Shown piece by piece: positions 1 to 64,000 of a stretch of 64,000 nucleotides of DNA. Numbering within the stretch: position 1 is the first letter of the stretch; every line of letters starts with the position of its first letter. Under the pieces are notes generated by a model. That model had not been told where the DNA came from. It saw only the letters and a program-made list of their open reading frames with translations, and ran no database searches. The stretch covers positions 39,705,424-39,769,423 of the forward strand of contig OZ029914.1 in the NCBI GenBank assembly GCA_964023275.1, written 5' to 3'. Source of the stretch: Norana najaformis (lineage: Eukaryota; Annelida; Clitellata; Crassiclitellata; Hormogastridae). Both the position numbers and the translations under genes were made by a program.

Positions 1-614
1 AGAACACAACAGACTATTTTTGAAAGATTTGTGATAATGTGTTAAGTTTGGCTGAATTTATCGACGGATTATTAGCTCAACACATTAAACACCAAGCAGA
101 TTAGATTGAAAGGCCTACATCGACATGTGCAATGCTTAAACTTTCTTTAGTCTATATGTTAGTTTACAGTGACTGATATGGTCAAAGATTAATTTTCCAT
201 TGTTTTAATATTCTCGTTGTTTCAGTATTTTCAGTGGTTCAGTATTCTTTATAGTTTTTTCTTGTTGTTTATAGAACTTTACTTAAGGCGCAGGTCAGTG
301 TTCAACCTCTGCGTTTTTTAATACACTAGTCGCATGCACTGTCTTTTTGCTTTTTCATAGCATCATAGCAAAGAAAAGACCTGATCGCATAGGTTCCTAG
401 GCCTATTATCTAATCTGACCTTTTTGTCTACTCTTTTTTGTTCACTTCTTTATTGCAAAGATCTCGTCTTTGTGTAAAGCAATTCAAATGAATTTAAACC
501 GTAACTAGGTAAAGAACACACAACTTACAGTCTGTAACCGCAAATCATAAGAAATGGGTAGGTTGTTTGTTAAGATGCTTCCCGAGAATTAAAAGTGGAC
601 CATGCAACGCAGGC
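1..614. other. Gap: no gene seen
   Basis: AT-rich sequence without recognisable exons or repeats. Confidence 0.5.
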
Positions 615-830
615 AATGGCGTTGTAATTGTAATTGTAATTGTAATTTAAAATTTGTATAGCGCCACTTCAAGGTAAACTCATCAGTGGCGCTCTCTGCA
701 CAAACCGCATTGATGTTAGAAATGTCATAAGATCATAAAGTTTATCATTTAGCAGTCAACTGTTAGAAGAACTAGAAAAGTCACCGGTGACAAGCCCGCG
801 CACACACGCATAGGCCTGCCAGCGGATTCC
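615..830 (-). repeat. Repeat family S3, tail (ATTACA)n at left
   Basis: GTAATTGTAATTGTAATTG at 632-652 is the tail of a minus-strand element whose body (GGCGCTCTCTGCACAAACCG, AGAAGTCACCGGTGACAAGC-like text) recurs at 62435-62600. Confidence 0.5.
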
Positions 831-1549
831 CATCCAGAGTAGACGGATGACGTTCAGAGTGTCCCTGGACCAAGCAGCGTCGAAGACGTAGGACGAAGTC
901 GAACGACAGCGTCGCACACACGAAAGCACTATCGTCCACGGCGTCCCGCGTAGGTGGCAGAAGACGCGGCGTCAGGATGTTTGCACGAACAGGCAGGCAG
1001 GCCGATCCTTAGTAGACAGCACTTCTGTTGATGGTGCAAGTCCCTTCTGTAAGACGGTTGAAGCAGATTCGATGGCATACCTCGTTTGCCGCAACCGTCC
1101 ATCTTGACACTGGACTGACACCCCCTTGACTATAGATGGACTCTTCCAAGGTCGAACAGGCGTTAAGCACGTGTAGAATAAAACTGTCCACAAGGTCGAA
1201 ATTCATGTCAAACTCGTGCAAAAATATCCAGTACGCCGACTTGATCACAGTTACAGTCCGAAGGCGAAAGAACAGTTGATAAACTCCGCTTTAAGACAAA
1301 CTTTATGAGGAAATGACGCGCGGCGAAAAACCAGCGGCATCATGGCCGCCGGTCATGCGCAGAACTAGCGTTACTGCAACCAAGCAGGGCATTTAGATGT
1401 GTTAGTGGGCCCACAGTCAAATGCCCCAAAAAGTAATGGGACCCACTGAGGTTCTTTAGGATGTCCATTGCATAGACCTGCTGGAAAGTCCCCTCAGTAT
1501 CATGTGTCTGATAAATCATACAAACTCACAAACTCTACAGTCTCGCAAT
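831..1549. other. Gap: GC-richer, overlapping short minus frames
   Basis: Two overlapping minus frames (1248-972) have no recognisable motif. GC is higher than the surroundings, so an unidentified repeat adjoining S3 is likely. Confidence 0.4.
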
Positions 1550-1825
1550 TTCTGCGGAAGGATTGCATTAAAAGCTGAAAACATTTCTCTTCAGAAAATT
1601 CTATCCTAATTTTTTCCTTTGTTGTTATCTTTCTCGCCGCTCAAGTTCTAAACACAACCCACCGTAGCCGTCTGACTGCCTGACTGACCCTTGGAACATG
1701 GGACCGAATCCTTCTTGCCGATCAATTTTGTTGAGCGCCTGTGAATAGCTGGTTCCCGCGACTTAGCTTAGCTTTCATTGGGCGCTGTAGAAATCTGGAT
1801 TTTTAGATTATGATTATGATCCTAA
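1550..1825 (+). repeat. LINE 3'-end copy, GATTATG tail
   Basis: Shares CGATCAATTTTGTTGAGCGC, CTGTGAATAGCTGGTTCC and GGGCGCTGTAGAAATC with the copies at 44.5 and 50.3 kb and ends in degenerate GATTATGATTATG. Confidence 0.65.
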
Positions 1826-2889
1826 AAATTCGACTTTAAAAAAGTTTTCAATTTTTTCTCTCTGATTTTATCCTATTAATTTTATTATCGTTATGATTTC
1901 CGGCGTAAGCATGGCATTTTTATTTAATATAGCGCTTTTGCGATGTACTGGAAATGCGCTATTTTAATATCTCTATATTAATATCTTTGTACATAGGTCT
2001 ACATACAATGGATCCGAATTAGCAGCCGTTATAACCAGTCCACTGATTCATAAGTAGGTGTAGTGTATTGCACGTTTCTAGTCAGAACCTGCGCTCTACA
2101 TAAGTGTAATGAAAATTTGTAAAACAATGAGGGTTTTAGTTTTTGCATATTGTAGATCGTATTATGTCGGATAATTTAGCTAATGTGTTTGTGTAATTAA
2201 TGTGTACGGAACACTGGGGAACAGTTAGGCGAGGCCGTCGTTAACGCGAGGCGGATAGGACGCCCGTGACTGACAGGTGGAGGTAAACGAGAGAAAGAGA
2301 GAGGCGGAACAGACGGACGCTGATCGGACGGCGAAAGGGAGAAGCTGGATGATTGACAGACGGAGGGAAAAGTTAAGCAAGGGTCCCAAGCGAAGAGGAC
2401 ATTCGCTTAGTAACGGTCGAAAGAGGCGTTAGGTTTCGGAGAGCAGATGAAAAATATAATACTGCGTCTCTTAAACGGACTACGCTAGATTAATAGGCCG
2501 ATGCGAATCAAAACACTGATTTTGCTGAAGTTGCTGTATATACGTTGTACATACTTGTAATAATACGTGTGAAAGAAATAATCGTCGTTACGTCTCTGTA
2601 CGGTCGGAAAGATCCATTCACGAACTCGTGTGCTGCTAAAGGCCTAAAGACCCCGAAGATTAAGCCACATCAATAGCACCGCTCGATTTGTGTTCGCTAG
2701 CGACCATTTACCGGCGCAGGACTCACAATCTTTCTCTCAGTACAAAAAGCCTAGGCGGATTCAAGGTTAATACATGTATAGCAAATTCTGAAATAACACT
2801 GGCTATTCCAAGTTTCTCTCAAATTTGTGTACTTTGGATGATATCTTTGAAAAAACCCAAGACACATTTCAAGCATGTTCGGAATAATC
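1826..2889. other. Gap: possible solo LTR
   Basis: 2205-2630 is GC-rich and starts TGTACGGAACACTGGGG, with CGTTACGTCTCTGTACGG near its end. It could be a solo LTR, but termini and target duplication are not clear. Confidence 0.25.
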
Positions 2890-3595
2890 GGTTTAAAACA
2901 AGCAATGTCGATCATCCCGTATCTATATGCTGATGACACTCAACTGTTCATCCCTTTCTCTCCGAACTGTTTCAAGGACTCCATAGATCATCTTCTTCGT
3001 ACAGTTACTAGGTCTGCCAACGTTTGTTTCTGGCAATCCGGGACGCCCGCATATGCCACTTCCAATTTACCCTGTCCACATCTTTGTATGTAAAAAATGT
3101 TGCGTCAGCCTAATGTAGGATCTACTGGAAACAGTCGTTAAAAATTCCAGTCAAATGATTTGACTCAAATCATCAAGAGACAAGTGATCTATCTATAAAA
3201 TTTGAATCAACTTCAAGAGCAAAACATTTATTAAACACTAGTAACCTATCAGGCTTCAGGGCCTAGCACGAGCGAAGTTCACAGATCTCCTCCTGGATGA
3301 CACCTAATCTCCTGTGCTTGAATCCAACTAAAAACCGAATTCATACTCATAGGACTACGCGACAAACTCAAGAGAATTTCAGATTCCTCCATCTCTCTAA
3401 GCCTGGACTGCCTCCACACACACCGTTAACACTAACCCTTCTGTCCGCAACTTAGGTGTGATCTTCGACCTAAACCTCAGTTTATCTGATCACATTACCC
3501 ATCTCTCCAGCTCTTGCTTCATGCATACCCGTGACCTTCGCAGAATCCGCCCTATGCTTGACTTCAAAACTGCATCAACCATCGTTGGACCGAAG
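2890..3595 (+). mobile_element. CR1/L2-like LINE reverse transcriptase fragment
   Basis: LYADDTQLFIPFSP (the RT catalytic YADD box) at about 2920-2965, then after gaps LLCLNPTKTEFILIG (about 3310-3355) and VRNLGVIFDLNLSLSDHIT with DLRRIRPMLDFKTAS (3430-3590). Frames change several times. It ends just before the IgR-1 signal exon region. Confidence 0.7.
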
Positions 3596-3831
3596 CATGA
3601 CCACTGAAACGCAGTTTGCCTTTCCGATTTTTGTTGCTTATTTTGCTCTTGCAGCTCGTTTACTTCTAATCGTTGTTTGCGATCGGAATGCTCAGATGTA
3701 GTTTTGAAAGTCATGGGTTTTTTCCTGTGATTATCCACCACTTGGCTATTTTGATAACCCCTGAAACTCTGATTGTTTTAGCGTCCCAGTATTTGGAATA
3801 TTAATTATTTTGTATATATGAGATAAAAAGC

Positions 3832-3898
3832 ATGTTTATAGTATTACAATCGGCTGTTCTGCTTATTGGGTACTTTCTCCTTCTCCTGATCATTGTGG
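3832..3898 (+). CDS. IgR-1 exon 1, signal peptide
   Basis: ATG at 3832 opens 22 codons that are almost all hydrophobic, with core LLIGYFLLLLIIV, and end G|GTGAGT, a strong phase 1 donor. The same layout (short hydrophobic exon, phase 1) starts IgR-2, IgR-4 and IgR-5. Confidence 0.7.
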
Positions 3899-4034
3899 GT
3901 GAGTCATTTTAGTTTTCGGTTTTGCACAGCGAACATTTTGTTCGACGACCTGTAAGCCAACTCAAATATTTATTGACTGTTCGAAAATCCTCCATTTCTA
4001 CTAATCATTTCGAGCTCTGCCTCGCTATTCCTTT

Positions 4035-4320
4035 CTCATACAGTGCTTTTACTCAAGACTGAAAACTGAATTTTCTAACAAGGCTAACCTATCCTACTTC
4101 CACTCCTGAACCATACTATAAGCTTTAACCATCTTTTAACCATCTTCATTATCGATTTCAACAGTAGTTCCGACCACGCACGCTGTCTTTCCGGATTGAC
4201 ACCCCCCTTCCTCCCTTCCTATCTTGACCTGGTATCGAAACTGACCAAATAACCTTGCTATTGCGGATTTGACTTGATATAGCACCGGTGGACAAGCTGG
4301 TCTTTCTGGCGCGGTTTTTG
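4035..4320 (+). repeat. Second LINE 3'-end family, copy A
   Basis: Matches 43840-44070 over most of its length, ending TGATATAGCACCGGTGGACA. Lies in the first intron of IgR-1. Confidence 0.5.
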
Positions 4321-4780
4321 GGTGACTGAAAATTTTTTGGAAATTTACAGTTACGTTTACATTTATAGCGACTTAGCTTTATCCTAATCGACTAGCTTGA
4401 AAGTGGTTATGACTCCGAGCCGTTCATTTCATCACCGTTAGCTTTGAATTAATATTTTAGAATACGCTTAGCTTTCATGGTATTCTTTCAACTAAACATG
4501 GAGTTTAAAGTGTATAGCATGACTAAGACATTAAATTTTTTAAGCAATATCAATGTTTCATGAACACAGAATTTTGAATTTAGATGATGTAAAAAGCACT
4601 AAGGTGTTTCATGATTTGAAGTTATAGGCAAAAAGAAGTCAGAGAATAAGAATAACATGGACAAATGACAGATTTTCAGGTACATGTATTTATAACTTCG
4701 CTCAGATCTGACACTGGGTATGATTATGAACCCATTACGCTTTCCTCCTAATTGGAATGGTTTTATTGTTTAAATGGAAG

Positions 4781-5076
4781 GAGACATCAAGATTTCGAAC
4801 GACAAGGGAACTTTGGTTGGTAGTGTTGTGGTCCTCGAATGCTGTACTGATGTAAACACATCAGGTGAAGCCACTGAATGGCATCAAACAGGTGTTAATG
4901 AAAAAGATTTCATGATTGTATCTAAGAACGGCTTCATATCTAACAGATTCAATGGGCGAATGTGACAAATGGCGAGAACAATCTGGTCATCACCAAGTTC
5001 AAACCCGACGATGGTGGCACCTATACTTGCACGGAGAATACTGGAAAGAAACAGAAATTCGAACTCACAGTTTTCG
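4781..5076 (+). pseudogene. IgR-1 V-set-like exon with frameshift
   Basis: After a plausible acceptor, the first frame reads GDIKIS...VVVLECC...EATEWHQ, giving the B-strand Cys and C-strand Trp. The second frame gives NGENNLVITKF then DDGGTYTC and FELTVFG, the F-strand signature. The two frames differ by one base, with the switch near 4955-4962, close to a short A run. The exon ends TTCG|GCAAGT, a GC-type donor in phase 1. Closest relatives in the window are the V exons of IgR-3 and IgR-5. Confidence 0.75.
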
Positions 5077-5530
5077 GCAAGTAATATGCTCAACATATTT
5101 ACTTTCAGGGTATCACAATATCCTCTCTTAAATTTAGAGTGTACAAATTAGTGTTAAGACAACATTTTAAAAATGGGCAGTTATTAATTTAAAACGGTAA
5201 TGTTTACAGATTTTGCACAGGTTACACTGTCTAAAGTTTGACTTTTTCCTAGATTTGTCTTGTTAAACTTTTTATATAATCTCCCCAGACAGCCACGGGC
5301 ACTGGGCCCATATAGCTGGCCCACATTGCTGACAAATAACTGCTGGCCTGCTATATAGGCCCAGTTTGGGCTCAAGTAACGTGGTTGTCTAGGTCCACAT
5401 TTTTAGCGCCCATTTCCTCTAAACAGAGATGTGGTGCTATATCATCCGCATATACTACAATTAGTTTTAAATACACTATATTGGGACTTCTTGAGATGAG
5501 TTTTATTATTTGGATTGTTACTTTGCACAG

Positions 5531-5843
5531 CTGTGAAACCATCAGAGGAAGCATGCCTCAGTAGCATACCCAAGGACGATTTAGGAGGCTTTGTGACATG
5601 CGATACTGAATCACTCGCGCTCACCCTATCATGCAGAATGAGTTAACCAGGCAACATAGACGTCATCATGGAATGAAAGCCGTTTAATGCTAAAATAAGA
5701 AGAGCTTTGTCTTTCGTCAAAACGAGAAATGACAAGAACAAAGTCATCACGTCAAGTGTCACGGTTACAATGAATCGAACGACAAATTACCCCGACAGTT
5801 GTGGCGTCAGATATATAAGAAATCCAGCCTTATTTCATCCTAA
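5531..5843 (+). pseudogene. IgR-1 D2 exon with two stop codons
   Basis: The acceptor TTTGCACAG precedes a phase 1 reading VKPSEEAC...LGGFVTC then TESLALTLSCRMS. It lines up with the IgR-3 D2 exon (QTC...LGSNVCDLEPDNINISC). In-frame stops at 5644 and 5674 break it. Downstream VITSSVTVTMNRTTNYPDSC keeps the E-F strand pattern. The 3' border is uncertain; CCTAA|GTAAGG at 5843 is the best donor-like string but is not in phase 1. Confidence 0.65.
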
Positions 5844-7099
5844 GTAAGGTCATCATCGGTTCAAGTACATCGTAAGCATGCACGAGCCTTGTTCTAATAT
5901 CATCATTAGTATTAGCATTCACATTTATGGGTTTGATGGCGCCATTTACATTATTATGACTTTTAAATAATTAATATAAATTAGAGCTTTCTTTATAGCC
6001 TATGTCTAACACACAATGCATTAAACGACAGCGCATGAACACCAAACTGTGGACAGGTCAATACTCAGAAGAATATCAACAATGTTCTTTAACATAGACA
6101 GATAAACTTGAAAAGTTGAATAAAAAAATGAAAACAAAACTAATCTAAATTTAACCATTATGTTGGTAAGTGAAAGTACAAGATCCATACTTTAGCAAAT
6201 AATCATATTTTGTTGTTTGTCCATTGAGTCAGACAATGTGCCCTCTATTTTCGTTGCTGGGCAATGGCCTACAGTATGTGCAGTAACATTTTGGACCAGC
6301 CCTCTACAAATTTTACGTGTAAGATTGCTCCTTTGTCTGGCCTAAATTAAAACGTCATATAATATAATCGCGTTGTATAAAAAGAAAAGGCTAATTCGCT
6401 GCCCAGTTCAGTTCGTTCTGTCAGTTCGTTTATGTCATTCAGGTATAAACTGAAGACCGATCAGATTGCTGTACTACTCTGATCTGTTTCAACTTGCTTA
6501 CCAACCGTAGACTAACTTCTGTTTCTCTGACTTATCGAAATCGATCTGGCTTCTCGAATGGATAATCATTTTGATCACGATTTCACTTGAAGCTACCGTC
6601 AATTGATGTCTTGGTGCTATAGAAATCATTATATTAGATTTCATCATATAGTGTTCAATGAATGAGTGTGAGTGAGTGATTCGAATAAAATTGCAAGAAA
6701 TCAAAGAGAAAATTTTGTTCTATAATGAGACTCACCACTTTCTCTATCCGATGTTCCACCATCAGCAACAGATGTTGACCCCATGGTGTTTGCTGCATAA
6801 CAAAGACAGTCAACAGTTGTTAAAATGGAGAAAACGTTGTGCAGGACTGTCACGCGTGTTGCTGTAGTAGTCCAGTATATAGGGCTTAAGCATAAAGAGG
6901 ACTATGCATGCCTTGGTAAAAGAATTACGAAGGATATTTCCGTTTTATAAGCTTTATCGCTTAAAGCTTAGGTTAAATTGAAAAATATAAAATATTAAGT
7001 AAGTGTCAGTTTCTTGGACTATGCAATGACCATATATTTCGCTTTTATCACCCCGATATTAAATAGTTCTAGGCCAATTTGTCCAAAATTTAGACATAC

Positions 7100-7405
7100 T
7101 TGGAGTGCATAAAGAGTTGTAGTCCGGAATGTTTGAAGCTCCGATGCTTGGACGTGTTTTATTAGAAAAGAATGTCCTACAAGAATACTGGGTGTAGGAA
7201 TCAGAGTTGTCAGTGGCTATTTGCATCGTCAGAGTTACTCTGTTAGCAGTAATGTTGAGATGTCCGTTCATCTTTGTTCTATCTTTCGTGCGTATCCGCT
7301 CCATTGTTGGTGACCAGAATCCGCTGTATCCTACGCTGCAATAAAGCTCTGCACGAGTTGGCGAGTCTTTAGACGCAATTATCACGTTGCAGGTAGGATC
7401 AGAGT
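7100..7405 (-). CDS. IgR-2 D2 exon (second Ig-like domain)
   Basis: The acceptor TTTCTTTTGTAAAAG precedes phase 1 [12 protein letters not shown]. The domain has [20 protein letters not shown] and later [10 protein letters not shown], then donor CCAA|GTATGT in phase 1. The Trp that other copies carry after M-x is Arg here (MER), while the W of GFW remains. It is clearly homologous to the IgR-4 D2 exon. Confidence 0.75.
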
Positions 7406-8755
7406 CTTTTACAAAAGAAACAAGCATGTCTTTCAACGAAAGCTCTTAGATTACACAGCACAGACAAACTGCCTCGGTATTGCAGTTAGTATTCACTGCT
7501 GTTTGCTATTTTAAAGGGCATATAATAGAAAATGTAGTCCTGTAAGGCAGACATGTTATATTGTGGAATTTGTAAATTAAATACGTTTTGAAGAAACTGA
7601 AAACCGTCCCTAAACATGATCTAGAATCAGATCAGCTTGACTGATTTTTGAAAGTTTATAGATCAACTTAAAGGTCTCATAAAGTGGAGTAATTTAGATG
7701 TTCCAATTATTAAAACATATTTACACCAACTGCTTTGGGTTTGGAAACGTGTTAACAATCACAGGCTGCTACATTTAGAATAAGCACAATATAAGCATGA
7801 AAAGTTGCCTCTGAACTCCTTTTGGAGTCGAGAAGGTACCAAAACTCTTGATAAAGAACATTTCATTGTGCCGATGCCCATGATTATCCAAATTCGTTCT
7901 TAAGATTCATCAGGACATTAACACGTTTAGAGTTAAATGAGGCACTACGGCAGCTCTGAACTAAACTGTTTATAATACCTACCAAGAACCGTTAGTTGTG
8001 CTTCATATTCATATCCTGCGCCTTTACACTGTAATAATCCTGCGTTTTCAGAACGGATGGAATTGGTTTCCAAAGTCTGTCCCGGTAATTCACCATTCAC
8101 CACAAAATTAGAGAAATCCGGTGATACAATGTTACCGCCTTCGTTAAGTTTCTTCGGATCAAGTGTAGCGATGTCTTTTACATGATACCAATGAACTTTG
8201 CCTCTCGAATTTGATAGACACGATATGTTCATCTTGCTGCCAAAGAGCACTGCCATATTCCTGAGACTTGATGAAAACGTCGTTTCGCCTGAAACAGTTG
8301 CATTGAATACAGAACCTTAATCAAAGCTTTTTGTGAGAAACTGAAATTTCACCCCAAAATTGGTTTTCTTTATTCATTTAAATTCATTATAAGTTCTCGT
8401 TGGCCTAATTATTTCACACCGCATGACTAGCCTACATGGACCGATTTTTTTCTTCTTCTTCTGGTTCTCTGCCCTCAGGCAGGTTCAAACGTCCGATGAC
8501 GCCACTTCTGTCGGTGCTGAGTCTCCTCTTTCAGCCTGCTGTATCCGTCTGTTATCATCCAATCCAGCAGCATCTGTCTGGATCTTCCATGGACCGATCA
8601 GCCAACGCTGTTTTTTCTTGATACACAACAGACCTGTATTCATACACTGATACGTAGTGTTTAACGTATTTTAAATATGCAAGCATACCATATTTTAAAG
8701 TCATCACAAAAAGAAGGAAAACCATCGAGATCAACTTCCACGCTTTCCGTAGCAT
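7100..8755 (-). CDS. IgR-2: Ig receptor, three open exons (span)
   Basis: Minus-strand gene with signal exon 8755-8689, V exon 8288-7983 and D2 exon 7405-7100, all open and all phase 1. I find no TM, Cys-rich D3 or tail exon between 7100 and the convergent IgR-1, so the locus may be truncated, secreted, or have a tail exon I cannot see. V and D2 are much more like those of IgR-4 than of IgR-3 and IgR-5: both V domains end GQTL...C...AQL-VLG, and both D2 domains have GFW-P-M. It is therefore an IgR-4-type paralogue. Role at the cell surface as a recognition receptor is inferred from family architecture only. Confidence 0.65.
7983..8288 (-). CDS. IgR-2 V-set-like exon
   Basis: The acceptor CTGTTTCAG is followed by a phase 1 open exon ending CTTG|GTAGGT. 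It encodes about 102 residues: B-strand MNISC, C-strand VHWYH, then [18 protein letters not shown] and AQLTVLG. The usual D-x-G-x-Y-x-C F-strand motif is altered to E-N-A-G-L-L-Q-C: the acidic residue is Glu and the Tyr is replaced by Leu. The exon is otherwise intact. Confidence 0.75.
8689..8755 (-). CDS. IgR-2 exon 1, signal peptide
   Basis: ATG at 8755 (complement) opens 22 codons with basic start MLRKAWK and core [13 protein letters not shown], ending G|GTATGC in phase 1. Spliced to the next exon this gives a GE junction, as expected for a mature N-terminus. An upstream in-frame ATG at 8773 would add six residues. Confidence 0.6.
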
Positions 8756-8959
8756 TATTGTGTCTAAGTGCAAATACAGCCGCTTGATCTAAGGCGACGT
8801 AAGATGCAGGACCCGATATTAAATCATATTAGCGAAGCCTATAATTATTGTTTGCATGACCTACTTACGGTTTAAAGCCATCAGAACATTATTTTCTGTC
8901 ATAAGTCTCAAATTTACTTAACAAATAAACGAGCATAATTCAGTTTTAGGCACATCCCT

Positions 8960-9420
8960 CTGCTTTACAACGAGTTACAGGTTAGCAAAAGTACTTTGAA
9001 ATGAATGCATTGAGAAGTTAACAAACAGTGTAGTGAATTAAGGATGGGAGTGATATGGGGATGTCTGGGTGTCCGGTTACAGCTCGAGGGAGTCAGTTTT
9101 GGAAGAGTTAGAGAAGCTTGAATTGGTGGATTCACGGTTAAGGAAAAGATAATTACAGTAGTCAAGCTTGGAGTGAACAATGGAGGTATCAGAGGTAGAG
9201 GCGGTTTTGAAATTGAGCAGGGATCGAATGCGGCGAAGGTCACGAATGTGAATGAGGCAGGTACAGGAAAGGTTGGAGACGTGGTCTGAAAACGAAAGAT
9301 GTAGGTCGAAAGTGATGCCACGATTGAGGACAGATGGTTCTCAAGTGAAAGTGAGAATAGAGGAATTAGTTGAATGAGAGTGGAAAATTTAGATCATCTG
9401 TCCACCACATGAATCGAAAT
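8960..9420 (-). mobile_element. CR1/L2-like LINE RT fragment
   Basis: Translated on the minus strand with frame changes, it shows LNFKTAST, VHSKLDYCN and TPRHPHITPILNSLH, typical of the RT thumb region of this LINE class and related to the copy at 3.4-3.6 kb. Upstream of the IgR-2 signal exon. Confidence 0.6.
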
Positions 9421-10065
9421 CAAGTTTGACTCTAGAAAGCTCAGATTAGCATGGTAATGGTGCATGGTAAAGCGTTGGTGACCGGGGCTTCGGCCCAGAC
9501 CCCCTCAAGAGCTCAACACGGCCCCAGACACCATTCACCTTCGGTCTTAGCGCTTCCCGGAGGGAGAAGAGAGGAAGGTCTACCTTACCAACAGCCCTTA
9601 AACCGAGCCTGGTCCTAGCAATATAGTTCGAAAAGTATAGGCGCCTTATTTTTGTTTCTTTGTATGTGCCATGGGTAACATAATTGCGGTTAGCATCTAT
9701 TCTTAAACTTTTAAGTTTTTTACGTTAATAATTGTTGTTTTTCTACCATAAACCTGGATTGCCTGTAAAACCATAGTATGGTGCATAAATTACACTAGGC
9801 TAAGTAACACAGTTTTTGTGATAGGGTAGTAAATGTTATTTCTTACTGGCTTATGCCTCAAAGGTATAGAAAATGGATATTATTCCCTTCAAACTTTGCT
9901 TTTGTGAACAGGACAATGATATTTCGAAATTTACCTATTTCCATAAGAAGACACTTCTAATTTAGGGCGAATTTGCGTGTCTTCGTGCAAATAAAGTAAA
10001 CAAAAACAACATATGAATCAATATTGACATGTATTTACAGTTATACAAAAATGACCACAAAAGAT

Positions 10066-11035
10066 TTAGAAGGAAGTAGTTTTCCTAGATTTACGATTAT
10101 ACTGTAAATGACTTTCACGAATCAGCCCCCAAATGTTGTCTCCCATCATGTTCTCGTTATATTGTCCTTGGTAGCCACGTTCAAGGTCCAATATATCCTG
10201 ATGGAAGCGTTCGCCTTGCTCCTCTGAGTACGCTCCCATGTTCTGCTTCAAATTATCAAGATGAGCATGAAGGATACGAACTATGAGGGACAGCCTACAG
10301 CTCATTTTGCGTAGTTCTTCACCAGAGTCTCAACCAGCTCCACATAGCTTTCGTTCTTGTGATTGCCCAGGAAACCCCTAACCACTGCGATAAAGCTGTT
10401 TCAAACCGCCTTCTCTTTTCTAGTGAGCTTCTTGTAGAATTCTTTGCACTCCAGTATCTTCTTTATCTGTGGTCCGACAAAGACACCGGCTTTCACCTTT
10501 GCCTCATACTTAGGGAAGAAGTCTTGAAGGTACTTGAAGGCTGCCGACTCCTGGTGAAGAAGCTGGAAAAAGCTTGGTGACGCTTCCACTGATTTTCGAC
10601 TTGCACAGTTTCATCCAAAAAAGTCCACAGCTAGAGCCTATACAACAAAAGCTCGGCACTGGACTTGGTGAGACCAAGATCTCTGATCAAGTCGTTAAAG
10701 TATTTTTAGTTGGGATAGTATGGGTTTCTCTCCTCAGCTCGGAAATTGTAATCTGGATCTCCAACGTCTTCCTCGCTCTTTGACTTACTGCTCTCCTCTG
10801 AAGACGGCTGCTTTCTCTCCGGAGGAGTGGGTACGGGAAGCTCAGGGCAGTGTGGCACAGGGGTGATGGATGAAGGAAGGTCCGGATACAGGATAGCAGG
10901 TGCATTCTTGCTAATCCGACGTTTGGAAGGATCCACATGCAGAAGTAGCAATTGCTTGAGTGGTCAGTGGGTTCTCGCCAAATTCTTGGGATAGCAAACT
11001 TCATGGCTCTCTTTTCCCCTCTGTACCATCCTACA
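10066..11035 (-). pseudogene. Decayed member of a multicopy unknown-protein family
   Basis: On the minus strand, in order: IPRIWREPTDHSSNCYFC, ILYPDLPSSITPVPHCPELP, DLIRDLGLTKSSAELL, KVKAGVFVGPQIKK, EKAVSNSFIAVVRGFLG, LHAHLDNLKQNMGAYSEEQG and ERFHQDILDLERGYQG. These are the hallmark blocks of an uncharacterised protein found in many copies in arthropod, Hydra and other invertebrate genomes. At least two frame changes and a stop (after LLLYRL) break it. Its function is not known to me; multicopy behaviour suggests it travels with a transposon. Confidence 0.7.
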
Positions 11036-11514
11036 AGGGAACAAAATGAAATTATGATCATAACAAAATTAATGTATTTCACCCATGACTAATGTGTAAG
11101 ACATTCTCGCAACATATTTCATATATCACATATTTGTTCTATAACATTGGAAATTTTCAAAAATTGAGAAATTACAAAATTTCAAACTTTAAAACTTTTA
11201 TAACATAAAATGTCGCCATCTAAGCGACCATATCGCCTGCCATCTTTGCTCATCCTCGATGCAACGCAGTCCAAGAACTCTGAACATGGTGTCCTCTGTC
11301 AAATGCGATGGGAATACGCTAATAGGGCTATCAGTATGTGCGGGAGACCGCCACTTGTGACTTTTATAGTTATAATAGTTATATCAGAACTGCTTGCTAG
11401 CTGATGAACTTTCTTTTCCTAATGACATTGTTTACGCTAGGGTAGATAGCAGTCGATTACTTCACTGACGCAGCGCTATATAAATTTTTAATTACAATTC
11501 TAAATGCAATTACA

Positions 11515-12205
11515 ATTATATGCGCATACGTACATGCGTACATACATACACAGACAGACAGACAGACACTAGGCCCTATGCATAAATACACAGACAGTGT
11601 GAAGAAAGTCCAGTCAGAAAGATTGGATACAGACGTAAATTATAATTTTATTTTTGATTACCAGTTATTATTCGTAAATTTTCTGTTTGAATATGGCTGA
11701 ATGTTAGTAGATCTATATTTCTATTGGTAGTGCAAAACAACAAATAGGCAACTAAGCAAGAGAATTGTACAAAGTAAAACAAAGTGGGATTTGCAAGAGC
11801 ATTAGATAAGTTGAATTGCGTCAGACTTGCAGCCGCTGTGGAACAAAGAACAAAGATTCGTGTCATCAGTGGATGCATGCCCGTTCTTTGTCACCGTCAC
11901 CTACGCATACATAAAATACAATACATGCATCCATGCATACATAAACACATACATATAGACAGACAAACATATACTTTTGAACTTTGTAAGGAGGACATTA
12001 TCAAAACACATTTATATATTTCTGTATATTGTATTACATACATATACTTACATACAAGCCCACACATTCATACATACTTAATTAAATCGCACTTTTTAAG
12101 AACTGTTAGATAGCCATGTTTTAGAGCGTTTGTGAGGTTCTTAAAAGGCGCTACATAAATAGCCAGATACATACATACTTATATACATAATATATATATT
12201 CATAC
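11515..12205. repeat. LINE/SINE ends with (ACAT)n
   Basis: Interrupted ACAT/ATAC microsatellites and a short block GTTCTTAAAAGGCGCTACATAAATAGCCA (12135-12165) that also occurs before the ATAC repeats at 35.86 kb and, without them, at 31.95 kb. The microsatellite is probably the tail of a retroelement family. Confidence 0.5.
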
Positions 12206-12657
12206 TGCACATACTTACTATCGCGGGTTGTCTAGGGATATGGAATAAAATACCAGTTTTTGGTTAAACTGGTTTTGTTAGCTAAACTAGTTGCAAGCGA
12301 GGTAGAACCGATATAGTAATAAAATGTCAGCCTCAGACGATGAGAAAACCTGCAGAAATCTCATGCAGAGAAACCACAACGTCCACCAATAGACGATGAC
12401 AAAAAACGGTTCAAAAAGAACCAAAACGACCCGGGAAAACCAAACAATTCAACCATGCAGGCAGACTTAAACAGAAATAGTTGATAGAGACTGCAACAGT
12501 ACGGCCTCGCAGGACCAATACCAAAGCCCAGTCCGAACCAAAATTATACACAACACCTTTACACTGTCGTATTTAGTCGTATTCCCCGCCAAGATGTTTA
12601 GAAGGCGTTCAATGTGCAGCAACTCAATCTCCGCGGTCCCATTCTATATGCCGTATG

Positions 12658-13377
12658 TAGTGATGTGAGCGTGAAATATTTCATTTGAAATATTTCATTT
12701 CTGACAGGTTTTTTTGAAATATTTCAATGACCAAAAAAACAACATGTTTTGAAGTATTGGATGCACACAAATTGACACAATGTCTTGAGTTGGACCAGTT
12801 TCTGCTGTTCCAATGACATGGTGCTGTTCCAAAGAGATGGTCTGTTCTGCAATCGGATATTAACTTTATAATAGCAGACGTTACTTTGCTTGTCATTGTT
12901 TGCACTCTATTTGTCTGGTAAAGTCACTAAAGTGTTTCGAATTCTATACGATTGACTGTGTCCTAGCCTCCTAGGGTAGCAGAATTTAGCTAAAATCACA
13001 TTTATTTCATTTATGACAAAACAAGTGATTAATAATAAATGTTAAGCATAACAATGAACAATAACATCTACTTTATTAGATCAAACTGTAATTTGTGACA
13101 TTTGGTGAATAAAATATGTTTTTCAACATATAATGTAACTCTCATAAAAGTCATTCTTAAAAACAGGTAATTAGAAATAAATTGAGTATCTCGAGGATGG
13201 TCATCACTAACACAATAATGCATATAATATGTAATATGAGAGAAATAAATAAACTGTTATTATGGTTGTAATTAGTTGTAAAATGTAAAAAAACATAATT
13301 TCAAATGTTTCAAATAAAACTGAAATATTTCATTGAAATATTTCAACGCCAAAAAAACATGTTTTTTTACATCTCTA
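12658..13377. mobile_element. Non-autonomous hAT-like element, 720 bp
   Basis: Flanked by identical 8-bp GCCGTATG at 12650-12657 and 13378-13385. Ends TAGTGATGT and, inverted, TAGAGATGT, which fits the TAGNGATGT-type termini and 8-bp target duplication of hAT. Subterminal GAAATATTTC palindromes occur at both ends. A small minus-strand frame (12905-12681) is not recognisable as transposase. Confidence 0.85.
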
Positions 13378-13394
13378 GCCGTATGTAAGATAAA

Positions 13395-13490
13395 ACCACA
13401 CATACATACACACATATGCATACATACATATATACATACATACATATATACATACATACATGCATACATACGTACATACATACATATTAA
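13395..13490. repeat. (ATAC)n microsatellite
   Basis: ACATACATACACACATATGC and further ATAC units immediately after the hAT element. Confidence 0.8.
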
Positions 13491-13494
13491 TACG

Positions 13495-13640
13495 GACACA
13501 ATCTCTGGCTAGCACGGTCTGGACCTTTATTGGCGTGGCGCCCATTCTAACGGGAAGCGGTGTCGAAGGATCTCACCCGATAAATTCATTGAAAAATGAG
13601 CGGTTGTTATAGAAAACATGCAGGCCTAAATTCACATTTA
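13495..13640 (+). repeat. SINE family S2, body
   Basis: CTAGCACGGTCTGGACCTTT, GGCGTGGCGCCCATTC and CCGATAAATTCATTGAAAAATG match the complement of 43555-43700. Confidence 0.6.
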
Positions 13641-14499
13641 TTTATGGATCATTTTCGCTTTCACTTTTGGCTTGTTTTGTTATATTTCTGGTAAGAACTC
13701 AAAATGGCGATCATAGGGCTTCCGCTGTTGCTTTTGAAACACAGTAGTTCTATTTTTCATATAGTTTGCTATAGTTTTTTATATTTTCAAGATTCAGGTC
13801 AGTCCAGTTTAGTAGCGAAACTAAAATACTAATTTCAGATATCAAGTTTCGATTTCAAAACATTTTTTTGTCGAATGGAGGTTAGACCTACCATATCAAG
13901 GACTACGCTAAAGTCACACTAAACAAACTGTATGTCAGTTATAATTAGCCAATAGCACAGTAGCTGCTCAGTCACTTTTGCTGACAAATATCAAGAGTAT
14001 TGTGATGATAAGAATGGAAAATCTGTGCTGAACTGTAGAACGATATTACCAGCATTAGCAGTTCAAGGTGTTGGTCTAATAGAGGACGCGCCCGTAGTGT
14101 TGTGACGACCGCATAAATTGGGCTATTTAGAATGGTAATGAATGATATCAACTTTTCTCTTTAACAGCAATGTTCAGAAATGGAAACGTCTATTTAGATT
14201 ATTAACTAACTGCCTAGTTATCAACTAACTAGTCATATTAACAGCCACAATCAAATTTCGATATAATGATACAGAAAGGAATGCAATTTTCTACGCAGTT
14301 ATTATGACGATAGGAATTCCCCAGGGTTGGTGGAATTGACTACCGGATTTCCCCACGGTTTGAGGTTTAAATAACAGTTTAGATCTAGTGCATGTACCAG
14401 ATGGTGGCAGAGGTCTCGGTTTGCTATATTTTTAACGGTTTACGTTATTTTGACCACGTAACTGCTAGTTTATGACTTGACTTACGCCCAATTACCGAA

Positions 14500-14790
14500 C
14501 AAAATCGGTATGCACGACGATATATTTGGGCGTTCCGGTAGTGCAAACCCAATCCATCTCGTAACCACGCGAAGTGGATTAGTCCTAGCGTTGAAGATAG
14601 ACAGAAAGATGTTTCAAGATTTCTGCCCCACTGACGCCCTCTAGCCAGCTCAACTATAAGATACGTACACTGACCGTAAGTCTCTGTGAGAAGAATGGGC
14701 GGCAAATCAGAGAAATGGCGACCCGTCCTCATAATCAGAGGATAAGAAAATTTAAGTCGTTAGCACTTCATGCTCATGGCTGCTTTTAGG
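14500..14790 (+). repeat. tRNA-like SINE, family S1
   Basis: AAGATGTTTCAAGATTTCTG, CAACTATAAGATACGTACACTG, GAATGGGCGGCAAATCAGAG and GTCGTTAGCACTTCATGCTC match the copies at 20.85 and 41.95 kb in order. The B-box part is weak here. Confidence 0.6.
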
Positions 14791-14869
14791 GGTTATCTTA
14801 AGGGACTGCTTAAAGTAACAGAGAGAGGGCGCCAGCGAAGCGGTGTTGTCATCTGCAGGCAGGTTTTAC

Positions 14870-16140
14870 CTCTGAGAAACAGAGTAGTAAAGCAAACAGA
14901 GCAGTTATTAGAGTAATCAAGTGAGTAAATTCGCTGAAGTGGTGAGCATGATATCTACAACTGCAGCCAGTTAGGTCAGATCGTTCCTTTTATTTACTCA
15001 ATCTGTTGTTATCTGCAAGTTTACATTCACTGGCTTCCTTTTTTGCGCACGCGCCGCATGTCTAGCCCTCCAGCGTGACTCATGTCAGCCGTGTTTCCTT
15101 GACAATACCTTCACAAGTCTTCATTTTAATTACCGTCGTCCATGACTTTTGAAGTAATAATTTACGCTTCTTAAATGCATCTCAATCACTGTCAGTTTCC
15201 CTTCAGTCTTCTAAAAGTATTCAATGTTTATCGCCATCCGTTTCGTCTGTTTACACCTCCAAACCAAGTCTTCTTCAACAAATTCAGCTCGCTCCTCACA
15301 CTTGCGGCCACCTCACCCAACGACTTTAGTGTGACTTCAACACGTCATCAACTCTTGTTTCTGGCTTCCTTAACATTCTTACCTCTGTTTAAGTCGTTCA
15401 ATATGATCTCGTTATCACTTACTGCAGCTCTATAATACCATTTAACCTATCTCATTCACTTCTCGAGATAACTTAATTTTCGCACAATCGGAAAACCCTT
15501 TTCTGGCCCTTATCTGTGTTCTAAATATTCCCAAAGCACTCGTTTTAATTATTCTGATGCAAACACAATCGACTGTGTGCAACATTAACGGCGTTGCTTC
15601 CTGTTGTCTCCCAAAGCCGAAAAGCATTGGAAGAAGCGCGTTATTACACAAAAAAGTCATTGACGAGATAGCATCTTTTCTTAAAAATTTCTAGTAATTT
15701 GTCTATATTATTACTTTCTGTATCATTAGTTTCTGAAATGATTTTTATTCGTAGTAGCTAGTTTTTATGTGAAAGGGCGATTACCAGTGAAAATAAAGTT
15801 TAATGGTAGGTTTCGCATATATCATTGTGTGAAATATTTTACCTTATAAACTTTAACGTCTAAGAATAGAACTCTCTAAATTGAATAATTTAGTGTATAC
15901 TTGAAATTTGATGAAAAGCATTCAGTATTTCAAATACTCTACTAATAGTCTAAATAAATCATCAATAATGCTGTGATATTCAACGTAATCATTATTATGT
16001 CATCAGCAGCTCCTCTGATATCAATCGGCTGTGTACATTCCCCTGTAAAGTTAATGCTTAAAGTGAAATACAGGCATATTAACAATTTAAGCAAAGATCT
16101 AGATTTGACCGTACCTATTACTACAACGGTTCTGTTCTTT
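14870..16140. other. Gap upstream of IgR-3
   Basis: Expected to contain the IgR-3 signal exon and promoter. I found no short hydrophobic phase 1 exon comparable to the other loci. Confidence 0.4.
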
Positions 16141-16151
16141 TATTGCAGCAG

Positions 16152-16463
16152 GTGACCTGATTTCGATATTTCCATCGGACACAGAATCTAGAATAGGCCA
16201 AACTGTCACATTGTACTGCAGAATAAGCCATGCAGTCGGAACTGAAATTGAATGGCATCACACACCTTACGGTTTACAGCAAAATAACGCAGTTTACTTG
16301 GAAGAGATTATTTTTCCTAAATACCGGGGAAGATTTAGTGTTAGGGGTGACGCTCAGAAAGGCGAATGCAACTTAGTCATTTCCAATGTTAGCTTTGATG
16401 ACGCCGGAAAGTACAGATGCATGCACAAGAATGATAGTCATGCGGCAGAGTTGATCGTCTTCG
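16152..16463 (+). CDS. IgR-3 V-set-like exon
   Basis: TTATTGCAGCAG offers two acceptors three bases apart (exon start 16149 or 16152), both phase 1. The domain shows TVTLYC (B strand), IEWHH (C strand), YRGRFSV (D strand), CNLVISNVSFDDAGKYRC (E-F strands) and AELIVFG (G strand). Donor TTCG|GTATGT is a GT donor, unlike the GC donors of IgR-1 and IgR-5. All canonical V-set landmarks are present with no frame break. Confidence 0.85.
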
Positions 16464-18647
16464 GTATGTATTGTTGTCACCGCCTAAAATATCAGTGAGT
16501 AGGTTCTTTTGCTTCAGCACAGAGTTAAAGTCATTGCAGATTCAGCAGTTTACCTAGCATTTCCCATAGAGCGATGTAATCTGAAGTTTCTTTTTAAAGG
16601 AGTATTATTTATGTATCTGTATCCATATTGTCGCAAGGGCACGTGTGAAAGGGAAGGTTGGTTGTGTCCGATAGTGACACGTGCCCATGCTTCTGTCTGT
16701 GAAAAGGAGGTCGAAGGAGTGTTAGAAGGATGGTTGCCGCTCTTGACAGAACGCTGGATTGATGAAGGATATAAAAGGAAGGCTAGGCGGACAAGAGAAG
16801 AGATAATGGAGAAAACAGAAGTCCGACACAATTGAACTCATACCAGAATTGGGGATTCGTCCTGGCCAAACAATTCGTTTAACTCGACCGACTGGAGCCC
16901 GTAACAATATGAACCTTATAAGAACCTTACGCAGGTTCGTTATCGTCATCATCTTAAGCGTAATTGTTGCTGTCGTTATTTTCATCATCACAACAGCCAC
17001 TGTCGTTGTCGCTTATAGCCTGACCGATCATGACTTACTTTTATTGTTATTTTAAATTATGGAGGTACTGTCTTAAACACATGTGTATTATGACAATTGA
17101 TATTCTTGCTTCAACGAGACAGATAAATCGGGTTTCTGTTGCTCATTAGATATATCATTAGATTGATTCAACCTTATTTTTGTATTTGATGTTATGGGAT
17201 AGATAGTACTGCATATGAGGATTACTATATTTGCTGTTCTACTTTTTCAGCCACTTTTCCATCAAACCAGACTTGTTCTGTGATCACCCTACAGTATGGC
17301 GCATTAGGCAGCAATGTTTGCGACTTGGAACCAGATAACATAAACATATCATGCAATTATAGTTTTCGGGGAAATAAAGCTCCAGTAGTTATATGGAGAA
17401 ATGCCGCTGGATCTATTTTACCGTCGATAACTACCAGCAGAGCCGATGTCAACACTTCAACGCTAATTCATAAAGCTTTTACAGACGAGACGTTAACCTG
17501 TTATATAAAATATTTATCATCATATATTGAGTCGAAATTCAGGTGGACAGTATCCATAAAAGTTCTCAGTAAGTGCATTTTATAGTTTATTTACAATTGC
17601 TATGTCTTTATAGTTGTAACCGTTCCGTGTCGTTCTGGTTGATTATGTATAATATCAGAAAAAAACTAACTGAAGAAGTTACAAGTAAAGCAAAATAGTT
17701 TGGAAAGAATTTGTTTAAATTGGATGTGGCTAGCTGTCATTCTATCCTGCTAAGAATTTGGTGAAGGTGCTGTTTATATTTATATTTCAGATATATTGCA
17801 TGATGAAACCATCCAGAACACGTGTTGTGACTCGAAAGCAATAAATTGTGCTAAATCGCCCCTTCCATATAACTGTGAAAGCCGATGGGAGTCGTCAAAT
17901 GGCACCTTTCTCCCAAGCACCGTGCTAAACCCAACAGACCTGCCCAGCGGCTTGTATATATGCAGTGCACAATGCAGCATTCGAGGCAGAACATTTTCTG
18001 TTAAGCAACTAACAGTGGCTCTAAACTGCTCAAAGAGTAAGTTATTTTATTATTTATTTAAATCACTTAGGACGCGAGTAATGTCAGTAGAACTGAATCT
18101 GAGGCGCGGAGTACACCTGAATCTGAATCATTTTATTTGACAGGCCTGTTGAAATCAAACTTGAAGCGATTAATGTCATCTCCGATGATTGTATCAGTAT
18201 TTGTTCAAGGTTCTAACCGTGCTGCATAGCCTACTCATTTAGATGAAGAATATGCTGTGTCTAATGCAAACAAAGAAGCCGATCGAAATAGGGTAGATGG
18301 TTTTCAAACATTTAATTGAATAGCAGTATTAGTGTTAAAGACATCGGTATCGCCGTTGTCGGTGCCTATGTAGTTCATGGGTTGACAAGAGTGTGTAATT
18401 AGTTGAGGCTCACACATTGGAAGCCTAGTTTATTCCAATTCATTTGCATATGCTATTCAAATCAACATTTTGGGATGCAAAATGCTGTTTGAAAAAGCCT
18501 TTTTTGTGTAAAATGTGAATATGTTTTAGATAGTGCAACTACTGAACTATCGTCGATTCAGGATAAGAATCTAGCCATCTCTATTGCAGTTCCAGTCACG
18601 GTTGTTATAATCCTCCTCATCATAGCAGTTGTTTTAATCTTATTAAG
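16152..18647 (+). CDS. IgR-3: Ig receptor with V, D2, D3 and TM exons (span)
   Basis: Open exons: V (16152-16463), D2 (17251-17568), D3 (17791-18036) and TM (18530-18647). Phases are 1-1, 1-1, 1-1, 1-2, so the spliced product stays in frame from V to membrane. It is the most intact ectodomain in the window. No signal exon was recognised upstream. Two possible cytoplasmic continuations are listed separately: a basic exon at 19706 with a terminal exon at 19857, or a short acidic exon at 25823. The same four-exon core recurs in IgR-5. It should be a type I membrane receptor; ligand and signalling are not visible. Confidence 0.75.
17251..17568 (+). CDS. IgR-3 D2 exon (second Ig-like domain)
   Basis: Acceptor CTACTTTTTCAG, donor CTCA|GTAAGT, phase 1 at both ends. 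Motifs: QTCSVITLQYG, LGSNVCDLEPDNINISC, FRGNKAPVVIW and TLTCYIKYLSS. Several N-glycosylation sequons are present (for example NIS and NTS). The extra N-terminal Cys pair (QTC...NVC) is shared with IgR-1 D2 and may form a second disulfide. Confidence 0.82.
17791..18036 (+). CDS. IgR-3 D3 exon, Cys-rich Ig-like domain
   Basis: Acceptor TATATTTCAG, donor AAGA|GTAAGT, phase 1. About 82 residues with at least eight Cys: NTCCDS, INC, YNCESRW, LYICSAQC, NC near the end. The W and the LPSGLYIC pattern look like C and F strands of a short Ig domain, but the Cys density is unusual. It matches the IgR-5 exon at 59287 in length, Cys pattern and position just before the TM exon. Confidence 0.75.
18530..18647 (+). 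CDS. IgR-3 transmembrane exon
   Basis: Acceptor ATGTTTTAG. The exon encodes a short polar linker, then a hydrophobic segment of about 24 residues (IAVPVTVVIILLIIAVVLIL), and ends TTAAG|GTATGG in phase 2. The phase change from 1 to 2 at the TM exon is shared with IgR-5 (60063-60165). Confidence 0.8.
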
Positions 18648-19705
18648 GTATGGATCTGACGTTATTAATGCCGTTTATTTTGAAAAGCAACTTGGAATTA
18701 TAGCAAAACTAAGTATCATCGTATAAAGGCACAATCGAACCAACTAATCACTGTAGCCGGTAGTTTAAGCAAGTGCTCTGTGCGACGCCTTTATTAAGGA
18801 AAAAGGGTTTGTGGTTCCTTCTAATTCTAAAACGCTGCTAAACTTCAAAATTATAGCTACTGATGCATCACACCATATTGCGAGATTTGACAAATGTTAA
18901 TATCTGAGTTTAGCTTATATGTATTTTTCTGTCATATTACGGTTTGCGTTAAACTTTTAAGTGTTTTTACAATTATGGCCTAAATACATTAGATGTAAAT
19001 ATTACGCCATATCAGCTGTGATTTGCTACTGTCGGTAGACCTATTATTTGTTCTAATGCGAACGGCTATTTTGCCAGCTCTGGCAACTGAACAGCGCGAA
19101 CAGTAGAAGAAATATCTGGAGTGGATTTAAAGATAATAACCAGAGTTAAAGTGAATATCAGAACTTATGGTAGATATTATCAAAGTTGCAGCATAGATAT
19201 ACCATCCAGAAAATTGAATGTTTCGGGTTGTTGCATCCATGCACTTGGACAATTATTTAGGCATTTTAAAGATCAACTTTAAAAGGTTTTTACATGCTAA
19301 TTTGAAAGTTGAGAGTTGAGGTAAACTTAGGTGTATTTCGAGCTCGGTGATGCATGTGGGGAAGAGAAACAAAAGAGCTTTATATAAAATGGGGGTAGGA
19401 TTCTAAAGCGAGTAAGGAAGAAAGGGATTTGGGAGTAGTTATCCATAAGATTGCAAAACCTTAAAGGCAGTGTGCTGAGAAGCAGCAAAAAGACTCAACC
19501 TTAAGTGGTACAAATCACTGATGAGACCACAGTTGGCATACTAACTCAAGTATAGGATCCGTATTGAAACGTGTCATAGAACAATACGTGGAGAAAATGC
19601 AGAGGAGAACTACCAGTTCCGTCATAATAAATAATGAGATATTTGCAACAGTTACTCACATTGTAGCATATTGATTTGTTTCGATTGCCAAATTGTATCA
19701 CATAG

Positions 19706-19749
19706 GCGTTCCAGTAAACGAAAAGCAGCTCGACCTACCATCGAGGAAG
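19706..19749 (+). CDS. IgR-3 candidate juxtamembrane exon
   Basis: A 44-nt exon (acceptor CACATAG, donor GGAAG|GTACAG), phase 2 to 1, encodes a strongly basic peptide (RSSKRKAARPTIEE). This is what should follow a TM segment. IgR-5 has a 29-nt basic exon with the same 2-to-1 phases in the same place. Prediction only; the donor and acceptor are not strong. Confidence 0.35.
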
Positions 19750-19856
19750 GTACAGTACAACTGTTTTATTGATACCATTAAAGTGTAATGTCTTTCTGAT
19801 GTACATTTATTTTCTAATTTCGATATTAAATACCTTGAGTATTCCCTTCCGATCAG

Positions 19857-20041
19857 TTTTACCCAATTCTTTGCGCTGGCATCGATTGTACAGCAGAAAT
19901 GACGAGTTCACAAGAGCAGTGCAACAGCGAGACATAAAGTTACCAGCTTATACAGCTTATACAAGAATCGGACCCAGCACGACTTCAGTGCAATTTATGC
20001 TTATTCACTCGTTAAGATCATGCAGTGTGGATGTGCTATGA
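19857..20041 (+). CDS. IgR-3 candidate terminal tail exon
   Basis: After acceptor TTCCGATCAG, a phase 1 frame stays open for about 61 codons to TGA at 20039-20041, and AATAAA follows at once (20042-20047). It contains PAYTAYTRIG, including a YTRI (YxxI) tyrosine. The intron from the previous exon is only about 107 bp. Phase, stop and polyadenylation signal agree, but no paralogue supports it. Confidence 0.3.
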
Positions 20042-20047
20042 AATAAA
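20042..20047 (+). promoter_or_regulatory. Candidate polyadenylation signal AATAAA
   Basis: AATAAA directly follows the stop codon of the candidate IgR-3 terminal exon. The minus-strand tyrosine-repeat exon at 30.5 kb has a similarly close signal. Confidence 0.3.
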
Positions 20048-20254
20048 GTTACTAGGCGTAGAACGAGATTTGTTGACTTCAATTAATTTATCATGGTCCG
20101 ATTGGCTGTCAGTAACTTGATGCCTTCGCAGACGAAGCACAGCGACATTAGAAATATGTCATTAGCACTAGTTGACTACTTTAAAAAGAAAGTTTTCGAG
20201 TTTCTTTTGTATTTTCTTTAGATTTTTCTTTTGTTATATTGGCGCACTATAGTC

Positions 20255-20730
20255 TAGTGATAGGCTGGATTCTCAATTAGACTGGATTAAACTATGCAAA
20301 TGCAGTGCTATACGGTATATCCTCTTTTAATGTAAAAAAGCTCCAGAGGGTTCAAAACTCTCTTTCTAGGGCTGTTACATGTTCTTCTTCATCAAAAGCA
20401 TTAGATCGCCTTCGTGAACTTCACTGGCTTCCTGTTGAGTGGCGTATTAAGTTTAAAATTGCATGTTTGACCTTTAAGGCTCAGAACACTGGCCTTCCAT
20501 CATATCTTAATACTTTGCTGATTCCATATCGCCCCCCCAGATTCTTGCGTTCTTCTGATAATGGTTTGTTGCAAGAACCTAGATTCAGGACAATTGTAGG
20601 ATCACGTGCCTTTAGCTGTTGTGCTCCTCGCATTTGGAATCATCTACCACAAAAGGACCGACTTGCAAACTCGCTGTAATCTTTCAGATCACTTGTTAAG
20701 ACTCATTACTTCATCCTGGCTTTTGCATGA
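20255..20730 (+). mobile_element. CR1-like LINE 3' fragment
   Basis: Open frame 20305-20679 with KLQRVQNSLSRAVT, LRELHWLPVEWRIKFKI, AQNTGLPSYL and RAFSCCAPRIWNHLPQ, the conserved C-terminal segment of these RTs. After the stop, RSLVKTHYFILAF continues the same family. The A/T tail ends in AATAAATA repeats near 20840. Confidence 0.8.
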
Positions 20731-20844
20731 CTCCATCTTGGCCCCTAGCGAACATACATCCGCGCCTCAGATTCAGGTTTACTGACATTGCGCGCGTTAC
20801 AAGTTCTTTAATAAAATAAATAATAAAATAATAAATAAATCTAT

Positions 20845-21115
20845 AGGTCGGGGTTAAAATCCCTGCCAGGGAAGAAATTTGCTTCAAGATTTCGGCTCCA
20901 CTTGAGCCCCTTAGCCCGTTTAGCTATAATGTGTACACTGACCTACTCTGTCAGTGGGAAGAACAGGCGGCGAGGGAGAGGACAAATCTTCGCGTTCTAT
21001 TAACAGTTCATCTGCGACTTCTTATTTTTAGGGGCTCTCACGCTGGAAGCGCCTATGAGTAGTTTGTTCTGTAAGAAGCGCTATATAAGTTATCAAATAC
21101 AATACAATACAACAG
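20845..21115 (+). repeat. tRNA-like SINE, family S1, with AATAC tail
   Basis: Head with GGGTTAAAATCCC (B-box-like), body GCTTCAAGATTTCGGCTCC and TAGCTATAATGTGTACACTG, then GCGCTATATAAGTTATCAAATACAATACAATAC at the 3' end (described in parts). Follows a LINE tail directly. Confidence 0.65.
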
Positions 21116-21137
21116 TAGAATTTGTAATGAAAGTAAT

Positions 21138-21205
21138 ATAATGTGTTATTATTATTATTAATATTAATATTATTAATAATATTATTATTAATATTATTAA
21201 TAACT
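21138..21205. repeat. (ATT)n microsatellite
   Basis: ATTATTATTATTAATATTAA and similar units. Confidence 0.8.
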
Positions 21206-21764
21206 TTGTTGATGTTAGTAATAGTGCAAGCAGTAATTATGTAAGGCGTATTTGTCTACTTCCCCTTCCTTTCCTTCTCTCTCCTCTTCTACTCAATTTT
21301 GGCTGCATAAATTTATATTGACTTCTCTTTCACATACTGTTCACTTCAATCCTATTTCATAAGGGCCCATTTTAGTCTTTTGACCTCATCTTCTCTTATA
21401 TGACTACTTTGTGGAATTTATAATTCGGGCTATGGATATTCTGATTGAGGTTATTAATCTGCTTATAAATATATTTAATTCTTAGATCCATATTAGATCA
21501 CCGCAAATAAGCATTTTGATTGAAACTCAGTTGTAATAGCGATTGAATCAAGAGAAACAATTTGAACTTTTCATTAGAAACAGTACAACTACGAAGTTCG
21601 GATGACGAGAGTTCGCCTCAAAGAGTCCTGGAAAACAAATTACGGCAAGATGAGAAGCTAGTTATATTCAGAAGATGGTAATTCTTTTTAAATAGGCCAT
21701 CAATTATTGTAAGTCTGCATTAAGGTAAATTCTTATGTCTTGGAATTCGTTTCTTTCCTGAGGC

Positions 21765-21925
21765 TAGTAAGCCTACGGTTCATGCACAGGGACCTTAAAT
21801 GGCTTGACGCCATTCAAATGGACAACGGAAGCGAAAGAGTTTGTCCGATAAATTATTTGAAAAATTAACTGAGTTTAGGCCATAAGGTCGGTATAGAAAA
21901 CCGTGTACATTTTTATTCACTTATT
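21765..21925 (+). repeat. SINE family S2, body
   Basis: GCACAGGGACCTTAAATGGC, GACGCCATTCAAATGG, CCGATAAATTATTTGAAAAA and GGTATAGAAAACCGTGTAC match the S2 copy at 43.6 kb. Confidence 0.6.
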
Positions 21926-22829
21926 CTTGGCTCGATCAATAGCTGAAGTACTAAGCATTGGGTAGGAACATTTGAACTCTAGATGTCTTAAGTCGATCTG
22001 CTATATGCTGTGTTATCATCATCATCATCGTCGTCGCCGTCGTCATTGTCGTCGTCTTCATCTTCATCATCACAGCTATGTATGATGGAAAAGAAGAAGA
22101 GGTAGAGAAACTGTTTTGTCGTTAAAAACTGTAAAACTTATTATTTCTCAGTGAAACCTTCTCATATCCATTCTGGAAAAGTCAGGCTGTTTTTCTAACA
22201 ACTTCTTCCTTGACAAGGGCATCTAATCTTAGCGTGCGGGTTCCTGTTACAACGAAAGAGCCTCCACATTTTGCTCAGTCACCATCTTAGGCATGCCAAA
22301 ATGTTCATATTGCTCAAAATGAGACAGTTTTAAATATAAAAGTAGACATCATATTCTCCAAAATCGTTGGCAGTAGGCTCCGCCCATGCCCCGCTGGCAG
22401 CGCTTACGACGCTTTCCCAAACTGCCTAGTCGGAAAAGCTGGCGCTTTTCGCGCCCTGAGCGCTTGGCTTCGCTCTTGACCTCATACTTTTTCATTATCC
22501 TCCGTCAGTATATCCCCAGCTCACCAAGTCTATGCAGAGAAGGCATATGTCAGCAGCCGTCGTTGGACCTTTCGTTTACTGACCGTCGACGCCACTCCAA
22601 ATGCATGGAACCTGAGGCAGATTTCATAACTGCCTAAAAAACGCTGGCTTGGACACTGATATTATGAGCTTCATCTGATCAGCATATGACGTTGCTGTTG
22701 AGAAGCGGAACATCATGGAAGGTAGTCTAAAGTATCTTCAGTCGTTTGAAGATAATAGCATAGTTGACGACGTTGAAGGCCGCTGATTGGTTCCACCTTG
22801 AATCCTTGGCTGTAACACGGGACCTTCCT

Positions 22830-23170
22830 AAAAGACGTTGATTTCTCTTAAATCTTTGCATTGGCTTCCTGTTCAGTAAAGGATTTGTTTCAAATTGGGA
22901 TTTACAGTTTACAAAACGTTGAGCTACTGCCACCCACAATAGATAAAATCAGTCCTTATTCCCCAGACTTACAACTATTCTGTAAGGTCATTTAGTTGTC
23001 TTTCTCTGGTCTTACCTTGAACTAGAACTGTTCTCGGTAAACGGGGTTTTCGGTTGCTGGACCTAAATTTTGGAACTCCCTCCCTGTGTCTATTCGTTCT
23101 GCTCAGTCGCTTCAGTCAATTCGTTCTTAACTTAAAACTTACCTGTAATGTCTTCCGAAGAAAGTACCAG
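22830..23170 (+). mobile_element. Decayed CR1-like LINE 3' fragment
   Basis: Broken frames spell LHWLPVQ, SLVLP and RTVLGKRGF, then GPKFWNSLPVSIRSAQS, then LKTYL. Same protein region as the copy at 20.3 kb but with many indels, so older. Confidence 0.6.
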
Positions 23171-23239
23171 AGATATTATAACGCGCTAGACGGTTTGTCA
23201 GAGGCTGAGGCAAGACTTAAGTATTTGGAGCGAGAATAA

Positions 23240-25800
23240 GATCATGGGGAATTGCGTCGACTCATGCAACTCCAGAAAGACACACCCTACGATCTGCGTT
23301 GCTGTTTTGATAACTGTTATTCGATTGGCCACTAGGAATATGTTATAAATTATATTTTATCGTACTTAGTATTAAGTTTTAAATCTATTCTTCATTTATC
23401 TTCTTCCGTAGTTTTACTTCCTATCCCATAGTTTCTTCGTTCATAATCAAGCCTTAAATCTTAGTGATGAAATATAAAAATGTGGCCAACTTGTGGATTT
23501 TTATTAGTCCCAAAACTATTTCCTTTTCCATTTAAAAACGTTCTGAAGCTGTCTGTCGCATGGCGCAACAGTCATTAAACTGTATCCATAGGTTTGCTTA
23601 CATGGCCTGTGTGGGTACAGGTCCACAAGATGTTCACGCTGTTGTTGAAGACATTACGAAACGCGATACACCGTCTCAATATGGTAGCCGACACAGGTAA
23701 TTTTGATCGGAATTGTTAGCTATTATGTGCAATTAGAAAGACTAATATTTGATAATAGTAACAAACAGCAATTGTAACAAATATTAATGAATATAAATAG
23801 TAATAGCTCTACTGTAGTAAAAATTCACAGTTTCAGAATTAAGTGTTACGGTCAACATAAAAGAAATCCAACAGCAGAAATTAATTTTTAACCGTTGCTG
23901 CCAGTCGCTGACCCCGCAGAATTGCCTGAAGATGCTTATTTTTCTCATGCATTTCATATTGTGTAGGAATCATTCTTGAGTTATCGCATTTCTACATTAA
24001 GATTTGCTAGAATAATTGCAACATTATTGGCTGTAACAGCATGTGGCCCAAATGTTTTTATCACGCAAATTGGAATGGGGCAGATGACTTAAAGTAAGGT
24101 TTGGAAAGTAACGACACACGTTTTGTCGTTTTACTTATGCCGTTTATATTGAATTGTTGTTAACGCTCTACTTAAACGAGAATATTGGAGAATTAATTAT
24201 TGGTTTAAAACTCTAGAAAATCTTAAATTGATGCGCTTATTAATGAGTTAATTTGCACTAATATTGCATTCACCAGTGTGTCTAAACCTGGGAAATGACG
24301 CACGGTGAGTCATAGGAATTTTGGGAGGGGTACAAAAAATCCGAGTCACCATGCAATATGTCTCGTAATATATATATGGTCTCAATTTCAATATAACTGA
24401 AACGTATGGCTATTAGTAGATAAGACATTAATTGAGACTAAGTTGTATAATGGTCGCGCTGTTTACAAAACTTGGCGAGCTGGTGGTGACAGTTTGTTTA
24501 TTCGACAGTGTTTGTTCTGTCTGCTTCATTGGCCACAGAAGATTTAATCCTTGTGGCCTTAGTTTCAACTTGAACAAATGTGTTCCTAACTTTCGGACTT
24601 TTGGCTACGTTTTGTTTGGTTTTTAATTTTGGCTAGTTAAATTGGCTATTGTGAACGTTTCTTGGATAAGTTTAAATTTTAAAATTGTAAATATGCAATT
24701 GGCTAATTCAGCGTTTCATCAAGAAAAGTATCGTATTTTGTACTCTGGTATATAATTTGGCACACCTCTTAACTCATGTATTATTGTAATATCGCTCACC
24801 GAATCTAGTTTTTTCGATGTTTCGTTGCATAGGAGCTGCTCCTTTTCTTTGGCTGAATCTATCATAGGCCACAACTAACATGGGTAAAGCACTGTTTAAT
24901 TGTGCTGAGTTTGCGAGTAGGTCTATAAGTCGAAGTCTCTTCATTTGCCTATAATTTAAGTCTAGAAGCCGTTGTTGCTAGAGCCTACAGGGTCAAAATT
25001 GACATGGGGCTATTCGCATCATTTACTGCCTCATTGCTAGTGTTCCTTTTTTCGGCTTATTTTCACACATTTATGCTGCGTCTTTGCTGTCTGAACAAAC
25101 TCGTCATTTTATATCACAATCATTCTGAAGCTTATTTGCAGTATCTTATCTAACCTGCCATGGTTATAATGCCTACAGGATCGTTCCTAGATAGATTTTT
25201 TCCTTCACCAAACTCTGAATTCTCCAAATTCCATAACTCTTCTGAATTACTTGTCGTTTGCTTGCGTTCTGCTGCTTCTGCTAGGCAACCTTGAGTTAAA
25301 TCCTGATTCTTGCCATATTTTAACTATTAATTTTTGCCACATTATTATCATATCCATCCGAAATAGGCCTCCTCTTCAAAATTACATTTTGAAACACCAG
25401 GTAGATAATCTTGCTCTGAACAAAAATTTGCTCTGTGAAACACATTTTCCTTCATTTTTGATATAATATCCCCCCCTCAATTTTCTTTCTAAGTGAACCG
25501 TAGAAGGCTGAATTTTGTGGCAAAGCTGCTTTCCTTTATTAGTCACACCTCACAGCTCGCTGCCCTTCACGTATCTGAAGTGTGACAAATTAAGCTACTT
25601 GTATTTATACAAACTAAATTCGGAGAATGTTTACAGTCCTCTACAGCATTCACTTTTCAACTTTTTTGCATATCAAATAGTTACTATGGATTTTTTGGAA
25701 ATGCCTAACACAAAAATTTTGTTATAATTATTGGCATAGCAACAAATAATTGAGCATGATTTAGATTATACACGAATTTTTAAACTGCAAATTTTCTTAA
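23240..25800. other. Gap: no gene seen
   Basis: AT-rich sequence with only small random frames and no repeats that I can relate to others in the window. Confidence 0.5.
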
Positions 25801-25822
25801 TTCAGCGCTTTGTCCTTTTCAG

Positions 25823-25892
25823 AGCCACGCAAGAAGATTATACAGAAGATGAAAGCGATGACGAAAATTTCTATATACAGATTTCTATATGA
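25823..25892 (+). CDS. Orphan acidic tail exon with YxxI tyrosine
   Basis: A strong pyrimidine-rich acceptor (TTTGTCCTTTTCAG) is followed by a phase 2 frame reading ATQEDYTEDESDDENFYIQI then SI and TGA. It is short, acidic and has two tyrosines, the second in YIQI, as in SH2-binding tails. Phase 2 is exactly what the IgR-3 TM exon donor requires, so it could be an alternative IgR-3 terminus across a 7.2 kb repeat-filled intron. It may also be chance. Confidence 0.3.
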
Positions 25893-26309
25893 CAAGGCGT
25901 CATCGATTTAATGCTGTACATCGTTTTTATACTGGGCTGTATATAACACCCACCATCCAGTGTTCCGGCATTGCGTTTTCCGTTATCATGAAAAGTGATT
26001 ATTTGTGTGCTGATAAAGTTGATGATGACGACGACAACAATCATTGCCTAGATTTTATTTACGCTCAATCTCGGGCTATGCCGCAGGACAGCAAGTGTTA
26101 TCAGCCATGAAACGGTATAGGTTGACCTCCTTATAATTCCAAAATCTCCAAAACGATTTGTTTGACATTTTTTGGAGTCATTACTATGTGGAGGTCTCTG
26201 TCCTGAGAAGTCTGATTGCGAAGGATTTACAGCTTGCGTCTCTTGCGGATATGCCTCATGCCATCATGTCTGTGCAGGAAAAACATTTACTTCGTCTGTT
26301 CTCTTGATT

Positions 26310-26480
26310 GTCCATCATTCACACCCAATTGTCTGGCCATATAACGGCTCTCAGAAGTCTCATCTTAGTTGCATCTGATAGTCTCTTCACGGTACCATGA
26401 TTCCTTTGACCACTGTTCAATCTAGCTCTCATTTCCTTATTGTATTCTGCGTTCGTGATAGTCTGGTGGTTAGTTTGGTG
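26310..26480 (-). mobile_element. LINE RT C-terminal fragment
   Basis: Minus frame NAEYNKEMRARLNSGQ then LSDATKMRLLRAVIWP, resembling the post-RT segment (NKEIR...K-RLL-A-VWP) of RTE/R1-like LINEs. A possible continuation with ESWTIKRTDE is shifted. Short and degraded. Confidence 0.45.
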
Positions 26481-26699
26481 GACCGGCAATTGCAGAAATC
26501 GGTATCCGGACATTTCTCTAGACTTTTCACCAGGACATTTCCCTTTGGTCGTTTCCCCCAGGGCAATACCCCTATTTGTTTTTACCGGTTTTATGTCCAC
26601 CCTGTTATTCACGTAGCTTGTATTTAAGTATTTATTAGCCGTACAAGACAAAGTACAGACTAACTAGTCCTGTTTATTAATTACAGAGGACGAAACAAA

Positions 26700-28080
26700 C
26701 ACAGACTGGAAGAATCCCACATGAAATGAAAACTTGATATATACTCTTTCAAATTGAACTGTAGCATTTCTCATAATTTTAGCACTGTATCTATGAATAA
26801 TAGTGAGAAATTGTGCATGTAGTGGCTTGATATGTTGCGTGTATATAATTATGTTGTCACGAACAGAAAATCCCTTATGTTTGTAAAATGTCTTTTTTTA
26901 CAGGCTACAACATTTTATATACAGCCTTATATATACAACTTTAAATATTTAAATTTCTGCTTAAAATCCCTTCAAATGTTTAGTACAATTATTGTCCACA
27001 AAACTGCTGAAACATGAGCTACTTACATTTTTCCTGGGCAGACTTCTAACTAAATAAGTTTCCTTCTTAAATCACACTACTGACATTCTAAACTACCCAC
27101 GTTTCCCTACTCTCGATTCCCCACTCTCTCAAACCAGCTAGCCCTTTTAAAGTCCAATTCTTGCAGACACACCTTTCATTCAGTCGTGCCCTGAACTCAC
27201 TTAAGCGTGACCATAAACCTGGTATTTCTTTTATGTAGCGCTAATATACACTTTCTTCGCTACATATGTATCAAAGCCAAGCATTTCTAAAGGTAAAATT
27301 ATTAAATAATTATGTGCCAGAATTACAGGATATAATAAAAGCTAATTAATAAAAGCTAATTATTTGTAACTCCGCCAATGCCGAACTCAGGTAGTGCCAG
27401 TCCCAAGCCTGGATAAAAGAAGTCAACGCCCTCTGATGCCATAAGATGTCGTTGAACATTGGAACTACTTCCACTAATTAATTACTAGTCTATGGGGCAC
27501 AGAATAACACTGTGCGCTGAATTCAGCTAAAGCATGGATCCAGCGGCGAGAATTCAAACTCCAACCGTCAACCGGAAATCGTCTGTCGGACATACGACTC
27601 TCACGCTTCATCTGTTGATCAGAAACCGTCAGCCTTGTTGGACGTGCTCTTGTGAAGCTCTATCAACTACTTTAAGCCGTAAGATCAACGGCGTATCGAC
27701 AGTTGAACCATTCGTAAGAAGTTTTATCATGCAATGCTTTGTTAAGTTCGCAAGGAGTTTGCTAGTGATCTGTAATTCGCTGGCGTGGAACTGACATTCA
27801 GAGTATCGAGTGAAATCTGAATGGAGGTGGACTACGGGTGTATATCGAATATCCTTGGGTCTACATATTTTCTTTCGACACCGGGTTCGAAAAGAATTAA
27901 GGAAATCAAACTAGCTGATGAGAGGATAATCGGGAAGCGTTTCGATCGTCTTCAACTACGCCAGGCTGTGATTTGGACATTCTCGTGTGTATCAGCGTGC
28001 AGGACATTTTCGCAAACGAACTCGACATCTACACGCCTACAAAGAGTGCAGATGTCGAGAACCAAGTTCGAGTATACATG
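26700..28080. other. Gap: no gene seen
   Basis: Frames at 27534-27794 and 27821-28090 are open but have no recognisable motif or splice context. Confidence 0.4.
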
Positions 28081-28081
28081 C

Positions 28082-28740
28082 CAATCGTAAACGTAATCTC
28101 GAGATTTCTACCGCGCCCAACCAAAGCTAAGTCGCGGGAATCAGCTTATTCACAGACGCTCAGTCAAAACAAAATCGATAGGCAAAAGGGTTCGGTTCCA
28201 GGTCAAGATCCAGGAGTCAAGCAGTCAGACAGTCGGACGGCTACTGTGGATGGTGTTTGAAATTGAACCGAGAAGAGAGATAAGGAGAAGAGGAAGAATC
28301 AGGATTAGATTTTTGTAAAAGAAGTGTTTTCAGTCTTGAATGAAAGACCAGCGCAGAAACTGAAAGAGGTCAAGTGTTGATGAGTTCGTATGATGTTTAT
28401 TCCAGGGGGTGAGGCAGCTATGGCTATGAAGCGATTTCCAAATTTTAAGGATGAGGTGATGGGAGGGCAAAGAAATGTTAGGACAGGTGATGAACGGGTT
28501 GAACGGAGTAGTTGGATTGTAAATAACTGACGAAGATAGCAGGGTTGGGAGGAATCAAGTGTGTTGTAGGTGAGAGATAAGACTTTGTACTCTCTTCGTT
28601 CTGGCATTTTAAGCCAGTGAAGTGATTTCAGAACAGGAGTGATGTGATGGTATTTGAGAGATTTGGTAACGGAACGGCACGAGCGAGAGCATTCTGAATT
28701 GCCAACAACGCAGGAGATTAATTTAAATAATAATAACTAG
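28082..28740 (-). mobile_element. CR1/L2-like LINE 3' end with GATTACG-type tail
   Basis: On the minus strand, LARAV, the LHWLKMP region, REYKVLSLTYNTLDSSQP and then LSFKTENTSFTK, followed by a 3' UTR with the shared boxes ending near 28090 in CTCGAGATTACG. This copy shows that the short repeats at 1.6, 43.3, 44.5, 50.3 and 61.9 kb are 3' ends of the same LINE. Confidence 0.7.
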
Positions 28741-28749
28741 ATAATTTGA

Positions 28750-30515
28750 TTAATGCTGGCTTAAGTAAGTTAGAATATGGATCTATTGTTCTTGCCTATT
28801 GATTGAACTGTGTTTGAATGTATATTAGATCATTCATTTAATGGAAGAGCTAGTCTCAGCGTGGACCCAAAGTATATTCACTACTCTTTACATCAGACAT
28901 TTTATGAACTATAAACGTAACGATCTGTATGATCCAACTGACCTGTACGATACAGGGATATAGCACTGGTGCTTTTGTTAGGTGATTAAAGTATAAGTTT
29001 GCGAATCTCCACAAGAGTTTTGGATGAAAGTAGTCGAAGGCAGGAAGTGAAGAACTAAGTTGAAGCAATTTATCATATGCCATGTAACAAAAAATTTAGC
29101 CTTGTACCAGAAATTTTATCTGAAAAGAAGACCAAGAATTTACTGGCTAGCTCTTGGATAGCCGAAAACGTAGCATGGGATAAATTCAACCTCTTTCTAT
29201 GTAATAACTTATTTAAAGCCATCCACACAGTTTTTGGTGATGCAGAACTCTCAGCAATTAGCCCGATTTCATGGATCGTTACTATAACACTGCTAAATTA
29301 ATAACTAGTTACCTTGACCTTTGGACTACTAATGTGCAGAACAATTTTCAAGAGATCAGTCAGATTATATAGCGATATTCCATTTGCAAGTTTTACATAT
29401 CAAGTATATCTAAATTCCCTTATAGAGGTAGGCCATGCACTACCTGGCCGTCTCTATTCGGCGCCGAATCTCTAGATCGAAGGCACCATTGTCATCGGTC
29501 TTGATCTCGAGATCAGTGAAAGTGCCGATGACCTACAAAAGGGCAGTTAGAACGCACAGAACTGAGACACAATCCGTTATAATCTGGATCTTGAGTTTTA
29601 TATTCTTCATCAGTACTATTTTAAAGTAAGCAATGCAAGCCCCGTTCAAAAACCTATTACAGGTGCCATTCTATTTTGTTGCACTTTCCATGACACTTTG
29701 ATATAATGCCTTCCTGTTTGAACTGCAGTGTCTTGACAGAATTATTTACAGTACGTGCTGTAGCCTTTGTACCCATTCAATACACAATACTACAGCTAAT
29801 ATGGCTGCCTGAACACAGATCACAATAAGGATGTAGACAATCTGACACCATTAGATATAACCTGAACTTCTTCGATTTGATCCGTTCCATAGCAACCCTA
29901 TACTATCCGGCCGATAATATCCAATGCATTCCTTTCCAGTCCTGTCCAAACTACATCAGTCTAATCCAGTCAAATTGAAACTAGACCAACTGAAGTCCTT
30001 TTCAGTTAGTGAGGCCTACAGATAAATGAATAAATGTAACTCAAAGCATAGTCCTTGTGTTATCGCGACGACCGATAGGCGCATCTGTAGATATACGCAT
30101 ACATAATAATAGTTGATTATTTTATTAAAAGATATACCTGCACACTGTTTATTTATATTACTTGTATATTTGATTTCTCATAGGACCTTTTCATGTTCTT
30201 CACTAGTGAATGACAGAAAATTAAAAATTTATCTTCTAAGAAAATCAGCATTTCCTACATTTCTCAGTTTCAGTAAATTGAAAGAATTGCTACTCATTGA
30301 AATTCCTAGCTCAATTTACACAAATAAAAATAATCCATTGATTCGAATTTTATCGACACGATAACCTTATATAAGAATGATACAAGCAACTTTTAAGCAT
30401 AGTTTGTCAAAATAACTGGAATTAAAAAAAACAATCATCCGGCTACGCAAGCTGAATTGACTGATGCGTTTCGGTTACTAAAACTTTGTTAGTCTTCAAA
30501 TAGTGCATGTATTAG
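28750..30515. other. Gap: no gene seen
   Basis: AT-rich, short unrelated frames. Downstream of the tyrosine-repeat exon on the minus strand. Confidence 0.5.
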
Positions 30516-30518
30516 ACA

Positions 30519-30524
30519 TTTATT
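30519..30524 (-). promoter_or_regulatory. Polyadenylation signal for the tyrosine-repeat exon
   Basis: On the minus strand AATAAA lies about 10 nt after the stop codon of the tyrosine-repeat exon, supporting it as a real 3' terminal exon with a very short UTR. Confidence 0.4.
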
Positions 30525-30533
30525 TATCCCTCA

Positions 30534-31184
30534 TCAATCCTGACGTGACTGATATTTCTCGACACACTTCTTTTTATAGGTGATTTTATTTGTGGGGGCT
30601 GCAGGAGACGGTGTGAGGAATTCATACACAGTTGGACGGATTAAATCACGTCCAACAAGATACATGTAGTCATTCGTGTAAATTTGTTGACTGAATTCAT
30701 TTGGCACTATATAATCAGAAGTGGGATCAGAGTGACGACGCCTGAGTTCTGAATGAATAGGATCGTAATCAATCAGGTCAATGTATTCCTGTCGCCGAGA
30801 CTGACATCTGAATTTATCTGGCAATAAATACGGAGATTTTGAATCATGGTCATAAGATCTTCCATAGGGAAGAGTGGGATCTTCCATTAGATTCAGGTAC
30901 TGATGTGCCCGTGACGGGGCTTTGAATTCACTTGGGTCTAAGTACTCAGATTTTGAACCACTACTGTGAAAACTGACAGACGATGGATGACTGGTATAAT
31001 CGACAAGATCCAGGTACTCGTGTCCCCGAGACTGAGGTCTAAATTTACTTGGCAATAAATACCCGGCAGTTGAATTAGGCGTTTGAAATCTGACCGGCGG
31101 ACATCGTGAAAAACTCAGCAAGATCAAGAAAATGAGGCGTGCAATTTTTTCATTTGATACCAGATAGTCAGAAGCGAATCCAGG
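30534..31184 (-). CDS. Tyrosine-repeat cytoplasmic tail exon (3' terminal)
   Basis: A long minus-strand frame ends at TGA 30536-30534. It encodes four tandem units of 38-39 residues. Counting from the TTG codon at 31127, YxxP tyrosines lie at 23, 62, 100 and 139, and YxxL tyrosines at 38, 77, 115 and 154, so each pair is exactly 15 apart. Examples are GYLLPSKF with HEYLDLVDY, and EYLDPSEF with HQYLNL. A decayed fifth unit (SDYLVSNEK) may lie upstream. Possible 5' borders are 31184 (phase 0), or acceptors after CTTGCTGAG or CCGGTCAG (phase 2, matching IgR-5-type phases). There is no TM or Ig domain in it, so it should be the cytoplasmic end of a receptor, either an alternative end of IgR-4 or a remnant of another gene. 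YxxP and YxxL are known SH2-ligand types; use here is inferred. Confidence 0.7.
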   Translation of the reverse strand, partial: PGFASDYLVSNEKIARLIFLILLSFSRCPPVRFQTPNSTAGYLLPSKFRPQSRGHEYLDLVDYTSHPSSVSFHSSGSKSEYLDPSEFKAPSRAHQYLNLMEDPTLPYGRSYDHDSKSPYLLPDKFRCQSRRQEYIDLIDYDPIHSELRRRHSDPTSDYIVPNEFSQQIYTNDYMYLVGRDLIRPTVYEFLTPSPAAPTNKITYKKKCVEKYQSRQD

Positions 31185-31199
31185 CTATAAATATAAGGT

Positions 31200-33780
31200 A
31201 AGCTCTCCCAGAATGAAAAGGAACTTCAGTTAGAATAATCGAAGTAAATATGTAAGTAATGCATTTGTTAGCATTTGTGTACCGAAAATCATGCGGTTTA
31301 CGGACTTTGAATCGATGTTCAGAAACATTACAAAGTGTCTTCAGACTTCATACAACATCGCATAGATTTTGTATAAACATTAACATTATTATGTTGTTAT
31401 TAGTATAAACATTTTTATGTGAAAGCGCAACAAAAATATAACAAAAATAAATAGAAATATAATAATAATTATCTGCCCTAATCTGTTGATTTCTATAGCA
31501 CCGTCATCATTATGATAGAGCATCAGTCGATGGTCGTCTTAAGTGAAGCATTAATCAAAAACATAATCCGATAAAGTAGCCCGTCAAAAGCCAATAAATA
31601 GGTAAGAGAAATTAGAAGCCATACAGTACTTTTAATACTAATGAATAATGTATATTTAAAAAAAATTAATTGGAACTTAAACATGTTTCTTCTGAAAGTA
31701 GTAATTAGCTATAACCAAATCGTTTGTCCGACATAAATTTTATCACGGTATGGAAAAATGTATTAATAAATAATGTCATGTTCTTGTTGCTGTCGTTTTT
31801 CAATAAGGCGTTTGAAGAAATATCAAAGCTTAACTGGTCTTCGATTTAGACAATCGAACAAACGTGAATGAGTAGGTAAGGTAAGACGGAAACATTTTCT
31901 GCCCGTCTCAAGACGTTCCTCTTTAGAGACCATTAGGTAGCCGTGCTGCAGCGCCTTTCTGAGTTACTTAAAAGGAACTTCACTTAGAATAATTGATATA
32001 AATATCGATTATTCAAGTATATCGCTATACAAGTCTAGTGATACATATGTATGTACGTGATGCAAAGTAGTCGACGTATGTATTTTAAGTTCGCACAAGG
32101 CTGACTGAAAAATATAACCAAAAACCCAAAAACCCAACAGAAAATTAAAAAAACCAACAAAAAACTCAAACCACCTCCAAACTTGAGACGCAAGTTACGT
32201 AAACATGCAATCTAACAGAAATCTAACGTACTGTCCCTGACAGACACCAAGACTATTAACAAAAGAATTATACTCATTCCCATAAATATAGCCTACATGA
32301 ACGTAAGAAATCAGAATGATGTTACATGCCTAAGAAATTTTAGCATAGCAACATATCTTAGAGACATGAAGTCAACACTGTCTAAACCTGCAATACACTC
32401 TTATTGACTGTCACATGTGTATCAACTCCAAAGCTTTACGTGCACATTGTTCCAACATACATTCAGATGCACCAGTTGAGTATGAGTAAACCTAAGTGTA
32501 ATCGAGCTGTGTTGTAAGATTGGGAGACCATGTTATATCTGCTGCTCCGATAAACCACGAGAGCTACTGAAAATATTATTACTAGCACCATCGAAATTAC
32601 ACATTATGCGATCCGCATCTTAGCTTATTTATTACCAGCACAAAAATAATTCCCAGGTATTTCACCGAGTGTTTCTCGACACCTTTTTGGCATGAAAACA
32701 GACAAAGACGCCTCACATTGTGGCCCAATCACTAGGCACCAGGATATGAAACATTTAAGTGTGCGGCATAATTGACTGCTAACATAACCTCATTTAACAA
32801 GTAGGGCTTGAAGCCCATCAACTGATGTCCATAGCAGGATAATGCAACCAATCCAACACTTGTTGATACAAAAACCTAAGCCTACACAACGAGGGAGAAA
32901 CGGTACTCCCATCCGCACACCACTCCTTCCTGCAAGTGACTGTGACTTGGACATAGCCCACCGCAACAGATAGCTTAGGCCTATTATACCAATCAACCAG
33001 AATATCAACCACCAACAAGGGGCAACCGGACTTAAACCGATCGGAATAGAGTTTGTAATGATTAACAGTAGGACCTATCGTACGCCTTAGTCATATCAGT
33101 GGCTGTTGCAAACACTCTGCTGCCCTCTTTACCCGTAAAGTTTAAGACTATCGATGGAAATGTACGGCACATGACAATTATAAAAGTCCAGCACTGGCTA
33201 GGGCGTCACGGCGTCAAACAGCGCCGTTTAAATCTGCCTTTACATTTTGGTCACAAATCTTCATTGATTCATACATTTCTTCACGTATATGTATATGTGC
33301 ATTTTTCTGGATATTAATATCATGCCTGCTAGGACCTCTTAAGAGAACTCTTCGCCATTCTAAATAATGTCAGCGTTAAACACAGTAAGTGCATCATGCT
33401 CAAATAGCTGGAATACGCATCCATGAAAAGTTCTCGATCATATGGATCTCGAACCAAACAAGAAAATCTTGTTCTATATTTACAGACTTCATAGTTCAGA
33501 ATTCCTGAGTGACTGATTCAGCGGTGGTTTAAACAACAGCATAATAATTGATTCAAGGCAAAATAAGAAAGTAAAACTGTATCGAAGTTATAACTAATAT
33601 TTTCTCACATAACCACCCGCAAGTAAGCAAGCATGCAAGCAAGTAAGTAATGCATTTGTTAATACAACTAAAGCACACGCGCTCATGCGAATATAGCCTT
33701 ACCAAACCTGAACCGATCTAAATGCAGTTCTGTAGTGTCTTTGGAAACACTCGCGATAAAGAAATCAACTCTTAGGCCTA
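31200..33780. other. Gap between two receptor tail exons
   Basis: No Ig, TM or tail exon recognised. Contains a retroelement end (31900-31985) and an A/C-rich stretch at 32110-32180. If the tyrosine-repeat exon belongs to IgR-4, this is an alternative intron. Confidence 0.4.
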
Positions 33781-33798
33781 CTTGCCCCTTAAGATAAA

Positions 33799-34151
33799 TC
33801 AACGACGAGGAATGTTGACATAGTCAACCGAATGTGCTTCTTCAACATCTACCGAGATTCGTTGCTGGCTTGTAAGGGATGCTTCTATGCTAGAGAGGTT
33901 TATCGGTTCATAGATAGCTCGTGGATGAGTTACTTCGGATCTAATTAAAGCACTGTACTTGACATCTGGCTCAGTTCCTTCAGGTGTGTCTTCCTCTGCC
34001 GCTGTTGCTGCAACATGCTCAGCGACGACGTCTTCGTCAGCAGGGACCACAGGAGGCGCCCTTTCCGTTGAAATGGCGGTGGATGTAGTGGCGAGATTCA
34101 CATCGTTTTCTGAAGGCCTTTGGGGTAGAGAAATTCCTTTAGAGTGTTCAG
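33799..34151 (-). CDS. IgR-4 cytoplasmic tail exon with ITAM/ITIM-like motifs
   Basis: Acceptor TGCTTTACAAAG, phase 1, open for about 116 codons to TGA at 33801-33799. A Pro/Ala/Glu-rich linker leads to three tyrosine motifs: VKYSAL (33946-33957 covers YSAL), AIYEPI (YEPI at 33901-33912) and VDYVNI (33811-33828), then PRR and stop. The first two tyrosines are 15 residues apart, matching YxxL-x(11)-YxxI, slightly longer than the classic 6-8 ITAM gap but within reported tolerance. It could signal as ITAM, as ITIM, or by adaptor binding; sequence alone does not decide. Confidence 0.75.
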
Positions 34152-37100
34152 CTTTGTAAAGCATAACGCAAATTTAGCACAACTTCCATAGCAGTTTAGA
34201 TACATAAGTTTAGGCTGACTGACTGACAGACTATGCCTCACTGACTGACTGATTGATTCACTGTGAATTACTGACTGACTGGCTGGCTGGCTGATTGACT
34301 GATTTGTTGTCTGGCTGGCTGGGTGGCTGTTTCTTGATTACGAACTTGTCCATACTGCACACATAAACACATACCTCGCGCTTTCCCGCGGCAGACAGTA
34401 AAGTAAAGCGTGACGGAGATGGTTATTGAAACTGAGATGAACAGAGGAACTGCGAGAATCACGGCAACCAAAACCAATGATTTATAACCTGCAAAGAGAA
34501 ACTCGGAGTATAATGCATTTACAACAATTCAGCCTATTGTAATGATGATAATGATGATGATGATGTTGATGATGATGATGATGATAAAGAGGTATCGATG
34601 GTGATAGTATTGATGTTAATAGGTTACTGCATGTTTGAGTAGGCTTTACTCTTTCTTTGGCTAAATGCTTATACAAGTTGTATATGGTCATTTTTGTAGC
34701 CATGCCGGCCCTTATGTAATAATTTATAATCGTTCATAAAACACAACTGCGACCTAAGAGAGTGTTTGCTGAGCAATAAGTCATAAGGCTGTACGCTAAA
34801 TTAAACAAATTAACTATGGTTACCTGTTTCGTTTTTCCTTCAGCTTAAAAGGAAACAGCTATTTGACTTATTTTGAAAGAACAGCTTACTTTGGCTCTAC
34901 ATATAACGCTAACAACAATGAAAATTACGGAGAGCTGGATTACAACATTTATGATGGCAAGATGGCACCTGAAGCACTCTCCCATAAGCAATGACTTTGC
35001 AACGTCCTCTTTTAGCTATTTCTTTGATGGTGCACGTGTAAATGAGCTCCGAATATTGTATTGAGTCGAACCCGAGAAATGTTACAATGCACTATATATT
35101 AACCAAACTGAATGATGTTTAAATAAGTAATTTTTCACTTACAGCTTGACTGCATAACATCAAATTCTTAAACTAAAATTAAATAGTTGTTACAGTTTAA
35201 ATATATTTTAGCTTTGCAGAGTTTTTGGCACTTTTCCTCGGGGATTCTCGAGCTGGGAGCGCCCATGAGTAACTGCTTCTGTAGCAGGCGATACATAAAT
35301 TGTCAAATACAATACAAGTACAGTCTTTGTGATTAAAAACTTTAATGTTGCTAAAAATTGGTTTTTACTTTAATAGTTAAGACAATGTGAGGGTGAAAAT
35401 ATACATTGCACAGAGATGAGCGATTTGGAAAGAAAGTTTGGGGTGGTGAGGAAGTTAGAACAGGTGGCTGCATAGATAGTCGTGATGGAATAAAACTAAA
35501 AATGTGAGATCCGTTGGTCCCCGCTTGAGGACAGAAACATATTCAAGACTTTCCTACTAGGAATTCTCAATGGTCGGTACGGGACCAGAATATATCAGGA
35601 AGCCATGTGATTCTGTATCAATCCATTCAGGTCGAACGACAGTGCACCCTACAGCACTCGAAGACCTGTTGACATACAGCGATTCACATACTTTGTGCTT
35701 TATCGTGCATCGGACCGTCCTTCCCAAACAGTACTTCACTGAAATTAGAACTTTATCGCAAGAGATAGTTCGGAAAACATTTTCAGGTGGTCTTATCACT
35801 ATAAATTGTTCTCTTTTAGATCTGCTATACGTAGATAGGCATATTTCAACATACTTGAGAGGCTCTTAAAAGGCGTTGCATACACACATACATGTATACA
35901 TACATAAACACATACATGCATGTATGCATGCATACATACATACATACACGAATACATGCAAATATACTGTATGTATGCATATACATATTACATACATACT
36001 TGCATACATACATTCTAGCACGTCACGCTCTATCGCATGTGACAATCATAACCGCAAGTATCATCGTCGTTATTATATTGATCGCTAAGCTTAATCACAA
36101 TATTGCAATGCAAGCTGATGACTTTACCATTATTAGTTATAGGCGCGTGTTGTGTTGTTACGTCCTTATCCAGCTGAGCATTCTGTGTTGCAGAATTGTA
36201 AACAGCATCTGAGAAGAAATCAGTTATTTAACTACATATGGTTTTCAATTTAAAATTATAAATATATATATATGATTGAACGATATAACCTTAATGTATT
36301 TCGCATCCAAACAATAATCGAACAGCGATTTATATGATACGAGCAATGCTATGCTATTGTTAGAAAGCTTGAGTCTACATGAACTATTTCGTGTAGTACC
36401 TGAACTGAATGTGAATGTAAAGTTTGGAACGTTTCTGACTATCTGATTCTCGTCTTTCAACGTATTGTCTTCGGCTACGAAGTATGTTTTGCATGAATAA
36501 CTCGCAGTGCTTCCAACTGATTCGAGTTCGATTGTCAAAGCAGTTGAAAGGCTCGTCGGCAATCGCTGCTCTTTGCTTTCTAATATTCTAGCACCATTCA
36601 TCCATTGCATACATGGAGGCCAGAAACCTGTGTAGTTTACTCGACACCACAAGTCTACGAAGCCCCGACGATTAACACTGGGTGCTGCGCCACATACTGG
36701 CTTAGACTCTAAAGCATCAAAAGGCTAAGCTAGTTAAGGAAAAGCATGTGTAGCCTACATGAATTACATTGCATTGGCTTATCCTAACATTTTTGTAGAA
36801 TAACTTCCACTAGTTTTAGAAACTGTTTATATAGGAATAGTTCTCATAGTGTAAACGGTTCATGCCCAGACATGGTTGCGAGCATCATCACCAGCGAGTT
36901 GAAGAGCCAATAGTCCGCCACTGAGATGTGTTTTCGGACAGACTTTGACAATATGCGCCGTAGTCTGTACTACACCACAGCTGCACGAAGGATCAGTGGC
37001 TTGACCCAATTTGACGAGATTGTATGCACAGCAACCCTGGCCTGACAGAATCGGTTAAGTGCAGACCAGAGTCGTCGAGGCAAGTTGAAGCCTTTAGGAC

Positions 37101-40100
37101 AGGCAGACAGACAGACAGACAGACGGCTCAGCAATGAAGAGTGGTTAGGTGCAGTGTTTTATTATAAATATCAACTGCGGCCATCACATACACAATCTTA
37201 TTTACATGTAGGTATAATTCCCCTGAAGGCCAACAAGTCATAGATAACTCTGGAAGATTTGATAAAATATTTCATTTGAAATTAAAAGTTAATGTGGCAC
37301 TACATTTGATAACATAAAATGTTAGAGTGCGCAGCTAATAGAATCAAATGCAATTTGTTAACTCGTTATCCTTCAACTTTCTTTTGTGAAAGAAGGGCCG
37401 ACGAATAAAGCTGTAATGCTGACAGGTTGGTCATACCCTTGCTTTGCTATGGTACAGCCTCATCTTATATCTGTGGCGACCGTCGGGGCCATATAAATGT
37501 TTCTTTAAGCCGTCACTGTCATAGGAGCTGGGCCCCGCTGTCAAAAGTGCATACAGATGTATATACGTCAATGGTCGTTTCGTGCGCCTGCACCGGCTGC
37601 AGCATCTTTGGCAGTTCGCTGCACTTTTTGAACTTCGCGTCAAGCTGCTAGGTGTATAGGCTAGGTAGGTGATGGAGTGCAATAGGCAAGAAAGGGCTTT
37701 TGAAGGTCAGCTGCAGTCGGTCTGATCGTCGCCATTGTTGATAAGACAGGAATTTTTGATGGATCGAAGTTTCGCTCGATTTCATCAATCGTTCGAGGTT
37801 TTTGGGTAATTTAAGGTTTCGGAAATAGAGTTTTAAGTGTAGGTGAAGCCTGGCGAATTGGATCGCCGACTCTGTTCGAATATTTGCGATTTGATGAGAT
37901 TTTGTCAGTCTTGGTGATGACCTAATTTTCGGCTATCATTGCTGTACTACGTTTGAAACCATCTTTCAGACATTGGTCCGACATTATTGGATGTATCGCT
38001 GTCAAATTGAGGATTTAACGATTGGATTAACCTTGATTGTGATTTCATCCCCGACTCTCAAAATCTCTTAAGAAGTGAACGCCGATTTTCGCCGGTCAGA
38101 GTAAGGTGTCTTGGTACTATCTGAATTCGGGACCCGTCATACTACATGCCCGAGTCGCTTCGCTACTTTCTTATCAGGGAGTTAAATTTTATTTTCTTAA
38201 GGTTTAATCTTCGATGGGCTAAAATCTTACGCTCCAAGCCAAAAAATGCCTAGTAATTAAAAGTAGTAATTTCCGACAAACTTGACGATTGAAGTACACT
38301 TAGCACTTTCCTTTACCTGCTAACGGAATTGTATGCTGCAATTTGTAATTTGCATAAGTCGTTTTGATAGCTAAGATCAAAGGAATTTACAAGGAAATAC
38401 GGCTGAGTCTGGTCCTGGCTTACCAAGTGTTGAAGTTCAGGGACGGATTGGACCAAAGTCTTGCCGAGTTCATATCCGCTCTCGGGACAACTCAGGCCCA
38501 GATGAAAGAGGATTTAATAGAGCGCCAGAAGTAACTCATGGAAAGTCAGGCCAGGCTAACAGAGGAGATGAGAGATGAATTTATACAGTACCAAAGTCAA
38601 TTCTCTGAAAGACAGATCCAAATGGAGGAGAGTTTGATAGAGCGCCATAACAAATTTATTCATGAACAGGCTTCGTTCAGGGAAGAGATGAGGGACGAAA
38701 TTATAACGCGACAGGTCGATCGGGGAGCTGAAACTGGCCAGAAACTTGTATCGCCACCTCAGGAGTCCAAGGAGTATTCAGCGTTGGAGCGGGAGGAAAA
38801 GTCTGCCGAGGACGCCAACATGGACGAGGCGTGCTCTCGAGAGCAGCAGTTTCCAGCTCAGAAACCGCGGACAACATTCGGCCATCTGGTGACATAAACC
38901 TGGAGCGTCCTCCGCTAAGGCGTAGCATTTGACTCGGTAAGAAAGCTCCAGTGTATTACGGAGGAGATGCAGTCAGAGCCCCAAGAGTACAGACGTTGGA
39001 GCCGGGTTCGAATCCGCAGCCTACGCTAATAAGACAGGTGGTTCCTTCCTCCGGGCGTCCTCGACAGCACGCGGTGACCTTTCAAGCCGAGGGGTCACGC
39101 CCGACATATCTCTTTCAGACCACGTTCACATATGCTTAAGATTTTAATGTCAGCCAACAGATATTATTGGCGGTTAATTTTGATGGATGACGTGTGGATC
39201 TAACGACAGAATAGTGACACTAGAATAACCGTACAAAAGAAAAATCACCTAAGACAATTAGTTGAGCAGAAAGTTCCTCTCCATTGACTAAGCATTTGAA
39301 AATTCCAGAGTTTTCCAATTGCACTGGATTGATATTTAAAGTCTGTCCATGCACTCGACCCGTTGCATTTGTATTTGAAAAATTGGCATGGGAAATTTTT
39401 ATTCCGTCAAAAAGAATTTGTTCCAGGTTATCTTTTGGCGAAGTATGAAACCAGAAAACGTTAGCTGCTGAACCTTGTGCACATGTCATCTGCGTCGCTT
39501 CACCAGCAATGACCGCCTTATTCTTCGGCCCTTCGTGAGCTTTAGCCACAGCTACAACATCAACTGACGATGGTAATAAGTAGGCATATAAATACGGGTT
39601 TGTCTGAACATTGATGCAGCGCCCTTCAGAAATCTATCAAAGATGTTAAAGACACTAGTCTAAAGATAAGTTTGGGGTCTCTTCAAAAATCACAAGTGTT
39701 CTTCCGAATTGTGAGGAGGCCCTATCGCAAGCAATACTTTTCAAACCTTATGCTTACTGCTGGAAAAGGCTCCAGTAATAACGTTTCCAAAGTAGGCCTA
39801 TTAACATATAATAGTTGCTATTTTCACATATCATTTCTAGTATTGCCGCTAATATTCACGTTAGACTGTGATATCTTATCATTACCTACATTAAAAGGCA
39901 CGCGCAGTATATTAATGCAGCAATTCAAAATCAAATTACTTCAAATATAATGAGTCTTTTATAGTTACTGAGAAATGGAGTGCTGTAAACGCTGGACATT
40001 TTTATTTGCATTTACAAGAGGGAATTGGGCTGGAATAGCACGGAGATGCGAATGCGCAATGTTAGCACTTTGCTCAGGTGATTGATAAAATTCCACGAAT

Positions 40101-41499
40101 CTAAACTTTTAAACAGTTTTCTTTAAACAAAATCGAAGTTTTGTTGTTATTTTAAAACAAAGTGAAATTGAAGAAAATTTCCCCTCACCCATTAAATAAA
40201 TTTAATTTCATTAAACGACGTTTACTGCAAGGCTGAAATTACACTTACTGTGAAACCTAGGCCTATTTTGCTTTCTACCTCTCACCGTTCACTATTATTT
40301 TAGTTCCAATTTTTGGTAATAAACAGAATTTTATACGGCATTGCGCAAAATTAATTCTAGTCACCTATCATGATACTTTACAATCAGCCATGAGCTTCAA
40401 AAAGGGGTAAAAAGCACTTTTAAAGACTTTTTGATTTTTTGGCCAAAACCAAAATTCCAGCCTCCTAACATTCTATATCCATTGCCATCTAATAAGCAAA
40501 TTCACATACAAATCGGTCATGGCGTATTACTCAGTGGCATAACAGATAGAGAAATGGCATAATAGATTTTCTGTCTGAAAAATTTTAGGAGGCATATCTT
40601 GATTCTTAAAGTTTTAGCTATTCACAAACGCTTAACTAATAACGTATGCACGGGAGTGCATATATAATTCCGTTGTCAACTCAAGCATAAGTCTAAACGC
40701 AATATTTGCGCAAACCTTTTGCTCTAAAGTATTGCGATTTTAAATTCAAAATTTAAATTCAGAATTAGTCTCTTAAATTTCATTTATAAATCTCGCTCAA
40801 GGATGATGCTCGTAAGTTTAAGTCATTTTACAGCTAATGCGCCCTAAACGTTTTCGAACTTCTAAATTTTTACCGAAGCTTCATTATATTTTGCTTTCAT
40901 AAACAACAACAAGCTTATTAAATAAACCCCGACTAAGCAGTTTCGTGCGTTTCACATGAATAATTAGCATTACTTCCAACTGACTCGGCTTCAATTGTCA
41001 AAGTAGTTGAAGGCTTGTTTGGCAATCGCTGCTCTTTGTATACCAAAACTAAGTCACAAGCAAACTTATCTAACGCATACATTATTGCCATTTAAATCAT
41101 AAATTTGTCTGTTTTACTAAAAGTGTCAGCTTTACTTAGGCCTATATGAACGCCCATATTATGCTTTAATTATATAAGCGCCTATAGGCTTAATTTGACT
41201 CGTTTTGTATGTTACACTATTGTGTGCTGAATTGTAGGCCTACTTTGCACAATTATTTGACTATTTTAATTGCTTGCCAAAGTTTGAGTGGCTTTCTGGT
41301 TTTGCTTTTTTTTCTGAATTGTAAGACATACAGTATTAATAGAATATGCAAACAGAAACCTTAAAAACATGAGATGACCTGCTTTATGGTAACATGCATT
41401 TGTAATCATTCATGTAATTTAAACGAGTTCCATACTGTGGCAGAACACAGTTTTCCGCTTACCTGTGACAAAAAATAACATCAGAAGCACGGGAAGCAT
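33799..41499 (-). CDS. IgR-4: Ig receptor with tyrosine-motif tail (span)
   Basis: Minus-strand gene: signal (41499-41463), V (39563-39249), D2 (36708-36400), TM (34488-34375) and tail (34151-33799). Every junction is phase 1, so the five exons give one continuous frame from ATG to TGA. This is the only complete receptor in the window. The tail carries VKYSAL, AIYEPI and VDYVNI. Together they fit an ITAM-like pair (YxxL-x11-YxxI) and two ITIM-like hexamers (VxYxxL, VxYxxI), the motif classes that recruit SH2 kinases and phosphatases in immune receptors. Introns hold a duplicated D2 fragment (40946-41047), a gag-like remnant and SINE pieces. Ligand unknown. A Cys-rich D3 like that of IgR-3 was not found with confidence. 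Confidence 0.78.
34215..34335. repeat. (GACT)n/(GGCT)n tetranucleotide array
   Basis: Imperfect CTGACTGACTGA and GGCTGGCTGG units directly next to the IgR-4 TM exon, in the TM-tail intron. Confidence 0.8.
34375..34488 (-). CDS. IgR-4 transmembrane exon
   Basis: Acceptor TTCTCTTTGCAG. Encodes YKSLVLVAVILAVPLF followed by ISVSITISVTLYF, about 29 apolar residues, then CRGKAR as a basic stop-transfer, and donor GCGAG|GTATGT in phase 1. Unlike IgR-3 and IgR-5, the exon ends in phase 1. Confidence 0.8.
35235..35325 (+). repeat. SINE family S1, 3' end only
   Basis: GGGGATTCTCGAGCTGGGAG, GCGCCCATGAGTAACTGCTT and ATAAATTGTCAAATACAATAC match the end of the copy at 21.0-21.1 kb. Shows the last 90 bp can occur alone, as in LINE-mobilised SINEs. 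Confidence 0.55.
35855..36010. repeat. Retroelement end plus (ATAC)n microsatellite
   Basis: GAGGCTCTTAAAAGGCGTTGCATAC then ACAT/GCATACAT units to about 36010. Same junction type as 12.14 kb. In the IgR-4 intron between D2 and TM. Confidence 0.65.
36400..36708 (-). CDS. IgR-4 D2 exon (second Ig-like domain)
   Basis: Acceptor TTGATGCTTTAG, donor TTCAG|GTACTA, phase 1. Contains KPVCGAAPSV, FVDLWCRVNYTGFW, PPCMQW, LTIELESVGS, ASYSCKTYF and a Thr/Phe-rich end (NFTFTF). It has the full C-x-V-x-Y-x-G-x-W-x-P-x-M-x-W signature. Confidence 0.8.
36720..38399. other. Gap: IgR-4 intron
   Basis: Short GACA repeat at 37108-37125 and GC-richer text at 37420-38160 that may be the leader of the gag-like element. 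Nothing firm. Confidence 0.35.
38400..39135 (+). pseudogene. Gag-like coiled-coil remnant
   Basis: Frame 38430-38900 is a heptad-rich helix with repeats (MKEDLIERQK, LTEEMRDEFI, MEESLIERHN, FREEMRDEII), broken by TAA at 38532. A second frame at 38951-39139 (GGDAVRAPRV, RPRQHAVTFQAEG) follows. Length, coiled coil and basic/Pro end suggest an LTR-element Gag, but no zinc knuckle, protease or RT is seen, so this is a guess. Sits in the IgR-4 intron between V and D2. Confidence 0.4.
39249..39563 (-). CDS. IgR-4 V-set-like exon
   Basis: Acceptor CCATCGTCAG, donor CTTAG|GTGATT, phase 1. Motifs: ATQMTC (B), NVFWFH (C), HGQTLNI, LENSGIFKC (F) and AQLIVLG (G). As in IgR-2, the F-strand Asp and Tyr are replaced (E-N-S-G-I-F-K-C). 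One sequon (NAT) is near the middle. Confidence 0.78.
40946..41047 (-). pseudogene. Duplicated fragment of the IgR-4 D2 exon
   Basis: On the minus strand this reads KEQRLPN...STTLTIEAESVGS then NANYSCETH. The IgR-4 D2 exon at about 36480-36580 reads KEQRLPT...STALTIELESVGS then TASYSCKTY. Similarity starts and stops inside the domain, so it is a partial copy. It lies between the IgR-4 signal and V exons, as a record of local duplication. Confidence 0.7.
41463..41499 (-). CDS. IgR-4 exon 1, signal peptide
   Basis: ATG at 41499 (complement) encodes MLPVLLMLFFVT and ends ACAG|GTAAGC, a strong phase 1 donor. It is short for a signal peptide, but cleavage may fall in the next exon, which starts VDVVAVAK. 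Confidence 0.65.
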
Positions 41500-41944
41500 T
41501 TTAAGCTGTGCAGCAGTAATAAATACTTCGTCTGATCTGTAGATAAAAAGAAGCATATAGCATCGACGACCGTAGAAAACCCTATACTACTTTGTGTAAC
41601 GATTGGATTCAGGATCTGCAGCAGGCTTAATGGATATGCCCTAATATGGCTATCTTATCAATCTACTTACATTTTAGCTTGCGGGCATCCAGCTCACTGT
41701 GCAAAAAGTAAAGGCTTAGCTTGTGATAGGCTGCGAATCAGCTGTTAATTATTCATTTTATCTGTGAAGCCTCAAATGTAATTGTAGCTGTATGATTTTA
41801 TTTTGAAGCGACTATTGATGATGCATTGCGTTGAGCCCACTTGCCACTTAATTAGTTCGTCAATGTTTTATCTATTTATTGTCATGTAGCTATGGATGCT
41901 TTAGACACGAGCGTACAGCTTGACGAATTATAACTTAAAATTGC

Positions 41945-42205
41945 CTTGGGGTGCGTGACAGTCCAGTAGTTCACGTGCTGGGTCCTCGATCAGAGGTTCA
42001 AATCCCCGCCCGGGCAGCAAGATGCTTCAAGGTGTCTGCTCCACTGGCGCCCCAAGCGAACTTAGCCATACCATGAGTAAATTAACCATACGCTGTGGGA
42101 ATTCAGGCGGCAATAGAGAGGACTAGCCACCTGCCTTCAAGTGCCGATGTTAAGAAAATGAAGTCGCTAACACTTGAAACCCATGGTTGCCTCTAGAGGT
42201 AAGCT
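41945..42205 (+). repeat. tRNA-like SINE, family S1, best B box
   Basis: GAGGTTCAAATCCCCGCCC is a good tRNA-type B box, preceded by CAGTAGTTCACGTGCTGGG as a candidate A-box region. Body: AAGATGCTTCAAGGTGTCTG and AAATGAAGTCGCTAACACTT. Followed by a TTC microsatellite. Confidence 0.65.
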
Positions 42206-42244
42206 CAGAAAAATACCTCTTTCAATTCTTGTTGTTCTCTTCAT

Positions 42245-42352
42245 TTCCTTGTTCTAGTTCTTCTTTTTCTAGTTCTTCTTCATCTAGTTCTTCTTCTTCT
42301 TCTTCTTCCCCTCCTCCTCCTCCTCCTTCTTCTCCTTCTCTTCTTTCTGCTT
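42245..42352. repeat. (TTC)n/(CCT)n microsatellite
   Basis: TTCTTCTTCTTC and CCTCCTCCTCC runs following the S1 SINE. The plus-strand poly-Ser/Pro frame here is a by-product. Confidence 0.8.
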
Positions 42353-42359
42353 CCCTCGT

Positions 42360-43260
42360 TCTGTTCTTCTTGCTCAAAAGAGTGCAAATGAGGAAACTAG
42401 TAGAGATTACTTACGCATAATATTATGAACTATGAAGAGATCATGGTAAATTGCCTCGAAGACTACATGAGATTTTGGTATGATCAAGTGCATTATAGCA
42501 ACAGGAATATGGCACAATACTCAGAGCCCATAGCTCTGACCACATTTCGAGTACTGCCTCCGCATGTGCAATCCATACTCTAAACGTGATACAGAAGATA
42601 TAAAAAGTGTAGACATCTATACTTAGTATTATTTGTGCATTTATTGAGCATTTGTCAGTGAAGCATTTGTCACTCAAGGTCCCTACACAGTAATCATATC
42701 AGGGGAGACTTGAACCTGTACTCTCCGCAAGTCAAGCTCTCTAACCAACAGACTACCATGTTCCACAAACGAAGACCTTAGTTGTACTATATAGGAGAGG
42801 TACTTAAATTATGTGGTCATAATATTCTGAACAAAGAAAAATGGCGTGAGGCTTCTGCTGTCCTGTGACTCTTACCGAAAGGTCCTCAGCTTTGCTATCT
42901 GAAAAGGCGAGGTATAATAATAACTTTACCATTACTATTCGTTGCTACACTAACTTAAAAAGTTTATACACTCAAGCGAAACCTTACCGCACTAAGTGTA
43001 AATGTCTTTTTCCGACACGGACGCGCTGTAGGCCTAGCTTACTCGGGGAAACTACCTTCGTAAGACAACAGAAAATTTCCCATATTAAATGTATTTTCTA
43101 CGCATTAACGGTTAACTTTAAACTACACTTCTCAGCCACACTGCAACTGCGCAGTAATATTTTAACTCTTGCTGGCAACCTAATTCGCTGCACAGAAGTA
43201 GTCCGATAGCTACCTAGTGCGCACCAAATCTGTTATCCCCTTTCTCGTCTGTCTAAACAT
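42360..43260. other. Gap: no gene seen
   Basis: Upstream of the IgR-4 signal exon by about 1 kb. No recognisable exon or repeat. Confidence 0.4.
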
Positions 43261-43264
43261 GCAA

Positions 43265-43545
43265 TCGTAATCGTAATCGTAATTCAGAGATTTCTACAGT
43301 GCGCTCAGTCAAAACAAAATCGATTGGCTAATGGGTCCGGTTCCAGGTCAAGATCCAAAAGTCAGACGGAGAGACAGCGTGATAGCTATGGGTGGTGGTG
43401 TTTGAGGGTTAGAGAGCAGAGAGAGATGAGTGGAAGAAGGGGTGTCAGGATAGGAGCTGTGAGAGGAATGTTTTCAGTTTTGAGTGAAAGGCCGAAGCAG
43501 GAATTGCAAGCGGTGGGTCATCGACGAGTTTTGTATGTTGGGTCA
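43265..43545 (-). repeat. LINE 3'-end copy, tail at left
   Basis: Reads on the minus strand with LSLKTEN-coding end, GGAACC, CGATTTTGTTTTGACTGAGC and a tail of ATTACGATTACGATTACG. Abuts a SINE copy on its right. Confidence 0.65.
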
Positions 43546-43549
43546 TGTT

Positions 43550-43810
43550 GATGTAAATGGTACACGTTTTTCTATAGCGATCGTATGGCCTGTACCCTGC
43601 TCATTGTTTAATGAATTTATCGGCTGAAATCCTTCACTATTGCTGCTGTTTGAATGGGCGCCACGCCATTTAAGGTCCCCGTGTACGGACCGTGTTAGTC
43701 CGAGATGAGATTCAAATCTTTTTAAACAAGCCACGACCGGGACGCGAACCTGCATCCTCACGCTCAGAGGCGCCCAGACCTACGCGTTAAATAATGTAGC
43801 TAAGTCAATA
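43550..43810 (-). repeat. SINE family S2, with tRNA-like head
   Basis: Minus strand: TTAGCTACATTATTTAACGC (A-box region), then GCAGGTTCGCGTCCCGG (B box), then the body shared with 13.5 and 21.8 kb, ending CGCTATAGAAAAACGTGTAC. The most complete S2 copy. Confidence 0.65.
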
Positions 43811-43839
43811 CGAGCACTTCTCCGCTTGTCCTCTCTCTT

Positions 43840-44070
43840 GCAGATTTTCACTCAAGACTGAAAACCTTGATCTTCAAGATATCCTATACTGCTTCCGCTC
43901 CTGCACCATCTGTTGACCACCATCAGCAACGATTTTAATTGTAGCACTACGCTGTTTCCAGAGCTTTAACCGCTGATTCTAGTCTGGCACTGAAACTGTC
44001 CAAACAACCTGGCTCAGGTGAACTTGGTTGATATAGCGCCGGTACGTAAGCTCCCTTACGCGGCTATTGT
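43840..44070 (+). repeat. Second LINE 3'-end family, copy B
   Basis: Similar to 4035-4320: both begin TCACTCAAGACTGAAAA or a near match, share CCTATACTGCTTCCGCTCCTG-like text and end GATATAGCGCCGGT. The end of another truncated LINE or SINE. Confidence 0.5.
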
Positions 44071-44429
44071 TTATTTTTGGATATATACATTTATTGACAG
44101 ATAAAATTAGATTGACACTTAAGTATGCGTTCAGTGACGTCTGCTTTCTCCATTCATCGTGAGGTTTCTCCTCTCATAAAATTCTCTAGTTTGGGTATCC
44201 CTCTCACCTTATTTGTACCCTGAATACATAATGCATATGGGAGTCATTCTTGAAGGGTTTTTAAATTACACTGGACAGCAAATTTTACTGAAGACTGTTT
44301 TCTAATAACGTTTGGCGCTTTTTATATAATTTGCCAAATTGAATACACTGGTATTCTCTGAATTTGTGTAACATGTAAGGTTTTTGAGCATAAGGCGTTC
44401 ATATGCAATTTTATATTATATTCTAACAT

Positions 44430-44760
44430 AGTATTACAACATGCTCCAACGCTTGAAATTTCTGCTTCGGCCTTTCACTCAAAACTGAAAACATGTCTCT
44501 TTCACAGATTCTATCTTGACACGCCTTCTTTCTCTTATCTCTCTCTCTCTCTCTCTCTCTCTCTGCTCTACAACCACAAACAACACACCCGTAACACCCA
44601 CGCTGTCTTTCCATCTGACTTTTGGATCATGACATGGAACCGAACCCTTTCGCCTATCGATTTTGTTTTGACTGAGCGCCTGTGAATAAGCTGGTCCCTG
44701 GGGCGTGGCTTTCGTTGGGCGCTATAGAAATCTCGGAATTATGATTACGATTACGATATT
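44430..44760 (+). repeat. LINE 3'-end copy with (CT)n
   Basis: Best-preserved longer copy: LSLKTENMSL-coding end at about 44475, a CT microsatellite, then CGATTTTGTTTTGACTGAGC, GAATAAGCTGGTCC, CGTTGGGCGCTATAGAAATC and a GATTACGATTACGA tail. Confidence 0.7.
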
Positions 44761-45512
44761 AGAAATATAACCAACCGTATAATTTAGTACCGTTGCAAAG
44801 CATATACACTGAAAACTGTGCAAATTCTGAAATCGTTTCTTTCTGATGCAAACGGTGATTTCCTTTTGCAGTGTCAGGAACTTCCTTAACCAATGTCCAA
44901 CTATAGTCAGCTTAAAAACTAGGACTTCACCTGCCTTTTCCCATATTGCTTATGCCTGAAATATTTGTTGGCTTTTGTTCTCGCGAATAGAAAGATTACT
45001 TACTTATTACAGGTATATCGCCATTTTGTTAACTGAAGTTAAAGATGTCTGTCAAGTTGGAACACATATTCAGATTCGCAAGCAGAAACAGATTCGCAGG
45101 CTGCTTAATATCCAGAGATGAAACCCCAATACATTGTATGTTAAGTAATAGTGCAACTTCGCGAGCTGAAATGACATACTCATCCCCAACAGAAATGAAA
45201 GCTCTTCGCAGATCACAGGCAACGCCCATAGCACTACTCAAAACCCCAAACTGATTTCACTTACATTAACTAATGTCGTCGTGGCAACCCTTCAAACTTC
45301 CCATGTATTTCAATGCATTGGGCTCTATGGTAAGCAATGTTGCAACTTCGCAAGCTGAAACGACATACTCATCCTCAACAGAAGTGAAAGCTCTTCCCAA
45401 ACCAAACGCCCCACCCATAAGACTACAAAAAAAGAGAACGAACCAGTGGGGTCTGGCCTAGCAATAATCAGCTGTCAACGCGCTTCGAAGCCGAGATTCG
45501 CTGCTCGTTGGT

Positions 45513-45878
45513 TTAACTTTTTTGGCAGCACATGTTCAAACCCTCCGCCTTGAAGAAGTCGTCGCCGTAAATCAACATACCCCTTAACGTCGTGGCTTGC
45601 CCAAGGGGCATTCCTTTTTTATCTCGGTGTTGTTGTTGATCAAGTACCAGACCTGGGAGAACATATATGGGACAGCATTGTTGATGGGTTTTGATCAGCT
45701 TGTTGACTACATAGGCCACGCCCGTGGATGCGAGCCTACCCTCCACAAGAAGGTAGCTCTGGGACGGTTGTGTGAATACATCCTGGTTCTGTATGGCGTG
45801 TCCATTCTTGAAGGCAGCATGGTTCTGCGACTCATACTCGCAATAGTCGAATGACTCGTTGCTCTCATTGACCGGCAC
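45513..45878 (-). pseudogene. Polinton major capsid protein fragment
   Basis: FDYCEYESQNHAAF, SQSYLLVEGRL, GQATTLRGMLIYGDDF and KAEGLN are hallmarks of the first jelly roll of Polinton capsid proteins. The middle (about residues 55-85) is diverged, and the C-terminal half of the protein is absent. Confidence 0.6.
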
Positions 45879-45881
45879 CGC

Positions 45882-46285
45882 TTAGGCGATGTCTAGCCTA
45901 TCACTATCCACGCTTACGGTGGTCAGTGTACTGCGGAGTCGAAGGACTATTGGGGACCGAGAAACAAGCCCCTGCCCCTCGCCTATCACCATTCGGAGGG
46001 CGTTTTCAAGGGGTCCGCTTGTAGCGTCTTGAACCCAAAGCAATGCGGCTATTAATGTCTCGAGTCGATGGCAGAGGAGGAACCCTGTGGGCGCTAGCTG
46101 ATTCAGGAACTCAATGCTTTTATAGCTCAGCACTTTCTCTAGGGGAACTGGAGGGAGGGAGCGCCTTTTTATCCGTCACAGCTGCTACAACCGCACGTTT
46201 CGCTTTTACGACGTCGACAATCTGCTTAACCGCGGCCGCTATTGTAGCACCAGATTTCGCTACAATGTCTACCATGTCCGCGACG
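45882..46285 (-). pseudogene. Polinton internal segment, unassigned
   Basis: Between PolB and capsid fragments. The minus strand shows an Ala/Val-rich run (ATIAAAVKQIVDVV, AVVAAVTDKKALPPSSSP), then broken frames leading toward the capsid start (VDSDRLDIA). Probably the N-terminal part of a minor virion protein or a deletion junction; not identified. Confidence 0.3.
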
Positions 46286-46287
46286 TT

Positions 46288-46608
46288 TTAATCGTGTCCT
46301 TGTTCGCCGAGAGGAAAGAGGCGGCAGATCAGCCGCCTGAACCATTCGATGAACCCGTCGCCGCCGCCCGAGGCCGGCGCGGTAACGACTGGCAAAGATG
46401 AACAAAAGATGGTCGAGGCGACAGGATACAGGCTGCGGATGTGAAACCGTATATCATACCCTTGGAGGTTGAGGAAGACAACGGGCACCTTGTACTTGTC
46501 TGGGTATATGCGCAGCTTGAGTTTGCAGGTGTCATGGGCGGCCCCGCGGTATTTTGCGGTGATGTGGCAGTGTTCGCGAATCTTGTCGGCGCCTCTTCGT
46601 CTCAACAC
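46288..46608 (-). pseudogene. Polinton PolB fragment
   Basis: Contains IREHCHITAKYRGAAHDTC, LKLRIYPDKYKVPVVF and LNLQGYD, the HCH-zinc and exonuclease-proximal segment characteristic of Polinton family-B polymerases. Only about 50 residues are polymerase-like; the rest is unrelated, so the gene is a stub. Confidence 0.7.
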
Positions 46609-47190
46609 AGATGTGGCATGTGGTCACCGCGTGGAAAGCTTGGCGGTCTGCCGCTTTCATTTCTGTTGGGGACGAGTATGTCATTTCATCTCGCGAAATT
46701 TGAGAATTGTTTACCATAGAGCGCAATGCATTGAAATACATGGGAATGTTGAAGGGTTGCCACGACAACAATAGTTAATATAAGTAAAATCTGTTAGGGG
46801 TTTTGTGTTGCAATATGAGTGGGGCGTGTGGTCTGTAAAAGCTTTCATTTTTGTTGGAGATGAGTATGCCATTTTAGTTCGCGAAGTGGCAATATTGCTT
46901 GCCATAGAGCTCAATGCATTGAATTACATAGGAAACTTGAAGGGTTGACACGACGACATTAGTAAATGTAAGTGAAATCTGTTAGGGGTTTTGAGTAGTC
47001 GTATGGGTGTGCCGTGTGATCTGTGAAAAGCTTTCATATCTGCTGACGATGAGTATGTCATTTCAGCTGTTGAAATGAAGTTAGTTCTTAACAAACAATG
47101 CAGTGGGGTTTCAGTAGGATATTAAGCAGACCGCGAATCTGTCTTCTACAAGCAAATCTGAATGTATGTTCCAACTTGACAGACATATTA

Positions 47191-47260
47191 CACTGCCAAA
47201 AAATTCCGTTTTAATACGACTCGCCCGTTTCTTTACGGCGAATCAGCCCCTTTTTCAGTG
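47191..47260. repeat. Miniature CACTG-ended element, about 70 bp
   Basis: Starts CACTGCCAAAAAATTCCG and ends CCCCTTTTTCAGTG, so the termini are inverted CACTG(C/A)(C/A)AAAA. Flanked by TA on both sides. Abuts the right end of the Polinton derivative. Confidence 0.4.
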
Positions 47261-47329
47261 TACGTGCACTTCCCCGTAATTATCATACCATTGGGCTATT
47301 TGACCCGTTATTCGGCCTACTTGCATTGT

Positions 47330-48070
47330 TCATAATTTGCATACACCTGTGCAAAACATAGTTCGTTTAAAGCCGTGCAAGCTTGAACATTGTAAAAACA
47401 ATTACAGAAAATAATTAAACATCTTAAAATGATGCAGTAATTGCTGCAGATAAACATAAACGCGAAAATACGATGATAAAATGATCGCACTTTTCTGAAC
47501 AAACCTCATTACTTAAAGCAAACTGCACAGGGATACGCCGAATATGACAGACAATACGGCGGTCAGATCGAAAATCTCGACCCATTAAAACCGTTTCTGA
47601 CATGCAATAAGACATGTAATAAGACATAAAATACAATGACTGTCACACTGGCGGACAAATAAGCAGACACTCTTAAATGTATGTGAACGCTAAGCTTGCA
47701 CCGCTCTGTGACAGATAGAGTTGAATAGGGGTTTTAAGCGTCTAATAGTACAAGTATAGGTATAAGTATAAGCCGATGGTCAGTAAGATCTACATTTCGA
47801 TTGCCATCTTACGTCACTGATGTTAATAGGTGACCCTATTTAAGCGGGCCCCTGGTCCCTTCTGGGTTTGCCTTTTGTATCCTGGCAAACTGTATGTTTA
47901 ATGTGTAACCTGATATGTTGAATTTGGGATCAATAAAAAGTGAATCAATCAAACAATCAATCAATCAAGTATAGGTTAGCTCAACTCGCTAAGCTAAGCT
48001 GCCCAACTGTCAGTGGTCGAGGCTGTCGGTTAGAATCCCAGACATTGCTATTTTCAAATTTATTTTAAAA
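47330..48070 (-). repeat. Duplicated unit R1, first copy, interrupted
   Basis: TACTTAAAGCAAACTGCACAGGGATACGCCGAATATG-type text, AAAACCGT-TCTGACATGC and AATAAGACATAAAATACAATG recur in order in the next unit. The tRNA-like end GGTTAGCTCAACTCGCTAAG with GGTTAGAATCCC lies at 47973-48050, displaced by a nested insertion. Confidence 0.6.
47757..47967 (+). mobile_element. Nested retro-insertion with (ATCA)n tail
   Basis: About 210 bp beginning near TAAGCCGATGGTCAGTAAGA and ending GAATCAATCAAACAATCAATC. CAAGTATAGGT occurs on both sides (about 47748 and 47967) as a likely target duplication. The first 27 bp recur at about 49448. It is probably a LINE 3' end or SINE inserted into unit R1. Confidence 0.55.
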
Positions 48071-48500
48071 CCTTTTTATGATACAAACGCTAAAACACAA
48101 TCGCAACTTTCTGAAGAAACCGCGTTACTTGAAGTAAACTGCGCAGGGACACACCGAATATGCCAGACCCCTCAATCAATGCGGCAGTGAGTGAGAAGGT
48201 TTTCCCGTATTAAAACCGTATCTGACATGCGATAAGATATATAATGAAACATATAATAAGACATAAAATACAATGAATGTCACACAGACTGACAAATAAG
48301 CAAATGCTTCTAAATCTATAAGCATGATAAGTTCGCACCACTCTGAGATTAATAAAGAATTGAGTAGAGGTTTAAAGCGTTGATTAATATAAGTTGGGTT
48401 TAGCTCAGCTTGCTGTGATGCGGAACTGTGATTAGTCAAATTTGAGTTTATCGGTTCGATCCCATGGGTAGCCAATTTAAAATTAATTTTTAAACCTCCT
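48071..48500 (-). repeat. Duplicated unit R1, second copy
   Basis: Same order of blocks as 47400-47750 followed by GGGTTTAGCTCAGCTTGCTG and GGTTCGATCCC, a clear tRNA-like A and B box pair. Strand is not certain. Arranged head to tail with the first copy. Confidence 0.6.
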
Positions 48501-48504
48501 TACA

Positions 48505-49440
48505 ATAAAAATTACTGATATTGTTGTTATAATAATACTTTCTTCCCCGAAGGAATTTTTATTATAATAATTACAGTAGGCTATGCAGCAAATGTTCTGA
48601 GGTATATTTCAGCATTGTTTCATGTGAATGTATGTGGACTGAGTCTATGTATATTCTTGCCATGTTTAGCAATATCAATAGAATTTACTGTTATATTAAC
48701 TGTGCGTATTATTGACGTATCTACGCGTGTGTTAGAATAAGAGTTTGCGTTGACTAACGTGATTACTCACTTAAATGTTCGGTCGGCTTTAGACTTTTTT
48801 TAACTAATAAAAATAGCAAGGCCAGCGTAGGTACTAAAAATCTATTAAATACGGGGAATATTGGATGGTTGTCTGAACTGATTTTACGGACAATCAACTT
48901 GAATGTTGATGAATTGATTTGATCGTAATTTGCCATAGTTTGTGAATCAATGCGGACGATATTTGATTGCCAGCAAATCACTATTTTACATGTGTGATTT
49001 TTGATCAAAGCTACAGGGAGTCTTTAGCCAATGAGGGGACGCTGTAGTCGCGACTTCTTATCTACAGTAAGTAATTGAGCAGAGGAATATTTTATAGAAC
49101 TATGAAACTACTCAACAGATAGGTGTAAATCGCAGACGATTATCTTGGCCAATAGAAACATTATAACGATGCCGAACATTCGATGTGAAAACCGTTGTGG
49201 TAGTCAGTTGACGTCTGGATGTTGGACAGGAAAGGTCGCAATCTAGCGTAACTCGGAGAAGAAAATCGACAGTTGCGGACGATTGTTGTGTCGAACTGCG
49301 TTCTCGTATTATGAGCGGATTAAGGCTCATGTCACAGGTGCTCAGCCTGCGTATCGTTGTGTAAAGACATAGTTTAAATTGTAGAACTATCGTCTCAAAA
49401 GTTTGGATTTAGTCCATGAAAATTGCGTTCGATCGGACTC
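48505..49440. other. Gap: no gene seen
   Basis: AT-rich, small unrelated frames only. Confidence 0.5.
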
Positions 49441-49446
49441 ATCTAC

Positions 49447-49520
49447 GTAAGCCGATGGTCAGTAAGATCTACATCTTTGACTGCATCGTGCCATCGTATA
49501 TAGTCGAGGAGTCGCCTCTT
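49447..49520 (+). repeat. Partial sister of the nested insertion
   Basis: TAAGCCGATGGTCAGTAAGATCTACAT is shared with 47771-47800; similarity then fades. Confidence 0.45.
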
Positions 49521-49689
49521 GGACGGTTATATGGCCATCAAAGTTTGTAGGTGGATAGGGCAGTAGGTTTAGGCTTTGGTTAAGAAGTTGGCCTTAATTA
49601 AGGTTTAATTAAGACTTTGACACTACAATATATTAATTGATTTCAACGAGTGACTTTGAATTACTTTTTTCAGTCACGTATCATTGTGT

Positions 49690-50105
49690 AATATGGTTGT
49701 GGAAACAAAGAGCCATTGGAATACTGCCGTTAATACACGGGCATAGGTCGTACAAATACGCCAAATGGCCCTACAATATACAGAAAATCTCCGTAAAAAT
49801 ACGAAGAATGAATCGTTAATAAAGGTCATTTACCGTAAAAATACGGTGCTAAACCGTTAATAACAGCCATTTACCTTAAAATTAGCGCAAAATAGCCATA
49901 AAATTTAGGAAACTTACAGTGAATAAACGGGCACCCCGTCGTAAAAAACAGGAATTCCCCGTTAAATAATACGGGATAAACTTAAAATGACGGGCCACCC
50001 GTAATTGAGAAAACGGGTCGCCCGTAACTTGACGGTCAATGTTCTTTCAACTCTGTTGACGCGTCATTTACCCGTACATTTACGGATAATTTCGTACAGT
50101 GTAGT
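49690..50105. repeat. CACTG-type subterminal-repeat element
   Basis: Dense imperfect repeats of CCGTAAAAATACGG/ACGGGT type, right end ACAGTGTAG. This resembles CACTA/EnSpm-like miniature elements. The left end is not resolved. Related in style to 47191-47260. Confidence 0.4.
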
Positions 50106-50264
50106 TGAGAAGACCCAGACATTAACGAAAACGCAGGCCCTTTTACTGTGACCTCCAGTAACTGGAATAACGCATCTTGTCGACCAGCTGACCATAACTT
50201 TGTGCCTTTTGTTACAATAAAATATTTTGACCAATTTTCAAAGATTGCAATAAACTCAAATTAA

Positions 50265-50430
50265 TGCCTGCCACACTGTCTCTCCCTGACTATTGGATCT
50301 TGACCCGGAACCGAACCCTTTTGCCTATCGATTTTGTTTTTACTGAGCGCCTGTGAATAAGCTGGTCCCCGCGGCGCGGCTTTCGTTGGGCGCTGTAGAA
50401 ATCTTGGGATTACGATTACGATTACGAATG
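50265..50430 (+). repeat. LINE 3'-end copy
   Basis: About 165 bp of the same 3' end with tail GGATTACGATTACGATTACG. The full-length RTE-like LINE inserted a few bases after its tail. Confidence 0.7.
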
Positions 50431-50444
50431 CCTGACCTATTTTT

Positions 50445-53400
50445 TCCCCCTCAAAGTCCGACTCACACCTCAACGTGGTGAGGGGGTGAAAACAGCCAAG
50501 TAAGGGAATGCCTGCTGAGGCTATGCCATCAGTGGTGAAGGTCTTGGCCGAGGTACCACCTAGGGCGCTTCGCGAGGTGGACAGGCTCAGCAGGAACCCT
50601 GAAACAGCTGGCTAACGTGGGCGGCAACGCCGCCTCTGGTGCCACAAGGATATCAGAGCCAGTCCCAAGCCTGGAACTCATTTCATAGAGAAGTGCAAGG
50701 GTCGAACGGATGGGTGCAGATACTCCGTTCATAAAGGAAACAGACGAAGGAAATCCAATGCAATGACAATCATAGATAGAGGATCCCGGCTCGGACGTCG
50801 CCCGGGCAAACAAGGTCCGCGTCCCCAACCGATCGACCGGGGTTGGGTCGAAAAATTGGCTACCGGAGAATGGAATGATCAACAGAAACTGAGATTTGCG
50901 AAGCATGAACTTACGGTTGGAACATGGAATGTGAGGACATTGTGGGCTGCGGGACAGTTGGAGCTGCTGAGGAAGGAAATGGAAACATATCGATGGGATA
51001 TTCTGGGTATGTCGGAAATGAGATGGACAGGGACTGGGGAGTTAAACAATGGAGAAGTGATATGGTCAGGGGAGGAACAGGAACACCAGAGAGGTGTGGG
51101 ATTTCTACTGAACTCAAGGGCTAGGGCAGCACTACTAGGGTATAAGCCAGTAAACTCCAGGATGATTGCAGCTAGATTCAGTGGACAACCTCTGAACATA
51201 TCAATCATTCAGATATATGCACCAACAGCAGACAGCACAGAGGAAGATATTGAAGAGTTTTATGAGAACCTGGAGAACACCCTGAATGACTTGCCAAGGA
51301 AAGACATCAAGATCATATCTGGAGATTGGAATGCAAAGATTGGCAAGGACAACACAGGTTGGGAACACATAATGTCGAAATATGGGTACGGAACAAGGAA
51401 TGAGAGAGGAGAGAAACTGCTGGAATTTGCTGCTAAACAAGAAATGATAATTTGCAACACCAAATTCAAACAAAAGGACTGCAGGAAGTATACATGGACA
51501 TCGCCAGATGGAAAACACACCAACATAATAGACTTAGTGCTGATTGGCAGAAGATGGCAAACATCAGTAAAGCTGTGCAGAACATTCCGAGGAGCGGACA
51601 TATCGTCTGACCACAACTTGGTGCTCTGCAACTTGAAGCTAAAGCTGAGGCGCATACCCTGCCAACAATATGTAAAGAAGAGAAACATTCAAGTTCTTGA
51701 CAATGTGGAGGTACGGGCTCAATATGAAGATGAAATAACACAGAGAATTAAAGACGCAGATATGAAACAACTTGATATGGAAAGGAAGGTGGCCATGCTA
51801 AGCGTGATCATAGAGCAGTCAGTGGAAGCAGTCATACCTTTAGCAGAACAACCAAAGAAGAAATGGATAAGTGAACGAACACTAGAATTAGCAAAAGAAA
51901 AAAGGAAGATGAGACTGAAGGCAAAGGAATCAGAACAGGCAAAACTGGAGTACAGAAAACTGTGTAACACAGTGAGGTCATCAGCCAGAAGGGACAAACA
52001 GAACTGGTTGGAGAAACAGTGTGGTGACATTGAACAATATGCAGGGGAATATAAAACAAGGGAAGTGTTCAAGCTGATAAAAAGTATAAACGGAAAGTGG
52101 CAACCAAAACAGACAGCAATTAGGGACAAACAGGGAAATATCCTGATGGACAAGGAAAAGATTAGGGAACGATGGACGGAGTACTGCAGCGAGCTATACA
52201 GTCTGAAGGAGCAAAAGAACAAAGAGCTAATCGAAGAATTACAAGGTATGACGCCACCAGCTGAAGATGATGAGAATGATAACATCCTATATGAAGAGGT
52301 AGAATGGGCGGTTAACCGCCTGAAAAACAATAAAAGCCCTGGAACAGATGGAATAACAGGAGAAATGATAAAAGCTGGAGGGCAGGATCTGATACAAGAA
52401 ATACACAATATATGCAAGCAGGTGTGGCAAGAAGGAAGAATACCGGAGGAATGGACAAAGTCAGTACTTGTAACAATACCAAAGAAAGGAGATCTAACAT
52501 TGTGTAAGAATTATAGAACTATTGCACTAATAAACCACATGGGAAAAGTGCTTATGACAATCCTGTTGCGACGTTTGAAGGCAAAAACTGAAGAATACAT
52601 GTCAGATGAACAAGCAGGGTTTAGAAAGGATAGAAGTACAGTCCAACAAATTCTGATGTTACGATTGATTGCCGAAAAAGCCAAACGAAAAAACAGGCTT
52701 ATATACAACTGTTTTGTGGACTTCCAAAAGGCATTCGACTCCATCAAGCACGATGTTACCTGGGCAATCCTGAAATCAGATGGAGTAGGCGACAGACTGA
52801 TACAGATTCTACAGAACATTGGAGAGAGATCAAAATCTGCAGTGAAAGTGGGACGGGAACTAGGAAGATAATTGCAACCACAATAGGGACGAGGCAGGGA
52901 GATCCAATTTCACCTAGTATGTTTATTACTTACTTGGAAAGAGTCATGCAGGACATACGAGATAATGGAACTGGAATCTCAGTGCAGGGAGAACTCATCA
53001 ATAGCCTACGATTTGCAGATGACATTGACCTGCTGGAGAACAGCTGCGACAGGCTGCAGGAAAATGTGTGCGGACTGAACCTACTTGCCGAACATGCTGG
53101 CCTAAAAATAAATGTGGATAAAACAAAAACAATGGTATTTGGCAAGGAGACAATAGACATGGAAATTAAAGTGCAAGATGAGGTGATTGAAAATATAAAG
53201 GAGTTTGTGTACCTAGGAAGTCTCATGACATGGAATAATGATTGCGCAAAAGACATAAAGGCAAGAATAATAAAGGCAAAAGGAGTTATGGCAGGGCTAA
53301 ACAACATCTGGAAAAGCAGGAAAATAAGCCACAAGACCAAACTAAACGTCTTGAAAACATGTGTGTCTAGCACAGCTCTGTATGCATGTGAGGCATGGAC

Positions 53401-53812
53401 AATCAAAAAGACGGATAAAGATAAGATATTAGCATTTGAAATGTACTGCTATAGACGAATATTACATCTGAATTGGACAATGAAGGTAACAAATACGGAG
53501 GTCCGAAGAAGACTGAGCATAAAAGAAGATCTAATACAAGTAATAATGAGAAGGAAATTACGCTTGTTTGGACATATATGCAGGATGGATGACAGTAGAA
53601 AAATAAAAAGCGTGATGATGGGAATTATGGACGGAAATGGGAGACGAGGAAGACCTAACAGGGAGTGGACAGATGATATAAGGGATTGGTGTAAGCAAGA
53701 CTTGCACGCCTTGATAAGAACAGCACAAGATCGGGAACTGTGGAGACAAGTGACAATGCATGCAGTGGACACCTACGGGCTCTCGGCCCATGTATCATGA
53801 TGATGATGATGA
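50445..53812 (+). mobile_element. Full-length RTE-like LINE, 3.37 kb
   Basis: A complete non-LTR retrotransposon: a 5' leader of about 320 bp, endonuclease-reverse transcriptase, and a TGATGA tail at the stop. It is bounded by identical 12-bp copies of TGACCTATTTTT at 50433-50444 and 53813-53824. A perfect duplication and near-open coding imply recent insertion. The 3' end on a short repeat rather than poly(A) is typical of RTE-type elements; exact clade is tentative. Confidence 0.88.
50763..53800 (+). CDS. LINE endonuclease-reverse transcriptase, one frameshift
   Basis: The first frame (50763-52871, 702 codons) has AP-type endonuclease motifs GTWNVRTL, SEMRWTG, SGDWNAKIG and SSDHN, then RT motifs NNKSPGTDGITGEM, IPKKGDLTLCKNYR, EQAGFRKDRST and FVDFQKAFDSI. 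Just before 52871 the frame shifts by one base: the next motif, TRQGDPISPS (52888-52917), and the catalytic RFADDIDLL box are in the frame that runs to TGA at 53800. The C-terminus has LRLFGHICRMDD and RRGRPNREW. The enzyme would nick and reverse-transcribe at the target. The break lies near GTGGGACGGG and is the only one seen, so it may be a sequence error or a first inactivating mutation. Confidence 0.85.
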
Positions 53813-53866
53813 TGACCTATTTTTGGAAAAGGAAAATTTATGACGGAAAATGGTTTTATTTTCAGA

Positions 53867-53915
53867 ATGGTATTACTTCTCTTGATCATATTATTTCGAA
53901 TTTCTGCGATCGCAG
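53867..53915 (+). CDS. IgR-5 signal peptide exon
   Basis: ATG at 53867 encodes MVLLLLIILFRISAIA and ends GCAG|GTCGGG, phase 1. TTTATTTTCAG immediately precedes AATGG, so a 5' UTR intron may end at 53865 and the exon may start at 53866. The donor is weak at positions +3 and +4. Confidence 0.65.
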
Positions 53916-56900
53916 GTCGGGTTAATATTCAATATTAATTGTAAACTTTGAATTGTATAGAAAGTGTGTCGTAAAAGCAGAATTGTGTAACTAAAACCTT
54001 GAAATCTTCGTGATTCATTTAGCTTGCTCTTTCACCTTGATTTTAACAGCAGGTATCGTTCACAGTTAGTTAAAATGGACCTTACATAGCTTGATGCCAC
54101 ATTTTATGCTTTAGCAGTACCTCAAAGTGTTAACCATTAAGACTAGATTTATATTCTATTATATTATAAGAAAAATATATTAAATTAAAGTTATTTTCCA
54201 TATAATACTATACTATTTGAAATTTTCCAAGGGAAACTTTGCGCTATGGGGTAATACCCAAGAAACTATATTTAGGCTATTCGTATTAACTAAGCGTAGC
54301 CACATAAGAAACCTCTGCCAATCTTGTGCTGTTCTTATCACGCATAAGAAACCTCTGCCAATCATGTTTCCATCATATCATGGCAGTAACATCAAGTCAG
54401 GTCTTGTCAAAGATATGTCATGAATCAGGCCATATTGTCTAGTATGTTCTGGCCTTGATACTACTAACTTAGTTTTTACAAGTACCTCACATCCCGAATT
54501 CAACAGGCTTCAATGCATCAAAAATTCTTGTCTCCTGTGATGCTGCGTCCATCTTCTTGTAGGAACCCTTTAACCCTAGTAAGCCAGCTGCATAGCTTCC
54601 AGTAGAATTCCTGATAAGAATCAAATTGGTCTGTTTGACCTACCTAATTCTTACCATGAGAACTCCTACCTACCTTCAAGCACTAGTCTCTCTTTACATC
54701 CCTCTCCGTAGTCTGCAATCAGCTGGTACGCGTTTCTTGGCCGAGCCACGATGCAGAACTCTCTTGGGCTCTCATGCATGACACGCCGTTGCCCCAAGTA
54801 ATGCAACCAACTATCATAATTTCTTTGAAGTTTGAACTGTCGTTCCTCCTTCATGAAATGCCTGAAATGCACTATTCCTCAATGACCTTCAAACAACTGA
54901 ACTGCATTCATCTGGCAACCAAGCAGAAAATAATAATAATTAGAAAATATTGAAATGTTGGCTTATGCCCGTATCGTATCTGTCTTGCTTTAAAAAGCAA
55001 CATCGAGAGAATGCATTGAAAGACATCTCTTTCCTTGCATTCTCATGCTGGTGCTTCAGTCACAACAAAGCTCATTCATTCCTTTAGATTGTTATCCTAA
55101 CGTGTGATCACAATACTGCTCTCTGGCTTTATTCTAAGACCGCCTAAGAATTGCTTTCTAACAATCTGTCCCTAACAAAAATTACGATGCGGAATTTACT
55201 TGCAAATGAAATGTTGTTATGAGAAGATGAAATTTGGAGAATATCCTCCGAAATTTAAGTTTCTTTCTTCTGTGTTTTTCCAGTGACAGACGAACAATTT
55301 GCTGAGGTCGCAGTTGGAACAAGCATAACTTTCCCTTGCCAATTTGCCAATGAAGAAAGCAGCACTGTTGTGTGGCATCACTACCCAGTCGGTTTAATTA
55401 TGGCAAAATTGTCTATTTCAAAGGTTTAGTTTTAGGGGCTTATCAAGGCAGATTCAGAGTACGTGCCAGTCACGTTGGCGAGTTTAATCTGCTTATATTA
55501 AATATAAGCCTCGAGGATTCTGGAAAATACACATGTACCAGTGGAACTCAGATGCAACCATTTGAACTCATTGTCTTTGGCAAGTATGACTCAGTAGCTT
55601 CGAAGCCTGGCCATGAGTGATTCAACGAAGTATGAACAAATGAGTGTTTTGAGTGAATGAGTGCGTGAGTGAGTGTATGAGTGAGTGAGCGAGTGAGTGA
55701 GTGAGAGACTGAATATCTGACCGAGAAAGTGAATGAGTTAGTAAGTAGTAAATGAATGATAAGTAGCTGAATAGCTGAGTGAGTGAGTGACTGAGTTAGC
55801 GGGTAAACAAGTTAGCGTGTGGCGGGTTTGTGAGTGGGTAGGTGGACATGCTGCACGATGGGTAAATGTGTAGATGAGTGTGATGGTTGGCCGGTCGGTC
55901 AGTCAATTACTAAGTTAATCCATATGGCTTAGTGTAAGCTATTGAGTGAGCGAGTGAACGAGACTTTCCGCTCATGTGCTAGCTAACCAATGACTAAGAA
56001 TGCAGTTTAATTAACTAACGTGAGATCAAATGAATTATATCGCTAAATTGTAAAAATTAGAGAAATAAGTAAAGTATCCCATGTCCCACAGGTGAGACGT
56101 AGGGGAGGCGCTCATTTTCTTTCCCTAGGCCAGACTTGTCATTTACTTGCAAGCTTACGCCGTTACCAAATTCAACTGCTTGGTGATGGAGGCACGGTGT
56201 GCGCAAAAAAATTGTCCAGGGTCGTTACACGGAGTAATAAGTAATCGTAATCTATTCTACTGCAGTGTATAGTTATTCTTCTTTACTTTTAGAATTATAT
56301 CCTTCCCCTCGGTCGTATGCTTCAAATACATCAGGTACCGACATTATCGGAAGAAATTCATACGAAATTGAACCTGACACTGTAAGCTTGAATTGCACAC
56401 TCAGATATCAAGGGAATTTTCGTGCTGCTTTGGATTGGAATTCAATCAGTGCCAATTCAGTAATATCCACAATAGCAGCAATCGATAACAGGACAACAGT
56501 TTCCACTGTTATCTTGAAGGCTGATCGACTGAAGAGTACAGCATACACGTGTTTTGTTAAATATATCAATTCCAGTGTAGTTTCTAATTTCACCCATACG
56601 CTAGAAATCAATATTACTAGTAAGTATGCCTCTTTTCTACTTAATTACAGTATTGTAAATAGCTCAACAATATATCACGACTTCTTGCTTTAAGTAATAC
56701 AAAATATGTTACTGGTTTTATTTATCCGGATTGCATGCAAATATTACAAAGTTCCTCATTTAGTAAAGTTCATAGTCTGTTGACTTCGATTTTATTTTTC
56801 ATTTTCTACAAGTCTTCAGTCAGTTTTACTGCTTAATTACTGATTAGTAATAACTGGTATTTAACTTGCTTACTTCACAAATCTTTTCTAAAGCATGTAT

Positions 56901-59900
56901 TATAATGTATAATGAATATCTGGAAACTCTTTTATGACCCTTAGTTAATGGCTTGGTCTGTAATACAACGAGTACTGATTTGAGTCTGTGCAACAACCCT
57001 GAGCAAGTAATTTGCGCACACTTGTCTCTGGCATCAAGCAGTGGAATGTGGTACCTACGTAAGCTGGGAAGTAAACAACAAGCCTTACACATCACTTACC
57101 TCGTGTCCAGGACCTTGGTATTAGTCCATTGCCAGCTCAGTGGCCTAAGAACAGGAACGAGCGCCTACCATACGTTCCACTATGGGACATTGGACCTTTA
57201 CTTTGGTTGCATTTCATTACTTAATAGGTTAATAATTTACCTTTAGTTAAATTGCACTTTTTATTTGTGTTTTGCCTTTAATTTTGTTTTTCCCCTCTTT
57301 TTTAACGATTATAATTTTATAAAGCAGTAATATGGTTTTAAGCAACTAGTACATGTATAATATTTATGTATCTTCAACATTCATGTATGCATTAGGGTTG
57401 ACCATGAAAATGCCAGTTATGCAGGCCTGCCTCTGTTTCAGATTAATCAACTTCAGTCCGTTTTAACGCTGCAGCTTGGCTAATTGGTGGGATTCCATAG
57501 TTTGGTCATATATCTAACTACAACCGGGAGACCGCGTTGGCTGCCTGTGCAAACACATACTGAATTTAAAATCCTTATCCTTCCTTCTGGCTGGAATTAA
57601 TCCCTCCTAGGAGAGGGGTTAGCCACAATCACCTTGCAATCTCGTATGTTTTTCCTATCTTCACGTCTCACCAATTTCCACTGCGGTATGTTATTCGATG
57701 CTCTTCTATTTTCTTGAAGTATGTATTAGCAATGGCCAAATCCAATCCCTATGCCATCTCTAGGAATCTTTCCTCCTTCTCATTTCTATCGCCATAACCT
57801 TGTCATCCGTGTATTCCTTCGTAACCTGCAGCATCTGTTCACACGTGTCCATTCATATCCGCTCCTACCATTATGTGCTCTGTGCTTGGGATATTTCTGA
57901 TCAATGCTTCCATATCTTCAAGGAAAGTGTCTTTTTCCTCCTGCGTGCTTCCAATCTGTGGTGCGTACCCGGAGACCACATTGAATATGTGTCCTTGTAT
58001 TACTAGTTTTATCCCCATGAGTCTATCACTGTGTCTCGTGACATCAATCACCTTCTGTTTCAGCTCCAAATCTAGTATCGCTCCTACTCCATTTCGCTTA
58101 TCTTTGCCTCCATTATACAACAACTTATATCCATCTACCAGTTCTTTCGCTTCCAGTCCTGTCCACCTAGTCTCCTGCAGGCACAGAATGTTTATTGCCC
58201 TTCTCTGCATCACGTCGACGATCTCTGTAGACCTTCCCGTGAGGCTTCCCACGTTCCAGGTGGCCATTTTGATTCTAAATTCGTCGGTTGCCCACTTCTC
58301 ACACCGCCCGGGCAACGGTGCGCGTCGTCTCCCTAGCCCTATGTCTACTAGAAAAAGAAGAATTCATGTAAGAAAATTTTGGAGTAAGTTTTACGATCGG
58401 ATGCCCTTCCTGACATCAACCCTATTTTCGGTTGGAATCCTAGCCTTTGGTGCAAGCACCTACTCGCAAGGCAGCGAGGGCTTCAGGCTTATTTGGATGG
58501 CGGCCTGTACTCGCCATGTCTCAGGGCTGTCAAGGGGCATCTGCGGCTTTTACCATGAGACCGGTGCCACCCACGTCCCAAACCGCGCCCTGTTAGTCTT
58601 GCTGCTGTTTGGTCCGCGACTGCTTATTCGTCAGGATTAGCCTGCTTATTTCGCAGCTGGCCTATATGCCACACGGAACAGCTCTGCCACACAAGAATCC
58701 TTATGCTGATGCGTAATGGCCTAGCTGGTTGTGTTCCATTTTATTTCAGTGTACCCAGTATCTGGGCGCAGAGCTCATTCCTCTGCATCACAGGGTGAAC
58801 TGGTTGTTCCTCGTCTCGTACTTCCATAATGTAACATGAAATATTTGCCGCAGTCAGCGTCTCATTATGGAACGGGCTTCCATGTAACCTGCGACATAAT
58901 ATTGTCCTGTCTATGAATCTATTTTGCCAGTGGTTGAATGCCATTCTATTCGATCGAGATCAGGTCGGGAGCACCTCTGAGGGTTTTTGTCAAAGAGGTG
59001 CTATATAAATGTGCATTCACAAATTAAAACTTACAAAAGTTTGAAATATTTTTAGCACATTTGCACTAAAATATTTACTTGATCTTTAATACAAGTATCT
59101 GAACACACTGTAATTTATATTCGACTTTACGTATTAAACTACGGGGATGCTTGTACATATTCCATTACACTTTGTATCTATTCGTTAATAGTGTCGTTGA
59201 ATAATAAATAACGATAAATATGTGTCAAAGTAGAGACAAATTCATCGCTTTAACTCATACTGATTGCAGATGATATCTGTTTTCAGCGTTATTCAATGAA
59301 ACACGTGAATATATCTCTGACTGCAAAACACAAACTGTGCTGTGTTCAACAAACACAACGAACTACTGCTCCTACACCTGGACTAACAATAAATCTGAAC
59401 AAATAAGTTCAGGCTCAGCTTTATCTTTGCAAAATCTTCAGGACGGACAGTACATCTGCAAAGCTGATTGTTTGATTCGTAAGAAACATAAGTGCACATT
59501 TGTGCCAGTAAAGGTCAACATTACATGTGGTGATGGCAAGTAAATTGTTTGATATATTTAATGATTGAACAGGGTGAACAGTTCATTGTTTTACTTTTAT
59601 CATCACTGCCTATTTAAGCGATATTTCATGGTAGGATAGTGTAGGGTTTCCATTTCAACATTAGTTATTTGCAGTGCCTTTAACCAGTCGTATTAATATA
59701 TAATTTTACAGAATGTGTTGAAATAGCTCAAAGGCAATAGTTTTGTAAGAAATTAGTATTTTCTTATAATTTTATTTGTTAGTATATAACCTGAATGTAG
59801 GTAATGTTCTGAATCAGCTAATTGCTTAATCTCTGTATTCTAAAATTAGTGGTAATTCTTACATGCTAATAGGCGCAAAATGCACTTTTTAAATCAGTGA

Positions 59901-62203
59901 ATGGCAATTCAGTAATTTCGAAAATAGAAAATAGATCGAGGATTTGTAACGCATCAGTGATTTGCATGGAAAAAATTCATTCTCTCATTTATTATAAATT
60001 TGTCGAATCCATTTTCTTTGTTGTGTAGCCATTAAATTTAAATCTATTTTTCTATATTTTAGGGAAACCTTCAGTCGCTGACATTGGAGTTATAGTGGGA
60101 ATTGTGATTACTGCATTGGCAGTAGTAGCCGCAACTATTGTATTTGTTTTCCTATACATTCGCAGGTAAATAAAACTATTAATAACGCAAGCTGAAACTT
60201 TTTGATCTCCGGGCAAATTAATGATCAAGGCTGCGATATTTAAATTGAAAATCTCTAATACTCAGATCCTACTTACTAACTAATCGAATGACCGACTGAC
60301 TGATTAACTGACTGACTGGGGGTGGATGAGTGAGCGAGTAAGTTAGTTGGGCGGACGGCTGACCGACTGACTGAAGTTTTTGGAAGAGGGTGTTGACAAC
60401 CTTTTTAGAAGTTTTTAGCCAGACTCTTGAAAGACCAAGCTTACGAAATTGTTGATGACCTTTCCTGCCTTCTTTTAGGTCTTTTTATCTATTCGCAAGA
60501 CCTTCTCACATAGCCAGATTGCTAGATTATCCCTTACAAAAACACCTCTGTAGGCCTTGAGAAAGACCTCCTGAGGATCTGCATTTAAATGTCTACAGTG
60601 TGCAGTGATGGACGATGTAAGTTCCCATCTAGGATATCATTACAAGGCCAGTGGGAGATGGGTCTTAAGCAGGGGCAGATAAACTTTTCCCTTGTTCCTA
60701 CAAATCGTCGGTTCGTTTCGGTGTACGGCCGTCTTAAATTCACTGATCCAGCCCCAACTGAGAGGTTAGCCAGAATCGATAATTCCTCAGCAAATAATTT
60801 CATCTGAATTTATTATTTTAAGTTCTTGGAAATAAAAATCGGTCAAACGACTAATCATCTTAGTAAGCATTTTAATATAATTTTGACTCAAAATATTCGA
60901 TTAACTATGTACTATTGATAACATTTTGTACAAACTCTAAATCTTTGCTTCTTTATTTGCCTAACTTAAAAGTGTTTGGTCAGTTGTTAGGTACCTAAAA
61001 CCAAAATTCGCGTCATACAGTTCAATAAACATAATATTCGGTCAAGATGCTGGGGGTAGACCAGTCTGAACAACGTAAAAGTCACAACAGATGGAAAATT
61101 GTGACTGTGACAGCTTTCAGTTGACCTAATCCGACAACTTTCAAAGGTTCTTGTAGTGTCACTCTATGGAAATACACATTTGAACTTTTTATGATATTGG
61201 AGTGATTTTACTTTTAGGAATAAGAAACCACCACAACCCGGTCAAGGTAATTGACATCTCGTCTAATAGTACTTACAAATATTACAAATTAAAACGAAAC
61301 GATTAGAATTTTATTTTTAGATAGCTCTTCTGGCAATTTTATTTAAATCGTTCCATGCGCTGCACCGGTGTTTATTCCAGTACACCAACATTTCTAGCAG
61401 AAATTCATATCTAGTCTTTCCTTGCTGTATGAGGCATCACAGATGATGGGCATTAGGAAACTACTGCTTCTATCAGCTGCGTCACATCAGTGTCGTTCGT
61501 CGAAATGTAAGCCTATCGTTTCAAGCAGCCGAGTCGTGGCGCTCGACTACTCTCTCTTGTTGACTACCGATTTCTGTTTGAGTGATTGAGTCCTATGTTG
61601 GTGACAGTATGAAAGTCCTTATTATGTCCGGAAAATTTTTGCAGTTCAAGTCCGCGTGTCATTCAGAGTTGCTTGCTTTCAGAATGTCACACAGAGACTA
61701 ATTGAGAAGTTAAAATAAAATATAAACTAATAAATCTTAGCATTCAATGCACTCTTCCTGCTAGTGGTAGATTATTTTAAATGGGCATAGTATAACCTAC
61801 TTAATACTATTAAACGGGCAATAAAGATCTGTGAGTGACGTAAAATTTAGTGTGGATAATGACCCGGAACCGAACCTGACCTTATGAGCCTCACCAATTT
61901 TGAATTTAATGAGTGCCTGTGTAGAAGCTGGTTTTTGCGACTCAGCCTTTTGAATGCTGAAGAAACCCGGAGATTACGATTATGGTTACGAATGTTTTCA
62001 AACATAAACTTTACAAACAAATGCACTATAAGGTTAAATTCAGAAGAAACCAAGCCTTTGCTATAAAGAGCTGTAGTATAACTGAATCTGAAGAATCGCG
62101 TCTACTATAATACTTGTATATTAGCAGGTGAAGGCGTACCCTTAGCAAATAAAGACACCGGTGCAAATACAGGAGAACCAAGGAAACGAAACGAAACACA
62201 AAG
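53867..62203 (+). CDS. IgR-5: Ig receptor, seven exons, continues past window (span)
   Basis: Exons: signal 53867-53915, V 55284-55579, D2 56293-56619, D3 59287-59529 or 59535, TM 60063-60165, juxtamembrane 61218-61246, tail 62128-62203. Phases run 1, 1, 1, 1, 2, 1, 2 and are mutually compatible. All exons are open except V, where the frame shifts by one base between the WHH and GRF motifs. Because everything else is intact, the shift may be a sequence error or a recent mutation. The frame is still open at 62203 in phase 2, so further tail exons must lie beyond 62.2 kb, probably outside the window. Introns hold an RTE fragment and tetranucleotide repeats. A full-length LINE sits just upstream. 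Confidence 0.72.
53960..55270. other. Gap: IgR-5 first intron
   Basis: Contains a 23-bp direct repeat (CATAAGAAACCTCTGCCAATC core at about 54303 and 54347) and an unassigned minus frame 54872-54666. Confidence 0.5.
55284..55579 (+). CDS. IgR-5 V-set-like exon with frameshift
   Basis: Acceptor GTTTTTCCAG. The first frame gives AVGTSITFPC and VVWHHYPVG. From about 55385-55405 the reading must drop by one base to give AYQGRFRV, FNLLILNISLEDSGKYTC and FELIVFG. Donor TTTG|GCAAGT is GC-type, phase 1. The shift lies between the C and D strands, a different spot from that in IgR-1, but with the same sign. Confidence 0.75.
55655..55800. repeat. (GAGT)n tetranucleotide array
   Basis: GAGTGAGTGAGTGAG-type units with interruptions, just after the IgR-5 V exon. 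Confidence 0.8.
56293..56619 (+). CDS. IgR-5 D2 exon (second Ig-like domain)
   Basis: Acceptor TTTACTTTTAG, donor ACTA|GTAAGT, phase 1. Motifs: EIEPDTVSLNC, LRYQGNFRAALDW, VSTVILKADRL and STAYTCFVKY. It is rich in sequons (NTS, NCT, NRT, NSS, NFT, NIT), so heavily glycosylated if expressed. Closest to IgR-3 D2. Confidence 0.82.
57480..58640 (-). mobile_element. RTE-type LINE 5' fragment (endonuclease)
   Basis: The minus frame 58315-57839 gives MATWNVGSLTGRS, CLQETRWTG and MVGADMNGHV, an AP-endonuclease half of the kind often mislabelled craniofacial development protein 2. Shifted frames downstream to about 57480 continue with RNEEGE-like text. The leader of the element runs to about 58640. 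No RT domain remains. It is inserted in the IgR-5 intron between D2 and D3. Confidence 0.7.
58650..59280. other. Gap: IgR-5 intron
   Basis: After the RTE leader. Includes GAGGTGCTATATAAATGTGC (58995-59015), similar in style to SINE 3' ends, and otherwise AT-rich. Confidence 0.4.
59287..59535 (+). CDS. IgR-5 D3 exon, Cys-rich Ig-like domain
   Basis: Acceptor CTGTTTTCAG. Cys pattern: SDCKTQTVLC, YCSYTW, GQYICKADC, KCTF and NITC. Two phase 1 ends fit the next exon: TGTG|GTGATG (59529) or GATG|GCAAGT (59535). The second is a GC donor with a better consensus. Same position and Cys density as IgR-3 D3. Confidence 0.75.
60063..60165 (+). CDS. IgR-5 transmembrane exon
   Basis: Acceptor TCTATATTTTAG. 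Encodes KPSVADIG then VIVGIVITALAVVAATIVFV and FLYIR. Donor CGCAG|GTAAAT in phase 2, as in IgR-3. Confidence 0.82.
60285..60380. repeat. (GACT)n tetranucleotide array
   Basis: CGACTGACTGATTAACTGAC and GACCGACTGACTGA, in the intron after the IgR-5 TM exon, paralleling the array after the IgR-4 TM exon. Confidence 0.75.
61218..61246 (+). CDS. IgR-5 29-nt juxtamembrane microexon
   Basis: Acceptor TTTTACTTTTAG, phase 2 in and phase 1 out, donor CAAG|GTAATT. Encodes RNKKPPQPGQ, basic then Pro-rich. Continues the TM exon frame exactly. Confidence 0.6.
61850..61995 (+). repeat. LINE 3'-end copy, diverged
   Basis: GACCCGGAACCGAACC, GAGTGCCTGTGTAGAAGCTG and tail GGAGATTACGATTATGG place it in the same family. 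In the IgR-5 intron between its last two visible exons. Confidence 0.55.
62128..62203 (+). CDS. IgR-5 tail exon
   Basis: Acceptor GTATATTAGCAG, phase 1 in and phase 2 out, donor AAAG|GTAAAT. Encodes GEGVPLANKDTGAN then TGEPRKRNETQ, polar and basic, with no tyrosine. Frame continues beyond. The phase 2 end matches the phase 2 acceptors proposed for the tyrosine-repeat exon at 31.1 kb. Confidence 0.6.
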
Positions 62204-62434
62204 GTAAATATACGATTTTCATGTGTCTATATCCCCTGGTGTTTAATTCACAAAAAATCAATGTTATTTCTAATTAATTATGCAAAAAAAGTGTCATGTG
62301 TACAACAAAGTCTGCCACGGCAGTCCAGTTCAGTGTCAGTGTCGCCTTGATTACGTATAGAAAGTGATTTATTTTTGACACCCACCACTATAAATTTAAA
62401 TCTCTCAACTAAATGACTATTAGTTTGAGTGGCG

Positions 62435-62600
62435 CCGCTTTAAGAGAAACTAATCAGAAGTGCTTTCTGTGGTAGCCTTAACGATGTTAAATGTCAGTAA
62501 GAACAGAACATTCATCCGTTAGTAAACTTTGCTTAAATAACTAGAAGAGTCACAAGTGGCAAACTCGCGCACACAACTAGAGCAACACCAACAGATCATA
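62435..62600 (-). repeat. Repeat family S3, second copy
   Basis: GTGGCGCCGCTTTAAGAGAA, CTAATCAGAAGTGCTTTCTG and AACTCGCGCACACAAC align in order with 660-790. Degenerate. Confidence 0.45.
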
Positions 62601-62639
62601 ATCCGTCAAGTGATATATAGACAGTCAACGACATACGGA

Positions 62640-63930
62640 AATGCGCACATGTATGCAAACAAGTTACGGAATCTTTAATTGGAAAAAGTTCTTGGGCCAT
62701 GGGGTGCCCACCGATAGATCGATGGCCTGCATTTTAGACGCACGAGCCGTCAAATGGCTGACATGTCAAGTAGAATTGGACAATGTCAGCATAATATTAT
62801 TGATACATTATTGTTTAAACTATAAGGTTACATTGGACACAAATTTGTTCTTAGAGCAAAAATATCAAAATACCAAATTTTGATTTCTATTTTCAAGTGT
62901 TGCTCCTATTTTCACATTTTGATTGATTTTCAAGTCTAAAAGCTTAAAAATAAAAGATAAATTCCAGGAACTTAGCTTTGAACTTGTTCGTCTATCTCTT
63001 TGCGCATTCAATACTCTAATAAATTATACCCTTAATAAAAACTGAACTCCTTAAAGAGAAAACACATAAAAACCCTGAAATTTGGAAAAAATGGCCTGTG
63101 TGATCAATTTTAACTTGCAAAAGCATATTCCATTCCCTCATGAGATTGTTATTAAGAACGCTTTGAGCAATAAAACATGTAGCAGAAATCAAACTCAGTG
63201 GAAGGTCCACATAACATACGAAAGAGTTTATCATAGATTTTGGCATAAATGGTAATGATAACTGATAAGTAAAAAGTAAATGCTGGCATTATTTCACTAT
63301 CCATAAAAACGCACCAGAACACCCAAACACTACCACATCACTTGTAGTCTCTCCTGAATTAGCCTCAATTGCTCAGTATCCCCAACAAATTCAATTTAGC
63401 CCCATTAAGCACTGCCTGTCAACTCATCTTCGTACACTCGGTCCACACCGATCACCCTCTTGCTTCATTCTCGCCTACCCGAGTCAATGCTCATTGCAGC
63501 GCAGAGGATTTGCCGGCCTATCATCTTCTAGTGATTCTGTGGTGAGGCGACTGCATAACTCGTCCTGGAATCGGCATCAATATTTTAAAATACATGCGTT
63601 CACCTGTGATGAATGCCCATCTGAAGAAAATACCTGCGTGCGGGCATTGTCAAAGAGTAGGGCTTACAGCTTGATAAAAAATCTTATCTGGCCACTATTA
63701 GTTTAGGTGAATCGGGATTGCTTCAGTTGCTATGTAATTATATTGCAAATAACATTAATATTGATTATCGATGTCTGTAATTGCAGTAAAATCTGTTTTT
63801 AAGCTGTCAAATACAAATTCGAATCTTTCTGAAACTACAGACGCTTTTTTCTATTTTTCATTGATGTTATATTTAACGGTTGATTTCACTTGACAGTTTG
63901 TAGAGTGTGACAGTTTGAATATTGAAAGAC
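62640..63930. other. Gap: right end of window
   Basis: No further IgR-5 exon recognised. Frames at 62641 and 63494 lack motifs. Confidence 0.4.
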
Positions 63931-63934
63931 TGCA

Positions 63935-64000
63935 TGTTAGTGGCCTAGTTAGCTACATCGGTAAGCGCGTACTCGATGGAAGCCTCTGCGTGTAAGGATC
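63935..64000 (+). repeat. SINE family S2 head, cut by window end
   Basis: TTAGCTACATCGGTAAGCGC then AGCCTCTGCGTGTAAGGATC resembles the tRNA-like head of the 43.8 kb copy. The B box and body should follow outside the window. Confidence 0.5.

What the first reader, a model, noticed from the sequence alone, without database searches (positions are those of the whole stretch)
30534..31184. Tail exon with four tandem YxxP/YxxL modules at constant 15-residue spacing
YxxP tyrosines at 23, 62, 100, 139 and YxxL tyrosines at 38, 77, 115, 154 give eight tyrosines in strict register over 38-39 residue repeats. The sequence between drifts while tyrosines and spacing stay, which suggests selection on a multivalent phosphotyrosine scaffold. 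I know of no standard receptor tail with this repeat.
Basis: partly seen in the sequence, partly recalled or inferred. Interest (0 to 1): 0.85.

Follow-up and report, generated by a model that had tools for sequence, protein, structure and literature searches.

The report
Truncated multi-tyrosine receptor tail exon
This is a broken-off copy of the inner tail of a family of probable sea-squirt cell-surface receptors, whose better-preserved sister copies carry eight evenly placed tyrosines that have stayed unchanged while much of the tail drifted.

Summary
The pattern is real. The minus-strand ORF 31184-30534 has four YxxP/YxxL pairs, each 15 residues apart; 0 of 100,000 shuffles reached three. 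It is one of 8 copies of a tail exon, all on one strand within 293 kb of the window's own 608-Mb genome, probably an ascidian's. In four copies (L002, L003, L005, L006; L006 shortened) the exon follows a transmembrane exon of matching phase, below lectin plus CUB-like, or Ig V-type, exons. All 16 motif positions are invariant in 7 copies, against 62 of 141 other codons (p=6e-6), and 16 of 16 match one independent relative. So selection on a multivalent tyrosine tail is supported for the family. The window's own copy differs: a deletion of about 5-7 kb removed its transmembrane exon, native acceptor and first ~105-120 codons, and two indels scramble the next stretch. It is most likely a relic beside an ITIM-bearing Ig receptor gene; use as an alternative last exon is not excluded. 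New variant of a known kind.

The parts
30534..31184 (-). Tail ORF (216 aa + stop): 3' part of the multi-tyrosine tail exon
   Evidence: homologous to L002-L008 and P0001
31059..31061 (-). Module 1 YxxP tyrosine (Y42); its YxxL partner Y57 at 31014-31016
30942..30944 (-). Module 2 YxxP tyrosine (Y81); YxxL partner Y96 at 30897-30899
30828..30830 (-). Module 3 YxxP tyrosine (Y119); YxxL partner Y134 at 30783-30785
30711..30713 (-). Module 4 YxxP tyrosine (Y158); YxxL partner Y173 at 30666-30668
31117..31147 (-). Scrambled upstream module: out of frame between a 1-nt and a 2-nt deletion relative to the paralogs (approximate)
   Evidence: alignment of 8 copies
31184..31185 (-). Deletion junction: 3' flank of the type A gene joined to the tail exon at the codon that is about 119th in L003 and 105th in L002; transmembrane exon, acceptor and 5' part missing
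   Evidence: matches to the L007 unit stop at 31185 and resume at 31184; the interval is 5.1 kb there and about 7.2 kb in the L004 unit (there the flank match runs on to 31164)
31190..32300 (-). 3' flank of the type A gene, present downstream of all four A genes
33799..34151 (-). Type A gene, terminal tail exon (tail1) with ITIM-like VKYSAL and VDYVNI and a stop
34375..34488 (-). Type A gene, transmembrane exon (phase 1/1)
36128..36208 (-). Type A gene, hinge exon
   Evidence: borders by eye
36400..36708 (-). Type A gene, second Ig-like exon (Pfam Ig_3 only E 0.12)
39249..39563 (-). Type A gene, first Ig exon (Pfam ig 8.2e-6)
41463..41499 (-). Type A gene, putative signal-peptide exon
   Evidence: by eye

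Best explanation
The ORF is a 5'-truncated copy of the cytoplasmic-tail exon of a tandemly duplicated receptor family (type B) in a probable ascidian. SHOWN by sequence: the better-preserved copies have a transmembrane exon followed by one tail exon (243-342 codons) with four [YxxP-15-YxxL] modules of 38-39 residues, usually one extra YxxP upstream and a C-terminal YEFL; the motif residues are kept more than the rest; the window's copy lost its transmembrane exon, acceptor and first ~105-120 codons by deletion. INFERRED: in intact receptors, ligand binding by a lectin/CUB-like or Ig ectodomain leads Src-family-type kinases to phosphorylate a disordered tail. The pYxxP sites then dock Crk/Nck-type SH2 adaptors and the pYxxL sites other SH2 proteins, so that one tail gathers several adaptors at fixed spacing, as in the p130Cas substrate domain but fixed to a membrane receptor. 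The window's copy is most likely an unused relic beside a self-contained ITIM-type Ig receptor gene (type A).
For: Eight copies, one strand, one 293-kb stretch. Transmembrane exon of matching phase upstream in L002, L003, L005, L006. Two ectodomain types above the same cassette: SUEL lectin (Pfam 1.3e-9 in L005; L002 77% identical) plus CUB-like exon in L002/L005; Ig V-set (2.8e-8 in L006; L003 93% identical) in L003/L006. 16/16 motif codons invariant in 7 copies against 62/141, with silent variation in 5 of the 16. 16/16 against 93/172 versus P0001. Deletion junction mapped. Single-sequence model beyond residue 42 almost wholly under pLDDT 50. YxxP arrays docking Crk/Nck SH2 domains: PMC12071665, passages seen.
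Against: No transcript, phosphorylation or binding data. Whole-exon dN/dS is not low (0.49-1.16). P0001 breaks the 15-residue register in 3 of 5 modules, counting the upstream one. The window's copy still has a 216-codon open frame with all core motifs, which could mean use; keeping them by chance is not improbable (about 0.3 by my arithmetic from 11 changes over 157 codons). Paralogs may be homogenised by gene conversion, which would also keep motifs. Ectodomain-to-tail linkage rests on order and phase read by eye; the Ig V-exon donor is weak, and start/signal exons of type B genes were not sought.
Confidence: 0.75

Rival explanations
1. The window's truncated exon is a working alternative last exon of the neighbouring type A gene, swapping an ITIM tail for a YxxP/YxxL tail.
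For: It lies 2.6 kb downstream of tail1 on the same strand. The junction happens to create an acceptor-like ttatatttatag. tail1 contains phase-0 donor-like sites at 34101, 33933 and 33852 (phases are printed one too high). In the L004 and L007 units the tail exon keeps a phase-1 acceptor that fits the type A transmembrane donor. Motif-swapping splicing is reported for Botryllus FcoR genes (PMC12065747, section 11 read).
Against: The donor sites are weak (5-6 of 9 consensus positions). The type A transmembrane exon ends in phase 1, the junction acceptor would need phase 0. The stretch around residues 12-23 is out of frame. Polarised changes fit neutrality. The L007 tail is itself frame-shifted near its end.
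Confidence: 0.15
2. The YxxL elements are endocytic sorting signals (Yxx-hydrophobic), not SH2 sites, and the array serves receptor traffic.
For: YLDL, YLNL, YIDL, YMYL fit the AP2 pattern (recalled consensus).
Against: The alternating YxxP sites do not fit it yet are equally invariant. Such signals are usually single and near the membrane (recalled).
Confidence: 0.12
3. The repeats are a neutral tandem duplication with motifs kept by youth or gene conversion.
For: Whole-exon dN/dS up to 1.16; the copies are close relatives.
Against: 16/16 against 62/141 invariant (p=6e-6), and the same 16 kept in P0001 at 57-61% identity.
Confidence: 0.05

Closest known systems
p130Cas (BCAR1) substrate domain
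   Same: Array of repeated YxxP sites that dock Crk/CrkL/Nck SH2 domains when phosphorylated (15 YxxP; PMC12071665, passages seen)
   Different: Adaptor protein with SH3 and other domains; here a receptor tail with alternation YxxP-15-YxxL and no Pfam match at E<=0.1
Botryllus schlosseri fester co-receptors (FcoR)
   Same: Ascidian type I receptors in multigene clusters next to partner genes, Ig ectodomains, long tails with ITIM, hemITAM or core YxxI/L/V motifs (PMC12065747 section 11 read)
   Different: FcoR ectodomain is V-Ig, sushi, two C2-Ig; no sushi match in the exons scanned here, a SUEL/CUB-like type exists here, and no YxxP/YxxL module is mentioned in the section read. One fuhc-tm primer site gave no match in this genome
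ITIM receptors (dual-ITIM type)
   Same: The type A tail beside it fits (VKYSAL, VDYVNI)
   Different: The core YxxL sites of the array lack the -2 I/L/V/S residue

Membership tests
ITIM receptors | [ILVS]xYxx[LVI] around the core tyrosines | tested here: not met
   0 of 4 core YxxL sites in the window tail match; the only hit is a side site, IDYDPI. Side sites also match in L003, L005, L007 (1 each) and P0001 (3)
ITAM receptors | Yxx[LI] x6-8 Yxx[LI] | tested here: not met
   No hit in the 8 tails scanned (window, 6 paralogs, P0001)
hemITAM receptors | acidic run, G, YxxL | tested here: not met
   No hit in the same 8 tails (pattern recalled)
Cas (p130Cas) family | repeated YxxP sites | tested here: met
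   4 in the window; 4-6 in each of 6 paralogs
Cas (p130Cas) family | SH3 domain and cytosolic adaptor layout | tested here: not met
   No Pfam family in the L003 tail exon; transmembrane exon upstream instead
Botryllus FcoR | tail with core YxxI/L/V motif | tested here: met
Botryllus FcoR | V-Ig, sushi, two C2-Ig ectodomain | tested here: inconclusive
   V-Ig found in L003/L006; no sushi in the exons scanned; gene models not complete
Botryllus FcoR | species is B. schlosseri | tested here: inconclusive
   Ascidian mitochondrial code supported; fuhc-tm exon 4F primer absent at up to 3 mismatches (1 of 15 listed primers tested); assembly 608 Mb/17 contigs against 533 Mb/16 scaffolds
Multivalent phosphotyrosine receptor tail | tyrosines are phosphorylated and bind SH2 domains | not testable with these tools
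   needs peptides or cells

The most novel reading that the evidence does not exclude
In an ascidian immune or allorecognition receptor cluster, one transmembrane/tail cassette with 8-9 evenly spaced docking tyrosines is combined with unlike ectodomains (SUEL lectin/CUB-like, Ig V-type). Where it sits behind an ITIM-type Ig gene, splicing can exchange the inhibitory tail for the scaffold tail, so the same binding event may give opposite outputs.
Probability: 0.25. Interest if true: 0.8.

Novelty: new variant of a known kind. Interest (0 to 1): 0.5.

Why it matters
A receptor tail with spaced, alternating YxxP and YxxL sites, kept while the rest of the tail drifts, would be a natural test case for how number and spacing of phosphotyrosines set signalling output. 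Its place in a cluster of Ig and lectin receptors in a probable ascidian, beside ITIM genes, bears on how activating and inhibitory immune signalling was wired before vertebrate adaptive immunity.

Tried and rejected
The first idea, that the exon is the last exon of the type A gene, was set back by phase (type A transmembrane exon ends in phase 1, junction acceptor needs phase 0) and then by finding the native transmembrane exon in paralogs. The weak similarity of tail1 to the P0001 N-terminus (p 0.04-0.05) was dropped once L003 showed the true homologue. A shared deletion with L008 was considered and rejected: L008 keeps flank beyond the window's junction. The type A ectodomain search found no relative at E<=0.1. 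A Pfam scan gave nothing for the CUB-like exon and the L003 tail. PDB search of the ORF gave only 2 matches, E 0.74 and 0.96, taken as chance.

Literature: searches aimed at such tails or receptors listed no paper that I could see describing this module; I saw listings only, and subscription journals are mostly not held. Papers: PMC12065747 abstract, passages and section 11; PMC12448946 passages; PMC12071665 passages; PMC9966394 and PMC2753633 passages; PMC3691228 passages and section 6; others by listing only.

An earlier count said that the plus-strand genes have short tails; that was not tested and is withdrawn.

Full report
Observation. The minus-strand ORF 31184-30534 encodes 216 residues. 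It holds YxxP tyrosines at 42, 81, 119, 158 and YxxL tyrosines at 57, 96, 134, 173, each pair 15 apart. In 100,000 shuffles of the 189 C-terminal residues, 98,923 had no such pair, 1,073 one, 4 two, none three or more (a pattern picked after the fact). Modules are 24-55% identical in protein and 47-67% in DNA, so this is old repetition and not a fresh duplication.

Family. The window lies at C2:39705424-39769423 of its own 608-Mb, 17-contig assembly. The ORF has 9 matches there at E<=0.001 (8 copies, one in two pieces), all minus strand, C2:39479301-39772652; 13 candidates were scored. Fetching the neighbourhood showed that the native exon is 243-342 codons long in 6 readable paralogs, with a phase-1 acceptor (cag|AATTA or cag|ATTTA), and that a transmembrane exon with phase-1 ends lies upstream. 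L002, L003, L005 and L006 have readable transmembrane and tail exons; L006 has an internal deletion and L002 ends a few codons early. L004 has a broken and L007 a stop-bearing transmembrane exon, L007 also a shifted end. L008 is in pieces and has a stop. So 4 of 8 copies could be working. L002 and L005 have a SUEL lectin exon (Pfam 1.3e-9 in L005; L002 77% identical) and a CUB-like exon upstream (CUB is my reading; Pfam gave nothing). L003 and L006 have an Ig V-type exon (V-set 2.8e-8 in L006; L003 93% identical). Borders of the lectin, CUB-like, transmembrane and tail exons read as phase 1 by eye; the Ig V-exon donor is weaker. Signal exons of these genes were not sought.

A relative elsewhere. 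One protein in a 5.8-billion-sequence collection, P0001 (269 aa, from a 1,051-base contig, organism not given), matches at E 3.5e-49. It was the only hit at E<=1 in two searches, which find only relatives that share short exact words and have a similar length. It covers the tail exon from about its 40th residue. Its pair spacings are 12, 10, 15, 16, 15 (positions).

Selection. Over residues 28-186 and 7 copies (L008 left out), the 16 motif positions (8 Tyr and the +3 Pro/Leu) are all invariant, against 62 of 141 others (Fisher p 5.8e-6); without the window's copy it is 16/16 against 71/141 (p 4e-5). 5 of 16 motif codons vary silently. Against P0001 it is 16/16 against 93/172 (p 1e-4). Five of 8 other tyrosines are kept. 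Pairwise NG86 dN/dS runs 0.49-1.16 in the 21 pairs of 7 copies, so the rest of the tail is loosely held or diversifying. Closeness of the copies and possible gene conversion weaken the paralog test; P0001 is the one independent check.

The window's copy. Its match to the L007 unit stops at 31185 and resumes at 31184: on one side is the 3' flank of the type A gene, on the other the tail exon from about the codon that is 119th in L003 and 105th in L002. The same points lie 5.1 kb apart in the L007 unit and about 7.2 kb apart in the L004 unit (in L004 the flank match runs on some 20 bases). The flank occurs downstream of all four type A genes. Relative to the paralogs there is also a 1-nt and a 2-nt deletion in the first 25 codons; between them the frame is shifted. 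No transmembrane exon of the type B kind matches in the window at E<=1e-3. Polarised changes since the split from L003 are 11 nonsynonymous and 5 synonymous (L003 branch 16 and 5). This does not show constraint after truncation. The single-sequence model is unstructured except for a helix in the first 25 residues, which hold the shifted stretch.

Surroundings. The type A gene (41499-33799, minus) has putative signal, Ig, Ig-like, hinge, transmembrane and tail exons; it occurs 4 times. Its tail has two ITIM-type sites here and ends in a stop in 4 of 4 copies. A third type (C; Ig, Ig, Ig, transmembrane, tail) was seen whole in two places; its first two Ig exons also match at a third. Plus-strand genes with V and C exons, in part a Cys-rich exon, lie between them; transmembrane-like segments follow in the two of the window. 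This resembles the paired FF/FcoR clusters of Botryllus (PMC12065747, section 11 read).

Organism. Two degenerate COX1 copies on C15 have AGR codons where COX1 has conserved glycines (GxGxG in L036, the Gly before (K/N)LAHAG in both). The Gly reading scores 177.9 bits against mammalian COX1 and aligns from residue 2, the Ser reading 171.4 from residue 15 (a typed chimera of the two copies). Against a number of distant bacterial oxidases the Ser reading scored slightly higher (e.g. 90.5 against 89.9 bits), there with the GxGxG part outside the alignment. One AGR site reads better as Ser (FSWLAT, by eye). AGR=Gly is the ascidian mitochondrial code (table 13). The species is not settled: a B. schlosseri fuhc-tm primer site has no match at up to 3 mismatches, and neither published assembly of similar size that I saw fits both numbers (B. 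schlosseri 533 Mb/16, passages; Aplidium turbinatum 605 Mb/18, listing).

Mechanism. Most likely, in intact members: ectodomain engagement, tyrosine phosphorylation of a disordered tail, SH2 docking of Crk/Nck-type adaptors at YxxP and of other SH2 proteins at YxxL (inferred from the motif class; YxxP-Crk/Nck from PMC12071665, passages). Core sites are neither ITIM, ITAM nor hemITAM by pattern.

Verdict. A real and, by these tests, selected multi-tyrosine tail in a family; the copy found here is most likely a truncated relic.

Noticed in passing
window 16151-18723 + and 55304-60166 +: Plus-strand receptor-like genes with V-set, C-type and Cys-rich exons and a transmembrane-like segment, lying between the minus-strand genes; their tails were not mapped.
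   Followed up: partly
window 7167-8262 -: Two further Ig-type exons (27-35% to type A Ig exons), another minus-strand gene whose downstream exons were not found.
   Followed up: partly
L032:464-3799 - (C2:39700464-39703799): Type C gene: three Ig exons, transmembrane exon, tail with YVDL, SAYLRI, YMVL, YSSL; a second copy at C2:39544609-39547961, and Ig exons of a third at C2:39610875-39611850.
   Followed up: partly
window 40936-41049 -: Relic fragment of the type A second Ig exon (63% identity) inside intron 1.
   Followed up: no
window 50616-53797 +: LINE-type element: endonuclease and reverse transcriptase domains (Pfam RVT_1 1e-13), in two overlapping frames.
   Followed up: no
window 31889-31983 (approx.): About 95-bp repeat inside the type A 3' flank; 39 of the 44 matches listed for the 1,111-base query cover only this part, on many contigs (40 of 1,253 first-look candidates were scored).
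   Followed up: no
L035, L036 (C15:412069-412726, 570464-571281): Degenerate nuclear copies of mitochondrial COX1.
   Followed up: partly
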